Below the pieces are notes generated by a model. The model was not told the DNA's origin, made no database searches, and saw nothing but the letters and a program-made list of their open reading frames with translations. Of a stretch of DNA of 60,219 nt, positions 1 through 60,219 are shown piece after piece (position 1 is the first letter of the stretch; the number at the start of each line of letters is the position of its first letter). The DNA is from Segetibacter sp. (GTDB lineage Bacteria > Bacteroidota > Bacteroidia > Chitinophagales > Chitinophagaceae), in the NCBI GenBank assembly GCA_021154405.1, contig JAJKIP010000248.1:1-60219 (forward strand), written 5' to 3'. The translations under genes were made by a program, and so were the position numbers.

Positions 1-48
1 GTACATTTGCTGTCATTTTTACCCTTCCAATTTTGTAAATTGTGCCTG

Positions 49-738
49 ATGAGCCGTGGACGCAAATACCACCTTTTAACTTTTGCCATTCTCCTTTTGG
101 GGCTTAACCTCTGCGCACAGATCACTCCGCCAGTAGCCGAAACAGATAGCATTCCACCAATTCCCTCCTATAAGGAGCGTTCCAAAAACTGGGGTCCGAA
201 TGATACCATCATGACGGATGCCATCTGGACAGGAAAGGAGATGATGAGCTACAAGGAAGAATCGATGGTTTGGGTAGGTAATCTTTCCTCCAAAAAACTG
301 GAGAAATATATAGCCGAGTGGACACGGCTGCGCAATGCGGTTTATGTATGTTATCCCTATGCACGTGTTGCCGGCGCTACGATCAATGATATAACTGCGA
401 AGCTTGCCAATGTCACCTCCAAAAAAGAAAGAAAGGAATATATCAAATCAAGAGAAAAAGAACTGCGCAAACAATTTACAGAGCCGTTATCCAATCTGTC
501 CGTTTACCAGGGGAAAGTGCTGATGAAACTGATCAACCGTCAAACAGGAAATAACTGTTACGAAATATTAAAAGAATACAAAGGTGGATTAAATGCCAGG
601 GCTTATCAAACGGTAGCCTTCTTCTTTGGCAGCAGTCTCAAACAGGATTGGGACCTTAAAGATCAAAACGATCGCCAGATCGAAAACTTTGTTAAGGAAA
701 TTGATGGCAACTGGTATGGTAATCCATATCGGAAATAA
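49..738 (+). CDS. DUF4294 domain-containing exported protein
   Basis: This is a protein of about 229 residues of the Bacteroidota DUF4294 family, whose function is unknown. I chose the ATG at 49 because translation from it begins with a charged segment and a hydrophobic stretch ending in LNLCAQ, which is a good signal peptide. The in-frame TTG at 7 would add 14 residues in front of it. The mature part is charged and rich in Lys, Glu and Arg, with no catalytic motif that I recognise. The upstream region is cut by the window edge, so the promoter is not visible. It lies ahead of bshB1 on the same strand, but the 241-bp gap with hairpins argues against tight co-transcription. Confidence 0.75.
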   Translation: MSRGRKYHLLTFAILLLGLNLCAQITPPVAETDSIPPIPSYKERSKNWGPNDTIMTDAIWTGKEMMSYKEESMVWVGNLSSKKLEKYIAEWTRLRNAVYVCYPYARVAGATINDITAKLANVTSKKERKEYIKSREKELRKQFTEPLSNLSVYQGKVLMKLINRQTGNNCYEILKEYKGGLNARAYQTVAFFFGSSLKQDWDLKDQNDRQIENFVKEIDGNWYGNPYRK

Positions 739-754
739 GGGCTTAAAAACGCCA

Positions 755-904
755 TTGTTGGTGTTTTCCGTCTAACTCCAAAATATTCCGAGCATATACG
801 GGCAAGGAAACACCAACAACTCTATATGAGGCAGAAACGCTAAGTTCGGTTGGTGGTGACGATTCCCATTACAGTATGAGTCTGATTAAGTAAACACCAA
901 CAAC
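755..904. repeat. two tandem stem-loops built from one 12-13 nt motif
   Basis: The gap between the DUF4294 gene and bshB1 holds a 13-nt motif (AAACACCAACAAC) at 808-820 and 892-904, 84 bp apart. A 12-nt inverted copy lies at 755-766, and a shorter inverted match (GTTGGTG) at 849-855. The inverted and direct copies alternate, so the RNA could form two consecutive hairpins (755-766 with 809-820, and 849-855 with 895-901). There is no U-run after either stem, so a plain intrinsic terminator is not the obvious reading. Confidence 0.55.
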
Positions 905-979
905 GGCCTAAAAGCCAGAAACCATATTTGAAGTTAATAAGGGCCTTAAGCGATCCTCGATTTTTATTATCTTTCATTT

Positions 980-1717
980 ATGAAATTAGATATTCTCGCC
1001 ATCGGTGTTCATCCCGATGATGTAGAGCTCGGATGTTCGGGCACATTGATCAATGAGATAAAAAGGGGAAAGAAAGCCGGAATACTGGACCTCACACAGG
1101 GCGAACTCGGTACAAGAGGTACAATTGAAACAAGGTATAAAGAAGCGGCTGATGCAGCCAGGATCATAGGAGTTGCCGTAAGAGAGAACCTGAAAATGCG
1201 GGATGGATTCTTCAGGAATGATGAAGAACACCAGCTGCAACTGATCCAGGCCATCCGAAAATACCAGCCTGAGATCATTATCGGGAATATTCTGGCTGAC
1301 CGTCATCCTGACCATGGAAGGGCCGGGCATCTGATCAATACAGCCTGCTTCTTATCAGGTCTTTCCAAAATTGAAACAAAGGATGGTGAAGGCAGACCAC
1401 AGGAAAAATGGAGACCGAAATACTTTTTGCAATATCTGCAAGACTGGTATCATGAACCAGACCTGCTGATCGATATAACTGATGTATTTGAACAGCGCAT
1501 GCAAGCCATCAGTGCCTACGCCACCCAATTTCATACTGCTAAAAGCTCATCGGAAGGTCCTCAGACCTATATATCTACACCAGATTTCCTGGAAGCCGTC
1601 AAAGCGCGCGCCCGTATGCTGGGAAAGAAAATAGGGGTAACATTCGCCGAAGGGTTTCTGACAGAAAAGAAGATTGGGATCAGAAACCTGGATTCCCTGA
1701 TCCAGGTTGAAACGTGA
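980..1717 (+). CDS. bshB1: bacillithiol biosynthesis deacetylase BshB1 (PIG-L family)
   Basis: This zinc-dependent deacetylase of the LmbE/PIG-L family has 245 residues. Members of this type remove the acetyl group from N-acetylglucosaminyl-malate, the second step of bacillithiol synthesis in the cytoplasm. The family's metal-binding signature HPDDVELGCSG is at residues 11-21, and a second conserved block, HPDHGRAG, lies near residue 108. Length and motifs match BshB1 in Bacteroidota and Bacillus. The start at 980 puts the signature at the expected distance from the N-terminus. A perfect 9-bp inverted repeat (1685-1693 and 1700-1708) lies within the last codons. A likely user of bacillithiol, a YfiT-type transferase, is encoded about 8 kb downstream at 9062-9595. 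Confidence 0.88.
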   Translation: MKLDILAIGVHPDDVELGCSGTLINEIKRGKKAGILDLTQGELGTRGTIETRYKEAADAARIIGVAVRENLKMRDGFFRNDEEHQLQLIQAIRKYQPEIIIGNILADRHPDHGRAGHLINTACFLSGLSKIETKDGEGRPQEKWRPKYFLQYLQDWYHEPDLLIDITDVFEQRMQAISAYATQFHTAKSSSEGPQTYISTPDFLEAVKARARMLGKKIGVTFAEGFLTEKKIGIRNLDSLIQVET

Positions 1718-1772
1718 CAATATCCTGTTAAAAATGGAATTGTTTCTGTTATCATAAACTTATCCTCAAATA

Positions 1773-1804
1773 TTGAATAATGTGATAATAATGAGGTACT
1801 TTTG
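1773..1804 (+). promoter_or_regulatory. Bacteroidota-type promoter of the desaturase gene
   Basis: A TTG (1773-1775) is followed after exactly 21 bp by TACTTTTG (1797-1804). This fits the -33/-7 pattern (TTG, then TAnnTTTG) used by the primary sigma factor in Bacteroidota. Transcription would start near 1809-1811, about 25 nt ahead of the ATG at 1836. Confidence 0.65.
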
Positions 1805-1835
1805 CAGGTAGTTTTACAGAACTAATCCATTAATA

Positions 1836-2903
1836 ATGTCAAGTCCTAAATTCCCGAAAATACCCCTCTCCTTTCATAGTGAACTTAAGAAAAGAATAGC
1901 CGAATATTTTAGTCAAAAAGGCAAGCGACCTACAGGCAATTTTAAGCTCTATTTAAAGGCTGGTATACTCCTGGCCAGTTTTATTGGCGTTTATGTACAC
2001 CTGGTATTCTTCACTCCGCCCGCCATTTGGGCAATAACTGAATCTGTTTTGATGGGTTGCCTTATTGCAGCTATCGGGTTCAATGTGATGCACGATGGCG
2101 CTCACGGGAGTTTTAGCCGGTATAAATGGGTGAATAATATTGCATCCAATTTCGCCAATTTCCTGGGTGCGAGCCAGCATATGTGGAAAACAAAGCATAA
2201 TGTGATCCATCATACCTATACAAATATTCACGGTGTTGATGATGATATTGAGGCACGTCCACTTCTGCGTCTTTGCGATGAGCAGCGTCATTACGGCATT
2301 CATCGTTACCAGCATATGTATTTTTGGCTTGCCTATTCTTTTTTGTATATGTATTGGGTATTTGTATCTGATTACACGAAATATTTCACTGGAAAAATAA
2401 ATGGCACTGAATTGCCACGCATGAGCGTTTCAACTCATTTTCAATTCTGGTTCTACAAAGCATCCCATGCCTTCCTTTTTGTAGTGCTTCCTATTCTAAT
2501 GGTTGGGGCTATTCCCTGGCTGATTGGGTTCCTTTCCATGAGCCTGGTTGCAGGATTTGTATTAAGCATCGTATTCCAGCTGGCACACACTGTTGAACAT
2601 ACCCATTTCCCTCTTCCGGATAACGCCACTAATAAAATGGAAGATGAGTGGGCCATTCACCAGATAAAGACCACGGCTAATTTTGCTACCCGTAATAAGG
2701 TAGTTAGCTGGCTGGTTGGAGGATTGAATTTCCAGGTGGAGCATCACCTGTTCCCCAAGATCTCACACGTCCATTATCCTGCCATCAGCCGCATTATCAA
2801 GCGTGCCTGCCAGGAATATGGCATTCAATATATCGAATACCCGAGAGTACGTATTGCTATTGCATCCCATGTTGCCTACCTGCGTCAGTTGGGAAGAAAG
2901 TAA
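1836..2903 (+). CDS. membrane fatty-acid desaturase (acyl-lipid/acyl-CoA type)
   Basis: This is an integral membrane di-iron desaturase of 355 residues that would introduce a double bond into fatty acyl chains. The three histidine boxes are visible: HDGAH (about 86-90), HNVIHH (about 121-126) and QVEHH (about 300-304). The Gln in the third box is typical of front-end or linoleoyl-CoA-type desaturases. Hydrophobic segments lie at roughly 45-90, 165-185 and 205-250. No cytochrome b5 domain is attached, so electrons must come from a separate ferredoxin-type donor. A clear Bacteroidota promoter precedes it. The position of the double bond it makes cannot be told from sequence. Confidence 0.88.
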   Translation: MSSPKFPKIPLSFHSELKKRIAEYFSQKGKRPTGNFKLYLKAGILLASFIGVYVHLVFFTPPAIWAITESVLMGCLIAAIGFNVMHDGAHGSFSRYKWVNNIASNFANFLGASQHMWKTKHNVIHHTYTNIHGVDDDIEARPLLRLCDEQRHYGIHRYQHMYFWLAYSFLYMYWVFVSDYTKYFTGKINGTELPRMSVSTHFQFWFYKASHAFLFVVLPILMVGAIPWLIGFLSMSLVAGFVLSIVFQLAHTVEHTHFPLPDNATNKMEDEWAIHQIKTTANFATRNKVVSWLVGGLNFQVEHHLFPKISHVHYPAISRIIKRACQEYGIQYIEYPRVRIAIASHVAYLRQLGRK

Positions 2904-2955
2904 TCCGGATTGCGGATTTGAACGTAACTTGCCAGCCGCATTTTAATTTATCAGA

Positions 2956-3999
2956 ATGGTAGATCTAGCAAACTATGACCCGGATCATGTAGGTAATCCT
3001 AACAACAATATCTTCGGGCTCCCCACAAATGAAGAAGACGCAAGGCTTATAATCGTTCCGGTTCCCTGGGAAGTTACAGTAAGTTACCTTGCAGGAACTG
3101 CCCGCGCCCCTGAGGCCATTTGCAAAGCAAGTTTACAGGTTGATCTTTTTGACCCTGATGTTCCTGAAGGCTGGAAACAGGGTTACTTTATGCGCTCTGT
3201 TGACCGTAAGGTGCTAATGAAAAGTGATTACCTGCGTAAGGAAGCTGAATTGTATATCGACTATATCTCCCGTGGAGAGGATGTAAGTGCCAACCAGTTC
3301 ATGAGCAAGACACTTAAAGAAGTGAATGCCGGTGGTGAATACCTGAACACATGGGTTTATGAGCAGACTAAAGCGTTACTGGACAAAGGTAAGCTGGTGG
3401 CCATACTGGGTGGTGATCACAGTACTCCGCTCGGTTATATGAAAGCCATTGCACAAACCCATCCTGAGTTTGGTATCCTCCAGATCGATGCGCATTGTGA
3501 TCTGCGTGAAGCCTATGAAGGCTTCAATTATTCCCATGCAAGCATTATGCTTAATGCATTAAACGAAATACCCCAGATCACAAAACTGGTACAGGTGGGG
3601 ATCCGCGATTATAGTAACGGAGAATTTGATTATATCCGCGAAAGCAGGGACAGAGTAGTTACCTATTTCGACAAGAATATAAAGAACCGTCAATATGAAG
3701 GTGATTCCTGGAAACAGATTGCCGAAGAGATTGTAAGCAAACTTCCCCAGAAAGTTTATATCAGCTTTGATATTGATGGCCTTGACCGCAAACTCTGTCC
3801 GCATACCGGAACTCCTGTTCCAGGTGGATTTGAAACAGAAGAAGTATATTATATATTCCGGAAAGTAATGGAAAGTGGCAGGCAGATCGTTGGCTTTGAT
3901 CTTGTAGAGGTGGGTATCAGTGATTCTGACTGGAATGCCAATGTGGGTGCCAGAGTGTTGTTCAAACTATGCAATCTACTGGTGGCCAGCAATAGTTAA
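2956..3999 (+). CDS. agmatinase/arginase-family ureohydrolase
   Basis: This manganese-dependent ureohydrolase has 347 residues. The family cleaves guanidino compounds (arginine, agmatine, formiminoglutamate and others) to urea or formamide plus an amine. All metal-site motifs are present: GGDHS (about 152-156), DAHCD (about 178-182) and SFDIDGLD (about 270-277), followed by TGTPVPGG. The Pro that often follows the last Asp motif (DxDxxDP) is Arg here. Proteins of this kind in Bacteroidota are usually called agmatinase family, but the substrate cannot be fixed from sequence. It follows the desaturase by 52 bp and precedes the 4023 gene by 23 bp on the same strand. Confidence 0.82.
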   Translation: MVDLANYDPDHVGNPNNNIFGLPTNEEDARLIIVPVPWEVTVSYLAGTARAPEAICKASLQVDLFDPDVPEGWKQGYFMRSVDRKVLMKSDYLRKEAELYIDYISRGEDVSANQFMSKTLKEVNAGGEYLNTWVYEQTKALLDKGKLVAILGGDHSTPLGYMKAIAQTHPEFGILQIDAHCDLREAYEGFNYSHASIMLNALNEIPQITKLVQVGIRDYSNGEFDYIRESRDRVVTYFDKNIKNRQYEGDSWKQIAEEIVSKLPQKVYISFDIDGLDRKLCPHTGTPVPGGFETEEVYYIFRKVMESGRQIVGFDLVEVGISDSDWNANVGARVLFKLCNLLVASNS

Positions 4000-4022
4000 T
4001 CAGCTATCTTAACAGCTGCCAC

Positions 4023-4571
4023 ATGGAAAGATTCCTTTTAACATTGAAGAACGCAAAGCTCAGATCTTATAATTTGATAAGATGGCTGCTACTTTTCCTG
4101 AACATTATTGCGCTGTATATTGTTTCCTTTTCCAAACCCGGCTCATTTGGTGACAGGTTCGGAATTACTGGTATTCTTCTATTGTCCATTCTATACCTGT
4201 TTGTAAAAAGAACCGAGAAATTTGCAACAGTTGACAGAAGATGGGCCCTTTTAGGAATAAACGCTATTATCATTTTCTTCTGGATAAAATGGAATTTATA
4301 CCTGGCTGCCACCGCTACCATCTTATTCGAAGTAATTTACCTGTATTCTATCCGGAAATTTGAAGTAGAGGTAGACAGGCAAAGCATCCTTTATCCCTCC
4401 TTTCCCAAAAGGAGGATATTATGGAATGAATTGCAGAATATTGTTCTGAAGGACGGGATCCTGACCATCGATTTCAGGAACAACAAGCTGATACAGCAGG
4501 ACCTTGATGAAGAAGTTGCTGTAAATGAGAAAGAATTTAATGAATTTTGTCAACAGCAATTGAGTAAATGA
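4023..4571 (+). CDS. membrane protein of unknown function
   Basis: I do not recognise this family. The 182-residue protein begins with four probable membrane segments (about 19-37, 48-62, 75-90 and 92-112). A soluble C-terminal part of about 70 residues follows, beginning with ...KFEVEVDRQSILYPSF, which looks like beta strands, perhaps a small PH-like fold. Its stop overlaps the start of the radical SAM gene (ATGA at 4568-4571), so the two are translationally coupled and probably act together. Confidence 0.7.
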   Translation: MERFLLTLKNAKLRSYNLIRWLLLFLNIIALYIVSFSKPGSFGDRFGITGILLLSILYLFVKRTEKFATVDRRWALLGINAIIIFFWIKWNLYLAATATILFEVIYLYSIRKFEVEVDRQSILYPSFPKRRILWNELQNIVLKDGILTIDFRNNKLIQQDLDEEVAVNEKEFNEFCQQQLSK

Positions 4572-5866
4572 GCCTGAAACAATCTCCCTATATTCTTTAT
4601 TCAGACGGCAAAGGAAACATCTTTGAAGATGAAACCCTGTATGTAACCGGCCGAAGCGGATGGGATGCATTACCCATACCCAACGATGAGTGGATCGAGT
4701 TACCCGACGGTGGTTCATTGTATGAATTGCCCGGAAGAAGAGGGATCGGAATTGATGTAAAGACCGGGGAGATGCGGCTTTGTGAAAAAGGCTGGGCTGT
4801 TGCCGCCTTCATTCCTCCAGCTCATAGTGGTTTTTATCTTGCTGCATATGAAACGGCACCAGATGCACCTACCCTTCCGCTGTTTTGTTATACAGCAGTG
4901 GGATGGCATAAAGAAAAGACATATGTTCCTGCTGTAAGAATTGAACCTGATATAAGGCAGGACTGTGCAGGTTATGATCAGAAGAAAGTGGAGACAGGTG
5001 TAAAACAATTACTCAAAGCCTATCCGCATAACAGGCTTGTTAATCATCTGGCCAATAACTGTGCGTTAACCTACCATTGTCCTGCTGCACGTAATTATTT
5101 CCTGGGTCGCTGGGAATGCCCGATACCAGCATCACCTGCCTGTAATGCCAATTGTGTAGGATGCATCTCACTACAACCCGATGAAGAAACGATTGTATCC
5201 ACCCAGGACCGTCTTACATTCAAACCCACACCCGAAGAAATTGTAGAATATACAGTGCCGCACCTGGAAGGAGCTCCCTATCCTATTGTAAGCTTCGGAC
5301 AGGGATGTGAAGGGGAACCATTGCTAATGTGGGAAACCATCAGGGAAGCAATTATCGAGATCAGGAAGCATACTCCAAAAGGAAGTATTAATATCAATAC
5401 CAATGGATCAAAGCCTGATGCAGTGAAGGCATTATGTGAAGCAGGTTTGGATTCAATACGGGTAAGTACCAATTCTGCAAGGCGGGAGATCTATATGCCT
5501 TATTATCGTCCTAATAATTATGATTTTGACGATATAGTAGAAAGCCTCAAAGTGGTTCGTGATTTTGGCGGCTGGACATCCATCAATTATTTTGTTTTCC
5601 CTGGAATGACTGATAGTGAAGCAGAATATGAGGCATTGAGAAAACTTATCAAAGACACAGGTCTTTGTATGATCCAGTGGAGAAATTTCAATATCGATCC
5701 AGATTGGTACTTAGGCAAGATTGGAGTTTCTGATACAGGACCCTGTATGGGTGTAAAGAATCTGCAGGAGGAGATCAGGAATGAATTTCCCAATCTGCGT
5801 TATGGTTATTTTAATCCTCCGATAGAAAGAATAAAGGGAAATTTTCAAATAGACTTTGCGCACTAA
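4568..5866 (+). CDS. radical SAM enzyme of unknown substrate
   Basis: This is a 432-residue radical SAM protein. The [4Fe-4S]-binding CxxxCxxC motif is CNANCVGC, at about residues 192-199. The partial TIM barrel follows, with the SAM-contact segment SFGQGCEGEP. The first 150 or so residues form an extra domain before the cluster motif. Two more cysteine pairs (VCNC-like motifs of SPASM domains) are not evident at the C-terminus, so this is not an obvious SPASM or peptide-modifying enzyme. Translation is coupled to the upstream membrane protein, and a strong terminator closes the unit at 5884-5912. I cannot name the reaction. Confidence 0.82.
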   Translation: MSLKQSPYILYSDGKGNIFEDETLYVTGRSGWDALPIPNDEWIELPDGGSLYELPGRRGIGIDVKTGEMRLCEKGWAVAAFIPPAHSGFYLAAYETAPDAPTLPLFCYTAVGWHKEKTYVPAVRIEPDIRQDCAGYDQKKVETGVKQLLKAYPHNRLVNHLANNCALTYHCPAARNYFLGRWECPIPASPACNANCVGCISLQPDEETIVSTQDRLTFKPTPEEIVEYTVPHLEGAPYPIVSFGQGCEGEPLLMWETIREAIIEIRKHTPKGSININTNGSKPDAVKALCEAGLDSIRVSTNSARREIYMPYYRPNNYDFDDIVESLKVVRDFGGWTSINYFVFPGMTDSEAEYEALRKLIKDTGLCMIQWRNFNIDPDWYLGKIGVSDTGPCMGVKNLQEEIRNEFPNLRYGYFNPPIERIKGNFQIDFAH

Positions 5867-5883
5867 TCAAAAAACACGAAATG

Positions 5884-5912
5884 AAGAAGGGGGCAATAGC
5901 CCCCTTCTTTGT
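5884..5912 (+). terminator. intrinsic terminator after the radical SAM gene
   Basis: There is a perfect 11-bp stem: 5884-5894 pairs with 5899-5909, with an AATA loop. The core is GGGGGC/GCCCCC and a short T-rich tail follows. It lies 18 bp after the stop codon at 5866. Confidence 0.85.
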
Positions 5913-6295
5913 TCTCACTATATACTCATATACTCATGCCGAAGAATAAGTTGATTAGTCAGTGCACTTAATGCACTTTTTACTGTTAGCATTATTTCAC
6001 GGATAGTTTTCCAAAAATATTACCAAACCCCTCCAATTGTGGAAAAGTAAGAGATGTGTGCTTTAAACAATGTTTATCCAGCATTATCTATGATGAGGAT
6101 GAGATTGGATAAATGTGTAAAAGCGGGAAATTGGGGAATTACGGTAACAGTATTCGTAAAAAACCATAGCGTAAATCAGAGTACTTATCAAAATCTTAAC
6201 ATTTTATATATAAGCGTCCAGGCACGCAGCACCGTCTTTGTTTCGTTAATAACACATGTGAACAACAACGGTTTCAGTATTCTTAACGCAATCTC
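5913..6295. other. intergenic region before the TonB-like gene
   Basis: Besides the small hairpin at 5961-5981, this stretch has a tandem pair of ATACTCAT at 5922-5937. An open frame of 84 codons (6054-6308) runs through it, but that frame has no ribosome-binding site or recognisable content and overlaps the promoter of the next gene. I see no convincing gene. Confidence 0.5.
5961..5981 (+). terminator. possible second, weak terminator
   Basis: A 6-bp stem, AGTGCA (5961-5966) with TGCACT (5972-5977), has a 5-nt loop and a run of T directly behind it. It lies 50 bp downstream of the stronger terminator and may be a back-up. Confidence 0.35.
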
Positions 6296-6303
6296 TACTT
6301 TTG
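6296..6303 (+). promoter_or_regulatory. -7 element (TACTTTTG) that decides the start of the TonB-like gene
   Basis: TACTTTTG matches TAnnTTTG in full. It ends one base before the ATG at 6305, so transcription would begin at or after that ATG. This favours the ATG at 6323 as the real start. No clear TTG lies at the -33 position. Confidence 0.5.
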
Positions 6304-6322
6304 TATGAATAACGCGCACGCT

Positions 6323-7186
6323 ATGTCTGCATCCTTTGAAGCCCGCAAGAACTCACAGGCTACCCTGATCACCGCTGTTTTTGCAACAGCTCTGGGGCTG
6401 CTGATGTTTCTGTGGTCATGGAAGATAGCTGAGATCATTCCAACGCCTCCTGATGAGGGCGTTCTGGTGGAGCTAAATATCCCTGAGGAACCTGAACCTC
6501 CTGTGCGGAGCATAGGTGGAGGCGGTGGGGGAAATGACGTGGAAGCGCCCGAGAAAGCCGGTATTGCGAAACCTTCTCCCCCTGATCCCGGTACTGAAAA
6601 AGATGCAAAAGATGTTGCAGATGATCCAACAGAAAAGGAATCACCTCCCATATTGAGACCAGATAAGCCCAAGCCTAATGCACCTACTATAAATGAAAAT
6701 AAGGAACCTGTAAAAACACCTCCTAAGGTTGATCCTGCACCTCCCTCTCCTCCAAGACCAAAGGCTGTGCTTGGAAAGACAACTACAGGCAGCGGACAAG
6801 GCGGTGGTGTTGCTACCACCTATGACCGGGCAGGCGGCAAGGGAACTGGCTATGGCGTAGGAAACGGAACTGGAACTGGTGGTGGTGAAGGCAATGGCAC
6901 AGGTGGTGGTAGAGGAAATGGTGTTGGTCCACAGGTTACTAAAGGAGATCGCAGCATTATAGGTTCTTACAATTTTGAGGGTGATCTTGACAAGGCTACC
7001 ATATATGTTGATATAAAAGTTTCACCTGATGGAGTTGGAGAGTTTCTTCAATTCGCACGGGGATCTTCCTCTCAGAACTCTTCTTATCGCACAGCCATTG
7101 TACAATACCTGCGCAGAATGCGGTTCAATAAATCAGATCATGAATCAACCGTTACGGTTCGATTTAATTTCAGAGTGAACGGATAA
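6323..7186 (+). CDS. TonB-like energy transducer
   Basis: This protein has about 287 residues and the architecture of TonB: a short cytoplasmic N-terminus, one membrane helix (about residues 11-32 counted from 6323), a long periplasmic linker rich in Pro, Glu and Lys, and a C-terminal domain of about 80 residues that ends in strand-like VTVRFNFRVNG. It would couple the proton-motive force to outer-membrane receptors. Part of the linker (about 170-215) is a run of Gly-rich units (GNGTG, GGGEGNG, GGGRGNG), which should be very flexible. The ATG at 6305 is also in frame, but it lies directly against the -7 element, so I prefer 6323. No ExbB or ExbD gene is adjacent. Confidence 0.7.
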   Translation: MSASFEARKNSQATLITAVFATALGLLMFLWSWKIAEIIPTPPDEGVLVELNIPEEPEPPVRSIGGGGGGNDVEAPEKAGIAKPSPPDPGTEKDAKDVADDPTEKESPPILRPDKPKPNAPTINENKEPVKTPPKVDPAPPSPPRPKAVLGKTTTGSGQGGGVATTYDRAGGKGTGYGVGNGTGTGGGEGNGTGGGRGNGVGPQVTKGDRSIIGSYNFEGDLDKATIYVDIKVSPDGVGEFLQFARGSSSQNSSYRTAIVQYLRRMRFNKSDHESTVTVRFNFRVNG

Positions 7187-7223
7187 GTAATAAAGTTTAA
7201 TTTCGTTGTGCAGATTGGTATAA

Positions 7224-8516
7224 ATGAATTATCAGCAAACAACGGACTATCTTTTTACAAGGCTTCCAATGTACAGTCGCATTGGCGCAGCTGCATATAA
7301 GGCGGACCTTGATAATACCATCCGTTTATGCAATGAGCTTAATAATCCCCAAAACAGTTTTAAATCGGTTCATATTGCCGGAACTAACGGCAAAGGCTCA
7401 GTAAGCCATATGCTTGCCGCCATTTTGCAGACTGCAGGATATAAAACCGGTTTATACACTTCTCCTCACCTCAAAGATTTCCGTGAACGCATCCGTGTAA
7501 ATGGGGAAATGATCAGGGAACAATTTGTTGTTGATTTTACGGAACGTATTCAGGCCCTGGTGGATGAAATAGAACCCAGTTTCTTTGAGATAACCGTTGC
7601 AATGGCCTTTGATTATTTCAGGCAGGAACAGGTTGATATTGCCATTATTGAAACCGGATTGGGTGGTCGACTGGACAGCACCAATATCATCACACCTGAG
7701 ATTTCAGTTATTACCAATATTGGCTGGGACCATATGGCCATACTGGGTGATACGCTTGAAAAGATCGCTGCAGAAAAGGCTGGTATCATCAAAGAAAAGG
7801 TCCCTGTAGTAATTGGTGAGATCCTGCCGGAAACAGAATCAGTCTTTACCAATACAGCCACAGCTAAAAGCGCCCCCTTATTTATCGCTACCCGGCAATT
7901 CCATGCCATGGAATGGAAATGGGAGAATCACCAGATCATTGTTGAAGTAGCTGAAGAACACAAGACTGATCATCAGTTTTTCCAATTAGACCTTCCCGGT
8001 TTATATCAGGCAAAGAATCTATTGACTGTTCTACAGACCTGCAATTTATTACAGGGCAAGGGATGGAAAACTGATCTGCCCATCATCCACACCGCATTAA
8101 AACAGGTTAAGAAATTTACGGGACTTCATGGCCGATGGGATATAATTCATCAAAAGCCCACGGTTGTCCTGGATGTGGGTCATAATGTAGATGGATTCCA
8201 GCAGATACTGAAGCAGGTTGAAGTTACCGATCATCGTGAACTGCATATCATTCTTGGAATGGTAAAGGATAAAGAAACTTCAGCTGTATTAGGGTTATTG
8301 CCTCCAACTGCCCATTATTATTTTGCGCAGGCGCCCATACCAAGAGCTATTGATTCAACAGAACTGCAAAGGAATGCGGCAGAATTTAAATTGAAAGGAA
8401 AGGCATTTATGGACGTAAATCTTGCATTGAAGGATGCCCGGTCCAAGGCCCATCCTGATGATCTGATCATTGTTTGCGGAAGTGTGTTCCTTGTGGGTGA
8501 AGTAATTAATCAGTAG
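7224..8516 (+). CDS. folC: bifunctional dihydrofolate/folylpolyglutamate synthase FolC
   Basis: This 430-residue Mur-ligase-like enzyme attaches glutamate to dihydropteroate or to folates, using ATP, in the cytoplasm. The ATP-binding P-loop GTNGKGS is at about 53-59, followed by the family segment GYKTGLYTSPHL. The region ETGLGGRLDSTN is another conserved FolC block, and the C-terminal domain carries VLDVGHN. Length is normal for FolC. The gene converges on the NUDIX gene and their ends overlap by 7 bp. Confidence 0.92.
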   Translation: MNYQQTTDYLFTRLPMYSRIGAAAYKADLDNTIRLCNELNNPQNSFKSVHIAGTNGKGSVSHMLAAILQTAGYKTGLYTSPHLKDFRERIRVNGEMIREQFVVDFTERIQALVDEIEPSFFEITVAMAFDYFRQEQVDIAIIETGLGGRLDSTNIITPEISVITNIGWDHMAILGDTLEKIAAEKAGIIKEKVPVVIGEILPETESVFTNTATAKSAPLFIATRQFHAMEWKWENHQIIVEVAEEHKTDHQFFQLDLPGLYQAKNLLTVLQTCNLLQGKGWKTDLPIIHTALKQVKKFTGLHGRWDIIHQKPTVVLDVGHNVDGFQQILKQVEVTDHRELHIILGMVKDKETSAVLGLLPPTAHYYFAQAPIPRAIDSTELQRNAAEFKLKGKAFMDVNLALKDARSKAHPDDLIIVCGSVFLVGEVINQ

Positions 8517-9058
8517 GATAACTCTCCTATTTTTTCCAATCCATATAATATACAGGTCACATGCATTGCCTGTACTATTTTATTCTCCCGGATCATAGCT
8601 TTGAGTTCATCTATAGTAACCAGGTCAACCTGTATTTCTTCATTGGCATCCAGATTCTGATCACTTGTTTTTTTACCACCTTTGGCAAGGAACATGTGCA
8701 TCAGGTTAGTATTAGTGGAAGGATTGGCGGATATCTTGCCGAGATATTCATAGGAAGAGAAAGTATAGCCGGTTTCTTCCTTCAGTTCACGGGCAATGGC
8801 CTCTTCAAAATTCTTATCTGTGTCATCCACACAACCACCAGGTAACTCAATACATATTTCATCAAGGGCATGGCGATATTGCCGTTCCAGGATGATCTTT
8901 CCATCTTCTGTTAAAGCCAGTGCAGCTACCCATGTAGGGAATTCATAAACATAGTAAGGATCAACAATGCCACCATCCGGTTTTTGGCAACGGTCTTTCC
9001 TGACTTTGAACCAGAGATCGTTAAATAAATATTCCGAGGAGAGTATCTTCCATTTCAT
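8510..9058 (-). CDS. NUDIX hydrolase, ADP-ribose pyrophosphatase-like
   Basis: This 182-residue NUDIX protein probably hydrolyses a nucleoside diphosphate derivative such as ADP-ribose. The NUDIX box runs from G74 to about Y98, with the catalytic REL and EETG parts intact (R90, E91 and E94-E95). The first Glu of the consensus GX5EX7REUXEEXGU is replaced by Lys at 82, after a pair of Asp residues, so the box is slightly non-standard. The gene is the last of a tight leftward run (ABC ATPase, FKBP, YfiT-like, NUDIX), only 3 bp after the YfiT-like gene. Confidence 0.85.
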   Translation of the reverse strand: MKWKILSSEYLFNDLWFKVRKDRCQKPDGGIVDPYYVYEFPTWVAALALTEDGKIILERQYRHALDEICIELPGGCVDDTDKNFEEAIARELKEETGYTFSSYEYLGKISANPSTNTNLMHMFLAKGGKKTSDQNLDANEEIQVDLVTIDELKAMIRENKIVQAMHVTCILYGLEKIGELSY

Positions 9059-9061
9059 AAT

Positions 9062-9595
9062 CTACCATCCCATCTTTTCCCTTAGCGTAGTAATATGTGC
9101 CACATGGTGTCTGCAGTGCCAGGCATACATTCCCAGCAGGTACCACAATCGTAATGTTTTTTTATGTTCCGGGTGGAACACAGTGCGATTATTCCATTCA
9201 TCATCCTTCACATATTTTAATGTTTCATACCAGCGGGTATGCAATGCATGAAGAAGCGTGAGGGATATATTGACCGGCAGTTTTTGAACATCATTCATTT
9301 CAGCCCATAATTTTTCTTCATAGGGCTTGATAGTAGGATTATCTTCTGTCAGCGCCAGTTTGAAACGGCAATAGGCATTGATATGACTATCTGCAACGTG
9401 ATGGATCAACTGGTGAACGGTCCATCCACCTTCCCTGTAAGGCGTCTGCAACTGATGTTCATCCAGATTAAGAATGGCATTTTCCAATGAAGCAGGAAGG
9501 AACTTTATGTCGGCCAGCCATTCCACCTTGGTCTGTATGGAAAAAGGCTGCGGTTCATATTTGCCAACAGGATAGCGCGCGTCTGTTATTACCAT
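9062..9595 (-). CDS. YfiT/BstA-type bacillithiol transferase (DinB superfamily)
   Basis: This four-helix metal-binding protein of the DinB/YfiT superfamily has 177 residues. It is close in layout to YfiT/BstA, which transfers bacillithiol to electrophiles. Typical marks are the N-terminal YPVGKYEP, the block GGWTVHQLIHHVADSHIN (about 56-73) and a C-terminal WHCRHHVAHI (about 159-168). The His residues in the last two blocks form the metal site. The presence of BshB1 in the same window supports a bacillithiol-related job. It sits 24 bp after the FKBP gene and 3 bp before the NUDIX gene. Confidence 0.82.
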   Translation of the reverse strand: MVITDARYPVGKYEPQPFSIQTKVEWLADIKFLPASLENAILNLDEHQLQTPYREGGWTVHQLIHHVADSHINAYCRFKLALTEDNPTIKPYEEKLWAEMNDVQKLPVNISLTLLHALHTRWYETLKYVKDDEWNNRTVFHPEHKKTLRLWYLLGMYAWHCRHHVAHITTLREKMGW

Positions 9596-9619
9596 AATCC
9601 CTCTTCGTAGTTAAATAGT

Positions 9620-10057
9620 TTATTTAATTATTTCCAGCAATTCCACTTCAAACAGCAGGGTGGCGCCTCCGGGAATATCATTTCCCGCGCCCCTGTCTCC
9701 ATAAGCCAGCTCAGATGGAATCCATAACCTCCAGTGACTCCCGGTTTTCATCAAAGGAATAGCAATCTGCCAGCCCTGGATTAATGATCGTAAGGGAGCT
9801 GAAAATGGCTGGTTGCGTTTGAAGGAACTGTCAAATTCTTTTCCATCCAGGAGAGCGCCTTTGTAATGGGCCTTGATCTTATCAGTAAGCAATGGCTGCG
9901 GGCCATTACCTTCTTTTAAAACTTCATACTGAATGCCCTCAGGCAATTCCTTTACACCCGGTTTGTCTTTATTCGTTTGCATAAACGATTTGCCATACTG
10001 TTTCTGGGTATCAATCCTGCTTTGCATAAATTCTTTTAGTTTATTTTGAATGCTCAT
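9620..10057 (-). CDS. FKBP-type peptidyl-prolyl cis-trans isomerase
   Basis: This 145-residue single-domain FKBP catalyses cis-trans isomerisation of prolyl bonds. The FKBP fold covers about residues 38-144, with the typical segments HYKGALLDGKEFDSS, QGWQIAIPLMKTGSHW and IPSELAYGDRGAG, and the final VELLEI strand. No signal peptide is visible from this start. The first 35 residues are charged and probably helical. It starts 11 bp after the ABC ATPase gene ends and is probably co-transcribed with it. Confidence 0.9.
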   Translation of the reverse strand: MSIQNKLKEFMQSRIDTQKQYGKSFMQTNKDKPGVKELPEGIQYEVLKEGNGPQPLLTDKIKAHYKGALLDGKEFDSSFKRNQPFSAPLRSLIQGWQIAIPLMKTGSHWRLWIPSELAYGDRGAGNDIPGGATLLFEVELLEIIK

Positions 10058-10068
10058 CCTATAGCAAA

Positions 10069-10833
10069 TTATTCCTCTTTCAGTGAATGACCGGTTAAAT
10101 GGATAAATACATCTTCCAGGTTAGCCTGCTTTACCTGTTTTGGACGTTCAAAGCCGGTTGCTACAAGATCATCGATCATTTTGTCTGGTGTATCTAATGA
10201 TTTGATCTTTCCGGCATCCATAATGGCAATGCGGTCGCAGAGATATTCTGCTTCATCCATATAATGCGTGGTAATAATAACCGTAGTGCCTCTTTGTCTA
10301 ATATCCTTAATTAGTTCCCAAAGGCTTCTTCTCGCCTGCGGATCCAGTCCAGTTGTAGGTTCATCAAGAAAGATAATGCGGGGCTGATTAATAAGTGTGG
10401 TAGCTACAGAGAAGCGCTGCTTCTGACCGCCACTGAGGTCCTTGAATTTTGATTTTGCTTTTTCTTTGAGGTTTACTGATTCCAGTAGCTCCATAGCTGC
10501 CACTTCGCGGTTGTATAAGCCGGAAAACAGTTCAATCAGCTGAAGGAGATTAAGACCGGGATAGTATCCGCTTGTCTGTAATTGAACGCCGATGATCTTT
10601 TTGATCTCGCCAGAGTCTTTATCCAGATTCAGGCCATCTACCAGCACTTCGCCGCTGGTCTTCTCGCGAAGGGTTTCAATGATTTCCAGTGTAGTGGACT
10701 TGCCAGCGCCATTACGGCCCAGCAGTCCGAATATCTCACCTTCGTAAACTTCAAATGAGATGTCTTTTACTGCCTGGAAACTGCCATAATTCTTTACCAG
10801 ATTCCTGACAGAAATGATTGTTTTCTTTGCCAT
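10069..10833 (-). CDS. ABC transporter ATP-binding protein
   Basis: This 254-residue ATPase subunit has Walker A GRNGAGKST (39-47), signature LSGGQKQR (133-140) and Walker B IIFLDEP (153-159). Its closest look-alikes are the CcmA/NatA/DRA-type ATPases of ABC-2 exporters. No permease gene lies next to it: upstream is a CAP-domain protein and downstream an FKBP. The membrane partner must be encoded elsewhere, and the substrate cannot be given. Confidence 0.9.
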   Translation of the reverse strand: MAKKTIISVRNLVKNYGSFQAVKDISFEVYEGEIFGLLGRNGAGKSTTLEIIETLREKTSGEVLVDGLNLDKDSGEIKKIIGVQLQTSGYYPGLNLLQLIELFSGLYNREVAAMELLESVNLKEKAKSKFKDLSGGQKQRFSVATTLINQPRIIFLDEPTTGLDPQARRSLWELIKDIRQRGTTVIITTHYMDEAEYLCDRIAIMDAGKIKSLDTPDKMIDDLVATGFERPKQVKQANLEDVFIHLTGHSLKEE

Positions 10834-10886
10834 TGTGCAGCAATTTACACCAATTCAGCCTGCACTTATTTGCCCGGGGCAAAAAT

Positions 10887-11336
10887 TTAATCGATAAATA
10901 GCTGGGTGTAGTAGAGAACCCCGCGCCTGTCCCGGGCAACACCAATTCCAATGTATTTATAAGGGCCGAGCATATTGCGACGATGACCCGAGGAGCTTTT
11001 CCATCCTTCGACTACATCCTTGCCGTTATGTGAACCATAAGCGACATTTTCAGCGAAATGTGTAGCATGCGGGAAATATTTCCGGGCCCGGGCTTCCCTT
11101 GTATCAAATCCATCATGACCGAATTCTACCCTGCCTCTGGCCATATCCTCCGTATGTTTTTGAGCAATTGCATTTAGCTCTTCCTGCATTTCCAGTGGTG
11201 GAAGTCTTTTTGATTTCCTGAATTTGTTGGTAAAGCTGAGTACTTCACCAACCACATTATCCTGAAAAGTAAATGATAAGACACTTGCAATAATTACTAA
11301 AGAGAAGAAACCTGTAAGAAGCTGTTTTGTTTTCAT
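10887..11336 (-). CDS. CAP-domain (SCP/PR-1-like) secreted protein
   Basis: This is a 149-residue protein with an N-terminal signal peptide (MKTKQLLTGFFSLVIIASVL..., cleaved around residue 22-25) and one CAP domain. The family residues are visible: a His in AQKHTEDMA, HDGFDTREAR, FAENVAYG, and the C-terminal VVEGWKSSSGHRRNML. These His/Glu residues form the CAP cavity. Bacterial CAP proteins are exported, but their activities are mostly unknown. It lies 53 bp upstream of the ABC ATPase gene on the same strand. Confidence 0.85.
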   Translation of the reverse strand: MKTKQLLTGFFSLVIIASVLSFTFQDNVVGEVLSFTNKFRKSKRLPPLEMQEELNAIAQKHTEDMARGRVEFGHDGFDTREARARKYFPHATHFAENVAYGSHNGKDVVEGWKSSSGHRRNMLGPYKYIGIGVARDRRGVLYYTQLFID

Positions 11337-11477
11337 CGGTGCTTATAATAAATCCTTTCAAGACAAGATTTATACCAATTGGGTTTCAGATAAGTTAAAG
11401 TATTTTGAATCAATTCCTCAATCCATGGTTCCTGAGGCGTGTGAAGAACACGCGGGAAACATGACGCAGTATGCTAA

Positions 11478-12497
11478 TCAATTTTCGGCTTCACTCAGGC
11501 ATCCTTCCAATTCTGCCATCATATCCCTGCTTCCAATAAACATTGGGGTGCGCTGATGCAATTCCGTGGGCTGGATTTCCAATATTCGTTCTTTTCCATT
11601 GGTAGCTTTTCCGCCAGCTACCTCCACTATAAATGCAAAAGGATTGCATTCATACAGAAGCCGCAATTTCCCTTTTGGCTTTTCAATAGTGCCTGGATAC
11701 ATAAATATCCCGCCTTTGATGAGATTGCGATGCACATCAGAAACCATACTGCCGATATAGCGCTGCGTATAGGGCCCGCCATTAGTTTTATCTTTTCTCT
11801 GGCAGGCATCAATATACTTCTGCACTCCTTTGCCATAACGGAAAAAATTACCATGATTCACGGAATAGATCTTCCCGTTTGGAGGACATTTAATATCCGG
11901 ATGGCTCATGGTGAATTCGCCAATAGATGGGTCCAGCGTAAATCCATTTACGCCTCGGCGGGTTCCATACACCAGCATGGTAGAAGAACCATAAACAATA
12001 TAACCTGCCGCTACCTGCTGTAATCCTTTTTGCAGAAAATCATCCTTGACCGCAATAGATCCACGGGGTGATACACGACGATAAACACCAAAGATGGTCC
12101 CAATAGAAACGTTCACATCGATATTTCCGCTGCCATCCAGTGGATCAAAAAGGCAAACGTATTTGGAGTTCTTGCTTACATTATCATTGAACGCAATGAA
12201 ATCATCTATTTCTTCACTGGCAATTCCCGCACAACTTATACCATGCTGCAAAACACCCATAAACTGGTTGTTGGCATAGATGTCCAGCTTTTTAACATCT
12301 TCACCCTGTACGTTCACACTGCCTGCATCACCCAGGATATCCACCAGGCCCGCCTTGTTAACTTCAACATTAACGCGCTTGGCTGCCAAACCTATATCCC
12401 GTAAAAGACTGCTAAGTTCGCCAGTGGCCTGCGGAAACTGCCTTAACTGCTGAATAGTAAATTCATCGAGCGTGAGAACATGTCTATTCAGATTCAT
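11478..12497 (-). CDS. fbp: fructose-1,6-bisphosphatase, class 1
   Basis: This 339-residue enzyme hydrolyses fructose 1,6-bisphosphate to fructose 6-phosphate in gluconeogenesis. The family's metal and phosphate motif FDPLDGSGNIDVNVS is present, as are the active-site stretch GGIFMYP and the C-terminal PTELHQRTPMFIGS. Length is normal for class 1 enzymes. The start at 12497 gives the usual N-terminus (...RHVLTLDEF). A 7-bp inverted repeat (12532-12538 with 12557-12563) lies in the gap between this gene and the lipoprotein gene. Confidence 0.94.
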   Translation of the reverse strand: MNLNRHVLTLDEFTIQQLRQFPQATGELSSLLRDIGLAAKRVNVEVNKAGLVDILGDAGSVNVQGEDVKKLDIYANNQFMGVLQHGISCAGIASEEIDDFIAFNDNVSKNSKYVCLFDPLDGSGNIDVNVSIGTIFGVYRRVSPRGSIAVKDDFLQKGLQQVAAGYIVYGSSTMLVYGTRRGVNGFTLDPSIGEFTMSHPDIKCPPNGKIYSVNHGNFFRYGKGVQKYIDACQRKDKTNGGPYTQRYIGSMVSDVHRNLIKGGIFMYPGTIEKPKGKLRLLYECNPFAFIVEVAGGKATNGKERILEIQPTELHQRTPMFIGSRDMMAELEGCLSEAEN

Positions 12498-12580
12498 TAT
12501 TGAGTTATTTGAGAGCGAAGATATAAATCGGAAGCCGAAAACCGAAAGTAAGTCTATCGGCTTTCAGCAACCGGTTACAA

Positions 12581-13183
12581 TCACTCAATAATCTCAATAA
12601 TGATAGGATCACATCCTATTCCAGGGAAGGAAAAAGTTCCACAACCTGTACGGCTTCCTGATTTATAAAAACCTGAAGCATTGTTGTTAACTGGTAAATT
12701 CCTGTTTATGACAAGGCGGTACCACGACTTCTGACTGCCAATCGTTCCAAAATCGAATTTCAGGCCGGGTCTTGTAAAACATGACTGGCTTGGATCAATG
12801 GCAAGCTCCGGGCTAAAATCAGTCCAGCTGATTCCATCTGCGCTGGTTCCGGCATTTACAAGATTAGCAGCAGTAACGCAGGCCCCAAAAGAAAATCCCC
12901 AATGGCTTAAGCCCTGTGCAGTACCATTGTTCCCATTGCCCGGATTTGGATTTTGTACGCTCCATACCCATGTCCAGGTATTATCTCCATTATCAGTAAC
13001 AGATTCCAGGATTATGGAATAAGGATTACCAATGGATGCAAGATTGGATGAAGATCCATCAACCCCTACAAATTCATCATTGGTAGTGAAAGTGTTCTTC
13101 GTTGACAGATCAGCATTCTTTGAACAGGAAATGGTGGTCATTAGAAATATGGCTACGAACCATAATTTGGAAGTGTTTTTCAT
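12581..13183 (-). CDS. lipoprotein of unknown function
   Basis: The 200-residue protein begins with a lipoprotein signal (MKNTSKLWFVAIFLMTTISC, lipid-modified Cys at 20). The mature part is rich in Asn, Gly, Ser and Trp and looks beta-structured, with three cysteines near the C-terminus or middle that could pair (CVTAANL, CFTRPG, CGTF and CDPI). I do not recognise a domain. It is probably anchored in a membrane and exposed to the periplasm or surface. Neighbours (fbp and aspartate kinase) give no hint. Confidence 0.75.
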   Translation of the reverse strand: MKNTSKLWFVAIFLMTTISCSKNADLSTKNTFTTNDEFVGVDGSSSNLASIGNPYSIILESVTDNGDNTWTWVWSVQNPNPGNGNNGTAQGLSHWGFSFGACVTAANLVNAGTSADGISWTDFSPELAIDPSQSCFTRPGLKFDFGTIGSQKSWYRLVINRNLPVNNNASGFYKSGSRTGCGTFSFPGIGCDPIIIEIIE

Positions 13184-13333
13184 AAGGCTATTTTAGATTG
13201 ATTAATTCAAACAATATAGGCTTTTTAGACAACCCGCAAAACAGTAAAACACATCGTATGTATACCGGCTGAAACCGTATTTTGAGAATGGGTATTATAT
13301 ACAGGTAATTTCCTATAGAAAAGTTGATCGCAT

Positions 13334-13341
13334 TATCTTTG
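13334..13341 (+). promoter_or_regulatory. -7 element (TATCTTTG) for the aspartate kinase gene
   Basis: TATCTTTG fits TAnnTTTG exactly and lies 46 bp ahead of the ATG at 13388, leaving a leader of about 40 nt with an AGGA-like ribosome site. No clear TTG is seen at -33. Confidence 0.5.
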
Positions 13342-13387
13342 CCCCCGCCATTGCAGGTGCACTGCTATACAGGATTAAACAGCAAGT

Positions 13388-14668
13388 ATGAAAGTTTTCA
13401 AATTTGGTGGAGCTTCAGTAAATAATGTTGAACGCATTAAGAACGTTGCAGATATACTGAAGCAGTATGACGGGCAAAAGCTGGTTGTCATTATTTCAGC
13501 AATGGGAAAAACGACGAATGCGCTGGAGAAAGTGACTGAGGCTTTTTTCAAAGGGAAAAAAGAAGAAGCCCTGCAGTTATTTGATCAGGTAAAAAAACAG
13601 CATCTGGATACCGCCAAATACCTGCTGGTCACCAATTACCTCGCCTGTGAAAGGCAACTTCAGGATTTCTTTACTGAAGTAGAATGGCTTTTACATGATA
13701 AGCCAGCCCGCCATTATGATTATTATTATGACCAGGTGGTCTGCTGCGGGGAAATGTTATCTACCTGTATCGTGAGTCACTACCTGAATGAAACGGGCAT
13801 CCAAAACAAATGGATGGATATACGGGATATAATCCGGACGGATGATAATTTCCGGGATGCAGGGATCAACTGGTTAATAACCAGGGATGCCGTTCAAAAA
13901 ACAGTACTTCCTCAATTTGATCAATTTAATATAATACTCACGCAGGGCTTTGTAGGATCCACCGATGAGAATGAAAGTACAACGCTGGGGCGTGAAGGAA
14001 GTGATTACACTGCTGCTGTATTCACTAATATCCTGGATGCACAGAGCCTGACAATCTGGAAGGATGTGGTTAGCGTGATGAATGCAGATCCCAAACAATT
14101 CCCTGATGCAAGACCCATCTATGAACTGAATTATAATGAAGTGATTGAAATGGCCTATTATGGAGCACAGGTAATTCACCCCAAGACCATTAAACCTTTG
14201 CAGAATAAAGGCATCCCCCTGTATGTTAAATGCTTCCTGGATCCGTCTCTTCAGGGCACACATATTCATAGCCAGCAGTTAAAAAATCTTCCGCCGATCA
14301 TTGTTCTGAAGCAAAACCAGGTTATGATGGTAATGAATACCATGGATTTTTCTTTTATTGGCGATAATCACCTGGAACAGCTCTACCATGTATTTGAGAA
14401 ACTTAAAATGAAGCCAAACCTCACACAGAATGGAGCCATCAGTTTTATTTGTGCTTTGGATGATCATGCTGAAAAAATAGACCAGCTGGCACAGGAAGCA
14501 TCCACCCTGTTTGAGGTATCTGTAATGAAAGGACTTTCCTTATTAACCATACGGCATTACACACCGGAATATTTCGATAAACTGACAGGGGGGAAAACAA
14601 TATTACTGCGTCAGCAAACGCCTGAAACCGTTCAGGTTCTTTTGAAATGGGAAACTGGGAAAGCTTAA
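13388..14668 (+). CDS. aspartate kinase
   Basis: This 426-residue monofunctional aspartokinase makes aspartyl phosphate for the lysine, threonine and methionine pathways. The N-terminal KFGGASV motif is at 5-11, and the nucleotide-binding LGREGSDYTAA block is near 198-208. The C-terminal 130 residues look like a regulatory ACT pair (VMMVMNTMDFSFIGD...ISFICALDD). No homoserine dehydrogenase domain is attached. The stop codon shares the sequence TTAA with the stop of the convergent L,D-transpeptidase gene (14665-14668). Confidence 0.93.
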   Translation: MKVFKFGGASVNNVERIKNVADILKQYDGQKLVVIISAMGKTTNALEKVTEAFFKGKKEEALQLFDQVKKQHLDTAKYLLVTNYLACERQLQDFFTEVEWLLHDKPARHYDYYYDQVVCCGEMLSTCIVSHYLNETGIQNKWMDIRDIIRTDDNFRDAGINWLITRDAVQKTVLPQFDQFNIILTQGFVGSTDENESTTLGREGSDYTAAVFTNILDAQSLTIWKDVVSVMNADPKQFPDARPIYELNYNEVIEMAYYGAQVIHPKTIKPLQNKGIPLYVKCFLDPSLQGTHIHSQQLKNLPPIIVLKQNQVMMVMNTMDFSFIGDNHLEQLYHVFEKLKMKPNLTQNGAISFICALDDHAEKIDQLAQEASTLFEVSVMKGLSLLTIRHYTPEYFDKLTGGKTILLRQQTPETVQVLLKWETGKA

Positions 14669-15849
14669 TTTATCTGTACTGTAACTGTCTGGATCATTTT
14701 CTTTGCAACAGGCTTATCATTGAGCGTGGCAGGTTGCCAGGTTGGCATTTTCTCCATTCGAGAGATCAATTCATCATTAAAATCTTCATCTTTCATACCC
14801 TTTAGTACTTTGAAGTTGGTGGGAGTTCCATCTTTATCAACGATAAATTCAACCTGAACATAAGCCTTGGTGATCCCAACCGGCAGGAATTCAACCATGC
14901 CAGCTCCTACTTCATCCAGGTATTTCATAAAAGCATCAGCACCACCCTCAAACTGAGGCCATGTATGAACTGATTCAGGCAGACTTGCAATGGTACGCTG
15001 ACGATGTTGAACAGGTACCCTGTTAGCCTTTTTAACTTCACTAACTGCTCTTGCGGATGCAGCAGCATTGATGATATAATCGCCTTTATCATTGATGAGG
15101 ACAACGGGAAGCTGTTTGAATTTTTCGAAGTAATCGTATGCGTCTTCCAGTCTGTCGCTCCACGCTTTAAGCTGAGCATCATCCTTAGTAAGATTCGCCA
15201 GGAATTTCGCACTTTTTGGCACATTGTACCTTATGGGGAAAATATGAACAGGGATATAATCCTGTCCTTCGCTTTTTGCATGGGCGGCAAGGACATATAA
15301 TTCCTGAATCTGCGGATCAGTCATTGGAATACAACCTACAGTAACGCAGCTGCCGTGGATATAAACATCTGCTCCCGGGCGGTAGGTATCACTCAATACC
15401 TTATCCGATTCATTAGGGTAATTGATCCCCAGGGACAGGTAGTAATTGCTTTTGGGATTGAACTCATTGATATAATAAAAACCTTCCGGCACCTGGTAAT
15501 CCCCTTCCATACGCTTGGGACCAAGCGTTCCAGCCAGGGCACAAACCTTATACGTCTTGAATAATTTGAATTGTTCGTTAATTTCATTCTTTACCCATAC
15601 TTCCATTTGACTGTCATACTTGAAAGAACGGATATAAATGTATTTCGCCGGCCAATGTAACTTTTTGGCTTCGAACTGCTTTTGGAGGGTATCTTCTTTT
15701 TTCCTGAAGGATTCGTCTGCCCGTGGGAAGGTCTTTTGATATTCTATAAATGATGCGTATGCTCCGTCTGTTTTGAATGCAGACGTTTGGGCGGCAACGG
15801 AACCAGCGAGGGTAATTGCGAAAAGTGCGGATAAAAGAAGCGTTTTCAT
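14665..15849 (-). CDS. YafK-like L,D-transpeptidase fused to a TonB C-terminal domain
   Basis: This periplasmic protein has 394 residues. A signal peptide (about 1-20) is followed by an L,D-transpeptidase (YkuD-type) catalytic domain. The catalytic motif is HGSCVTVGCIPMTD (about 165-178), the variant seen in YafK/DpaA-type enzymes, with the nucleophile as the last Cys. Those relatives act on peptidoglycan cross-links or on attached lipoprotein. Residues about 315-394 form a TonB_C-like domain (YVQVEFIVDKDGTPTNFKVLKG... to VTVQIN). The domain pairing suggests that the enzyme binds a partner or the cell wall through its tail. It overlaps the aspartate kinase stop by 4 bp. Confidence 0.83.
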   Translation of the reverse strand: MKTLLLSALFAITLAGSVAAQTSAFKTDGAYASFIEYQKTFPRADESFRKKEDTLQKQFEAKKLHWPAKYIYIRSFKYDSQMEVWVKNEINEQFKLFKTYKVCALAGTLGPKRMEGDYQVPEGFYYINEFNPKSNYYLSLGINYPNESDKVLSDTYRPGADVYIHGSCVTVGCIPMTDPQIQELYVLAAHAKSEGQDYIPVHIFPIRYNVPKSAKFLANLTKDDAQLKAWSDRLEDAYDYFEKFKQLPVVLINDKGDYIINAAASARAVSEVKKANRVPVQHRQRTIASLPESVHTWPQFEGGADAFMKYLDEVGAGMVEFLPVGITKAYVQVEFIVDKDGTPTNFKVLKGMKDEDFNDELISRMEKMPTWQPATLNDKPVAKKMIQTVTVQIN

Positions 15850-16028
15850 TAACTGGTTTTCTTTAGAATTAACGGACAGGAGGGCTTTTTATTTCCCATG
15901 CCCTGTGAATCAATTGTAAAGATAAGCCGGAAGCTGGAAGAGTGGGTTAGAAAACAACAAATAGGGGGAAAAATTCAATTGACAGGAGGGTTTTTTCACC
16001 GGCCTCACCGTACTTCCGTCCCCAGCTC

Positions 16029-17159
16029 TCATAAATTTCCCCGCGCTTCCTGTTCCCGCTCTATGGCTTCAAACAGGGCCTTGAAATTGCCTTTGCCAAA
16101 GCTTTTGGCTCCTTTGCGTTGAATGATCTCAAAAAATAAGGTTGGCCTGTCTTCTACCGGTTTTGAAAACAGCTGAAGCAGGTATCCTTCATTATCCCTG
16201 TCAACCAGTATGCCTAATTCGCGAAGCGGAGCCAGGTCTTCGTCAATCTGCCCAACGCGGTCAAGCAGGTCATCATAATAGCTTGTCGGCACCTGCAGGA
16301 ATTCCACTCCCCGGCTCATCAGTTCCCTTACCGTTTTTACAATATCATTCGTGGCAAGAGCCACGTGCTGTACCCCTTCCCCATTATAAAATTCAAGGTA
16401 TTCTTCTACCTGGGATTTCTTTTTACCCTCAGCAGGTTCATTAATTGGGAACTTTACAAATCCATTTCCACTGCTCATTACTTTACTCATGAGTGCTGAG
16501 TATTCAGTAGAAATATCTTCGTCATCAAATGTGAGAATGTTTTTAAAGCCCATTACATCTTCATAGAATTTTACCCAGGGGTTCATCTGGTTCCAGCCTA
16601 CATTACCCACGCAATGGTCAACATATTGCAGACCTGTATCGATTGGCTTGAAATGTGGATTGCTCCAGGCCCTGTAGCCTGGCATGAATGCACCATGGTA
16701 ATTCTTTCTTTCAATGAACAGGTGTACAGTATCACCATAAGTATGAATTCCACTCATGACCAATTCTCCATCATCATCTTTCAATACAACAGGTTCCAAA
16801 TAAGATTTGGCGCCACGGGAGGTGGTTTCTTTCCAGGCGCTTGTGGCATCCGGTACGCGAAGGGATAATGCTTTTACTCCATCTCCGTGTTTATTTAGAT
16901 GTTCGGCAATTTCGTTGCCGGGGCGTAAAGGAGTAGTCAGTACGAAAGTGAGTTTATGTTGTCTTATTGCATAACTCGCTCTGTCCTTATGACCTGTTTG
17001 AGGTCCTGAGTAAGCCAGCGCCTGGAAACCGAAAGCGCTCATGTAATAGTGGGCCGCCTGTTTGGCGTTGCCAACATAGAACTCTACATAATCAGTGCCT
17101 TCCAAAGGAAGAAAATCAGTAGTGGAATTTTGCCTGGCCTGTGAAGCTGCTGTTTTCAT
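16029..17159 (-). CDS. hppD: 4-hydroxyphenylpyruvate dioxygenase
   Basis: This iron(II) dioxygenase of about 376 residues converts 4-hydroxyphenylpyruvate to homogentisate in tyrosine breakdown. It consists of two VOC-type domains. The iron ligands are visible in the C-terminal domain: His in DHCVGNV (about 181), His in VQHVALA (about 265) and Glu in LFFEIIQRKG (about 343). I start at the ATG at 17159 (MKTAASQ). The in-frame TTG at 17180 lies inside a probable -7 promoter element (AATCTTTG, 17178-17185 on the minus strand) and so should not be translated. No other tyrosine-degradation gene is nearby. Confidence 0.93.
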   Translation of the reverse strand: MKTAASQARQNSTTDFLPLEGTDYVEFYVGNAKQAAHYYMSAFGFQALAYSGPQTGHKDRASYAIRQHKLTFVLTTPLRPGNEIAEHLNKHGDGVKALSLRVPDATSAWKETTSRGAKSYLEPVVLKDDDGELVMSGIHTYGDTVHLFIERKNYHGAFMPGYRAWSNPHFKPIDTGLQYVDHCVGNVGWNQMNPWVKFYEDVMGFKNILTFDDEDISTEYSALMSKVMSSGNGFVKFPINEPAEGKKKSQVEEYLEFYNGEGVQHVALATNDIVKTVRELMSRGVEFLQVPTSYYDDLLDRVGQIDEDLAPLRELGILVDRDNEGYLLQLFSKPVEDRPTLFFEIIQRKGAKSFGKGNFKALFEAIEREQEARGNL

Positions 17160-17177
17160 AACTGGAGAATTATAATG

Positions 17178-17185
17178 CAAAGATT
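17178..17185 (-). promoter_or_regulatory. probable -7 element for the dioxygenase gene
   Basis: Read on the minus strand this is AATCTTTG, which differs from TAnnTTTG at the first two positions only in A for T and A kept. It lies 19 bp ahead of the ATG at 17159. No clear -33 TTG was found. Confidence 0.3.
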
Positions 17186-17236
17186 TAATTAAGAAAAATA
17201 GGATGTATTCTCGAATGCATGGTGGGTCTGATTGGG

Positions 17237-17263
17237 GCCCGCTTTCGCTAAAGCTTCAGCGGG
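17237..17263. repeat. dispersed palindromic repeat, family A, copy 1
   Basis: The segment has arms CCCGCT (17238-17243) and AGCGGG (17258-17263) around an inner GCTTT/AAAGC stem. The first 24 bases match 23 of 24 with a second copy at 26061-26084 in the same orientation. A partial third version (AGCTTCTGCGGGTAA) follows just downstream, around 17280. It sits in the 311-bp gap between the dioxygenase gene and purK, where I see no gene. Confidence 0.7.
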
Positions 17264-17458
17264 TAATGCCACACTTAGCTAGCTTCTGCGGGTAAGATAT
17301 GTTCCCATTGCAAGGGTCTCCATCAGCAGGTTGAATTGATCCCGCTGATCTTCAAAAATCTTGTGGGGGTAATCAGGAAGCATTATACAAATTTACATTT
17401 TTAACTGAGAAATGCCACGATGGTTTAGTTCTACAACCTAAACCCCACGCCCCTTCCC

Positions 17459-17466
17459 TATATTTG
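17459..17466 (+). promoter_or_regulatory. -7 element (TATATTTG) directly before purK
   Basis: TATATTTG matches TAnnTTTG exactly and ends only 4 bp before the purK ATG at 17471. The mRNA would be leaderless or nearly so. No good TTG is found at the -33 distance. Confidence 0.5.
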
Positions 17467-17470
17467 CCGC

Positions 17471-18610
17471 ATGGATAAAAATTCCGCTCCTTCCAAAATT
17501 GGTATCCTTGGAGGAGGGCAGCTTGGCCGGATGTTATTACAGGAAGCAGCAAACTATACTGTAGAAACCTGGGTAATGGAAAATGATGACCAATGTCCAG
17601 CGGCTCATCTCTGCCACCATTTTGTAAAAGGTGATATAAAAAACTTTAATGACGTATATGCTTTCGGTAAAAAACTGGATGCATTGACCATTGAAATAGA
17701 AAATGTAAATACGGAAGCGCTCGAAAAACTGGAAAGTGAAGGCGTTAAGATCTATCCTCACCCTTCGGTGTTAAAAACAATCCGCAACAAGATCCTGCAG
17801 AAGGAATATTATAAAAAACACGAGATACCTACTCCTGAGTTTAGAGTAACAGCCAACCTGGATGAATTAAAGGAAGCAGCTGATTTTTTACCGGCAGTAC
17901 ATAAAATTGGAGAAGGTGGATACGATGGTCGTGGAGTGCAACTCCTGAAAGAAAGGGAAGATCTGGCTAAAGGATTTGATGTTCCATCCGTATTGGAGAA
18001 AATGGTTGTGATCGATAAAGAGATCGCGCTAATGGTGGGAGTAAATGATAAAGGTGAAACAGCAGTGTATCCTCCTGTAGAAATGAGCTTTGACAAGGAC
18101 CTTAACCTGCTGGATTATCAACTTTGTCCTGCCCTGCTGGATGAAAAAATATTGTGGAAGATAGAGGCCATTGCCCTGGCTGTGGTCAGGAATTTTAAAT
18201 CGCCCGGCATTTTTGCCGTCGAACTGTTTGTAGACAGAAAAGGTGATGTGCTTGTTAATGAAACAGCTCCCCGGGTACATAATAGCGGGCACCATACCAT
18301 TGAAGCACATTTCAGTTCCCAGTTTGATATGCTTTGGCGGATCATGCTGGGGTATCCTTTAGGTAACACAGCTGCCATACTCTCGTCCATTATGATAAAT
18401 ATAATTGGTGCAGAAGGTAGTAGTGGCGATGTTATTTATGAGGGCCTTGATGAGATTCTCAAAATTGAAAATGCTTTCGTTCATTTATACGGCAAGAAAC
18501 AAACAAAGCCTGGACGTAAAATGGGACATGTTACCATTGTAAGCAGGGAAAAACAGGACCTGACGCATAAGGCGAATATTGTGAAACGCAAACTGAAGGC
18601 GAAAGCCTAA
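17471..18610 (+). CDS. purK: 5-(carboxyamino)imidazole ribonucleotide synthase PurK
   Basis: This 379-residue ATP-grasp enzyme carboxylates aminoimidazole ribonucleotide with bicarbonate and ATP in purine synthesis. The N-terminal nucleotide-fold motif IGILGGGQLGRML is at about 12-22, and the ATP-grasp region contains GGYDGRGVQLL. The C-terminal metal site NETAPRVHNSGHHTIEA is intact. Its partner purE normally lies next to it. Here purE is on the same strand but almost 6 kb further on, beyond a leftward RND efflux operon. Confidence 0.94.
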   Translation: MDKNSAPSKIGILGGGQLGRMLLQEAANYTVETWVMENDDQCPAAHLCHHFVKGDIKNFNDVYAFGKKLDALTIEIENVNTEALEKLESEGVKIYPHPSVLKTIRNKILQKEYYKKHEIPTPEFRVTANLDELKEAADFLPAVHKIGEGGYDGRGVQLLKEREDLAKGFDVPSVLEKMVVIDKEIALMVGVNDKGETAVYPPVEMSFDKDLNLLDYQLCPALLDEKILWKIEAIALAVVRNFKSPGIFAVELFVDRKGDVLVNETAPRVHNSGHHTIEAHFSSQFDMLWRIMLGYPLGNTAAILSSIMINIIGAEGSSGDVIYEGLDEILKIENAFVHLYGKKQTKPGRKMGHVTIVSREKQDLTHKANIVKRKLKAKA

Positions 18611-18640
18611 AGACTGATCTGGTTTGTCAACCTCCAGGCC

Positions 18641-18720
18641 ATGGTTCACGCGCGTTCATTCACGCGGCTCACGAACCATTAAGGTCGATTCAAGCATGGT
18701 TCGTGAGACACGAACCATGG
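18641..18720. repeat. palindromic repeat cluster, family B, copy 1
   Basis: This cluster between purK and the TolC gene contains ATGGTTC (18641-18647) and GAACCAT (18673-18679) as one inverted pair. A second, tight hairpin follows: ATGGTTCGTG (18696-18705), AGA, CACGAACCAT (18709-18718), a perfect 10-bp stem. The first 39 bases (18641-18679) align without gaps to 24418-24456 with 27 identities. The second hairpin may also work as a terminator in either direction. Confidence 0.7.
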
Positions 18721-18723
18721 CGA

Positions 18724-20019
18724 TTAAAGAGTTATCTGATTGGTTAATCTCCTCAATTCTATTTCCGAAGATTTACTTGTAAAGCTGAGATTGGTCATCA
18801 TGAAAGAAGCGTTCTCAAAACTTTCCTGTGCCTGTCTTACCTCAAGGATAGTGGCTTCCCTTAATTGATATCGCAGCAAAACAAGGTCGAGTAATTTACG
18901 CGCCAGTTGCAAATTCTGCTGCTGGGTTTCGAGCTGCTGTAAGGTATTATTATAAGCCTGGAAAGTGCGAACGGCATTGCCGGTGAAATCACGCATTAAA
19001 ATATCACGTTGTAATCCTGCGTTTTTTACATTGATCTCAGCCACGCGTTGCTGTCTCCTGTATATGGTACCATTGTAAATGGGAATACCAAGGGAAACCC
19101 CACCCTGGAAGCCCTGGGTCTGATTCAATAGTACGTTTCCTGCAGATATCTGGTTACGGCCAAAGGAATAACTGGCATTTGCACGAAGAGAGGGATATCG
19201 CTGTGCCCTTGTTTCTTTTACAATCTGTTCATTGATGCTGATCTGCTGCCCGGCAGCCATCAGTTCTGCATTCTTTCCGATATTATTCAATACATCCGCG
19301 AGTATAAGTGATTTATCAACAAGGATGGTATCTTCAACCGTTATCAGCGAATCCGGACGAAGGCTCAATAGCACAAGCAGGTCTGTTTTAGCCTGCTGAA
19401 CGATCAGTGATTGCGATTCCCTGTTTTGAATAATTGTATTCAGGTCCAGTTGCGACTGGAACAGATCAGCATTATTGGCCATGCCTACCATCTGCTGTGT
19501 CTTTACTATATCCAGTCTTTTTTGTGCTACCTCCAGGGACTGTCCCAATGTTTTATAATAGGATTGCTGCCGGACCACATCAAAATAACCGGTCATTACA
19601 GAGGCCATGAGGTTCTGGACTTCTGCATTCACATATTGTTCACTTTGCGCCTCCAGTTCTTCCAGCCTTTTCTTCGTTGCAACAACCCGGGAACCATTAT
19701 AGAGGAGCATACTGGCTGTAATATTGGATGATAAGTTATTTCCCACAGCAGCATTACGATGAATAACTGTTCCAGTATTTAATTTCTGATCCACATTGGT
19801 GATCTGCTCATTGTCTGCGGCATTTGCAGTAACAGTTGGAAGTCCGCCGGCAACACCTATGTGATTATTAATATCAGCAATGTTCTGATTGTTCTTCAGC
19901 AACTGGATATCCAGGCTATTCTTCAATGCGATATTAACGGCATCATCCAGTCTCAGCAACTGCGAAGAACCAGCAAGTGTTATTGTTGTAAATAATGCTA
20001 TAAAAAAACCTTTCTTCAT
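18724..20019 (-). CDS. TolC-family outer-membrane efflux protein
   Basis: This 431-residue outer-membrane channel of the TolC/OEP family is the third component of a tripartite RND pump. It has a signal peptide (MKKGFFIALFTTITLAGSS), then two repeats of long alpha-helical hairpins rich in Gln, Asn, Leu and Ala (for example LRLDDAVNIALKNSLDIQLL and the later QQNLQLARKLLDLVLLRYQL). It is the last gene of the adaptor-permease-channel operon, 9 bp after the permease gene. Confidence 0.9.
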   Translation of the reverse strand: MKKGFFIALFTTITLAGSSQLLRLDDAVNIALKNSLDIQLLKNNQNIADINNHIGVAGGLPTVTANAADNEQITNVDQKLNTGTVIHRNAAVGNNLSSNITASMLLYNGSRVVATKKRLEELEAQSEQYVNAEVQNLMASVMTGYFDVVRQQSYYKTLGQSLEVAQKRLDIVKTQQMVGMANNADLFQSQLDLNTIIQNRESQSLIVQQAKTDLLVLLSLRPDSLITVEDTILVDKSLILADVLNNIGKNAELMAAGQQISINEQIVKETRAQRYPSLRANASYSFGRNQISAGNVLLNQTQGFQGGVSLGIPIYNGTIYRRQQRVAEINVKNAGLQRDILMRDFTGNAVRTFQAYNNTLQQLETQQQNLQLARKLLDLVLLRYQLREATILEVRQAQESFENASFMMTNLSFTSKSSEIELRRLTNQITL

Positions 20020-20028
20020 CAGCAGGGA

Positions 20029-23000
20029 TTAATGCGGTTGCGGAACCGCTTCTTTATTGTCTTCGTTCTCTTCCGTTTCAGCTTTATGCTTTCCAGAAAT
20101 ATAAGTATATACCGCGGGTATAACATAGAGTGTAAGCAGTAATGAAAACATGATGCCACAAACCACCACAATACCTAATGGAACACGACTGGCAGAGGAT
20201 GCTCCAAGACTAAGCGCGATGGGCAACGCACCAAGTGAAGTGGCGAGACTTGTCATCAGGATAGGCCGCAAACGCTGGGATGCCGCATCTACCACTGCTT
20301 CCATTTTTTTGAGTCCATGGGTTCTTCGCTGGTTGGCAAACTCCACGATAAGGATACCGTTCTTCGTTACCAGACCTATCAACATGATCATTCCAATTTC
20401 TGAAAATATATTAAGCGTTTGTCCAAACACCCACAGGCTCAGCAATGCACCGGCTAATGCCAGCGGAACGGTAAACATGATCGTAAACGGATCCAGAAAA
20501 CTTTCAAATTGTGCAGATAGTACCAGGTAGATCAGCACGAGTGCGAGGGCAAAAGCAAACAGGATATTAGAGGAACTTTCCGCATAATCCCGGGATGCAC
20601 CTGTCAATGCAGTCTGATAACTCTCATCCAGTAATCTGTTGGCAATCCTGTTCATGGCATCTATTCCATCACCAATAGTATAGCCCTCTGACAGAGATGC
20701 CTGGATAGTAGCTGATTTATACCTGTTGTAATGATAAAGTGTTACAGGATTGGTATTCTCCTCCAGGTGGATCACCGCATCCAATGGAATACTTTCACCT
20801 ACATTATTACGAACATATAGTTTTTCAATATCACCAGGTTTGTTCCTGTCTGTTCGCTCCACCTGTGCGATCACTGAATACTGGAATCCATTCTGGATAT
20901 AATAGGCAAGACGGCCTCCGCTGAATGCAGCCTGGATGGTAGAGATCACATCCTGGGTTGACAAGCCAAGATCCTTGATCTTCATCCTGTCAACTGTAAG
21001 CCGTAATTCAGGGCGATTAAATTTCAGATTCACATCAACGTTGGAAAAGGTCTTATCCTTCCTTGCTTCCTCCAGGAATTTCGGGATCATGTCTCTCAAA
21101 CTGTCCAGGTTCTGATTCTGAAGTATAAATTGAACAGGAAGCCCTCCTCTCTGTCCACCCACTGCTATAGTCTGTTCCTGGGTAGCAAATATCCTTGCAT
21201 CATTAAAGCGGCTGGATAATTTCCGCTGGAGTTCATTTGATATTTCGTTTTGAGTTCTTTTTCTTTCTCCTGGCGGAACCAATCCAAGACGGGGGCTGGT
21301 ATTATTGCTGCTTCCACCACCTCCGGGTCCACCACCGGGTGTACGTGTAAATACAAAATCACGCTCCGGTACAGAATCATATAAATAATTGGTTATTCTG
21401 TCGGAAACCTGCTGCATATATGCATAGCTGGTTCCTTCAGGCCCTGTCACATTAAAGCGAATATTGCTGCGATCTTCCATTGGTGCCAGTTCACTTTTCA
21501 ATGAACCCGAAACAATCCAGATCAGCCCTCCGCATATGGCAATGATCACCCAGGCCAGCCACCGTACTTTCATGAAAGCATTCAATGAACGGCGATAGCG
21601 ATTTTCCATTCCCGTGAAAAACGGTTCTGTCTTTTTATAGAACCACCCATGGCCTGTCTTTTTTCGATGAAGTACAACGTTCAGCACCGGGGTAATGGTG
21701 AGTGATACAAAGGCTGATATCAGCACCGCAGCCGCAAGGGTAACACCGAATTCCCTGAATAGTCTGCCAACAAATCCTTCCAAAAAGATCACAGGCAGGA
21801 AAACAATCGCCAGTGTAATTGAAGTTGAGATTACTGCAAAGAATATTTCCTTACTGCCTGCCACTGCAGCTTTTCGTATGGGCATACCACTTTCCAGTTT
21901 TCGGAAAATATTTTCAGTCACTACGATTCCATCATCCACCACAAGGCCGGTAGCCAAAACAATAGCAAGCAGGGTAAGGATATTAACCGAAAACCCTGCA
22001 AGGTACATAATGAAAAAAGTGGCAACAAGTGAAATAGGAATATCAATAAGAGGCCTGATCGCAATCAGCCAGTCACGGAAGAATAAAAAGATCACCAATA
22101 CAACCAGCGCAAATGAGATCACCAGAGTTTCTTCCACCTCGGCCAGTGAGTTCCTGATATTTTTTGTGTTATCGATCAACACCTTTAACTGGATATCAGA
22201 CTTGGTTTCCTTTTCAATTTGCTCGATCCTTTTATAAAATTCATCTGCTATCTCAATATTATTGGCTCCTGGCTGAGGAATGATAGCCAGACCCACCGCC
22301 TGCACACCATTATATTTCCAGCTTTGCTCCAGTTGCTCAGGAGCTAATTCAACCCTTGTTACGTCACCAAGCCGAACGATACCGGTACTGTCTTCATGAA
22401 TGATCAGGTCACGGAACTCCTGTTCAGTAGTAAGCCTTCCCAACACCCGAATGGTGAGATCGGTATTATCTCCCGATATCTTTCCGGGAGGCAATTCAAC
22501 ATTCTCGCTATTTAACGCAGTCCGGATATCGGAGAAGGTAACACCATACGCATTCATCTTATCGGGATTCAGCCAAATGCGCATTGAATACCTTTTCTGT
22601 CCGAATATATTGATTGCACTAACCTGGTTGATAGTTTGTAATTGCTGCTGCAATACGTTTTCCGCATAATCACTCAGTTCAAGAAGGCTCTTGGTCTGGC
22701 TTTGAACAGCAAGTATCAATATGAAATCACTATTTGCATCTGATTTGCTGATAACGGGGGCCGCATCTATATCCTGTGGAAGACTTCTGGCTGCCTGGCT
22801 AACTTTATCACGCACATCACTGGCTGCTGCTTCCAGGTCAACGCCAAGATTGAACTCAACGGTAATATTGCTATTACCCTGGGAACTGGAAGAAGTTATG
22901 GTTCGAATGCCAGGAATACCATTGACCTGCTTCTCGAGAGGTTCAGTAATCTGGCTTTCAATAATATCAGCATTGGCACCTGTGTAAGAGGTGCTGACAT

Positions 23001-23136
23001 TTATTATTGGAGGATCGATAGCCGGATAATCCCTTACTGCCAGAAAGGTGAGTCCAACCACGCCAAACAAAATGATCGCGAGGTTCATCACCGTCGCCAG
23101 CACTGGTCGCTTTAAGGATAATTCCGAGATATTCAT
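20029..23136 (-). CDS. RND efflux pump inner-membrane permease (AcrB/MexB type)
   Basis: This 1035-residue proton-driven exporter of the hydrophobe/amphiphile RND class extrudes drugs or other amphiphilic compounds. It has the expected plan: a membrane helix at 12-30, a large periplasmic porter region, helices around 335-560 with the proton-relay block LATGLVVDDGIVVTENIFR (Asp-Asp pair), and a second half with helices around 860-1015. The length is typical. The docking region contains an unusual GGGPGGGGSSNN stretch near residue 600. No local regulator (TetR or MarR type) flanks the operon. Confidence 0.93.
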   Translation of the reverse strand: MNISELSLKRPVLATVMNLAIILFGVVGLTFLAVRDYPAIDPPIINVSTSYTGANADIIESQITEPLEKQVNGIPGIRTITSSSSQGNSNITVEFNLGVDLEAAASDVRDKVSQAARSLPQDIDAAPVISKSDANSDFILILAVQSQTKSLLELSDYAENVLQQQLQTINQVSAINIFGQKRYSMRIWLNPDKMNAYGVTFSDIRTALNSENVELPPGKISGDNTDLTIRVLGRLTTEQEFRDLIIHEDSTGIVRLGDVTRVELAPEQLEQSWKYNGVQAVGLAIIPQPGANNIEIADEFYKRIEQIEKETKSDIQLKVLIDNTKNIRNSLAEVEETLVISFALVVLVIFLFFRDWLIAIRPLIDIPISLVATFFIMYLAGFSVNILTLLAIVLATGLVVDDGIVVTENIFRKLESGMPIRKAAVAGSKEIFFAVISTSITLAIVFLPVIFLEGFVGRLFREFGVTLAAAVLISAFVSLTITPVLNVVLHRKKTGHGWFYKKTEPFFTGMENRYRRSLNAFMKVRWLAWVIIAICGGLIWIVSGSLKSELAPMEDRSNIRFNVTGPEGTSYAYMQQVSDRITNYLYDSVPERDFVFTRTPGGGPGGGGSSNNTSPRLGLVPPGERKRTQNEISNELQRKLSSRFNDARIFATQEQTIAVGGQRGGLPVQFILQNQNLDSLRDMIPKFLEEARKDKTFSNVDVNLKFNRPELRLTVDRMKIKDLGLSTQDVISTIQAAFSGGRLAYYIQNGFQYSVIAQVERTDRNKPGDIEKLYVRNNVGESIPLDAVIHLEENTNPVTLYHYNRYKSATIQASLSEGYTIGDGIDAMNRIANRLLDESYQTALTGASRDYAESSSNILFAFALALVLIYLVLSAQFESFLDPFTIMFTVPLALAGALLSLWVFGQTLNIFSEIGMIMLIGLVTKNGILIVEFANQRRTHGLKKMEAVVDAASQRLRPILMTSLATSLGALPIALSLGASSASRVPLGIVVVCGIMFSLLLTLYVIPAVYTYISGKHKAETEENEDNKEAVPQPH

Positions 23137-23162
23137 TAATAGAAAAATCTTTTTGTTGGCGG

Positions 23163-24239
23163 TTACCTGGCTTCTGCCAGTTGTTCGAGTGTTTTCACCC
23201 CCCGGATACGAAGCGGTGCTTTAGGTCTTGCGAAAAGTACTCCAGTTACAACCACAGTATCTCCAGCTTTGACGCCTTTAGTAATTTCAACATTGGTGGC
23301 AGTGCGCAAACCTGTCTGAACATTTACAAAGGAAGCCTTGCCAGATTTTACCAGTATCACCTGATTATTTTTATCATCAGGAATAATGGAATTGCTTGGG
23401 ACCATTATAGCCCGCTGGTCTATGACTGAGGAATTGACATATACTTTTACAAATGCGCCGGGATTGGGTGTTGATTTCTCCAGCACAGCGCGTACAATGA
23501 TATTCCTTGTTTGCCGGATCGCCTGTGGTTCCATGGCAATAATGGTTGCTTTTTCCCTGATCTCATTAGCTGCATCCACCTCCACCGCTACCGAACTTCC
23601 GATCCTGACAAGGTTACTGTATTGTTCAGGCAGCGTAAAATCAATTTTAGATCTGGATAATTGCTGAATGGTGGCGATCACATTAGATGGCGAAACATAA
23701 GCACCAGGGCTCACCTGGCGTAAACCAATCGTACCACCGAAAGGAGCTCGGATTACAGTTTTATCGATCAGCGTTTGCGTATAGGCCATATCGGCCTTAA
23801 TATTATTGGCTGAATTGACAGCAGCATCATAATCACTTTGATTCACACCTCCTACATCAAGGAGAGTTTTCAATCGCTGCACTGTAATTTGCGCAAGGTC
23901 CAGCTGTGCCCTGCTTTTCTGTAACTGCGCCACCAGGTCTGCACTATTGATCCTTGCCAGCACAGTTCCCTGAGCCACATGTTTTCCTTCTGGAACATTC
24001 AGATAGGTGAGGCGACCGCTAACTTCGGGTCTCAGTTCTACTGTTTCGTTGGCGATCACTGTTCCATTAGCTTCAATTGTATTATCAACCGGTTGCGTTT
24101 TTGCAATGATTACATCTACTGTTGTTGGAGGGTTTTGCCGGGGCTTCTCAGGTTCTGATTTACCCTTACAGGCTACCAGTGAAACTATAGTAACAGTAAT
24201 ACAGAGCCAACTTGAAAACAACATATTGATCCGGTGCAT
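23163..24239 (-). CDS. RND efflux periplasmic adaptor (membrane-fusion lipoprotein)
   Basis: This 358-residue adaptor links the RND permease to the TolC-type channel. The N-terminus carries a lipoprotein signal ending in VSLVAC, with the lipidated Cys at 24. Two halves of a lipoyl/biotinyl-like domain (VELRPEVSGRLTYLNVPEGKHV and VIRAPFGGTIGLRQVSPGAYV) frame an alpha-helical hairpin, and beta-barrel domains follow. It is the first gene of the leftward efflux operon, and a TATATTTG element precedes it on the minus strand. Confidence 0.92.
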   Translation of the reverse strand: MHRINMLFSSWLCITVTIVSLVACKGKSEPEKPRQNPPTTVDVIIAKTQPVDNTIEANGTVIANETVELRPEVSGRLTYLNVPEGKHVAQGTVLARINSADLVAQLQKSRAQLDLAQITVQRLKTLLDVGGVNQSDYDAAVNSANNIKADMAYTQTLIDKTVIRAPFGGTIGLRQVSPGAYVSPSNVIATIQQLSRSKIDFTLPEQYSNLVRIGSSVAVEVDAANEIREKATIIAMEPQAIRQTRNIIVRAVLEKSTPNPGAFVKVYVNSSVIDQRAIMVPSNSIIPDDKNNQVILVKSGKASFVNVQTGLRTATNVEITKGVKAGDTVVVTGVLFARPKAPLRIRGVKTLEQLAEAR

Positions 24240-24260
24240 GAAGTGGGTTTAAACGAGCTC

Positions 24261-24268
24261 CAAATATA
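24261..24268 (-). promoter_or_regulatory. -7 element of the RND efflux operon
   Basis: The minus strand reads TATATTTG here, an exact TAnnTTTG match, 21 bp ahead of the adaptor ATG at 24239. No TTG was found at the expected -33 place. Confidence 0.5.
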
Positions 24269-24417
24269 AAGTAGATTTTGTTTGTTTGGGAAGTCATTAC
24301 TGGGACGATAAAAAAATAAAATTCTTGCACCGAGGATAAAAAAAACCACTCATAACTGCCTGTATATTAAAGAATGGTTAATGTATTTGATAAGGCGATA
24401 GTAGTTCAATTCCTGTC
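24269..24417. other. upstream part of the gap between the efflux operon and purE
   Basis: This is AT-rich sequence with an A-run at 24310-24316 and 24339-24346. I see no gene. Together with the family-B repeat at 24418-24478 it fills the 310-bp gap between the two divergent genes. Confidence 0.5.
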
Positions 24418-24478
24418 GTGGTTTGCGCGCCTTCATTTAGCTACCTGACGAACCACAAATATGGTTTGTGTGTCTCAG
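24418..24478. repeat. palindromic repeat cluster, family B, copy 2
   Basis: This is the same layout as 18641-18720 and in the same orientation. GTGGTT (24418-24423) faces GAACCAC (24450-24456), with the shared inner words CGCGC and TTCATT, and then a second arm ATGGTTTGTG (24461-24470). The first 39 bases match copy 1 at 27 positions without gaps. It lies just ahead of purE. Confidence 0.65.
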
Positions 24479-24549
24479 ACCCTGGCGTCGTGCCCGGGAA
24501 TTTTTTACCCGGAGAAAAACCTGTTTCTTTGCCCCTTAAACCAGCGAAA

Positions 24550-25062
24550 ATGAGTCCCCGGGTTGGAATTATCATGGGTTCTGATAGCGATCTTTCAGTA
24601 ATGCAGGCAGCTGCAGATATTCTGAAAGAATTCGGGATCGCCCATGAAGTAACCGTTGTTTCTGCCCATCGTACACCTCTCAGGATGATTGAATATGCAC
24701 AAAAGGCCAGGGAAAGAGGTCTGAAAGTAATCATTGCCGGTGCAGGTGGTGCAGCCCATTTACCCGGTATGGTAGCTTCCATCACTCCCCTGCCTGTTAT
24801 TGGCGTACCTATCAAATCTTCCAACTCAATTGACGGATGGGATTCAGTCCTTTCCATCCTGCAAATGCCAAATGGGGTGCCTGTTGCCACTGTGGCCCTG
24901 AATGCGGCAAAGAATGCGGGTATTCTGGCGGCTGAGATCCTTGGAACTGCCGATGATTCCATTTCACAAAAAGTGTCCGCCTATAAAAACTCCCTGAATA
25001 ACGAGGTAATTGAAAAGGTTGAAAAAATGAAGCAGGCTGGCTGGGAAAACAATTTTGATTAA
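24550..25062 (+). CDS. purE: N5-carboxyaminoimidazole ribonucleotide mutase PurE
   Basis: This 170-residue class I PurE converts N5-CAIR to CAIR in purine synthesis. The phosphate-binding motif GSDSDLSVM is at about 10-18, followed by the family's VSAHRTP and [12 protein letters not shown] blocks. I start at the ATG at 24550, because an upstream in-frame extension runs back through the palindromic repeat and has no protein-like content. It follows the RND operon and is divided by it from purK. The stop shares TTAA (25059-25062) with the convergent cytochrome gene. Confidence 0.93.
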
Positions 25063-26000
25063 GTGAGCCTTCTGATCTTATGGTTTTTGGGGTGTAAACT
25101 TTGCAGGTAAGTATAAATCGCATCTACCTGTTTATCCGTTAAGGATTTCCATTGACCCATCGGCGGACTTAATTTCCTTCCGGAAGGAGTAATTCCCTCA
25201 CGAACCGCATTACGAAAATCTTCATTTGAAAAGTTACCAATGCCCGTTTCCTTATCAGGTGTAAGATTTGGCCCAAATATTCTTTTACCATCTGGCGTTT
25301 TCAGTTTTATTCCACCCGCTAAATATCCTTTGGATTTTTCAGGATCTGCGTAATTAAGCCCCATTACTTTGGAAGAATGGCAATGATAGCAGCCGATAAC
25401 CGCTACAAGGTAACGGCCATAAGCAACAGGATCATTTTCATTCGGGCGCTGAACACCTTTATTGTAGGCCTGCGGGTGAGCACCCAGCCGAATACCAAAT
25501 TTACCAACCAGGTTAATATAAGTTTTCCCAACAGTAGTATCCGCTGCAGCTATGGCAGGATCATTTGAACGCAGATAAACAATGATATCATTGATATCTT
25601 CGTCAGCCATCATCGGCCGCATCATATAAGGAAGGAACCTTCCTGACCGTCCAATTCCTGTTTTAAACAAATAGAACAGATCGGCATCAGTATATTTTGG
25701 AGGTATCCCATTTGTAGTTGAATTGGTCAGGTTAGCTGAAACCAGGCGACCAGCAATGCGCGGAAGATCGTGTAAGGGCTTCCCGATAAACTTGTTGACT
25801 TTATGATCATAATGACAGCCCGCACAGATATTATAGGCAAGATTTTTCCCTCTTTCAAAAGAATCATTTGACCTCGTGGAGGTGAACTTATCATTAGTTG
25901 TTTTAAAATAGAATTTGCAACCGGCTCCAGTCAGGAGCACCAATATGCCTGCAACAACAAGTTTTCGCCTGTTGGTGCCCATTACGGATAGATGTGTCAT
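25059..26000 (-). CDS. diheme c-type cytochrome lipoprotein
   Basis: This exported electron-transfer protein has 313 residues (307 if the second ATG at 25982 is used). A hydrophobic N-terminus ends in LLTGAGC, which looks like a lipobox. Two heme-binding motifs are visible: CAGCH (about residue 58-62) and CYHCH (about 204-208). The possible axial Met residues lie in YMMRPMM and SPPMGQW, so there are two cytochrome c domains. It is similar in plan to small cytochrome subunits that serve dehydrogenases, but no dehydrogenase is adjacent. Confidence 0.87.
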
Positions 26001-26060
26001 ACTTTGATTTTGGTTAATTGGAAGTTGGCACAGTGGTATAATAAATTCATCAAATATTAA

Positions 26061-26084
26061 GCCCGCTTTCGGTAAAGCTTCAGC
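26061..26084. repeat. dispersed palindromic repeat, family A, copy 2
   Basis: These 24 bases match 17237-17260 with a single mismatch and lie in the same orientation. It sits between the cytochrome gene and the LytTR regulator gene. The right palindromic arm is degenerate in this copy (AGCAGT instead of AGCGGG). Confidence 0.65.
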
Positions 26085-26107
26085 AGTCAGGGCAAATTCC
26101 CTAAAAC

Positions 26108-26851
26108 TTATTTGAATTTCTCAAGGAAACTATCTTTTCTCCGGCTCGCCACTTCTATATTGGTTTCATCTTCCATTACGATATACCCTCCCCTGCCACG
26201 GAAATACTTTTTGATGAAGTTTAGGTTAACCATATGGGAGTTATGTACTCTAAAGAAAATACTTTCTGGAAGTATATCTTCAAATTCCCTGATGGTTTTT
26301 GTAGTGGTGATCTTCCTGCCATTTATTAAATGTATCTGTGTATAGCTACCTTTTGCTTCACAGCGAATAATCTCTTTAAAATCCACGAAGACTAAACCGT
26401 CCATTGCCGGTACTGCTATTTTTTGCAGTTCAGTTTGCTTATTGGCAAACTGCTCAAAAAATAATTTCAGCTTTGAGCGTGTATCCTTGGTTTGTAAATG
26501 TTCGGAGACCTTCCTGACCGCTTCAAGCAGTTCTTTTATATTTACCGGTTTGAGCAGATAGTCCAAAGCGCAATATTTAATGGCTTTAATGGCATAATTG
26601 TCATAAGCCGTAATAAATATTACTTCAAAATCAACCGGGCTTAGCTGGTCCAGCAATTCAAATCCGTTTCCGTAAGGCATTTCAATATCAAGAAAAACAA
26701 GTGCTGGCCTTTCTTTGCGGATAAGGTCAATAGCTTCTTCTACGCTGTAAGCTTCTCCGGTTATGGCTATCTGGGGACAAAACTCTTCCAGCAGGCCTCT
26801 TAATACCCTCGTGTTTTTTACATCGTCATCTACAATTAGTGCTGTGATCAT
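26108..26851 (-). CDS. LytTR-family response regulator
   Basis: This 247-residue cytoplasmic regulator has an N-terminal receiver domain (about 1-120) and a C-terminal LytTR DNA-binding domain (about 140-247). The receiver shows the acidic pocket VDDD (about 8-11), the phospho-acceptor Asp in LVFLDIEMP (about 55) and the conserved Lys in LLKPVN (about 101). The LytTR domain has the typical KGSYTQIHL and FFRVHNSHMVNLNFIKKY blocks. It is 24 bp downstream of the sensor kinase gene and surely its partner. Confidence 0.92.
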   Translation of the reverse strand: MITALIVDDDVKNTRVLRGLLEEFCPQIAITGEAYSVEEAIDLIRKERPALVFLDIEMPYGNGFELLDQLSPVDFEVIFITAYDNYAIKAIKYCALDYLLKPVNIKELLEAVRKVSEHLQTKDTRSKLKLFFEQFANKQTELQKIAVPAMDGLVFVDFKEIIRCEAKGSYTQIHLINGRKITTTKTIREFEDILPESIFFRVHNSHMVNLNFIKKYFRGRGGYIVMEDETNIEVASRRKDSFLEKFK

Positions 26852-26875
26852 ATATTAAGGATATAGGTTACAAGA

Positions 26876-29776
26876 TCAAACTGGGAAACTGACAGTCACA
26901 CGGGTTCCCAATGGTTCATTATTCTGATCAATCAGGTCCTGCACCATCAGCTCAATTTTATGCCTGGTATTCTTGTTCATCATTTCTATCCGGTCTGCCG
27001 TAACCGACATTCCCCTGGATTGTCTGTCGAAACTCTCACGCATCTTAAACTGACCTGCTACCAATCTTCCCACTCCATTATCTTCTACCGTACAGATCAA
27101 TTTGTTATTATCAAGTCGTACATTAATAACAATTTTCCCTTCTTTGTCTCTCCGGTAGCTGATCCCATGGCGGATACTGTTTTCTACATAAGGCTGAAGA
27201 ACCATTGGCGGGATACAATATTCTCCTGGAGAAACAGTATCCGATACCTGGATACAATATATAAACTTCTCCTCCATTCTTGTTTTTTCAAGTTCCAGAT
27301 AGGTAGCAAGGTATTGCAATTCTTCCTGTATTGTGATCTCCTGCCGGGTCGAAAAATCCAGTGTCTGCCTGATAAGACTGGAAAATGCAGTGATGAATTT
27401 GTTGGCCCCAATGGTATCCTTTTCCATTACATATTGCTGTATGGAGTTAAGGCTGTTGAATATGAAATGGGGGTTCATTTGCGCTTTCAGGGCTTTTTGC
27501 TCCAGTTCCGTCATCTTTTTTACTGTATCCCCTTTTCTTGCTTCCTTTTCCCTGATACGTTTGATATATATAATTACTGCCAGCCAGACAAAGGTCCCAC
27601 CAAGTAAAAACAGCAGTATCCTGAACCAGGTCCTTTCTTCCAATAATTGTTCAATAGAAAAATGAATCTGTTTTGTTTCACTCTGAACCCCGAATTTATT
27701 GATGGCGGCAAGCTGAAGTGTATACTTACCGGATGGCAGCGAAGGGTAACTCAAAAAAGTTTCACTGGTGGTTTTCCAATTACTGTCGAGACCCATCAGC
27801 CTGTACCTATAATTAATATGACCCACCGATCGATAGGAAATACCTACAAATTCAAGTCGGATATTGTTATCTCTGTGAGGCAATAAAAAGCCAGTAGTGT
27901 CATAATTCCATACTTTATCAGAACTTTTAATTGCAGTGATACGAAGATCACAATCCGAGGTTTGTGAGATATTATTTTCGTTGAAATAAGTAACCCCCTG
28001 TGGAGTTCCTACATAAATAATTGGACCATCAACATAGACTGCATTGATAATATCAGAACCTAAACCGTCTGCAGTCGTCAGTTTGAGAATATCATATTTA
28101 TCATTGTAAAGGGTCACTTTATTGAGTCCTTTATCTGTCCCTACCCACAACACATTGCCCGAAACAAAAATATTCCTGCAAATATTACTGGTCAGTCCAT
28201 TGTCCTGATTCAGGTGCATGATCACTTTATTATTTTTCAGGCCCACTACTCCTTCCCCATAGGTAGCGATCCAGTAAACACCATCATCTGTTTTTGTGAT
28301 GGCGGAGATACGGTTGCCAAGGAGACTATTTGTTTCACCCAACATCACAGCTTTGCCTTGTGCGTTTATCTCATATAACCCTGTGAGCATTCCTAAATAA
28401 TAATTATCACCATGCGGAAACATGCAGGTGATCCGCTTTCGCCAAAGTTGAGTAGCCACCTTTTGACCATGCTGCACATCTAAAACAAAACCCCCTCCTG
28501 CTGTTCCGAAATACAAAACACCTTTCTCTGACACAATACTTTTTACTGCCAAAGGGTATTCGATACCAGGCAATGAACCTTTCAGGGTATGAATACCCCA
28601 ATCTGAACCAATGAGTAATCTGCCATTTATATCCTGTGCAAGGGAAAGCACCCGTACGTGCTGGGAATTAGTGCTAATCTTATGTTTATGGACTATTTCC
28701 CCGGTTCTACTCAATTGCCAGAGTAATGAATGATCTGTACCAATATATATCGAGGAATCTACCTTAAGAATACTGAAGACTGAAAGCGGGCTTTCATCAT
28801 CATTGAACTTAATATCCCTGAATGCCGTTGATCCAAGCCGGAATACTCCTTCACCCATTGTAGCAAACCACAGGTTCTTTTCTCTATCTTCCAGCACGGC
28901 AGTCACTTTATGCCCATCCAGGAATTCACCAATCATGCGGTTCGGATTCAGGCTGTATAGTATGCATTTTGAAGCTGCATTAATTACAAAAAGGCTGTCA
29001 TTGATCCTTGCTACATTGATAAAGTTTTCCGGCACAGGCAGACTGTTCACACGGCCGTGCGTCTGGGAGAGAAAAAGAAGGCTATCCTGGTTTCTTACTG
29101 CAACAAGATCCCGTCTTAATAAAAACCAGTTGATGGTTCCTTCAGGAAAAAATTTATTGGTGGTTTTTATAACTGTTTCCCTGTCTGCATCAATATCCAC
29201 AAACATGGGACCAAGATGTTCCAGCCCTACTGCCACCCGGAATGAACCCTGTTCGTTCACATTGGCATCATATATCTGGAACAATTCATTATCCATGGTC
29301 CTCATGGTAATTATATTGCCGTTGGATTTAATTATATGAAGAAGAAATTGTTCTACGATCAGGATATTACCCCGTTTATCTTCCAACACACTTTTTACCT
29401 CCGCCGAGATCCTGATTTTTTTTAATACAGAATCATTGGTGGTATTATATATCCTGCCTTTCGAGTAGTAACAGATGGAATTTCTGAAAGGAATAGCCCA
29501 TACCCTGTTTTTTGAATCCACAAATAATTTGAGGATCTCATTATCCGGAAGTCCGTCCGTAGTGGTGAAATTGGTGAAGTGAGTACCATCAAAGCGGCTT
29601 AGTCCAGTTTCAGTCCCAAACCACAGAAATCCTTCATGGTCCTGCTGAATATAATAAACAGTTGAACCAGCCAGACCTTCCTTACTATCATAATGGGTGT
29701 AACTATATTCCTGGCCAAAGACCAGGCAGGGCACTAGAAATATCAGCAGCAGTAAAGGTTTACAAACCGTATTCAT
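26876..29776 (-). CDS. propeller-type sensor histidine kinase (LytS-like)
   Basis: This is a 966-residue inner-membrane sensor. It has a signal peptide (about 1-21), a periplasmic seven-bladed propeller of two-component regulator repeats (about 25-650, with blocks such as GLWFGT, WFATMGEGVF and LWVGTDKGLNKV), a Y_Y_Y domain (about 655-715) and one membrane helix (about 722-744). The cytoplasmic part is a LytS-like kinase, with the phosphoacceptor block MNPHFIFNSLNSIQ near 767 and an ATP-binding region with YVENSIRHG (about 862) and VEDNGVGR. Related sensors often detect glycans or other extracellular cues. It works with the LytTR regulator encoded next to it. Confidence 0.9.
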   Translation of the reverse strand: MNTVCKPLLLLIFLVPCLVFGQEYSYTHYDSKEGLAGSTVYYIQQDHEGFLWFGTETGLSRFDGTHFTNFTTTDGLPDNEILKLFVDSKNRVWAIPFRNSICYYSKGRIYNTTNDSVLKKIRISAEVKSVLEDKRGNILIVEQFLLHIIKSNGNIITMRTMDNELFQIYDANVNEQGSFRVAVGLEHLGPMFVDIDADRETVIKTTNKFFPEGTINWFLLRRDLVAVRNQDSLLFLSQTHGRVNSLPVPENFINVARINDSLFVINAASKCILYSLNPNRMIGEFLDGHKVTAVLEDREKNLWFATMGEGVFRLGSTAFRDIKFNDDESPLSVFSILKVDSSIYIGTDHSLLWQLSRTGEIVHKHKISTNSQHVRVLSLAQDINGRLLIGSDWGIHTLKGSLPGIEYPLAVKSIVSEKGVLYFGTAGGGFVLDVQHGQKVATQLWRKRITCMFPHGDNYYLGMLTGLYEINAQGKAVMLGETNSLLGNRISAITKTDDGVYWIATYGEGVVGLKNNKVIMHLNQDNGLTSNICRNIFVSGNVLWVGTDKGLNKVTLYNDKYDILKLTTADGLGSDIINAVYVDGPIIYVGTPQGVTYFNENNISQTSDCDLRITAIKSSDKVWNYDTTGFLLPHRDNNIRLEFVGISYRSVGHINYRYRLMGLDSNWKTTSETFLSYPSLPSGKYTLQLAAINKFGVQSETKQIHFSIEQLLEERTWFRILLFLLGGTFVWLAVIIYIKRIREKEARKGDTVKKMTELEQKALKAQMNPHFIFNSLNSIQQYVMEKDTIGANKFITAFSSLIRQTLDFSTRQEITIQEELQYLATYLELEKTRMEEKFIYCIQVSDTVSPGEYCIPPMVLQPYVENSIRHGISYRRDKEGKIVINVRLDNNKLICTVEDNGVGRLVAGQFKMRESFDRQSRGMSVTADRIEMMNKNTRHKIELMVQDLIDQNNEPLGTRVTVSFPV

Positions 29777-29800
29777 TAATGGTTAGCAGGGTTTGGACCC

Positions 29801-31033
29801 TCAAGTTAATGAATCTATCTTATGCTGTATTTCCTGTCTTTCAATTTGTGTTTTGGAAAGAGATAATGCTTTCTGATATTGTAAGCGGGCCTTTCCAGGA
29901 TCCTTTTCCCGGAATAACTCACCGAGCAGTATAAAATAAAAATGATTATTGTCCATCTGAAGTGGTTCAGCTTCATTTAGTGCGATATCGCTTCCTCGGG
30001 CTTTATATAAGGCATAAAGCCGATTCAGGACTACAGCCGGTGAGAAATTAATAGTCCTTAACTTATCATACAGAGAAAGTATCTCTTCCCATTTTTCGGG
30101 AGAATCTTCTTTAATACAATGCCAGCATGCAATACGGGCTTCCAGATGATAAGAGCTTAATTCATTGCCGCTGGCAGATAGATCCAGGAAGTGGATACCC
30201 TGGCGAATAAGTTCTGTATCCCACTTATTTCTGTCCTGGTCTTCATACAGGATAATATCCCCATCACTTGTTTGCCGGGCATTGAACCTTGAAGCATGAA
30301 AACACATCAGCGCCAGCAGGGCATTTGTTTTTGGCTGGTTTGTTCGCTCATATTCTGTCAGGAATGTTCCAAGCTTCATAGCTTCCACACAAAGATCTTT
30401 GCGCAATATTTCATTTTGTGTCATGGAATAATACCCTTCATTAAATAAAAGATAGATTATATGAAGGACATTGTCCAGTCGTTCAGACACCTTGTCTTCA
30501 GGCGGGAATTCCAGTTGAACTTTTTCTGACCGCAGTTTTTCCCTGGCGCGGAACAGGCGCTTATTAATAGTTTCCTTACTGGATAAAAATGCCTCCGCAA
30601 TTTCATCAATTCCAAAACCGCAGAGTATACGTAAGGCCAATCCTATCTGGGCCTCACTGGCAATAACTGGTGTACAGATTGCAAAGATCATTTGCAACTG
30701 GCTATCCTTAATATGTTGTTCTGAGAAGTTCAATTCATCCAATTCAGTAGTTTCCACTTTTTGAGAACTGAGTGCAGGCAGGACCTTTTGCTGGAATATT
30801 TTATCGCGACGGAAATGATAGAGCGTTTTCTGTTTTGCAACTGTATATAGCCAGGCGGTTGGATTAGGCGGCATCCCCTTCATTCCCCAGCTTTCAGCTG
30901 CCGTTAGAAAAGTTTCACTAACTATGTCTTCCGCAAGCTCTATATGCTCCAGGCCAAAAAGGCTGCTGATAACAGCAACCATTTTAGCAAACTCTCTCTG
31001 GAAAAGTTCCTTCAGGTAATTATCGTTCTGCAT
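29801..31033 (-). CDS. ECF42-type RNA polymerase sigma factor with C-terminal extension
   Basis: This 410-residue protein has an ordinary ECF sigma core in its first 180 residues: region 2 is around FGLEHIELAEDIVSETFLTAA, and region 4 around LRILCGFGIDEIAEAFLSSKETINKRLFRAREKL. A helical C-terminal extension of about 220 residues follows (DUF6596/TPR-like). This long extension, together with a neighbouring DGPF/YCII gene, is the hallmark of the ECF42 group, which lacks a classical anti-sigma factor. The YCII gene lies 9 bp upstream. The sensor kinase gene follows 24 bp downstream. Confidence 0.87.
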   Translation of the reverse strand: MQNDNYLKELFQREFAKMVAVISSLFGLEHIELAEDIVSETFLTAAESWGMKGMPPNPTAWLYTVAKQKTLYHFRRDKIFQQKVLPALSSQKVETTELDELNFSEQHIKDSQLQMIFAICTPVIASEAQIGLALRILCGFGIDEIAEAFLSSKETINKRLFRAREKLRSEKVQLEFPPEDKVSERLDNVLHIIYLLFNEGYYSMTQNEILRKDLCVEAMKLGTFLTEYERTNQPKTNALLALMCFHASRFNARQTSDGDIILYEDQDRNKWDTELIRQGIHFLDLSASGNELSSYHLEARIACWHCIKEDSPEKWEEILSLYDKLRTINFSPAVVLNRLYALYKARGSDIALNEAEPLQMDNNHFYFILLGELFREKDPGKARLQYQKALSLSKTQIERQEIQHKIDSLT

Positions 31034-31042
31034 CTCCGGTTT

Positions 31043-31381
31043 TTAGCCCACATAGAGAGGTCTTATCTCCACGCTGCCACCCAGGGCAAGGATGGGACAA
31101 CCATGTGCCAGTGTGGTGGCCTCTTCCAGGTTTTCTGCTTTCAGAATATATATTCCGCCCAGTATTTCACGCAGTTCAACAAAGGGACCATCCGTAATTA
31201 CACCACCGCCTTTTAAAACTTTTCCTTCAGGAGCGAGACGAACGGATGTGCCCATTTTACCCTGCCCGGCCAATTCTTCGTGCCAGTGATCCCATTTTTT
31301 TGCTACTTCCTGCATATCCTTTGGAGATATATTGTTAGGATCAAAGGGAGCTCGTCTGAAAACTAAAGCAAATTCTTTCAT
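31043..31381 (-). CDS. YCII/DGPF-domain protein
   Basis: This 112-residue YCII-related protein carries the DGPF motif (in ITDGPFVELREILGG, about 62-76). These small dimeric proteins have a ferredoxin-like fold, and no firm enzymatic role is known. They are the standard genomic partners of ECF42 sigma factors and are probably controlled by them. It ends 9 bp before the sigma-factor gene on the same strand. Confidence 0.88.
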   Translation of the reverse strand: MKEFALVFRRAPFDPNNISPKDMQEVAKKWDHWHEELAGQGKMGTSVRLAPEGKVLKGGGVITDGPFVELREILGGIYILKAENLEEATTLAHGCPILALGGSVEIRPLYVG

Positions 31382-31434
31382 ATTTGTGGATTTAAAAATT
31401 CAGATTAAAAATAAGTATTAGTTGATCCCGATAA

Positions 31435-31905
31435 TCAGGCATGCTCCGCATGTGCGCCCACTTTGTAAGATCCTCCTGGTGTTCGGAAGGCAATATTAAA
31501 GCGGTTCCAGCAATTTATCGTGTTAACTGCCAGTGTGAGGTCTACCAGCTCAGGTTCCTCAAATTGCGATATGGCTTCGCTATAAACGTCATCTGGCACA
31601 TCACCATTAGTGATTTTAGTTACAGCCTCGGCCCAGGCAAGTGCGGCTCTTTCACGGTCCGTATAGACGGTCGCTTCACGCCATGCATTCAACAGGTAGA
31701 GACGCTGTTCTGATTCACCTTGTGAACGAAGGTCCTTCGCATGCATATCCAGGCAATAGCAGCAGCCGTTGATCTGAGATACCCTGAAATTAATCAGCTC
31801 CAGTAATGGCTTTTCTATTGAGCATTTAGCGAGGTAGCCGCTCAGGCCAAACATAGGTTTAAATACATTTTGTCCCTGCTGCATTAAATTGATTCTCTGT
31901 CTCAT
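31435..31905 (-). CDS. AhpD-like carboxymuconolactone decarboxylase-family protein
   Basis: This 156-residue protein of the AhpD/CMD superfamily has the redox motif CCYCLDMH (about 47-54), where CxxC and the following His form a peroxidase-type active site. In relatives it helps reduce peroxides or acts as a general thiol peroxidase. It is the first gene in the leftward run AhpD-like, YCII, sigma factor, kinase, regulator (53 bp before the YCII gene). AhpD-like genes are known partners of ECF sigma factors (mainly the ECF41 group), so an oxidative-stress response is a reasonable inference. Confidence 0.85.
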   Translation of the reverse strand: MRQRINLMQQGQNVFKPMFGLSGYLAKCSIEKPLLELINFRVSQINGCCYCLDMHAKDLRSQGESEQRLYLLNAWREATVYTDRERAALAWAEAVTKITNGDVPDDVYSEAISQFEEPELVDLTLAVNTINCWNRFNIAFRTPGGSYKVGAHAEHA

Positions 31906-32244
31906 TTTGCTTGATTTTAGAGGTTAATTGTGTGTTTTATACCCTAATAATGCGCGAAAGGAATCAGATTGGACATACTCCTGAAAGTTTTTTTAAAAAA
32001 ATTGTTGTAGCAGTCAGTCCCTGGATTAGACATGAAAATTATATGCTTTGAAACATATATAATTCATGCAACATCAAACCTATCGATATACATAATCTGT
32101 TGTAGAAATTATTGATACGCTTGTAGAATTTATGTCACAGTTTTTCCCGGTATATATAATAGTTTTTCTTTTAAAAACAACACAATCAAACGCTTCTTCT
32201 TTTTGGTGCGTTTCTTACTGATCAAAAGTAATTGCGTATAATAA
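31906..32244. other. AT-rich gap between the leftward sigma-factor run and the glycan cluster
   Basis: The 339-bp gap should hold two divergent promoters, but no clean TAnnTTTG element was found on either strand. TTGTAGAA occurs twice, at 32100-32107 and 32121-32128, exactly 21 bp apart, and TTGTAG once more at 32005-32010. TATATG/CATATA forms a small inverted pair near 32040-32059. A 33-codon open frame (31950-32051) has no ribosome-binding site and is not called. Confidence 0.45.
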
Positions 32245-33213
32245 ATGAAAATTTTTACCTGGCATATTCATGGATCTTATTTATACTTCCTTTCCCAGGG
32301 AGATTACGAAATATATATTCCTGTTACAGCAACGAGAAAAGAAGAGGGGTACTATGGCAGAGGCAATACGTTTCCTTTTGGACCCAATGTAATAGAGATA
32401 CCTTTTGAGGAAGTAAGCCACACTGAATTTGATTGCATTCTTTTTCAAACGAATCGGAACTACCTGGTTGACCAATTCCTCGTATTATCAGAGGAACAAA
32501 GAAGTTTACCTCGAATTTATCTTGAGCATGACCCACCAGGAAACCATCCTGTGGAAACCACTCATGTCATGCAGGACAGGGAAATGCTATTTGTTCATGT
32601 TACTCATTTTAATAAACTGATGTGGGATAACGGAGCAATTGATACGCGTGTTATAGAACATGGTGTAATTGATCCGCGTGTACAATATAAAGGTGAGCTT
32701 GACAAAGGGATTGTAGTGATCAATAATTTACCATCAAGAGGACGTTTACTTGGGCTGGATATTTTTCTGGAGGCCAGAAAACATGTTCCGCTGGACCTTG
32801 TTGGTATGGGCTCAGAAGGACTGGGCCTTGGAGAAGTATTACATCCTCAACTGCCTGAATTTACCAGCAGGTATCGCTTTTTCTTTAATCCCATAAGGTG
32901 GACAAGTCTTGGACTGGCCATCTGTGAGGCAATGATGATTGGGATACCTGTTGTAGGATTGGCCACAACGGAGCTTTCTTCCGTTATTACAAATGGCCAA
33001 TCAGGTTTCATACATACTGATATCCATTACCTGATCGAAAAAATGAAGCTGTTAATTGAAAACCCGCAGCTCGCTTTTGAATTAGGTAATGAAGGGAAAA
33101 GAGTCGCCAGAGATCGATTCAACATTGAACGGTTTACCCGTGAATGGAAGGAACTGTTTCAATTGGCTATTGACAAAAAAGGACTGGAAATGAGGCGGAC
33201 AAGCCTTGCTTAG
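32245..33213 (+). CDS. glycosyltransferase, GT4-like
   Basis: This 322-residue protein has a C-terminal GT-B-type sugar-nucleotide domain: PIRWTSLGLAICEAMMIGIPVVGLATTELSSVITNG (about 215-255) contains the E-x7-E-like stretch of GT4 enzymes. The N-terminal half (about 1-160) is divergent and unusual for the family, with FTWHIHGSYLYFLSQ at the start. It probably adds a sugar to a glycan or glycolipid in the cytoplasm. It leads a rightward run with a second GT4, a heptose phosphatase, HldE and a GT9, so the glycan probably contains heptose. Donor and acceptor are unknown. Confidence 0.8.
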   Translation: MKIFTWHIHGSYLYFLSQGDYEIYIPVTATRKEEGYYGRGNTFPFGPNVIEIPFEEVSHTEFDCILFQTNRNYLVDQFLVLSEEQRSLPRIYLEHDPPGNHPVETTHVMQDREMLFVHVTHFNKLMWDNGAIDTRVIEHGVIDPRVQYKGELDKGIVVINNLPSRGRLLGLDIFLEARKHVPLDLVGMGSEGLGLGEVLHPQLPEFTSRYRFFFNPIRWTSLGLAICEAMMIGIPVVGLATTELSSVITNGQSGFIHTDIHYLIEKMKLLIENPQLAFELGNEGKRVARDRFNIERFTREWKELFQLAIDKKGLEMRRTSLA

Positions 33214-33244
33214 CCGCTGGATCTTTAATTTAAATGGAGTATGT

Positions 33245-34558
33245 ATGAGAAGGAAAATCGCGTTTATCAGCGAGCATGCCTCACCATTGGCAGTGCTTGG
33301 GGGAATTGATGCAGGAGGACAGAATGTATATGTTGCAGAGTTGACCCGGTATATTGCCAAAAAAGGTTATGATATTGACGTATTTACCAGATGGGAAGAT
33401 CCTGCTCTGCCCCAGGTTACTGACCTTAAAAATGGCGTCAGAGTCATCCATATAAAAGCCGGTCCCATAAGATACATCTCCAAGGAAGAACTACTTCCTT
33501 ATATGAACGAGTTCCGTATGAACATGATCAGTTTTATGGAACTGGAAGAAATAGCATATGATCTGGTGCATGCAAATTTTTTTATGTCGGCACTGGTTGC
33601 CATGGAATTGAAAGAATTAGTTGGAATACCGTATGTGGTAACCTATCATGCCCTTGGGAAAGTAAGATTATTGCACCAGCGTGAACAGGACCGATTTCCG
33701 GAAGAACGGCTTGAAATAGAAAAAAAGACTGGTGCCAAAGCAGACAGGATCATTGCAGAGTGTCCACAGGATAAAGAGGATTTATGTAACCTGTATGGAA
33801 TGAATAGTGGAAATATTTCCATAGTACCCTGTGGCTTTTGCCCGTCTACCTTCTATCCGGTCAACCAGTCGCTTGCAAGAACCGTTCTGGGATTAAATAA
33901 AGAGGAAAAGATTATCCTGCAATTAGGAAGGATGGTACCACGCAAAGGCGTTGACAATGTGATCCGGGCTCTTTCATTGCTGGCTACAAAAAATGTACGG
34001 CTTTTGGTTGTGGGAGGAGATTCAGAAAATCCCGATCCGGCCAGTTGCCCGGAATTAGGAAGATTACAGGAGCTGGCAGCGGCGGCAGGTGTGCAATCAT
34101 CCGTCACATTTACCGGCAGCCGGAAAAGTAAATTCCTCAAGTATTATTATTCAGCAGCGGACCTGTTTATTACCACACCCTGGTATGAGCCATTTGGGAT
34201 CACCCCCCTGGAATCTATGGCTTGCGGTACTCTAGTAATCGGATCGGATGTAGGCGGTATTAAATATAGCGTGGAAGATACTAAAACAGGTTTTCTTGTC
34301 CCGCCCCGGAACCCTCAGGTCCTGGCTGCAAAAATAGATCAGGCACTAAATGACGAGTACCTCATACAGAAAATGCAGGTAAATGCCATCAAAAGAGTAC
34401 ATAGTTTATTTACATGGGCCAGGATTGCTGAAATGATGATACCGGTTTATGAAGACGTACTGGACAAGGCCAGCACCAGATGGAAATCAGAAAATCATAC
34501 AAAAACACGCGTGTATTTTCTTGAGCCTTCTAAAAAAACATTGAAAAAGATCAGGTGA
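33245..34558 (+). CDS. glycosyltransferase, GT4 family (sucrose-phosphate-synthase-like)
   Basis: This GT4 enzyme of about 437 residues begins MRRKIAFISEHASPLAVLGG. The N-terminal GGIDAGGQNVYV block is the acceptor-side glycine loop seen in sucrose-phosphate synthase-like and MshA-like enzymes. The C-terminal donor half has LGRMVPRKGVDNVI and PWYEPFGITPLESMACG, the E-x7-E motif of retaining GT4 enzymes. I use the ATG at 33245, which has a GGAG site 5 bp upstream. The TTG at 33206 is in frame but lies inside the previous gene. Its stop overlaps the start of the phosphatase gene (TGATG), so the two are co-translated. Confidence 0.88.
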   Translation: MRRKIAFISEHASPLAVLGGIDAGGQNVYVAELTRYIAKKGYDIDVFTRWEDPALPQVTDLKNGVRVIHIKAGPIRYISKEELLPYMNEFRMNMISFMELEEIAYDLVHANFFMSALVAMELKELVGIPYVVTYHALGKVRLLHQREQDRFPEERLEIEKKTGAKADRIIAECPQDKEDLCNLYGMNSGNISIVPCGFCPSTFYPVNQSLARTVLGLNKEEKIILQLGRMVPRKGVDNVIRALSLLATKNVRLLVVGGDSENPDPASCPELGRLQELAAAAGVQSSVTFTGSRKSKFLKYYYSAADLFITTPWYEPFGITPLESMACGTLVIGSDVGGIKYSVEDTKTGFLVPPRNPQVLAAKIDQALNDEYLIQKMQVNAIKRVHSLFTWARIAEMMIPVYEDVLDKASTRWKSENHTKTRVYFLEPSKKTLKKIR

Positions 34559-35202
34559 TGCAGAGTAGACCACAAAAAGCGGTGTTTATTGATAAAGATG
34601 GAACATTGATTCCGGATATTCCCTTTAATTCAGATCCAGATCTGCTCAGTATTGAACCGGAAACGATCAGTGGGTTAAAGCTCTTACATAATAATGGGTA
34701 TAAACTGATCATAATTTCCAATCAGCCTGGAATAGCCAGAGGTTATTTTACGGAAAAAGCGCTGGATGTAATCTGGACTCGCATCAATTCCATCCTTTCA
34801 AATCATGCAATAAAACTGGATGCATTTTATTACTGTCCGCATGATGCAAATGGCATTATCTCACCCTATGCTATTGTCTGCAATTGCCGCAAACCGGCTC
34901 CCGGCTTAATATTCAAGGCTGCAGCAGAATGGAATATCGCATTGAACAAGTCCTGGATGGTGGGAGATATCTTAAATGATATTGAAGCAGGCAACAGGGC
35001 AGGATGCAGATCAATATTATTAAACAACGGAAATGAAACGGAATGGATTATGAATCCGGCACGGACTCCGGTTAGCATGACTAAAAATTTCAGGGAAGCT
35101 GCCCAGATAATCGTAAAACAGAACAATTATGAACCCAAGGAATTTGAACCATTCGGAAATCATCAATCTATTTTCCCAGAAGAAAGTTCTGGTAATAGGT
35201 GA
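34558..35202 (+). CDS. gmhB: D-glycero-D-manno-heptose 1,7-bisphosphate 7-phosphatase-like (GmhB)
   Basis: This HAD-family phosphatase of about 214 residues is expected to remove the 7-phosphate from heptose 1,7-bisphosphate on the way to ADP-heptose. The catalytic DxDGT motif is DKDGTLI (12-18). The Zn-binding cysteines typical of GmhB are present in CPHDANG (about 93) and CNCRKPAPG (about 108-110), and the fourth HAD motif is VGDILNDIEAG. It overlaps the preceding GT4 gene by one base and the following hldE gene by 74 bp, so all three are tightly coupled. Confidence 0.87.
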   Translation: MQSRPQKAVFIDKDGTLIPDIPFNSDPDLLSIEPETISGLKLLHNNGYKLIIISNQPGIARGYFTEKALDVIWTRINSILSNHAIKLDAFYYCPHDANGIISPYAIVCNCRKPAPGLIFKAAAEWNIALNKSWMVGDILNDIEAGNRAGCRSILLNNGNETEWIMNPARTPVSMTKNFREAAQIIVKQNNYEPKEFEPFGNHQSIFPEESSGNR

Positions 35203-36631
35203 TTTTATACTCGATATATATCTAAAAGGCGTGAGCACAAGATTGACACCTGAAGCTCCAGTCCCTGTTGTTGACATAGAGGAGCGAAGTCTTTACGGCG
35301 GAGGTGCAGCCAATACTGTTTGTAATCTCCATACTCTTGGAGCCAACGTCTCCTTTGTAAGTGTGGTTGGCCGTGACAATGAAGGGCATGAGGCCATTGA
35401 ATTGTTATCCGGATCGGGTATTGATGCCGTATCAGTGATACAGGACCCGGGCCGAACTACCCTATCCAAAACAAGGGTTATGGCAGGCTCACAGGTAATT
35501 ACAAGACTGGACCGCGGTTCAACAGAATCATTGAATGATCAGTTAACCAGTCAGCTTATAAATCTGATAGCTGAAAAATATGCAGCGCAGGATGCCATAA
35601 TTATTTCCGATTATGATAAGGGAATAGTTACCCAATCCCTCCTTGAAGCCATTAACCAGCTTCAGCAAAAAACACCCAGATTCCTTGTGGTCGATTCCAA
35701 ACGCCTGGAGCTTTTTAAATTCCTGAGGGCATCCCTTGTAAAACCGAACTATGAGGAAGCAATAAAACTGGCAGGTGTTGCGCGGCAATACATGTCGCGG
35801 GTATCTCAGATCAAAGGGATAAGTAATTTATTGTATGAAGAGACAAATGCTGGAATTATTGCCGCAACTCTTGACAATGAGGGCTCCCTGATCATTGAAG
35901 AGGGTATTGCAGTACATCGTTGTTATGCACCACCTATCGCATCACCCAATGTCTCTGGAGCTGGGGATACTTATCTCAGTGCGTTTGTTTTAAGCTATCT
36001 GGTTAGCCAGCATTGCGGTCTTAGCGGCGATATTGCTACAGCAGCAGCCACCCTGGCTGTTAACAGAGAAAAAACTTCCCAATGCAGCGCAAGTGAATTG
36101 AAGTCTTATTTTGACCTTAACACAAAATTCATTTCTTCACCGGACCAGTTAAAAAAGATCTGCGACACATATCATGGTTTGGGAAAAAGGATCATATTTA
36201 CCAATGGCTGCTTTGATATCCTCCATAGCGGGCATGTTACGTTTTTGCATTGTGTAAAAAAACTGGGTGATATATTAATAGCAGGCATTAATACGGATGA
36301 AAGCATCAAACGTCTGAAGGGTAATAACCGGCCCATTAATTCTCTGAGTGACCGTTTGCAGGTATTGGCAGGTTTAAGTTCTGTTGATCATATTGTTGCT
36401 TTCGGCGAATCTGGCGATGATACTCCTGTACCTGTTATTAAAGTGGTAAGGCCGCATATATTTGCCAAGGGGGGTGATTATACCAAAGAAAAATTGCCGG
36501 AAGCTGAACTAGTGGAATCACTGGGAGGAGAAATTGTATTTCTTCCTTACCTGCCTGATCATTCAACCACAGGTATTATTAATAAGGTAAACTATATGCA
36601 TGCCAGTCAACCATTAAAAGCCGCTCTTTAG
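35129..36631 (+). CDS. hldE: bifunctional heptose 7-phosphate kinase / heptose 1-phosphate adenylyltransferase HldE
   Basis: This 500-residue fusion has two domains. The N-terminal ribokinase-like domain (about 1-330; VLVIGDFILDIYLKG, then GAGDTY at about 276-281) phosphorylates heptose 7-phosphate at C1. The C-terminal cytidylyltransferase-type domain (about 350-490; FTNGCFDILHSGH at about 357-369) transfers AMP to give ADP-heptose. GmhB acts between the two steps and is encoded directly upstream. The gene starts inside the gmhB 3' end. GmhA (isomerase) and HldD (epimerase) are not in the window, so the sugar may stay in the D-glycero form or depend on genes elsewhere. Confidence 0.92.
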   Translation: MNPRNLNHSEIINLFSQKKVLVIGDFILDIYLKGVSTRLTPEAPVPVVDIEERSLYGGGAANTVCNLHTLGANVSFVSVVGRDNEGHEAIELLSGSGIDAVSVIQDPGRTTLSKTRVMAGSQVITRLDRGSTESLNDQLTSQLINLIAEKYAAQDAIIISDYDKGIVTQSLLEAINQLQQKTPRFLVVDSKRLELFKFLRASLVKPNYEEAIKLAGVARQYMSRVSQIKGISNLLYEETNAGIIAATLDNEGSLIIEEGIAVHRCYAPPIASPNVSGAGDTYLSAFVLSYLVSQHCGLSGDIATAAATLAVNREKTSQCSASELKSYFDLNTKFISSPDQLKKICDTYHGLGKRIIFTNGCFDILHSGHVTFLHCVKKLGDILIAGINTDESIKRLKGNNRPINSLSDRLQVLAGLSSVDHIVAFGESGDDTPVPVIKVVRPHIFAKGGDYTKEKLPEAELVESLGGEIVFLPYLPDHSTTGIINKVNYMHASQPLKAAL

Positions 36632-37756
36632 ATGAAAGGATGGAAAGATTGTAAAAAGATTTTATGCATCCGCCTGGACAATATGGGAGATGTGATCATG
36701 TCCTCCCCTGCCATCCGGGCATTAAAGGAAAACTTTAATTGTTCAATAACCCTTCTTACGTCATCAATGGGGGCACCGATTGCGCAATTTCTTACATTTA
36801 TCGATCGGGTAATAACATTTGACGCGCCATGGGTAAAACTGAATAACCAGGGAGGCACTCATGAGTTCAATGAACTGGTATTGCAATTAAAAAAAGAACA
36901 ATTTGACGGTGCAATCATTTTTACCACATTCAGTCAGTCTGCACTTCCTGCAGCACTTGTTACTTATCTCGCAGGAATCAAAAGGAGGATGGCTTTCTGC
37001 AGGGAGAATCCTTATGCATTATTGACAGACTGGATCCCGGATAAAGAGCCCTATTCTTTTATCCAGCATCAGGTGCAAAGAGATCTTAACCTTGTTGAAA
37101 AAGCAGGGGCTGTCATAAAAGATGATAACCTGATTTTACAATTACAAAAAGATCTCCATGATCAGATTGCCCGTAAACTGGAAAGCCTCGGCGTAAATTT
37201 CAGTAATCCATGGATCATTGTTCATACCGGGGTTAGCGAACCAAAAAGACGTTATCCTGCGGATTTATGGGCAGCCGCCATTAACCAGATAGTAGATAAG
37301 TTCGGTTATCAGGTCCTTTTAACAGGTAACAGGGAGGAAATCAGGAGCATTGAGGAAATCAGAATTAATACCGGTAATCATGTTTACAATACAGCAGGAA
37401 TACTTTCATTGGAAGAGTTTATCACACTGATAAAAGAGGCTCCTCTCCTTGTTTCAGTTAATACAAGCGCCGTGCATATTGCGGCTGCAATGGGCACTCC
37501 GCAGGTTGTGTTATATGCACTCAGTAATCCACAACACTTACCCTGGAAGGCAAAAGGAAACCTGCTTTTATTTGATATTCCTGCGGAGCTCAGAAGCCGG
37601 AATGAAATTTTACAACATACCCACAGGAATTTCCATCCACAAGACCTACCGATGGTTAGGCCGGAGGATATTGTTGAGGCCTGCAGCAGTCTTCTTGTCA
37701 GAAAAGAAGATTCCACCATTCCTCCCATGATTCCCTTGCAAATACTGGAGCAATGA
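36632..37756 (+). CDS. GT9 heptosyltransferase-family glycosyltransferase (rightward)
   Basis: This GT9 protein of 374 residues belongs to the family of ADP-heptose:LPS heptosyltransferases (WaaC/WaaF). The N-terminal ILCIRLDNMGDVIMSSP (about 9-25) and the C-terminal TSAVHIAAAMGTPQVVLY are the family's acceptor and donor blocks. The start codon follows the hldE stop directly (no spacing), so it is probably translated by coupling. Its last 111 bp overlap the 3' end of the leftward GT9 gene. GT9 next to HldE and GmhB is strong evidence for a heptose-containing product. Confidence 0.88.
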   Translation: MKGWKDCKKILCIRLDNMGDVIMSSPAIRALKENFNCSITLLTSSMGAPIAQFLTFIDRVITFDAPWVKLNNQGGTHEFNELVLQLKKEQFDGAIIFTTFSQSALPAALVTYLAGIKRRMAFCRENPYALLTDWIPDKEPYSFIQHQVQRDLNLVEKAGAVIKDDNLILQLQKDLHDQIARKLESLGVNFSNPWIIVHTGVSEPKRRYPADLWAAAINQIVDKFGYQVLLTGNREEIRSIEEIRINTGNHVYNTAGILSLEEFITLIKEAPLLVSVNTSAVHIAAAMGTPQVVLYALSNPQHLPWKAKGNLLLFDIPAELRSRNEILQHTHRNFHPQDLPMVRPEDIVEACSSLLVRKEDSTIPPMIPLQILEQ

Positions 37757-38725
37757 ATGCAACCCGGAAAGCACCTCCTTGAAATCCGGAGTCGCCAGCC
37801 AGTTTACCGTTCGATGGAGGTTCCTGTTCAGGGGACCCCATCTTTCCGGTTCTCCATCCATGCTGATGATTACGCCTGGCGTCTCCACAGCCGCAGCGAT
37901 ATGTGAAACCCCAGTACAATTAGAGATCAGCAGGAGGGCCTGTTCTATCAAAACTGCCATGGAACCGATCTTCGTTTTACCCGCTGCAATAATTGGTTTT
38001 GTTAGCATATACCGTTCAACCTCGCTGACAACTTCCAATTCTTCCTCAATCCCTGTTATCACCACCTTTAAACCCAACCCTGCGCAGTAATCAGCTATTG
38101 CAGCAAAGTATTCAGGAGGCCACCGACGACCAACATCTGCAGAGCCAGGATGTATGCAAACATATTTCCTGGGTGTAAGGGAAAGGGAAATTGAACGATA
38201 ATCATCGAAATCCTGGCTAAATAAAGGAAATTCAAGATGGGTGCCCTTCAAAGGAATGCCAAGGAAATCCATTAATAACAGATGCCTTTCTATTTCATGA
38301 ATCCCGGATGGATAAGAATAAAAAAAGTCCAGGTCAGGACAATAGTCCCCTTCTGTGCAAAATCCAGCCGTGTATTTCGCGCCAAGCAATTCAACCATTG
38401 GATTTACAATTGATCCATTACCCTGCATTTGCAGGATCAGGTCAAAATGCTGCTCCTGCACCTCATTGATAAAATTAGTAACCTCGGCTGGAATCACTTT
38501 CTGTTCAGGCAGACCAGGGAAACCTGGGAAATGAATAAATGAATGTATATAAGATGGGAACCGATACAGAAGAGATTTTGCCCACGGTAAACCAAAAAGA
38601 GTAATGCGAGCTTCTGGATAAGCATGGTGAAGAGCCCGCAATGCCGGGATAACGCATAACATATCTCCCAGTTTCAGCGCCCTGAATACGCCGATCTTTT
38701 TAACTTCCTGCTGCGGAATTTTCAT
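37646..38725 (-). CDS. GT9 heptosyltransferase-family glycosyltransferase (leftward)
   Basis: This is a second GT9 protein, of about 359 residues from the ATG at 38725 (MKIPQQEVKKIGVFRALKLG). The ATG at 38725 has an AAAGAG-type ribosome site on the minus strand; upstream in-frame starts at 38761 or 38803 lie in the end of the GT2 gene. Family motifs are FRALKLGDMLCVIPALRAL near the N-terminus, VCIHPGSADVGRRWPPEYF in the middle and TGVSHIAAAVETPGVIIS near the C-terminus. It begins 8 bp after the GT2 gene on the same strand. It overlaps the rightward GT9 gene tail to tail by 111 bp. Confidence 0.85.
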   Translation of the reverse strand: MKIPQQEVKKIGVFRALKLGDMLCVIPALRALHHAYPEARITLFGLPWAKSLLYRFPSYIHSFIHFPGFPGLPEQKVIPAEVTNFINEVQEQHFDLILQMQGNGSIVNPMVELLGAKYTAGFCTEGDYCPDLDFFYSYPSGIHEIERHLLLMDFLGIPLKGTHLEFPLFSQDFDDYRSISLSLTPRKYVCIHPGSADVGRRWPPEYFAAIADYCAGLGLKVVITGIEEELEVVSEVERYMLTKPIIAAGKTKIGSMAVLIEQALLLISNCTGVSHIAAAVETPGVIISMDGEPERWGPLNRNLHRTVNWLATPDFKEVLSGLHSLLQYLQGNHGRNGGIFFSDKKTAAGLNNILRPNHR

Positions 38726-38733
38726 TTCACTCT

Positions 38734-39723
38734 TTATAAAAACAATACTCTGTATTTCCATGCTCCATATATCTGCCAATAGACAGAAAGAAATGGAATA
38801 CATATGGAAGTAAAGATCATTTCAAGAATATGGGAAACTGATTTTGAAGTTCCCTTAAGTCGCAGATAAATAAATCTTGCCAGTAAAACAGTCCATCCGA
38901 CAAAGAAATATAAAGCAAGCCAGGGATGACTGGTCAAAATGCAAACGACAAAAACAAGGGATGAAATTACCATCAAATAATAATTCCATAACGGCGATGG
39001 CTGTATGCGCTGTCGATATAAAGCAGGGAATTTTTTATACAACAAGGCATTAAATTTCCCTTTCTGTTGTTCCCTCAGGCTTACTCCCCAGGGTGCATTT
39101 CGGACAGGATGGAGCACTCTTGCATCCTTTATATTAACTACAGGAATTCCTTCCATTATTAATTTGAAATGCAGATCGCTATCTTCTCTCCAGGCCAGTG
39201 CAAAGCGTTCATCGAATCCCGCGGTTTGTTGCAGCGCCAGCCAGGTACAACAACAATTAGCGGTTACAAATTCTGCTATTTGCAGACCAGCAGTATTTTT
39301 TTCATAGTCGGTAGGGCTGTCGGGAATTGGAACGATGACCTTTCCGGTAAATGCAATTTTAGATTCCTGCTTATAGGCATCTTTAAAGGCGGAGAGCCAA
39401 TTTTTTTCTGGTTGTGTATCATCATCTGTAAAGGCAATTAAACTGGAGCTTGCTCTTTTCCAGCCATAATTTCTGGCTGCTGCCGGACCTTTTTTGCGCG
39501 GCATTTCAAAATACCTGAGTCTTTTATCAAACCGGCGATCCTCAACCATCTCCCGGGTAGCAGGATCAGGCCCGTCACTTACAACGATAATTTCAAAATT
39601 ACCATTAAAGTCCTGGTTAAAAAGCGCATTAAGGCAATGCCCTAGTAATTGCGGACGGCGGTAAGTTGGAATAACAACAGAAATATCCATAAGCTGATCA
39701 ATGTTTTCAGTCAGGTTGCCCAT
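38734..39723 (-). CDS. glycosyltransferase, GT2 family, membrane-anchored
   Basis: This 329-residue GT2 enzyme has the GT-A fold motifs ISVVIPTYRRPQLL (about 14-27), the DDD-type metal motif FTDDDTQPEKNW (about 96-107) and the ED motif AWREDSDLHFKL (about 177-188). Two hydrophobic segments follow at about 250-292, so the protein is probably held at the inner membrane. The start at 39723 overlaps the carbamoyltransferase gene by 17 bp, but the ATG at 39690 (MDISVVIPTYRR) is equally possible. It lies between the carbamoyltransferase and the GT9 gene in one leftward unit. Confidence 0.87.
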   Translation of the reverse strand: MGNLTENIDQLMDISVVIPTYRRPQLLGHCLNALFNQDFNGNFEIIVVSDGPDPATREMVEDRRFDKRLRYFEMPRKKGPAAARNYGWKRASSSLIAFTDDDTQPEKNWLSAFKDAYKQESKIAFTGKVIVPIPDSPTDYEKNTAGLQIAEFVTANCCCTWLALQQTAGFDERFALAWREDSDLHFKLIMEGIPVVNIKDARVLHPVRNAPWGVSLREQQKGKFNALLYKKFPALYRQRIQPSPLWNYYLMVISSLVFVVCILTSHPWLALYFFVGWTVLLARFIYLRLKGTSKSVSHILEMIFTSICIPFLSVYWQIYGAWKYRVLFL

Positions 39724-41437
39724 TTTTTTCTACCAGGTAAGAACCGATCACCAAAGCATCAAAAGGTGAAGACCAGAAACACTCTATGGCATCTCTTGGC
39801 GTACATACAATTGGCTTCCCCAACGTATTAAAGGAAGTGTTCACCAGCACGGGTACTCCTGATTTTCGTTTGAAGGCAGAAAGCAGATCATAATACTTCC
39901 CGTGCTGTTCGCGATTCACCGTTTGTATCCTGGCGGTTCCATCCACATGCCGGACGGCCGGAATTTTATCAGCCTTATCCTGCTTTACATCATAGATAAA
40001 AAGCATAAAAGGAGAATCGGAGGCATTAACAAACCATTCAGGAGCATCTTCTTCCAGTACAACTGGTGCAACGGGTCGAAAATCTTCCCGGTCCTTTACT
40101 TCATTCAATCTTGCCTGCATTTCGGGATTAATAGGTGACGCAAGTATGGATCGGCTGCCCAGGGCCCTTGGTCCAAATTCCATTCTTCCCTGGAACCACC
40201 CAATGATCTTATCCTGCATAAGAATGTCTGCAGTTTCTTCTGCAATATTTTTCAATTTCCTGTAAGGAACTTTGGCCCACTGAAGAAATTTTTCTATTTC
40301 AGTATCATTATAATCAGGACCATAATATGCGTGGGACATGCGATAATCCTTGCTGATCCCTTTATTTTCATTCATATCCACCCAAATGGCCGCGCCTAAT
40401 GAAGTACCTGCATCTCCGGCAGCTGGTTGAACCCATACATTTTTAAAAGGTCCCTTGTCCCTTATTCGGGCATTGAGTACGCAATTGAGGGCTACTCCAC
40501 CTGCCATACAAAGGTTTTTATCGCCTGTTTTACTGGAAAGCCAGTGTACCAGTTCTAAAACCGTTTCTTCCAGCACATACTGCAGAGAATTGGCGATATT
40601 AAAATGGTGTCCTGTAAAGGGATCGGTTTTTTTCCGCGCGGGGCCAAAGCGTTCTTCCAATCTTTCATTATCAATGGTATACTGTCCATCCGACCCTAAA
40701 TGGATCATTTCCCTGAATTCATTAACGAAAACAGGTTTACCATAAGAAGCAAGCGCCATTACTTTATACTCATCCGATGAATGAAGAAAACCAAGATAGG
40801 AAGTAACCCTTTCATACAATAATCCAAGAGAATGAGGCATATCCACCTGGCCAATCCTGATTAATTTATCGCCCCTACCTGTATTATAACTGGTGGTGGC
40901 TATTTCACCCCGGCCATCCAGGGTCAATACTGCCGCTTCCGAATAGGGTGAAGGATAAAATGCGCTGGCAGCATGCGCGATATGATGTTCAACAAAATGC
41001 CATTTCCAATGAGAAGGATTTGTACCCTTAAACCTGGCTTGCAGATGATGGGGGTAACCATCAGCCAATTGGCCAGGCGCATTTATTATTGATGAAAGAA
41101 ATAAAGGCTCCCAGGGTGAAGTCCATTTTGATGGTCCTGATTCCATTCCTGGCTCCAGTGGGATCTGTATGGTTGATTTTCCTTTTTCTTCTTTTAATAA
41201 GAGATATGGATCAAACGAATAAGCTATATTATCTACCTCACTAATATGAATACCTGCTGTTTTAAGACAATAATCGATTGCGTGAAATGGTAATTCATAT
41301 GCAGAAAAAGGAATGGGCCGTTTTCCATGTTTGATCTGTGTAAATCGTTCATCTTCTGCAGCGGCAATCAATTTTCCGTTATTTACCAGGCATGCAGACG
41401 AATCATGAAAGGCTGCATTTATTCCGAGTGTATACAT
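39707..41437 (-). CDS. carbamoyltransferase (NodU/CmcH/TobZ family)
   Basis: This O-carbamoyltransferase has about 576 residues from the ATG at 41437 (MYTLGINAAFHDSSACL). The family transfers a carbamoyl group from carbamoyl phosphate, via carbamoyl-AMP, to a sugar or other hydroxyl. The N-terminal Kae1-like domain has the metal-binding HHIAHAASAFYPSP motif (about 149-162) and the nucleotide-binding blocks LDGRGE and AGGVALNCVLN. The C-terminal carbamoyltransferase domain contains MEFGPRALGSRSIL, plus VNTSFNTLGKPIV. A heptose carbamoyltransferase (WapO) is known in Pseudomonas LPS. With two GT9 genes and HldE beside it, a carbamoylated heptose is a plausible product. Confidence 0.9.
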   Translation of the reverse strand: MYTLGINAAFHDSSACLVNNGKLIAAAEDERFTQIKHGKRPIPFSAYELPFHAIDYCLKTAGIHISEVDNIAYSFDPYLLLKEEKGKSTIQIPLEPGMESGPSKWTSPWEPLFLSSIINAPGQLADGYPHHLQARFKGTNPSHWKWHFVEHHIAHAASAFYPSPYSEAAVLTLDGRGEIATTSYNTGRGDKLIRIGQVDMPHSLGLLYERVTSYLGFLHSSDEYKVMALASYGKPVFVNEFREMIHLGSDGQYTIDNERLEERFGPARKKTDPFTGHHFNIANSLQYVLEETVLELVHWLSSKTGDKNLCMAGGVALNCVLNARIRDKGPFKNVWVQPAAGDAGTSLGAAIWVDMNENKGISKDYRMSHAYYGPDYNDTEIEKFLQWAKVPYRKLKNIAEETADILMQDKIIGWFQGRMEFGPRALGSRSILASPINPEMQARLNEVKDREDFRPVAPVVLEEDAPEWFVNASDSPFMLFIYDVKQDKADKIPAVRHVDGTARIQTVNREQHGKYYDLLSAFKRKSGVPVLVNTSFNTLGKPIVCTPRDAIECFWSSPFDALVIGSYLVEKNGQPD

Positions 41438-41646
41438 AATTAAATCATTGTATGGTAACCGGCAGAAAATTTTGTTCCAACAACAATTCATTTGTGTCCA
41501 TTCTTACATAACAATGGGATAGATATTAGGCTTTTTTTATAGTAAAAAGATAATTGATGTATATGGTAAAAAAAATGAACAAAACGGCCATACTAATCCA
41601 CTATTGACCCCTTAATGGGAATTAATTAGAGCAGGATGTTGATAAC
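41438..41646. other. divergent gap between the carbamoyltransferase and the small ORF/transporter
   Basis: This AT-rich stretch must hold the promoter of the leftward carbamoyltransferase run. No TAnnTTTG element was found on either strand. An interrupted CCCCTTAATGGG pair (41609-41620) is the only local symmetry. I see no gene before 41647. Confidence 0.4.
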
Positions 41647-41718
41647 ATGAATCTGAAGAAGACAAAAGGTTGGGAAGCCCCTGGTATAATCATTGTGCGA
41701 TCTCGTCTATATCATTAG
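41647..41718 (+). CDS. possible small ORF, 23 residues, of unknown function
   Basis: Directly before the transporter there is a 23-codon frame with an ATG, an AGGA site 10 bp upstream (41633-41636) and a TAG at 41716-41718. The peptide is strongly basic at the start and reads MNLKKTKGWEAPGIIIVR.... The block GWEAPGII loosely resembles the W/YxxPxI element found in leaders of some modified peptides, but no maturation enzyme of that sort is close, and chance is quite possible. I would not call it a gene without further evidence. Confidence 0.25.
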   Translation: MNLKKTKGWEAPGIIIVRSRLYH

Positions 41719-41737
41719 CCTTAACAGAGAATGATTT

Positions 41738-43264
41738 ATGGATCTAAGGCCTAAGAAAGTTTTATCAGAACAGGAAGTATCCAATGGATTGCGACTGGTG
41801 ATCTATGATGGACTGGCAGCCGAGATCATGACAACGCTTACTGGTGGTGCTTTTCTTGTTGCAATGGCGGTGCTGTTGGGAGCATATAATTTCCAGATTG
41901 GTTTGCTGGCCGCACTACCCACTTTCACCAATATTTTCCAGTTGGCTGCCATTTGGCTTGTGCGACGGTTTAACAGCAGAAGGGGGATCTCTGTTTTTTC
42001 TTCAGTACTCGCCAGAATACCACTGATTTTGATTGGCATCATCGTTTTATTGTATTCTTCATCAATTAGCACCGTCATTTTCTTTTTATTTTTTCATTAC
42101 CTGGGAGGATCTATAGCCGGGATCAGCTGGAATTCCTGGATGAAAGACCTGGTCCCTGAAAAATCTTTGGGTGCTTATTTTGCCAGGCGGGGCAGCTATA
42201 CTCAAACACTCAATGTAATTTTGAGTCTTGCACTCGCTTTGCTAATTGATTATATCAAGCAACATCATGTAGCTTTTGAACTAAGTGCTTACGGGATCAT
42301 GTTTATTGTAGCGGGTATTGCAGGTCTGATTGGCGTATCCTTTCTTTCCAGGACTCCCGAGCCTGAATCAAGATCAATAAAGGAGAATATTTTTAAATTG
42401 ATGAAGAGACCCCTTCACAATGGCAATTTCAGAAAATTGCTTGTATTCAATTCTATCTGGGTATTTGCCTTAAATCTGGCTACTCCTTTTTTCACCGTAT
42501 TCCTGTTGAAAAACCTTCATCTTCCTCTTTCTTATATTATTGGGCTGAATATGATCAGTCAGCTATGCAGCATATTCACCATTCGAATATGGGGTAAATA
42601 TGCTGACAGGTACAGCAACAAGACGATTATAGCTATTGGCGCTCCTTTATATATTTTATGCCTGGTAGCCTGGTGTTTTGTGGGTATTTATTCAAATGTG
42701 TATAATAACCTGGCCCTGCTTGCCGGCATTTTTATGGTGAGTGGTGTAGCCAATGCAGGCATTAATTTATCGTTGACCAATATTGGTTTAAAGCTGGCCC
42801 CGAGAGAAGAAGCGATCGTTTATCTATCGGCCAAAAACATTATTACTTCAATGTTTTCAGCAGTAGCTCCGCTGATTGGAGGATGGCTGGCCGATTATTT
42901 TTCTCTTCGACATATAAAGTTAGCGGCTGAATGGGGCAGTCCAAAATTTACAAAGGTATTCCGGCTGCTGGAATTGCATGATTATAATTTCCTTTTTGCA
43001 GTAGGAGCAATATTTTCAATAATCGCTCTTGAACTGCTGGTACAGGTTAAAGAAGAGGGTGAAGTGGAAAAAGATATTGTGGTACGGGTCATGCGGAGTA
43101 ATCTTCGAAACAGTCTCAAAGATGCTTTCATAATTGGAAATCTCCTGACCTGGAGTGATCAGTTCATTGGATTCATGCGAAAAAGGAGAAGAAGAAGGAG
43201 AAAAAAGAAAAATTCAGCCAATAATCATCTGGCAGGACAGGCACCCTCACAAGAAACCCAGTAA
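41738..43264 (+). CDS. MFS-type transporter with polybasic C-terminus
   Basis: This 508-residue inner-membrane protein has about 12 hydrophobic segments and a conserved major-facilitator-like layout. The first half is around MTTLTGGAFLVAMAVLLG, and the second half includes FNSIWVFALNLATPFFTVFLL and the exporter-like PREEAIVYLSAKNIITSM. The last 30 residues are soluble and carry an uninterrupted run of 11 basic residues, encoded by a 34-base purine tract (43179-43212). Its position next to a glycan gene cluster suggests export of the product, but substrate and direction are unknown. Confidence 0.8.
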   Translation: MDLRPKKVLSEQEVSNGLRLVIYDGLAAEIMTTLTGGAFLVAMAVLLGAYNFQIGLLAALPTFTNIFQLAAIWLVRRFNSRRGISVFSSVLARIPLILIGIIVLLYSSSISTVIFFLFFHYLGGSIAGISWNSWMKDLVPEKSLGAYFARRGSYTQTLNVILSLALALLIDYIKQHHVAFELSAYGIMFIVAGIAGLIGVSFLSRTPEPESRSIKENIFKLMKRPLHNGNFRKLLVFNSIWVFALNLATPFFTVFLLKNLHLPLSYIIGLNMISQLCSIFTIRIWGKYADRYSNKTIIAIGAPLYILCLVAWCFVGIYSNVYNNLALLAGIFMVSGVANAGINLSLTNIGLKLAPREEAIVYLSAKNIITSMFSAVAPLIGGWLADYFSLRHIKLAAEWGSPKFTKVFRLLELHDYNFLFAVGAIFSIIALELLVQVKEEGEVEKDIVVRVMRSNLRNSLKDAFIIGNLLTWSDQFIGFMRKRRRRRRKKKNSANNHLAGQAPSQETQ

Positions 43265-43391
43265 TGTTTTAATACCTTATCCCATTTATTGGCATATTTC
43301 TTGAAAATTTTTAACAGGCAGATCTGCCCTTACACACCCCGATTCAGGGAGGCATCACAGGATGTATTTACCAAATAATAAAAGGTTATTA

Positions 43392-43700
43392 ATGAATACG
43401 ATTGTATCAATAGAATTTGAACATGGGAACAAGACCTATTATGCGCTAGTCCGGGAAAAACCCAGACCAGATTCCCATCAATATGAAATTACAGTTATGA
43501 ATTCCAGGCTGCAACATCAACTATATGGGTATTGCATGATCATAGAAGACAATGGAATTCTTCAGTACCAGGAAGAAGCTGGAGATTTGCAAACAGTGAG
43601 CCTGCAGCGATCTATTCTCGAGGCCTTGTGCAAAAGGTTAGTTTCTGATGGTTACCTGATTGGAAAACACAAAAAGCAATTTTATCTCTCGGAACAATAA
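43392..43700 (+). CDS. small conserved-looking protein of unknown function
   Basis: The protein has 102 residues from the ATG at 43392 (MNTIVSIEFEHG), which has an AAAGG site 7 bp upstream. The ATG at 43362 would add 10 residues. The sequence is mixed alpha/beta, soluble and without a signal peptide or cysteine motif, and I do not recognise it. It stands alone between the transporter and a leftward small membrane protein gene. Confidence 0.55.
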   Translation: MNTIVSIEFEHGNKTYYALVREKPRPDSHQYEITVMNSRLQHQLYGYCMIIEDNGILQYQEEAGDLQTVSLQRSILEALCKRLVSDGYLIGKHKKQFYLSEQ

Positions 43701-43736
43701 TGGACATATTTAATATAAATGTCGCAGATTCCGCGA

Positions 43737-43973
43737 TCAATCATGCCCTTCCAATTTTACTACTTTGTTGTAAAGGCCCATGATAAGAAGGGATAATCCC
43801 AGTTGACCTACCCATAAACCCGCATGTTTTTTACCTTTTGCCAATAATGCCACAGAAAGAATGGTGGAACCGACTGCTGTCCATAAGAAAGTATCTGATG
43901 GAAGCTTTTCTGTAACGTCTTCGATCATTTTTGCCACACGTCCTTCCCGGGCTTCAGGATTGAAATTTGCCAT
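43737..43973 (-). CDS. small membrane protein of unknown function
   Basis: This 78-residue protein has two membrane segments, at about 30-44 (FLWTAVGSTILSVAL) and 51-68 (GLWVGQLGLSLLIMGLYN), with a charged cytoplasmic start (MANFNPEAREGRVAKMIED). Proteins of this pattern are frequent in Bacteroidota, but none is characterised that I know of. The initiating ATG at 43973 has no strong ribosome site. Confidence 0.6.
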   Translation of the reverse strand: MANFNPEAREGRVAKMIEDVTEKLPSDTFLWTAVGSTILSVALLAKGKKHAGLWVGQLGLSLLIMGLYNKVVKLEGHD

Positions 43974-44131
43974 GACTTAATTTTTTGCGATTAAGAAATA
44001 AAATTCAGGTATGTAATTGGAAAAATTTACCGGTTCAATAGAGTAACCTGCAAATACCGTGTATATTCAATACATACAGCATGCCATAACATAATTTTAA
44101 AATACGTGAAGGTACTGGCTGTTATTATAAA

Positions 44132-44200
44132 CCCGTCTCCATGCAAATTCCTTCAATTCTTCAAACGGGATGAAGAATGTGGAAACTGCATGAAGACGGG
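44132..44200. repeat. long imperfect hairpin
   Basis: The arms CCCGTCTCCATGCA (44132-44145) and TGCATGAAGACGGG (44187-44200) pair at 13 of 14 positions. Inside, ATTCTTCA (44156-44163) pairs perfectly with TGAAGAAT (44171-44178). The whole 69-bp segment folds into one stem of about 30 pairs. It lies 23 bp beyond the stop of the leftward TIGR03118 gene and could end its transcript, though the tail is only weakly U-rich. Confidence 0.6.
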
Positions 44201-44223
44201 ATACCTGGAGAACCGGGAAACAA

Positions 44224-45381
44224 CTACTGTTTGATCAGGTAGCCGAATACTCCATCATTTTCGTTATCTGGTCCGGCAGAAAAGTATAATCTCTTTTGAT
44301 CAACTGTAGAAGTAGATGGAGCAAAAGTCAATGCCCACAGACCTTCTATTTCAATCACGCGATTATGCGATTTCAGCTGGCCGATGAATTGTCCTTCCAG
44401 GGAATAGACATTGATCCTTCCATCGCCGAAATTACCGATGAGTATTACGGGGTCTTTTGGATCATGGTTATCATGACGATCTGCACTATTACCTTCGGTA
44501 GAAGTTTTGTTACCATAACTGCCATGATCGATATCATTGTCTTCCAGGAAGGAAGCTGGAGCACTCACAGCTCCCCAGGGATTATTTAATGTGCCGCGGG
44601 AAGTAAATCGTTTTACAAATTTTCCATCCATTCCAAATACACTCACAAATCCTTTGCCTGCTCCATTTACACCATGACCGTCAGCTCCCAGTTGTGAATA
44701 CATCACAAACAGATAATCGCCGATCGCCTGGATATTGTAAGGAGAATATTCAGCAGGAAGTGTTGGGTCTTTGAATGTCATTTCTATCCTGTTAAAGGCG
44801 GTGTCCCATACATCGATCTTTTTTTGCTCAAAATTGGCACCATAGATCAGGTTCTTTCCATTGCTGGCTCCAATAGCCAATCCTGTATATCCTGCGCCTG
44901 GAGGAACTCTTAATCTTTGCGCAAGATTGCCACCATTCCATCCGGAGATCACCCCATCAAAACCGGAAAACAGGAATGCAGCATTACCATTGGGCAGTTT
45001 AAAGTTCTTTCCACCAGCGAAAACAATTCCGCACGGAAAACCAGAAGCTGAATCTGTGGGTGAAGGTATCTTTACACCCGGACGAACAATACCACCTTCA
45101 GCTGTATACAATTCGCTAACATGACCACCTACGGAATTCACCCATGCAATGCCGGTGGGTGACCAGGCAATACCGAATGCGTTTATGAGTGTAGGATCAA
45201 CAGTAACCGGGTGATATTCGTTGGTGTTAGCCACCAGGTTCACTACTCTGAAATCACGGAGATCATGATCATTTATATCAGGTTTGTGACATCCTGCAGC
45301 CAACCCTATCAGGGCAATATAAAGCCAATAATTTTTCCCTGGCTTTAAGCCATCGCTTGTCAATTTGACTTTCTTCATCAC
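44224..45381 (-). CDS. TIGR03118-family propeller lipoprotein
   Basis: This 385-residue exported protein is of the TIGR03118 family, for which no function is established. The N-terminus ends its hydrophobic part with IGLAAGC, a lipobox with Cys near 31, so it is probably membrane-anchored. The rest has repeated beta-propeller-like units (AFGIAWSPTGIAWVNSVGG, GLAIGASNGKNLIYGANF, DYLFVMYSQLG, DPVILIGNFGDGRINVYSLEG). The gene stands alone, with gaps of more than 200 bp on both sides. Confidence 0.85.
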   Translation of the reverse strand: MMKKVKLTSDGLKPGKNYWLYIALIGLAAGCHKPDINDHDLRDFRVVNLVANTNEYHPVTVDPTLINAFGIAWSPTGIAWVNSVGGHVSELYTAEGGIVRPGVKIPSPTDSASGFPCGIVFAGGKNFKLPNGNAAFLFSGFDGVISGWNGGNLAQRLRVPPGAGYTGLAIGASNGKNLIYGANFEQKKIDVWDTAFNRIEMTFKDPTLPAEYSPYNIQAIGDYLFVMYSQLGADGHGVNGAGKGFVSVFGMDGKFVKRFTSRGTLNNPWGAVSAPASFLEDNDIDHGSYGNKTSTEGNSADRHDNHDPKDPVILIGNFGDGRINVYSLEGQFIGQLKSHNRVIEIEGLWALTFAPSTSTVDQKRLYFSAGPDNENDGVFGYLIKQ

Positions 45382-45472
45382 TAAGTAAGTTTTTAGGTTA
45401 ATGATTTAATAATTACATGCCAGACGATCAGCTGCAATTCAAAACTAATCGCGGGCATGTTGAAACAACAAC

Positions 45473-45486
45473 ACCATGCGCATGGT
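45473..45486. repeat. 14-bp perfect palindrome
   Basis: ACCATGCGCATGGT is fully self-complementary. It lies in the gap between the PQQ-type dehydrogenase gene and the TIGR03118 gene. Close by, CGTCGTT (45539-45545) faces AACGACG (45558-45564). Either may be a protein-binding site or a fragment of a repeat. Confidence 0.45.
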
Positions 45487-45610
45487 AATTGGTAAACTTA
45501 CTTTGAAATAAAAAGATAAAATTCCGGTTTCTTCCCAACGTCGTTACCTGTCTTCCAAACGACGAAAGATTGATTAACCATTATCTGGCGGTGATATTCC
45601 CGTGGATTGA

Positions 45611-46840
45611 TTATTTTTTACTGATCCTGTACATATTGCCTGATTCGGTAACCGCATAGAGCATATTATTGGCGTAGGCCAGATCACGAACCCTTTCTTT
45701 TTTATCTTCCATGATCCGCTCCTCTCCCACTACCTTATTATTTTGTATTACCAGCCTGCAGATATGTGTGCTGCTCAGGCCGCCAATGAATAAATTATTC
45801 TTCCATTCCGGAATAGCATTTCCGGCATAGAATATCATTCCGCTGGGGGAAATAACGGGGTCCCAATAGTAAACTGGCTGCTCCATACCGGCTTTTTGCT
45901 GAATGCCATCACCAACTTTTGCGCCACTATATTCAAGGCCATAGGTAATAACAGGCCAGCCATAATTGCGGCCGGGTTTAATAAGATTCAGTTCATCTCC
46001 TCCACGAGGAGCAAATTCAGCTTCCCATAGGTCGCCAGTAACCGGATGAAAAGCCAGGCTTTGCGGATTGCGATGTCCATAAGAATATATTTCAGGCATT
46101 GCATCTTTATTATTCAGGAAGGGGTTTCCTGGAACAGGTTTACCTTCTTTGGTAATATGAAATATCTTCCCCAGACCTGCATTCAGCCATTGTGCCTGTT
46201 TTCTTCCATCAAGTATGGAACGTTCACCCGCACTTACGAATATGTTTCCGTTTTTATCAAATAAAATACGGGAACCAAAATGGGCCTTGCTTTTTAAAGA
46301 AGGTGTTGCGCGGAATATTACAACAGGGTTTACGATGGTAGCCTCGTCTCCGGAAAGTTGGCCTTTTGCAACAGCAGTAAGGTTGCTTCCATCTGCCTGG
46401 GCCTCGGAGAATGTCCAATATATAGTCCTGTTTTTAGAGAACGATGGATCAGGGGCTACATCCAGCAATCCACCCTGTCCGCCATCATCTACTTTCGGAA
46501 AGCCGGTAACTTTCTTCAATAGTTTTCCATCTGCAGAATAAATGGTCATGAAGCCGGATTTATCGGTAACGATCCAGCGAGTATCTGGCAATAAGGTAAT
46601 TGCCCAGGGTTTTCCAATATTCTCGGCGATCTTTTCGATCTTATACGGAGTGTTTGTTTTAACGCCTTTGATCCTGGTTTGCCCGGGGAAGGCCGGTTTG
46701 TAATCAGCGTTGGCCTGTTTGGTTTCTACAGGCGATAAGCTATCAATATGGGCAACCGGAACACTCATTGCTGGCTTAAAATACCAGGCTGACGATAGAA
46801 TGACTGTTGAAAAAAGTAGCAGGAAAATGAGGGATCGCAT
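45611..46840 (-). CDS. PQQ-dependent sugar dehydrogenase (Gdh-B/Asd-like)
   Basis: This exported six-bladed propeller has about 409 residues from the ATG at 46840 (MRSLIFLLLFSTV), whose start is a good signal peptide. An upstream ATG at 46915 would put 25 unlikely residues in front of it. Family blocks are PWAITLLPDTRWIVTDK, GGQGGLLDVAPDPSF, GERSILDG, YSYGHRNPQSLAFHP and WEAEFAPRGGDELNLIKPGRNYGWP, which include cofactor- and Ca-site regions of soluble glucose/aldose dehydrogenases. The substrate is probably an aldose in the periplasm. No cytochrome partner is adjacent. Confidence 0.87.
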   Translation of the reverse strand: MRSLIFLLLFSTVILSSAWYFKPAMSVPVAHIDSLSPVETKQANADYKPAFPGQTRIKGVKTNTPYKIEKIAENIGKPWAITLLPDTRWIVTDKSGFMTIYSADGKLLKKVTGFPKVDDGGQGGLLDVAPDPSFSKNRTIYWTFSEAQADGSNLTAVAKGQLSGDEATIVNPVVIFRATPSLKSKAHFGSRILFDKNGNIFVSAGERSILDGRKQAQWLNAGLGKIFHITKEGKPVPGNPFLNNKDAMPEIYSYGHRNPQSLAFHPVTGDLWEAEFAPRGGDELNLIKPGRNYGWPVITYGLEYSGAKVGDGIQQKAGMEQPVYYWDPVISPSGMIFYAGNAIPEWKNNLFIGGLSSTHICRLVIQNNKVVGEERIMEDKKERVRDLAYANNMLYAVTESGNMYRISKK

Positions 46841-47004
46841 GGGTTGAAAATTTAATCTGGTAAAATTAAGCAGGCAGAAGGGTACTGCCGAAATAAACTG
46901 CCGATTAGAAGCCACTAAATGTGTATATCCTGCGGGGTAACGACGGGATTCTTTGCATTTCCATAACTTTTTTTGGGGATCGTTTGATTAAATTACAGTT
47001 GTCT

Positions 47005-47841
47005 ATGAAAACAATACCTTTCCTGTATATTTTAAGTGCCTTATTTTTAGCACCCATGAACAGTGACGCACAGGACCTCAATAAGGAATCACTTTCCAAA
47101 TATAGTTACCCCATATTTACCGTTTCAGGCAAACAGCAACATACTGGTACCGCTTTTTTTTATAAGCAGGGAGATACCAGTTTCCTTGTTAGCAACTATC
47201 ATGCGATCAAAGGGATGAACCCACTGCAACAGAATATTAATTTCCAGGCAGACAGCCTTTACCTGAAATACCCGGTAAAAAATTCCGACGAAACAAAAAT
47301 GATGACCCTTGATATCAGCGATGAGGTCACCGGTAAAACAGAGATATTCAGTATGGTTACGCGCATTGATCTGATGAAGATTCCAGTTGAACTGCCGGAG
47401 GATGCTGATATTCATTATATCAATGAGCTTATTGATACTGAATTAATGGATGTAGAGCCGGAAGAAGTAGTGGTATTTGGTTATCCTACCGGAAGCGGAA
47501 GCATACCTGCCTTTTATTCCCAACAGCACAAACTGGAGGGTAATGTGAATAGCAATGGGTTTGCAGATTACGATGCTTCTCTAAGAGTAAATTTCCCCGA
47601 TGCTTCTGATAGTGCCAGGGCCATTTTACATGGAACTTCCAGGTATTACTATTTCATAAGGCCCTTTGCTGCACAGGGATATTCAGGAGCCCCCGTGTTT
47701 GGGAAATTCAGGAATGCGAATAATAAACCGATCTATCGTTTCATTGGGGTAATCTTTGCCGGTCAGCCTGCTACACGTCAAACATGGGCTATTAAAGGAA
47801 AAGTGGCCTTAGAATACCTTCAGGGAGAAATTTTTGAATAA
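47005..47841 (+). CDS. trypsin-like serine protease, exported
   Basis: This protein of about 278 residues starts at the ATG at 47005 (MKTIPFLYILSALFLAP), which gives a typical signal peptide. The chymotrypsin-fold triad is traceable: His in VSNYHAIKG (about 64), Asp in RIDLMKIPV (about 120) and Ser in AQGYSGAPVFG (about 226), with GxSGAP as the oxyanion block. No PDZ domain follows, so it is unlike DegP. It would act in the periplasm or at the surface. Its stop abuts the stop of the leftward outer-membrane gene without a single spare base. Confidence 0.75.
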   Translation: MKTIPFLYILSALFLAPMNSDAQDLNKESLSKYSYPIFTVSGKQQHTGTAFFYKQGDTSFLVSNYHAIKGMNPLQQNINFQADSLYLKYPVKNSDETKMMTLDISDEVTGKTEIFSMVTRIDLMKIPVELPEDADIHYINELIDTELMDVEPEEVVVFGYPTGSGSIPAFYSQQHKLEGNVNSNGFADYDASLRVNFPDASDSARAILHGTSRYYYFIRPFAAQGYSGAPVFGKFRNANNKPIYRFIGVIFAGQPATRQTWAIKGKVALEYLQGEIFE

Positions 47842-50280
47842 TTAGTTACCCCCCGATGGAGCTGATGGTTTTGATAATATATCGTCATTAGTAACGCCTT
47901 TCTTCCGCGATACATTTTCATTCAACTTCCCGAAATTCCAGGTAAGTGCCATCGCAAAAGCACGCCTGATCTGGCGATTTACATTGCTACTGTAAAAATT
48001 TTTATCCTTTGTGACAGTTTCATATCTGCGGATCTTGTCGAAATAATTTACACCTCTTAATGAGACAAGGATCTTATTCCTGAATATTTTGTAATTGACA
48101 TTAACGTTATGCCATGTGCTGAAGGGATAAGTGGTCTGAATGGTTTGCGGGTCTTTCCATAATCCAAGAATGCTTCCTATTGAAAATTTATCTGTAAATC
48201 GATAGTTTGTACTCATGAACAAATTGCAGCCAAGCCCGGTATTGGATTGTGATCTGTCTGAATTGTTCTTCACCCTGGCATAGCGGATGGACCCATTCAC
48301 AAAATAGCTCCATTTGGGAGAGAACTTTGTATTGAGATTTATATTGAGGCTGGATTGAACTTCTTTTCCAATGTTCAGACTGGTGGTTCTGGTTATTCCA
48401 GTTGCAGGATCAAAGAATGTATATTGGAGAATCTTATTGCCGCTATAGCTACCTTCAAGGTTAATGCCTGCAAATGTATTGCCCTTGCCGAATCTGATTG
48501 CGGCGTTTAACGCATGAACAGTTTGTGGTCCCAGTTCCGGGTTGCCGTAAGAAATATTCAGGGAATCATTATTGTTGACAAAGGGGTTCAGGTCATAGAT
48601 ATAAGGGCGCTGCAATCTTTTTGTATAGCCAAATACAAGTGTAGTTACTGGTGTTACGCGATTCGTCCATTGTATGTTGGGAAGGAAGGTGGTGTAATCA
48701 TTGGTTACCTGGGTCTTTGAGGTAACGAAATTACCATCCACATTGGTGTATTCAACGCGGCCACCAACTCTAAGGGAGGATTTTTTAAAACGAATGGTGT
48801 ACATACTATACAGGCTCAAAACATCCTGCTTGTAATCGAAATAATCTGTATTGGAGATATTGGTTTTATAATCATCTGTCTGATCATATTTGATGAGGCT
48901 CCTGAAATCTGAATTTGCCTGGCGAATAATCGCTTTTACACCACCTTCCACTTTGGTTTTTTTACCTAAAGGAATGCTATTATCTACCTGGAAGGTATAT
49001 TGGTTATTGCGGGCAAAGCTATTGTTAATGAGAAAGCGATCAGTACCTGGATTATCCTGGAAGCTGTTTAATTTTGAATCGTTTTTGCCAAATTCCCCCA
49101 AAAACCGGAGGCTAAATTCTCTTTCTTTATTTTGTTTAAAATGTTTTATATAATCACTTCCCACATTTACACCCGGATTATCACTCTTGTTTGAAAGATT
49201 ATAAAAGCTGGTGGTGGAAGGTGCAGCAGCAAAATCTGTAGTGATGGTTTGTGCGGAAAGGGTTGAACTGTTCCAGCTATCGATATTGGTGTAAACGCTG
49301 AGTGTATTAAGGCTATCCATTTCCCAACTTAATTCGGCGTTACCGAAACTCCAGCCAGCACTGTTACGCTGACTGCCATCCAGTGTTCTTTTGGCATATG
49401 CGGTTGGAATGGCAGGAATCGTAGTATTGATATTACGCTGTGCAACCGGATCCTGGAATCCCTTATCAAAGAAAACACTCAGGCCAAGTTTCCCAACCTT
49501 TGCATTTCCATTCACGGAGAAATCATAGGTTTTGTCGCTGGTCCTTGAAAATGAAGTAAGCGTACCATTATAACCGGCTACTTTTTTCTTTGTAATAATA
49601 TTGATCAGGCCACCAATACCTTCTCCATCATATTTGGCGGAAGGCGTGGTTATCACCTCAATCTTTGAAATGAGCGCACCAGGAAAGCTCCGCAATGCTT
49701 CCCTCACATTCCGGGCAAACATGGATGTTTCCCTGCCGTTTAATAATACTTTGAAATTGGATTTACCATTTATTTTTACATTGTCTTCACCATCTACCTG
49801 TACAAATGGTGTTTTACGCAGGATCTCGATAGCGGATTCCGTTTTTGTGGCAGGATCATCTTCTACATTAAACACAATTTTATCATCACTCTGTTCTATT
49901 AATGGTCTTTGGGATTTCACCACTACTTCCTTAAGCAATCCTGTGATCCTGGATAATTGTACAGCTTCAAGCTGGAAGTCACCTTCTTTTACACTAATAT
50001 TTACTGGTACTTTCTTTTCTGCAAAGCCTGTATGATTGAAAGAGAGAATATAATTTCCTGTATCAGGTTTATTTAGCTGAAATGTTCCGTTCTCTGCACT
50101 AATTACAGTCTGAAGGGCTGTAGCATTATTGGCCTTGAACAGGCGTACCGTAACCAGTGCCATTGGCTTTGTACTGTCAGAAACAATACCCGTCAATTTC
50201 AATTTGGTTTGTGAAAAGGTTGCAAGGGGAAGGATAAGGAGAACTGCCTTCACCAGAATGGATACGAGTATCTTCTGCAT
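47842..50280 (-). CDS. outer-membrane beta-barrel protein, TonB-receptor-like
   Basis: This 812-residue outer-membrane protein is of the Bacteroidota beta-barrel family with an N-terminal carboxypeptidase-regulatory-like domain. It has a signal peptide (about 1-23), a CarboxypepD_reg-like domain (about 25-110; LKLTGIVSDSTKPMALVTVRLF), a plug-like region (VVVKSQRPLIEQSDDKIVFNVE to GGLINIITKKKV) and a barrel of about 600 residues ending in FAMALTWNFGKLN. Relatives import or bind ligands with the help of TonB, but the specific ligand is not visible. It is convergent with the trypsin-like protease gene. Confidence 0.87.
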   Translation of the reverse strand: MQKILVSILVKAVLLILPLATFSQTKLKLTGIVSDSTKPMALVTVRLFKANNATALQTVISAENGTFQLNKPDTGNYILSFNHTGFAEKKVPVNISVKEGDFQLEAVQLSRITGLLKEVVVKSQRPLIEQSDDKIVFNVEDDPATKTESAIEILRKTPFVQVDGEDNVKINGKSNFKVLLNGRETSMFARNVREALRSFPGALISKIEVITTPSAKYDGEGIGGLINIITKKKVAGYNGTLTSFSRTSDKTYDFSVNGNAKVGKLGLSVFFDKGFQDPVAQRNINTTIPAIPTAYAKRTLDGSQRNSAGWSFGNAELSWEMDSLNTLSVYTNIDSWNSSTLSAQTITTDFAAAPSTTSFYNLSNKSDNPGVNVGSDYIKHFKQNKEREFSLRFLGEFGKNDSKLNSFQDNPGTDRFLINNSFARNNQYTFQVDNSIPLGKKTKVEGGVKAIIRQANSDFRSLIKYDQTDDYKTNISNTDYFDYKQDVLSLYSMYTIRFKKSSLRVGGRVEYTNVDGNFVTSKTQVTNDYTTFLPNIQWTNRVTPVTTLVFGYTKRLQRPYIYDLNPFVNNNDSLNISYGNPELGPQTVHALNAAIRFGKGNTFAGINLEGSYSGNKILQYTFFDPATGITRTTSLNIGKEVQSSLNINLNTKFSPKWSYFVNGSIRYARVKNNSDRSQSNTGLGCNLFMSTNYRFTDKFSIGSILGLWKDPQTIQTTYPFSTWHNVNVNYKIFRNKILVSLRGVNYFDKIRRYETVTKDKNFYSSNVNRQIRRAFAMALTWNFGKLNENVSRKKGVTNDDILSKPSAPSGGN

Positions 50281-50338
50281 TGCTATTAGTCGGAATTGAT
50301 TAGGAACCGAAAGGTAGGAAACTTTTCGTATTTCAGCA

Positions 50339-50378
50339 GCTTATGTGATGAGCGGCAGCTCCAAGCCGCAAAATAAGC
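50339..50378. repeat. nested hairpin downstream of the FAD oxidoreductase
   Basis: GCTTAT (50339-50344) pairs with ATAAGC (50373-50378), and inside it GCGGC (50352-50356) pairs with GCCGC (50365-50369). It lies 35 bp beyond the stop of the leftward oxidoreductase gene and may be a weak transcription end. It is not followed by a U-run. Confidence 0.35.
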
Positions 50379-50412
50379 GACTGAACTGTCTGATTCTTAC
50401 ATGAACAAATTG

Positions 50413-51855
50413 TTAAGCAGGGAGTTCTCGTTTGCTGAAAATATCTGAGAGGACTCTTCTGGCTGCATGATAACCACAGAAACCATGAACGCCACCACCG
50501 GGTGGTGTTGATGCAGAACATATATATATACCTTTTGCAGAAGTCCGATACGGAGAATATTTCAAAACCGGTCTTGCAAATAACTGACCGATAGTATTGG
50601 CGCCCCCTACAATATCCCCTCCGATATAATTGGGATTATACTCTTCCATTTGTTGTGTATTCATTGTATGTCGTCCAATGATCCTTTCCCTGAAGCCAGG
50701 AGCAAATCTTTCCACCTGTTTTTCAATAACCGCGGTCATATCTTTATTAGACCCATTGGGGACATGGCAATAAGCCCAGGCAGTATGTTTCCCCTGTGGT
50801 GCCCTGGAATCATCAAAAAGACTTTGTTGAGCCAACAAAACAAAGGGTGCAGTTGCTTCACTACCTTCCCATGTAGTCTTTTCGGATAGACTGATCTCTT
50901 TTAAAGAATTTCCAATATGGACAGTTCCGGCAAGGCTGCATTCTTTGGCTGTAAAAGGAATAGGAGCATCCAATGCCCAGTCGATCTTGAATACACCCAC
51001 ACCATATTTATACCTGGTTATTTTCCTTTTATAACTTTCAGAAAAATAATTTCCACTGATATGTAAAAGTTGCCGGGGTGATACATCAAATAACACTGCA
51101 TGGCATGAAGGCAATTGTTGCAAAGACTTTACATAAACCCCAGTTTCTATTTTTCCTCCAAGGGAAACAAAATAACCCGCCAGGGCGCGTGCTATGGATT
51201 GTGAGCCTCCCTTTGCCAGCGGCCATCCTCCCCTATGGGCTGCAGAGCCCAGCACCAATCCAACGGCTGCTGTTCCTGCATAGTTTAATGGCAAAGCAGA
51301 ATGAGCTGCTACACCAGTCCACAAAGCTTTTGCTTTTTGGGTGTGGAATCTTTTGGCAATTGTATTGGCTGATTTGATCGCATTACTGCCGAAACGGGCG
51401 AGCGTAAAAAAATGTTTTGGGAAATGCAAAGGAGCAAGGAGATCCGGCTCAAGGTATCGCCAATGCTGAATAACAGGTTCCAGCAAACTCTTATATGCTT
51501 TTCCATCTTCACCTAATGATTGAGCTGTTTCTTCCAGGGAATTATAAGCAGCCCCTGCTGTGCCATCTTCCAGAGGATGCGCGAACGCAACAGGTGGCGT
51601 TATATATTCCAATCCAAAATCATGAAGGGGCAGGCTTTGAAAGAAACCGGAATCAGCCGCCATTGGATGTATGGCGGAACAAACATCATGTTTGAAGCCG
51701 GGCAGCGTCAGTTCTTCAGTACGCATACCTCCACCGATGGTATCCTTTGCCTCCAATAGCAGTACTGATAATCCTTCCCGCTGCAGGGTTATTGCTGCTG
51801 ATAAGCCATTGGGCCCTGATCCAACTACTATCGCATCAAAATCCTTTTTATTCAC
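50413..51855 (-). CDS. FAD-dependent oxidoreductase, phytoene-desaturase-like
   Basis: This 480-residue flavoprotein of the CrtI/NAD(P)-FAD amine-oxidase-like group begins with the dinucleotide-binding VVGSGPNGLSAAITLQREGLSVLLLEA (about 10-36). Near the C-terminus is the flavin-contact block SASTPPGGGVHGFCGYHAA (about 450-468). Relatives desaturate or isomerise carotenoids or other lipids, but many members in Bacteroidota are uncharacterised. No carotenoid gene lies nearby. It is leftward and separated from the giant gene by a terminator. Confidence 0.85.
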   Translation of the reverse strand: MNKKDFDAIVVGSGPNGLSAAITLQREGLSVLLLEAKDTIGGGMRTEELTLPGFKHDVCSAIHPMAADSGFFQSLPLHDFGLEYITPPVAFAHPLEDGTAGAAYNSLEETAQSLGEDGKAYKSLLEPVIQHWRYLEPDLLAPLHFPKHFFTLARFGSNAIKSANTIAKRFHTQKAKALWTGVAAHSALPLNYAGTAAVGLVLGSAAHRGGWPLAKGGSQSIARALAGYFVSLGGKIETGVYVKSLQQLPSCHAVLFDVSPRQLLHISGNYFSESYKRKITRYKYGVGVFKIDWALDAPIPFTAKECSLAGTVHIGNSLKEISLSEKTTWEGSEATAPFVLLAQQSLFDDSRAPQGKHTAWAYCHVPNGSNKDMTAVIEKQVERFAPGFRERIIGRHTMNTQQMEEYNPNYIGGDIVGGANTIGQLFARPVLKYSPYRTSAKGIYICSASTPPGGGVHGFCGYHAARRVLSDIFSKRELPA

Positions 51856-51917
51856 GAGTATTGATTATGATCACCATAATTCCGGCAAAGCTAATCCCTA
51901 TACTCTTAACCCGTATA

Positions 51918-51952
51918 AATAAAAAGGGTCCGGCTTCGCCGGACCCTAAAAA
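51918..51952 (-). terminator. intrinsic terminator of the giant surface-protein gene
   Basis: AGGGTCCGG (51925-51933) pairs with CCGGACCCT (51939-51947), a perfect 9-bp stem with a 5-nt loop. Read leftward it is followed by TTTTTATTT. It lies 52 bp beyond the stop at 51999. Confidence 0.8.
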
Positions 51953-51998
51953 ATCAACCGTCGTTATGCTATGCTATTTTAGTTATAATTCTTAGTTC

Positions 51999-54900
51999 TT
52001 AATTTTTAATTAAACGCTGTATGGTTTTATTACCTGATTTTTCTTCTGTTATATCCAGCAGGTATACTCCGGCAGCCAGCTTTTCAAACTCACTCAGGGT
52101 TATTTGTGATATGCCCTTTGCTACCTCTTTACGGACCTGCTGCAGCGCTTTACCACTGACATCCAGCATTCGTATCCTGAAAGCAGTAGCCCTCTCTGTA
52201 TTTACAGTTACCGTTATGGCAGAATGGAATGGGTTAGGCCATGCATTTACCTGCAACTGGCTGGACAATCTTACTACAACCACATTACTGTATTTTGTTT
52301 TGCCATCAATATCAACAAGTTTAACACGGTAGTAGATAGCATTAGTTTGCTGAACAAGTGCTGCAACATCGTCAATGGCCTGATAGTAAGATTTCACTGC
52401 ACTGGAACCAGCGGCCTGTACCTGTTTGCCAACCTGGCTGAAATCTTTATTATTTACGCTTCTTTCAACAATGAAGTAACTGGTGTTTTGTTCTGAAAGT
52501 GTTGACCAGCTTACAGTAGAAACATCACCACTTAACGAAACTGTAGCCTGAAGACCATCCGCTGGAAGCGGGCGAAGCCAGATCAATTTGTAGGTAGCAG
52601 GCGTAGGATCCTTCATCATCGCAGCATCCACATAGGAATAGCTAAAGATTACTGAAGTATCTCCCATGGCAGCCGGAGTGATCTTGAGCTGCAACAGGTT
52701 CGGGTTAAAGTTGTTGATCAGGTAACCACTTGTCACCAGTGCGCTGTTATAATATAATTCCGCATTATTGGGCACTACATCGATAATTACAGACTTGGTA
52801 GTAAGCACACAACCAGAATTACAATCCTCAGGATCTGATCCACTCAACACAGGCGGATTTACACCACCATTAAGTGTGATCACCATATTCACATTTGGCT
52901 GATTCACCGGAGCCAGGTAGCTGTCTGAATTAGGCAACTGCTGGATACCAAAGTCAACATTCGTTACATTGGTTATACCAGTTGTCAGTGTAATTGATGA
53001 GTTGGATATTCCGGCTTTATTCCCGGTTCCTGCCATATTGTTCGTTCCATAAGCATCTCCTACCGGTATCCATATGGTTGCATAATTACCGCAGGTTGGA
53101 GGATTGGCTCCCAGTTGCATATCGGTAGTAGATAATATAAGACTGTACGTACTATTTACTTCCGCCAACGGGAATGAATAGGCACCTGTTGAGTTATTAA
53201 CTGTTGATTTGAAGGCAACCTGCCCTGAAGCATCTACCAGGTAAGCGTAAACAGTAGCACCTGAAGGATTTCCTTTACCTGGACCGTTAACCACATTATC
53301 AATCAGACCATTCTTGTCGTTACGCAAGGTACCACTTACCGTAATACTGTTCTTTGTAATACCAAAGTCAGCATGGGAAGTACAGGAACCCGAAGCGTTT
53401 ATGCTCATTGTCTGGAAATAGTTAGTTGTTCTCTTATAGAAATTAGGAATGGTGGTTGTATCAATTGCCGTGATATAACACTGCGGATATTTCAGATACC
53501 TTATTGATACATGACCAATATACACACTATCAGCATCGCTATTGGTACCTGCCGTCAAGAAACGGATTGCAGTATTGGCTGTAGCGTAAGAAGTAATATC
53601 CTGGTTGTACACTGTTACATAGTTTGCATCCGTATTACCATCACCGGCAATTGTATAAATGGTACTGAAAGTAACGCCATCGGAAGCTACCTGCACGTAT
53701 ACATCGTCCCCGGCATTGATGGTATTGCTTTTCCTGCGATAAGAGAAAGTAAGGAAGGCCTTGGTTGCACCACTGAGGTTTACAGACCTTTTAGCGGATA
53801 CGTTGTTATCTTTTAATCGTATACCATAGCCAAATGCTCCATCTTTTACAATTTCCACATCCGTATTGGCAGCTGAAGCACTATTATTACAGAATCCGGA
53901 AGAAAAAGTATCACCATTGTCAGACCATGTTGGTGTCCATGGAGTATCTCCATCAGTACCGGAGGCACAGGAACTGGCTCCATTTGTACCTTCGAAATCA
54001 TCTTCCACTGTTCTTTCGGGATATTTTACAAACTGGTAGAAGCCTGAGCTGTCTACAGTTACTGAGTCAGTCAATTCATTTGGTGCAAGCGTACCATTAC
54101 AGTTACCATCAGTATACAGGTATACTTTAATGGCTGGCATACCAATTCCACCATCATCATTGTTACCATCTTTATCCCTGTCAATAAATACCTGACCAGA
54201 GATTACGTTCTGGTTACCATTTGAAGGACAGCTGCTGATCTTCACGATCACCCTTGCATTATCACATACAATGGGTGAAGGCGTAGAACATACACGATAG
54301 TCAAATGTATCCTGCCCGGTATACCCAGGGTCTGGTGTATATAATATGGTCCCGTTAGTATTAATAGTGATGGTACCATGCTTTGGCTGTAACAATCCGA
54401 GTGTTGACACACTTGTTGGATCAATAGTAGCCAGGAATCCAAAGTCGTTTACGAGAATAGTGATAGTTACAGGCTGATTTACCAGCGTACTGGCAAAATC
54501 ATCACTCGCTACTACTACTTTCTCTTTACAGAAAGGTTGCAATGTGGAACCCACGTCCCAGTAAGCAATACCGATACCAGTGCTTGAACCTTTAGGGTCT
54601 TCACCATACACAGCAGCGATCTTGGCACCGTTACAGGTATAGATGGCTATACCGCTCTGGTCATTATCTGTATTATCAAGGATCTTGATATAGTTAAGTG
54701 CATTTACATTGTAAGATACGTCGTAACGGAGACCACAGGGGCTTACCGAACCGGTAGTACCTGTTACGTTACCATCATATTTTACATAGATAGTTGTATT
54801 GACGGTAGGTGTTACCCAGATCGGGTTACCATTTACATCCGGACCAGCTGGTGCTACAAGGTCCAGACCACCAGGCGCCCATGCTACCGTAGTATAATCA

Positions 54901-57900
54901 GTTAACCTTGCTTCAGAGATCAGGTTGAACGACCAGTCATAAGTTGAACCATCCTGTGCGCTTGTATACGGAGTGTAAGAGTCCACAATTTCAATGGCAG
55001 TGAATGATTCACCTGTCAAGTTCACAAATTTATAAGTAGCCGTTGCAGAATAAGCCAGCGGGAAACGCACAGCTGATTTTGCCGGCACATTGATAACACC
55101 ATTTGCAGGAGCACCTGAATACCAGTTGATGGCAATCGGCCTGTTCAAACTATTATATAACATTACTACAGAAGAGTCTTTCACAACATCAGCCACGTTA
55201 TCCGATGTAGGCACAGGAGTATAATAAGTATTGGAATACCAGGTAGCGGGATAGATTGGGGCATTACGGATTGAATATCCATCAACACCACCTGCATTCA
55301 ATTCTACACCTACCGGCTTCGTACTGGTAACGGTTGCACCTGTCAACACACCACCATCTACAAACAGTGTTTGTCCTTCCTGTAAGGTAGCAGTTGTTTC
55401 CAGGGTACCATTATTATCCTTATCCAGACTAACTACAGTATTGTTTTCAGCTGCACGGATGAAAAGCGCAGTGTATTTAAAGTCCTGACTCGGGAAATCC
55501 TGTCCAAGTGGAATAGTAAATGATTGTCCGAAATCATACGTTGAGGTAACGTTGGTTTTAATAGCCTGAACCGGCATACGGGTAGGCTCACCTGTTACCT
55601 GCGTAATAGCAATCTGTCCATTAGAGGTTACTTTATCCTTACCGTCATAGAATATGGCGGTGGTTCTTGGGTTGGCAGGCATGGTATTGTCCAGAACGAT
55701 ATTAGCACTTGCAGGGATCAGGTCGCTCGGATAACCAGGTGCTATCCCATTATAAGGATTACCATCGCCCCAAACCTTTGTAGTAGACTGGGTTGGGTTA
55801 AGCGCGTTCGCTTCATATCCATCTTCCCATTCATCCCATACTATAGTCATACCCTGGTAAGGAACCTTGATACTGATTACGGTACGGAGGTTGTTGCTGG
55901 GCATGCTTGTATTGGAAGAATTCAACAAGGCATCATAAGCTTCATTTTCAGGATAAGGAATATAATACGTGTGTGATTTGGAAGCATCTGCACAGATATC
56001 CACGATAAATGGATCAATTGTAAAGAATATTTTCCCCGTTGCGCACAATGGTACAGGAGAAGTAAGATCACAGATCTGGTAAGTAATTGTATCCATACCA
56101 GAGAAGGTACCATTAGGCAGATAGATGATATTGTTATTTGAAATATAAGCAGAACCATTGCGGGGCTGACCTACTATGGCAAGGGATGCAGGGTTAATAT
56201 TATTATTAGGATCATAGTCATTAGCTAAAACGTCAACTACTATTGGGTTACCACCGGCACCTGAAACGCTGTCATTCAGCGCAACCGGAGCACAGCTGGT
56301 GCAAATATCGTAGCTGGCATTCATGGTATGGACTACAGTATTCTCATAACCTTCTTTTGCTGTACCGGAAAGAGCATATGTACCACCGGCCGCAGGAGTA
56401 TTCCATACATATTCAAATGTGCGAGTACAGCCACTGGTGTTTACAATAGCAGCAGGGAATGTGCTACCAGCTGGAGTGATCTTTACATTCAGCGCTGTGA
56501 TATCTGTAGCACCGAAGGGATCAGTTACAATAGCGCGGATATACTTCGTAGAGCTATTCACACCTGAAAATACCTGTGCACCGCCGGGATAAATCGCATC
56601 ATACACACCCAGGGAAGTTACCTGGATATAGGTAGATACAGGTATGTCGATCCTTGAAGGTTTTGTCTGGCTGTCAAAGTCGATACGGAAAGTAACACCG
56701 GCCTGTGCTGTAGTAAATTGAATAGCGATAGTTTGACCAGCGTTTATCAATACATCGGAAGCCAGGGTACCTGTCCATGTCAGCATTCCACCAGCATAAG
56801 AGGCGTTTGTTAAAGTAATGATCGGGTTACCAGCATAGGTTAATACTGCATTGATACTGGCAGTAGCCGGCATTGTACCACTTGAAATGGTAACATAGGC
56901 TCTTACGGTAATAGTACCGGCCTTGATGCGAAGACTATCGCACAAAGCAGGTGCCATGGTAAATGATGTATTGGTAAGACCAATAGTGCTCAAAAGCGGA
57001 GTGCTTGAAGTAGTTGCATCTGCGGTAGCTACCGGGTCAATACGATCAAGGGATTGAACAGGATCAGAAAGATATAATTGCTTGTAAACAAAATTTGAGT
57101 TTATGGTAACAGTGTGAGTAGCTGTTATTGGTCCGCCACAACCGGTAGCAGTGGCAGTGATCACTGTTGTACCGCTCCAGTTGGCTGCATAAGTTACAGC
57201 ACCAGTAGCTGCAACAATTGTATTACCACCAGCTAAACTGGCAGCATCAAGGGAATAAGTAATTGCTGTAGTATAGGCAGCAGTAGCAGAATAAGTTACT
57301 GTTGAATTACTTTGGGTCCTGGAAGAGGTTGAACCTAATGCAAATACTGGTGTACCAATTGTTGGATTGGTAGTAACGATATGAGTAGCTGTTTTAGGAC
57401 CATTGCAACCTGCGGCACTTGCCGTGATGGTTGAATTACCTGTCCAGCCAGCTGTAAAAGTTACAGCACCGGTTGAAGCATTAATAATATTACCAGAAGC
57501 AAGGCTGGTAGCATCCAGTGAATAAGTAACACCAGTAGTATTGGCAGCAGTAGCTAAATAATTAGCAGTACCTGCTCCCTGACAACGTGATGAAGTTGCT
57601 CCCAGGGTAAATACTGGCGTACTAACATTGGGGTTAGTTGTAACAGTATGCGTAGCTGATTTAGGACCAGAGCAACCCGTAGCCTGTGCGGTAATGGTTG
57701 ATGTACCTGTCCATCCTGCTACAAAGGCAACTGCACCCGTAGAAGGGGTGATGGAGTTGCCTCCAGCCAGGCTTGCAGCATCCAGGAAGTAAGTAATACC
57801 GGTAGAATTCGTAGCAGACGCAGTATAACTGGTAATAGTAGCAGCCTGACAACGGGAAGAGCTTGCTCCCAATGTAAATACCGGAGTTGCTACCGGAGGC

Positions 57901-59870
57901 GTAGTTGTTACTGTATGGGTAGCTGTTTTGGGACCAGCACAACCTGCAGCACTTGCAGTGATCACAGAAGATCCGGACCAACCTGCAGCCCATGTAACAT
58001 CTCCTGTTGTGGAATTGATAGTATTGCCACCTGCAATGCTTGTTGCATCCAGTGAATAGGTAATAGCTGAACTATTTGCCGCAGCAGCAGTATAATTCAC
58101 TGTGCCTGCTGCCTGACAACGCGTTGATGTAGCGCCAGCTGCAAAATTTGGAGTAGATACGTTTGCATTGATCGTTACAGTATGTGTAGCGGTAACAGGA
58201 CCATTACAACCTGTAGCTTTGGCAGTAATAGTTGTAGCACCAACCCATAAAGCGGAAAAAGTAACCACGCCTGTTGCAGCATTGATGGAGTTGCCACCGA
58301 GTATACTTAAATTATCAAGACTATAAGTTATGCCAGTACTGTTGGTAGATGTTGCATTGTAAGTCCCTGTTCCACCCCCTAGACAACGGAAAGAACTTGA
58401 ACCCAATGCAAAGACCGGGGTTCCAACCGTAGGTGTAACAGTTACAGTATGGGAAGCAGTTGCAGGACCATTACATCCAGCTGCACTTGCAGTAATAATT
58501 GTTGTTCCAGACCAGCCTGCAGGATAATTGACTTGGCCATTGGTTGAATTCAGGACAACTCCACCTGCAATACTTGCGGCATCTAATGAATAGGTGATGC
58601 CTGTTGTATTAGTAGCATTAGCTGTATAGATTACAGCACCATTACCCTGGCAACGAGTTGTAGTTGCTCCGAGCGTGAATACAGGAATAGTAACAGAAGC
58701 AGTTGTTACTACGGAATGTGTGGCGGTACGCGGACCATTACATCCGGAAGCTGTAGCGGTAATTATGGAAGTACCTACATATCCGGCAACATAAGTTACA
58801 TCACCCGTATTAACATCAATGGTGTTACCGGCAGCAAGGCTTGGTGCATTCAGGCTATAGGTTATACCGGTGCTGTTTGCAGCATTGGCAATATAAGAAA
58901 CAGTATTTGCTGCCTGGCAACGGGTTGAATTGGCACCCAATACAAACACCGGAACACCCACAGCAGGTGTTATTGTAACTGTAACACTTCCTGCACCTGC
59001 ACTCCAGGCCAGGGTTGTATTGTCCTGAGAACGGATATAATAAGTTCCTGAAGTAGTTACGACATAAGTTGAACCGCTATTAACAGTACTTGTGCCTGTA
59101 GCACTGGTTTGCCAGTACCAGGTTTCGCCAGCAGGTGCTGAACCGGTAGCGGAAAGCGTTACCCCAGGATTGGCACATTGTGGAGAGTTTGATGCAGGAT
59201 CTGAAGGATTAGCAGGTAAAGTAATTACCGAACCATTCACGGTCACATCATCGATCATCCAATATGTAGTGTTGTCTTTAATGCTCGTGATATACAGTCG
59301 AAACGTTACTGCACTAACGCCAGTAAAACTGCCGGCGGGCAGTGTAACTACAGGAGTCTGTTTGTTATCATTACAACTACCAGTTGCAATATTTGAAGTG
59401 TAGTTATCGATGCTGGAACGAAGTATCCATTTTGTGAGACCCGTGCCACTACCACTTCCATTTTCACTAACTGCCTGTGTAAAGCTGAGTGTTGTCAGTT
59501 TTAAGAAATAACCGGCATCCGCAGTTATGGAAAATTCATGGTATTCATTCAGATCGATCGAAGGATTTTTATTCCAGTCGGTTTGCTGATTGGCATCATC
59601 TACCTTATCACAGGCAACATTGACTGAAGTGAAATCACTAAAGTTTGCTTTTGCAGGTTGCGTTGTAACTGAAGGATTCTGTGTAGGACATGCACCACTG
59701 CCAGTAAATTCATAAACTCCCAGTTGTGCGGAGCTATTGCTGGAAAAGGTAAACAGGGAGATCAACAAAACCATGATAGAAAAAGCCTGTCTTCCTGTAA
59801 AACTTGCGGCAGTGTTCTGGCTAATCACAGATTTTTTAAAAGGAGTAAAAAATCGCTTCATCGTTTTCAA
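51999..59870 (-). CDS. giant multidomain surface protein with T9SS type A sorting domain
   Basis: This is a secreted protein of 2623 residues. A long signal peptide (cleaved near 48) is followed by a jelly-roll-like domain (about 50-215), an Ig-like domain (216-300) and seven repeats of 88-89 residues (302-925). Next come a mixed region, a cadherin-like domain (VDVLANDYDPNN, about 1194-1285), an IgGFc-binding-like region (about 1290-1770) and a second cadherin-like domain (about 1785-1878). Two SdrD-type B domains follow (about 1886-2175 and 2173-2300), the first apparently interrupted by a MAM-like domain. The tail has an FN3-like domain (about 2440-2535) and a type A sorting domain for the type IX system (PNPFHSAITV to the C-terminal KN). 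It is probably an adhesin or gliding-related protein. Domain names are from pattern only. Confidence 0.88.
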   Translation of the reverse strand: MKTMKRFFTPFKKSVISQNTAASFTGRQAFSIMVLLISLFTFSSNSSAQLGVYEFTGSGACPTQNPSVTTQPAKANFSDFTSVNVACDKVDDANQQTDWNKNPSIDLNEYHEFSITADAGYFLKLTTLSFTQAVSENGSGSGTGLTKWILRSSIDNYTSNIATGSCNDNKQTPVVTLPAGSFTGVSAVTFRLYITSIKDNTTYWMIDDVTVNGSVITLPANPSDPASNSPQCANPGVTLSATGSAPAGETWYWQTSATGTSTVNSGSTYVVTTSGTYYIRSQDNTTLAWSAGAGSVTVTITPAVGVPVFVLGANSTRCQAANTVSYIANAANSTGITYSLNAPSLAAGNTIDVNTGDVTYVAGYVGTSIITATASGCNGPRTATHSVVTTASVTIPVFTLGATTTRCQGNGAVIYTANATNTTGITYSLDAASIAGGVVLNSTNGQVNYPAGWSGTTIITASAAGCNGPATASHTVTVTPTVGTPVFALGSSSFRCLGGGTGTYNATSTNSTGITYSLDNLSILGGNSINAATGVVTFSALWVGATTITAKATGCNGPVTATHTVTINANVSTPNFAAGATSTRCQAAGTVNYTAAAANSSAITYSLDATSIAGGNTINSTTGDVTWAAGWSGSSVITASAAGCAGPKTATHTVTTTPPVATPVFTLGASSSRCQAATITSYTASATNSTGITYFLDAASLAGGNSITPSTGAVAFVAGWTGTSTITAQATGCSGPKSATHTVTTNPNVSTPVFTLGATSSRCQGAGTANYLATAANTTGVTYSLDATSLASGNIINASTGAVTFTAGWTGNSTITASAAGCNGPKTATHIVTTNPTIGTPVFALGSTSSRTQSNSTVTYSATAAYTTAITYSLDAASLAGGNTIVAATGAVTYAANWSGTTVITATATGCGGPITATHTVTINSNFVYKQLYLSDPVQSLDRIDPVATADATTSSTPLLSTIGLTNTSFTMAPALCDSLRIKAGTITVRAYVTISSGTMPATASINAVLTYAGNPIITLTNASYAGGMLTWTGTLASDVLINAGQTIAIQFTTAQAGVTFRIDFDSQTKPSRIDIPVSTYIQVTSLGVYDAIYPGGAQVFSGVNSSTKYIRAIVTDPFGATDITALNVKITPAGSTFPAAIVNTSGCTRTFEYVWNTPAAGGTYALSGTAKEGYENTVVHTMNASYDICTSCAPVALNDSVSGAGGNPIVVDVLANDYDPNNNINPASLAIVGQPRNGSAYISNNNIIYLPNGTFSGMDTITYQICDLTSPVPLCATGKIFFTIDPFIVDICADASKSHTYYIPYPENEAYDALLNSSNTSMPSNNLRTVISIKVPYQGMTIVWDEWEDGYEANALNPTQSTTKVWGDGNPYNGIAPGYPSDLIPASANIVLDNTMPANPRTTAIFYDGKDKVTSNGQIAITQVTGEPTRMPVQAIKTNVTSTYDFGQSFTIPLGQDFPSQDFKYTALFIRAAENNTVVSLDKDNNGTLETTATLQEGQTLFVDGGVLTGATVTSTKPVGVELNAGGVDGYSIRNAPIYPATWYSNTYYTPVPTSDNVADVVKDSSVVMLYNSLNRPIAINWYSGAPANGVINVPAKSAVRFPLAYSATATYKFVNLTGESFTAIEIVDSYTPYTSAQDGSTYDWSFNLISEARLTDYTTVAWAPGGLDLVAPAGPDVNGNPIWVTPTVNTTIYVKYDGNVTGTTGSVSPCGLRYDVSYNVNALNYIKILDNTDNDQSGIAIYTCNGAKIAAVYGEDPKGSSTGIGIAYWDVGSTLQPFCKEKVVVASDDFASTLVNQPVTITILVNDFGFLATIDPTSVSTLGLLQPKHGTITINTNGTILYTPDPGYTGQDTFDYRVCSTPSPIVCDNARVIVKISSCPSNGNQNVISGQVFIDRDKDGNNDDGGIGMPAIKVYLYTDGNCNGTLAPNELTDSVTVDSSGFYQFVKYPERTVEDDFEGTNGASSCASGTDGDTPWTPTWSDNGDTFSSGFCNNSASAANTDVEIVKDGAFGYGIRLKDNNVSAKRSVNLSGATKAFLTFSYRRKSNTINAGDDVYVQVASDGVTFSTIYTIAGDGNTDANYVTVYNQDITSYATANTAIRFLTAGTNSDADSVYIGHVSIRYLKYPQCYITAIDTTTIPNFYKRTTNYFQTMSINASGSCTSHADFGITKNSITVSGTLRNDKNGLIDNVVNGPGKGNPSGATVYAYLVDASGQVAFKSTVNNSTGAYSFPLAEVNSTYSLILSTTDMQLGANPPTCGNYATIWIPVGDAYGTNNMAGTGNKAGISNSSITLTTGITNVTNVDFGIQQLPNSDSYLAPVNQPNVNMVITLNGGVNPPVLSGSDPEDCNSGCVLTTKSVIIDVVPNNAELYYNSALVTSGYLINNFNPNLLQLKITPAAMGDTSVIFSYSYVDAAMMKDPTPATYKLIWLRPLPADGLQATVSLSGDVSTVSWSTLSEQNTSYFIVERSVNNKDFSQVGKQVQAAGSSAVKSYYQAIDDVAALVQQTNAIYYRVKLVDIDGKTKYSNVVVVRLSSQLQVNAWPNPFHSAITVTVNTERATAFRIRMLDVSGKALQQVRKEVAKGISQITLSEFEKLAAGVYLLDITEEKSGNKTIQRLIKN
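53485..54026 (-). repeat. 8-bp direct repeats bordering an inserted domain
   Basis: GGATATTT occurs at 53485-53492 and at 54019-54026, exactly 534 bp (178 codons) apart, and both copies encode part of the tripeptide KYP. Between them lies a self-contained MAM/jelly-roll-like domain that breaks an SdrD-type B domain. Confidence 0.5.
57097..58959 (-). repeat. seven tandem protein repeats of 88-89 residues
   Basis: Seven units in a row in the giant protein share the pattern PVFxLGxxSxRCQ, GITYSLDAxSxAGG, TGxVTYxAGWxG and GCNGPxTATHTVT. The DNA spacing between GCNGP codons is 264 or 267 bp throughout. Units differ by many substitutions, so the expansion is not recent. Each unit has two Cys, probably a disulfide, except the one nearest the C-terminus. 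Confidence 0.85.
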
Positions 59871-60219
59871 ATTAGGGTTACGGATTAGGATGACCTTTCG
59901 GGCATCTTACCCTGGGAATTCAATGAAAAAAGCGACTTGGAAGGAGAAAACTGCTTTGAGTAAAAGCACTGAATGTGAAAGTCTTCTCAAGGGTCGGATT
60001 TACGTTGTCTTCTTAGGGTATTTTCGATTCTGAGGTAAACATAATACGCAGGTTTTTTACTTGCAAGGTAAAAACGCATATGTGCGTAACTATTACCGTA
60101 TTTTCTGTAGTATTATTACGAGTGCCCCTTGAATGCCAATACGATACAGATTTAATTTGATGCCTTCTAAAGCAAAAAATGATTTGCATTTTTCCGTAAA
60201 ACTGCGATTGTACTTAAAA
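59871..60219. other. right edge: upstream region of the giant gene
   Basis: The leftward promoter of the giant gene should lie here. Its minus strand reads CCTAATTTGAAAACG directly before the ATG, close to but not a full TAnnTTTG. A small inverted pair ACGCA/TGCGT lies near 60075. I see no gene on either strand before the window ends. Confidence 0.4.

Follow-up and report, generated by a model that had tools for sequence, protein, structure and literature searches.

A seven-gene glycosyltransferase and carbamoyltransferase cassette shared by several bacterial phyla, with a predicted heptose-containing product

Positions 32245-43264 of the window (the whole 60,219-nucleotide stretch of Segetibacter sp. 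DNA that was analysed) hold a seven-gene cassette that has counterparts in several unrelated phyla, its carriers apparently including bacteria without lipopolysaccharide (LPS). Its conserved core comprises two GT4 glycosyltransferases (GT4a and GT4b), a GmhB-like phosphatase, two members of the heptosyltransferase family (GT9a and GT9b), a GT2 glycosyltransferase and an O-carbamoyltransferase (CTase). We lean towards the view that the cassette builds a short oligosaccharide or glycoside with heptose and an O-carbamoyl group, which would be exported and would not be an LPS core as such. A literature search by title or abstract opening, mostly confined to papers outside subscription, returned no description of this cassette.

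Pfam and NCBIfam profile matches delineate nine genes of named families in the block, and every gene named in the initial annotation lies where it had been placed. The first five are on the forward strand. GT4a (32245-33213) is a GT-B glycosyltransferase of which Pfam covers only the C-terminal part; its AlphaFold model (pLDDT 93.0) has BshA, TarM and sucrose-phosphate synthase as closest folds (Z 25-26, rmsd ~3, ~290 aligned). GT4b (33206-34558) scores 271.3 bits against TIGR03449, under the cut-off of 462.5, and matches the structure chains 6kih_A (sucrose-phosphate synthase; E 1.1e-71) and 3c48_A (MshA; E 3.7e-56), its closest solved relatives belonging to the sucrose-phosphate synthase/MshA branch of GT4. 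There follow the GmhB-like HAD-IIIA phosphatase (34555-35202; PRK08942, 138.5 bits) and a fused HldE (35129-36631; Pfam and NCBIfam), whose PfkB kinase and nucleotidyltransferase domains match the HldE models for heptose-7-phosphate kinase and heptose-1-phosphate adenylyltransferase. Since both score below the NCBIfam equivalog cut-offs (138.5 against 178 bits for the phosphatase, 326 against 521 for HldE), these names are used at the family level only. GT9a (36632-37756) is convergent with GT9b (37646-38725, reverse strand), their 3' ends overlapping; the start of the latter is inferred, the open reading frame as listed extending to 38803. Also on the reverse strand are GT2 (38734-39723; Pfam), which is probably membrane-bound via a hydrophobic C-terminal region seen in a hydropathy scan, and the NodU/TobZ-family CTase (39707-41437), whose start was placed from an alignment within an open reading frame reaching 41491. 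A separate, divergent gene on the forward strand (41738-43264; Pfam) encodes an MFS transporter, a candidate exporter with homologues near other cassettes. None of the nine genes matched a Wzx/Wzy-type flippase or polymerase in Pfam or NCBIfam, and none of their products matched a PADLOC defence model at E 1e-5; on these grounds we set aside a Wzx/Wzy-type exopolysaccharide and an anti-phage role, respectively.

Both GT9 proteins contain the PF01075 domain, GT9b being assigned from its sequence and GT9a also from a predicted model. The structural comparison brings the GT9a model closest to WaaF (Z 30.4, rmsd 3.1, 309 aligned) and then to WaaC (Z 27.9, rmsd 3.1, 304 aligned); TibC, also a heptosyltransferase, scores Z 18.9, while sugar epimerases and other glycosyltransferases lie at 15.7 and below. 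Three chloroplast NDH-PSI chains also match this model, at Z 24-26.

The clustering extends beyond this genome. In one scan, with gene calls guided by tblastn hits, 56 of the 80 best loci contained all seven core genes together, and under stricter limits the full cassette is retained in 54-55 of the 80 (median span 8.2 kb). By phylum labels taken from record titles, these loci come from Bacteroidota, Burkholderiales, Chloroflexi and others. Of the 80, 24 lack one or more core genes; in seven of these 24 the cassette lies within 1.5 kb of the end of the locus. The complete set was likewise present in six of the seven relatives read first. Scattering of the genes in relatives would have counted against the initial annotation; they are instead linked in several phyla, a clustering beyond chance.

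The CTase serves as the subfamily marker of the cassette. It contains both Pfam domains (PF02543 and PF16861), and its key motif positions, which we take to have metal-site and active-site roles, are identical in all 88 sequences compared, that of the window included. Identity is 61-75% among the 80 best loci; relative to the window's protein, members of the subfamily are 59-75% identical (49% in G741), and other carbamoyltransferases reach at most 48% among the matches listed. The cassette enzyme shares its family and motifs with the O-carbamoyltransferases TobZ, GdmN and the novobiocin enzyme, but those tailor antibiotics, whereas its gene is linked with glycosyltransferase genes and genes for heptose.

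Two genes that had been counted as parts of the unit fall outside its conserved core. HldE was dropped as a core member, being present in only 17 of the 80 loci; it is best described as an optional eighth gene, which in all 17 (five phylum labels) lies directly before GT9a. Homologues of the MFS transporter occur beside the cassette in 12 of the 80 loci, eight of them being 48-60% identical, and in 8 of 80 under stricter limits. None was detected at E 1e-8 in the seven cassettes read first, and on both counts the transporter too is an optional linked gene. In most of the Burkholderiales loci an ABC exporter is found.

Heptose is a well-supported ingredient of the predicted product, as judged from the genes for its activation and from the WaaF/WaaC-like fold of GT9a. 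The initial annotation had pointed to the absence of GmhA from the block, which holds; elsewhere in the genome, contig C306 has a GmhA-like gene (206.3 bits, cut-off 209.45) next to one for an HddA-like kinase. As in the ADP-D-glycero-D-manno-heptose pathway, GmhA, HldE and GmhB genes are thus all encoded at the family level; unlike in that pathway, they are split between the block and C306, and no HldD was found above its cut-off in this 83%-complete draft (best 134.5 against 274.6 bits). The five Bacteroidota genomes read that have a cassette devoid of HldE (G333, G257, G284, G199 and G343) nevertheless all have separate kinase and adenylyltransferase matches. In the Dictyobacter locus L136, GmhA-like, GmhB and HldE genes sit together beside the GT9 genes. 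Less favourably, the cut locus of L132 has neither GT9 nor HldE, though HddA-like and GmhA-like genes are present. As ADP-heptose genes are common anyway, with an HldE-type match in 51 of 59 relatives from the window's own family, co-occurrence within that family was discarded as a test of heptose use, and it is mainly the contrast within Chloroflexota that is informative. Across 400 Chloroflexota genomes, taken from shared handles to be the same in the CTase and HldE scans and with at most three candidates scored per genome, a fused HldE is present in 16 of 19 with the CTase (the 19 including G741, at 49% identity) against 24 of 381 without it (Fisher test, 3e-15, kinship ignored). Fused HldE was counted by eye as a match spanning both domains (40 of the 400 genomes; in two pieces in G632). 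For any HldE, HldA or HldC match the corresponding figures are 19 of 19 and 160 of 381 (1e-7, kinship again ignored). In 7 of the 16 genomes with both a fused HldE and the CTase, again counted by eye, the two genes are no more than 13 kb apart.

For the donor, acceptor, step order, carbamoylation site and export we infer the following scheme. GmhA, encoded elsewhere, would isomerise sedoheptulose-7-phosphate, whereupon phosphorylation by HldE, action of the GmhB-like phosphatase and adenylylation by HldE would give ADP-D-glycero-beta-D-manno-heptose; the D,D form is expected because no HldD was found. Heptose would then be added by GT9a and GT9b, other sugars by GT4a, GT4b and GT2, and the carbamoyl by the CTase, and the product would be moved out by an exporter, the MFS protein here and the ABC protein in most Burkholderiales loci. 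The carbamoyl had been placed on heptose in the initial annotation, a placement left unsupported by Pedobacter sp. Leaf194 (G229/L125). This organism keeps the CTase and GT4a but has no recognisable ADP-heptose genes (in G229, whose locus lacks GT9, no kinase or adenylyltransferase match exceeds 28.1 bits), so that a sugar other than heptose may bear the carbamoyl.

A fuller version of this reading, which we put forward only tentatively, envisages a heptose-containing, carbamoylated oligosaccharide, soluble or linked to lipid, that has not been described before. The same cassette in LPS-bearing and LPS-free bacteria, its unrelated exporters and GT9 proteins with an asparagine donor-site signature could point to a general envelope or stress glycan outside LPS, perhaps started by GT4b on a small sugar-phosphate acceptor. 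The chemistry of ADP-heptose is known mainly from the LPS core; if the reading is true, a two-GT9 cassette common to Gram-negative phyla and to Chloroflexota without detected LpxC would represent a widespread use of heptose in its own right. In animals, innate immunity senses ADP-heptose through ALPK1, which makes it useful to know which bacteria produce this sugar nucleotide without LPS.

We consider it unlikely that the block is a variant LPS inner-core locus, in which GT9a and GT9b would be the HepI and HepII transferases of the strain and the CTase would act like WapO on a core heptose. The Segetibacter genome does have LpxC, and the only two GT9 genes found in it are those of this block. 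Further, an excerpt of PMC8005017 lists waaC, waaF, wapG, wapH and wapO among the Pseudomonas LPS core genes, so that two heptosyltransferases, other glycosyltransferases and a putative carbamoyltransferase (wapO) come together there, as do heptose and carbamoyl. However, the cassette has no core-type heptose kinase, lipid A transporter or ligase, and core kinase, ligase and lipid A genes are likewise missing from the Pfam and NCBIfam matches of the window genes at 32245-43264. It differs again in carrying the GmhB-like gene, and sometimes HldE, inside it, and in occurring in genomes without detected LpxC. A search of 21 CTase-bearing Chloroflexota genomes, most of them known by that gene and three (L128, L134 and L136) by the whole seven-gene cassette, found no copy of this single LPS marker; the same search was positive in two of two Bacteroidota. 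The Bacteroidota draft L103 yielded no LpxC either, for which draft quality is the sole suggested reason. Moreover, G257, G284 and G333 have, besides the cassette, an extra GT9 next to separate HldC/HldA matches. On the LpxC result we reject the LPS core as the cassette's general product and function, and keep it as a rival for Bacteroidota. The earlier view of a transporter-linked cluster for a heptose-using, carbamoylated glycan, distinct from a plain LPS-core locus, is supported.

It is equally improbable that the product is a secreted specialised metabolite, namely an antibiotic-like, heptose-containing carbamoylated glycoside with the MFS protein mediating self-export. Consistent with such a product, the solved structures matching the CTase include antibiotic-tailoring enzymes (the novobiocin enzyme, GdmN and TobZ), GT4b resembles enzymes which we take to act on small soluble acceptors, and transporters recur near the cassettes. 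Yet the conserved set has no scaffold-forming enzyme (PKS, NRPS or aminocyclitol synthase), and the retention of seven genes across phyla with the above CTase identity would better fit a housekeeping or stress product.

The residues of the GT9 donor site, which the initial annotation had expected to be those that bind ADP-heptose, are only partly so. Equivalents of Asp13 and His266 of WaaC are kept in both proteins, as is a glutamate near the Glu222 position, an equivalence that is our own assignment in an uncertain register (the pairwise WaaC alignment sets it one residue earlier, at a variable site of GT9a). The Lys192 position is arginine in both, a change also seen in 4 of 21 control GT9s (28 loci minus the 7 belonging to cassettes) and suggested for D,D-heptosyltransferases in an excerpt of PMC3559599. 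At the Asp261 position, GT9b has Asp in 37, Cys in 35 and a gap in one of 73 sequences, and GT9a has Asn in 77 of 77, its signature being N(T/S) rather than D(T/S) in the motif D261(T/S)(G/A)XXH266; the controls have Asp in 20 of 21, the exception (L096) looking mis-called. Since the D261A mutation of WaaC causes a ~2000-fold loss of activity, according to an excerpt of PMC5713226, GT9a may act on a different donor or function in another way. That the GT9s use, for example, another nucleotide sugar while HldE serves a different pathway would agree with this asparagine and with the presence of HldE in so few loci, but is very doubtful given the unvarying position of HldE next to GT9a, its co-occurrence with the CTase in Chloroflexota and the retention of the catalytic Asp and His266 equivalents. 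Further, the WahF group, described as heptosyltransferases in the same excerpt of PMC3559599, has serine in place of Asp261.

All nine genes that the initial annotation had named in the block at 32245-43264 were found, and their names are correct at the family level. They comprise a forward-strand run with short overlaps (32245-37756) encoding two GT4 enzymes (GT4a and GT4b), a GmhB-like phosphatase, HldE (a fused kinase and adenylyltransferase) and GT9a; a reverse-strand run from 41437 down to 37646 encoding a NodU/TobZ-family O-carbamoyltransferase (CTase), a GT2 and GT9b; and a divergent MFS gene on the forward strand (41738-43264). The GT9a and GT9b genes are convergent, with their 3' ends overlapping at 37646-37756. 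In this genome, an 83%-complete draft, the only strong HldE match and the only two GT9 genes found are those of the block.

Scanning genome contigs with the CTase, we retained the best 80 of at least 564 relatives and sought the other core genes up to 10 kb on either side of it. Seven genes (GT4a, GT4b, GmhB, GT9a, GT9b, GT2 and CTase) occur together in 56 of these best 80 loci, bearing out the linkage in other genomes for which the initial annotation had proposed a check; the complete set spans a median of 8.2 kb and persists in 55 (54) of the 80 when matches must score at least 150 bits and be at least 35% (40%) identical. Individually, GT2 is present in 75 of the best 80, GT9a in 70, GT4b in 69, and GT4a, GmhB and GT9b in 66 apiece, while HldE is found in 17 and the MFS transporter in 12. 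By record title, the best 80 comprise 38 Bacteroidota, 27 Burkholderiales (one reading Betaproteobacteria only), 5 Planctomycetes and 4 Chloroflexi, plus six labels that occur once each. The 56 complete loci include 27 from Bacteroidota, 23 from Burkholderiales and 3 from Chloroflexi, with Planctomycetes, Verrucomicrobia and a Proteobacteria bin contributing one apiece; as many of the 80 are metagenome bins, some phylum labels may be wrong. Of the 24 incomplete loci, seven are ones where a core gene comes to within 1.5 kb of a locus end, and two (L103 and L118) have the CTase and GT2 with the remaining core genes absent from the stretch read. We regard this conserved glycan cassette as real and, as far as literature searches show, undescribed. 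The convergent GT9a/GT9b pairs in the best 80 loci have overlapping 3' ends in 17 of 20 cases.

Within the same class, a search of 295 genomes with the window's CTase gave 111 matches at E 1e-60: besides the window's own genome, six are 63-74% identical, and the rest, among the matches listed, are at most 48% identical. We read neighborhoods of about 20 kb for these six and for one more genome (G006) located via its HldE. Six of the seven relatives have the full core; the exception, Pedobacter sp. Leaf194, has only the CTase and GT4a of the core genes. HldE is present solely in the G006 neighborhood and a homolog of the window's MFS protein in none of the seven. At the Chitinophaga locus L107 (2449-6973) and the G006 locus L040 (2638-6900), the cassette adjoins ketosynthase-, dehydratase-, reductase- and acyl carrier protein-like genes of the aryl-polyene or flexirubin type, with identities assigned by eye.

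Several contextual associations point to heptose. HldE lies immediately upstream of GT9a in all 17 HldE-bearing loci among the best 80, and all five Bacteroidota genomes read with an HldE-less cassette have matches to a separate kinase and adenylyltransferase. Of 400 Chloroflexota genomes, 19 have a cassette-type CTase (one, G741, only 49% identical); with at most three candidates scored per genome and kinship ignored, 16 of the 19 carry a fused HldE versus 24 of the 381 without CTase (p 3e-15), and 19 of 19 have an HldE, HldA or HldC match (E 1e-15) versus 160 of 381 (p 1e-7). In the 16, HldE is less than 13 kb from the CTase in seven, farther away on the same contig in one and on another contig in eight. 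At a Dictyobacter locus (L136), GmhA-like, GmhB and HldE genes adjoin the GT9 genes. A heptose in the cassette product is thus well supported. A further contig of the window's genome (C306) has a GmhA-like gene adjoining an HddA-like kinase, in a row with a GT4 (L041, 297-3071), and may encode a second, GDP-type heptose route.

The GT9 donor sites bear on the same question. Structures that resemble the GT9a model (pLDDT 92.7) include those of a Veillonella GT9 (Z 32.5, rmsd 3.6, 337 aligned), WaaF (Z 30.4, rmsd 3.1, 309 aligned) and WaaC (Z 27.9, rmsd 3.1, 304 aligned), as well as three chloroplast NDH-PSI chains (Z 24-26), followed by TibC (Z 18.9) and epimerases (Z 15.7). Passages of one source (PMC3559599) give D13, K192, E222, D261 and H266 as key residues of WaaC, with K192 touching O5 and O6 of the heptose, and propose Arg in its place for D,D-heptosyltransferases; an excerpt of another (PMC5713226) reports a ~2000-fold loss for D261A. 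GT9a has Asp at D13 in 76 of 77 sequences (one gap), and Arg at K192, Asn at D261 and His at H266 in all 77; of the 73 GT9b sequences, 70 have Asp at D13 (the other three show a gap), 72 have Arg at K192, 72 have His at H266, and at D261 there are 37 with Asp, 35 with Cys and one gap. A Glu conserved in 73 of 77 GT9a and 71 of 73 GT9b is a candidate for E222, but pairwise alignment sets E222 one residue earlier. Of 21 non-cassette control GT9s, 20 have Asp261, 15 Lys192 and four Arg at 192. The donor residues expected by the initial annotation are therefore kept at the D13 and H266 equivalents but replaced at K192, and at D261 in GT9a and about half of GT9b; across these counts the sites look like heptose sites with one changed residue, perhaps of the D,D kind. 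HldD above a strict cut-off is absent from 19 of 24 CTase genomes, several of which, including the window's, are incomplete; this fits a D,D-heptose there.

The CTase, related to the novobiocin, GdmN and TobZ enzymes, keeps its key motif positions in 88 of 88 sequences, and the product is likely carbamoylated. In an excerpt of PMC8005017, the carbamoyl on HepII of the Pseudomonas LPS core, given as 7-linked, is ascribed to the putative enzyme WapO. Leaf194, whose CTase neighborhood showed no GT9, gave no ADP-heptose-gene match above 28.1 bits; as it retains the CTase and GT4a without recognizable ADP-heptose genes, the target may be a sugar other than heptose. Of the carbamoylated heptoside originally proposed, the heptose is well supported and the carbamoylation likely, but placement of the carbamoyl on the heptose is unproven. 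A cut Chloroflexi locus (L132) has GmhA-like and HddA-like genes and neither GT9 nor HldE, as though a different activated heptose were in use there. Among the other enzymes, GT4a has a complete GT-B fold in its model, with Pfam detecting only the C-terminal part, and 72 of 82 GT2 orthologs have one to three hydrophobic stretches by a simple scan. The nearest solved structures to GT4b are the sucrose-phosphate synthase of a cyanobacterium (E 1.1e-71) and MshA (3.7e-56), whose substrates are soluble sugar or cyclitol phosphates.

LpxC, a marker of LPS, is present in 19 of 24 CTase-bearing genomes and was not found in four Chloroflexi and the Cytophagales bin of L103; in a second test it was found in 0 of 21 CTase-bearing Chloroflexota versus 2 of 2 Bacteroidota. 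As three of the Chloroflexi loci (L128, L134 and L136; the fourth is the cut L132) have all seven core genes, the cassette does not seem to need LPS; in Bacteroidota it may still act on LPS.

Two unrelated exporters adjoin the cassette among the best 80 loci. In 12 loci an MFS homolog is found at a distance of 35-1575 bases from a core gene; eight of these homologs share 48-60% identity with the window's protein and are within 471 bases. An ABC exporter is near 22 loci, 21 labeled Burkholderiales, where it accompanies most of the cassettes, and one from another bin; no locus has both. The presence of two unrelated exporters suggests that the product is exported. The ABC representative (L162, 3800-6415) has an odd fusion to a C-terminal response-regulator receiver domain. 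Also near the best 80 loci are an SDR with an ETSWP C-terminal end (19 loci, six labels), a PIG-L family gene (16), a radical SAM/SPASM gene (6) and a UDP-glucuronate-decarboxylase-like group (26, all labeled Burkholderiales), the last named after a syntenic, annotated plasmid gene and the ABC, PIG-L and radical SAM/SPASM groups each from one representative by Pfam. Stress-like flanking genes were seen at L107, L133, L142, L152, L178 and others: of the best 80 loci, four have a small heat-shock domain group beside the cassette and 13 have a zinc alcohol dehydrogenase group there, each named from one representative by Pfam. Elsewhere in the window, an open reading frame of 2623 residues (51999-59870) perhaps encodes, at a guess, a large surface or secreted protein.
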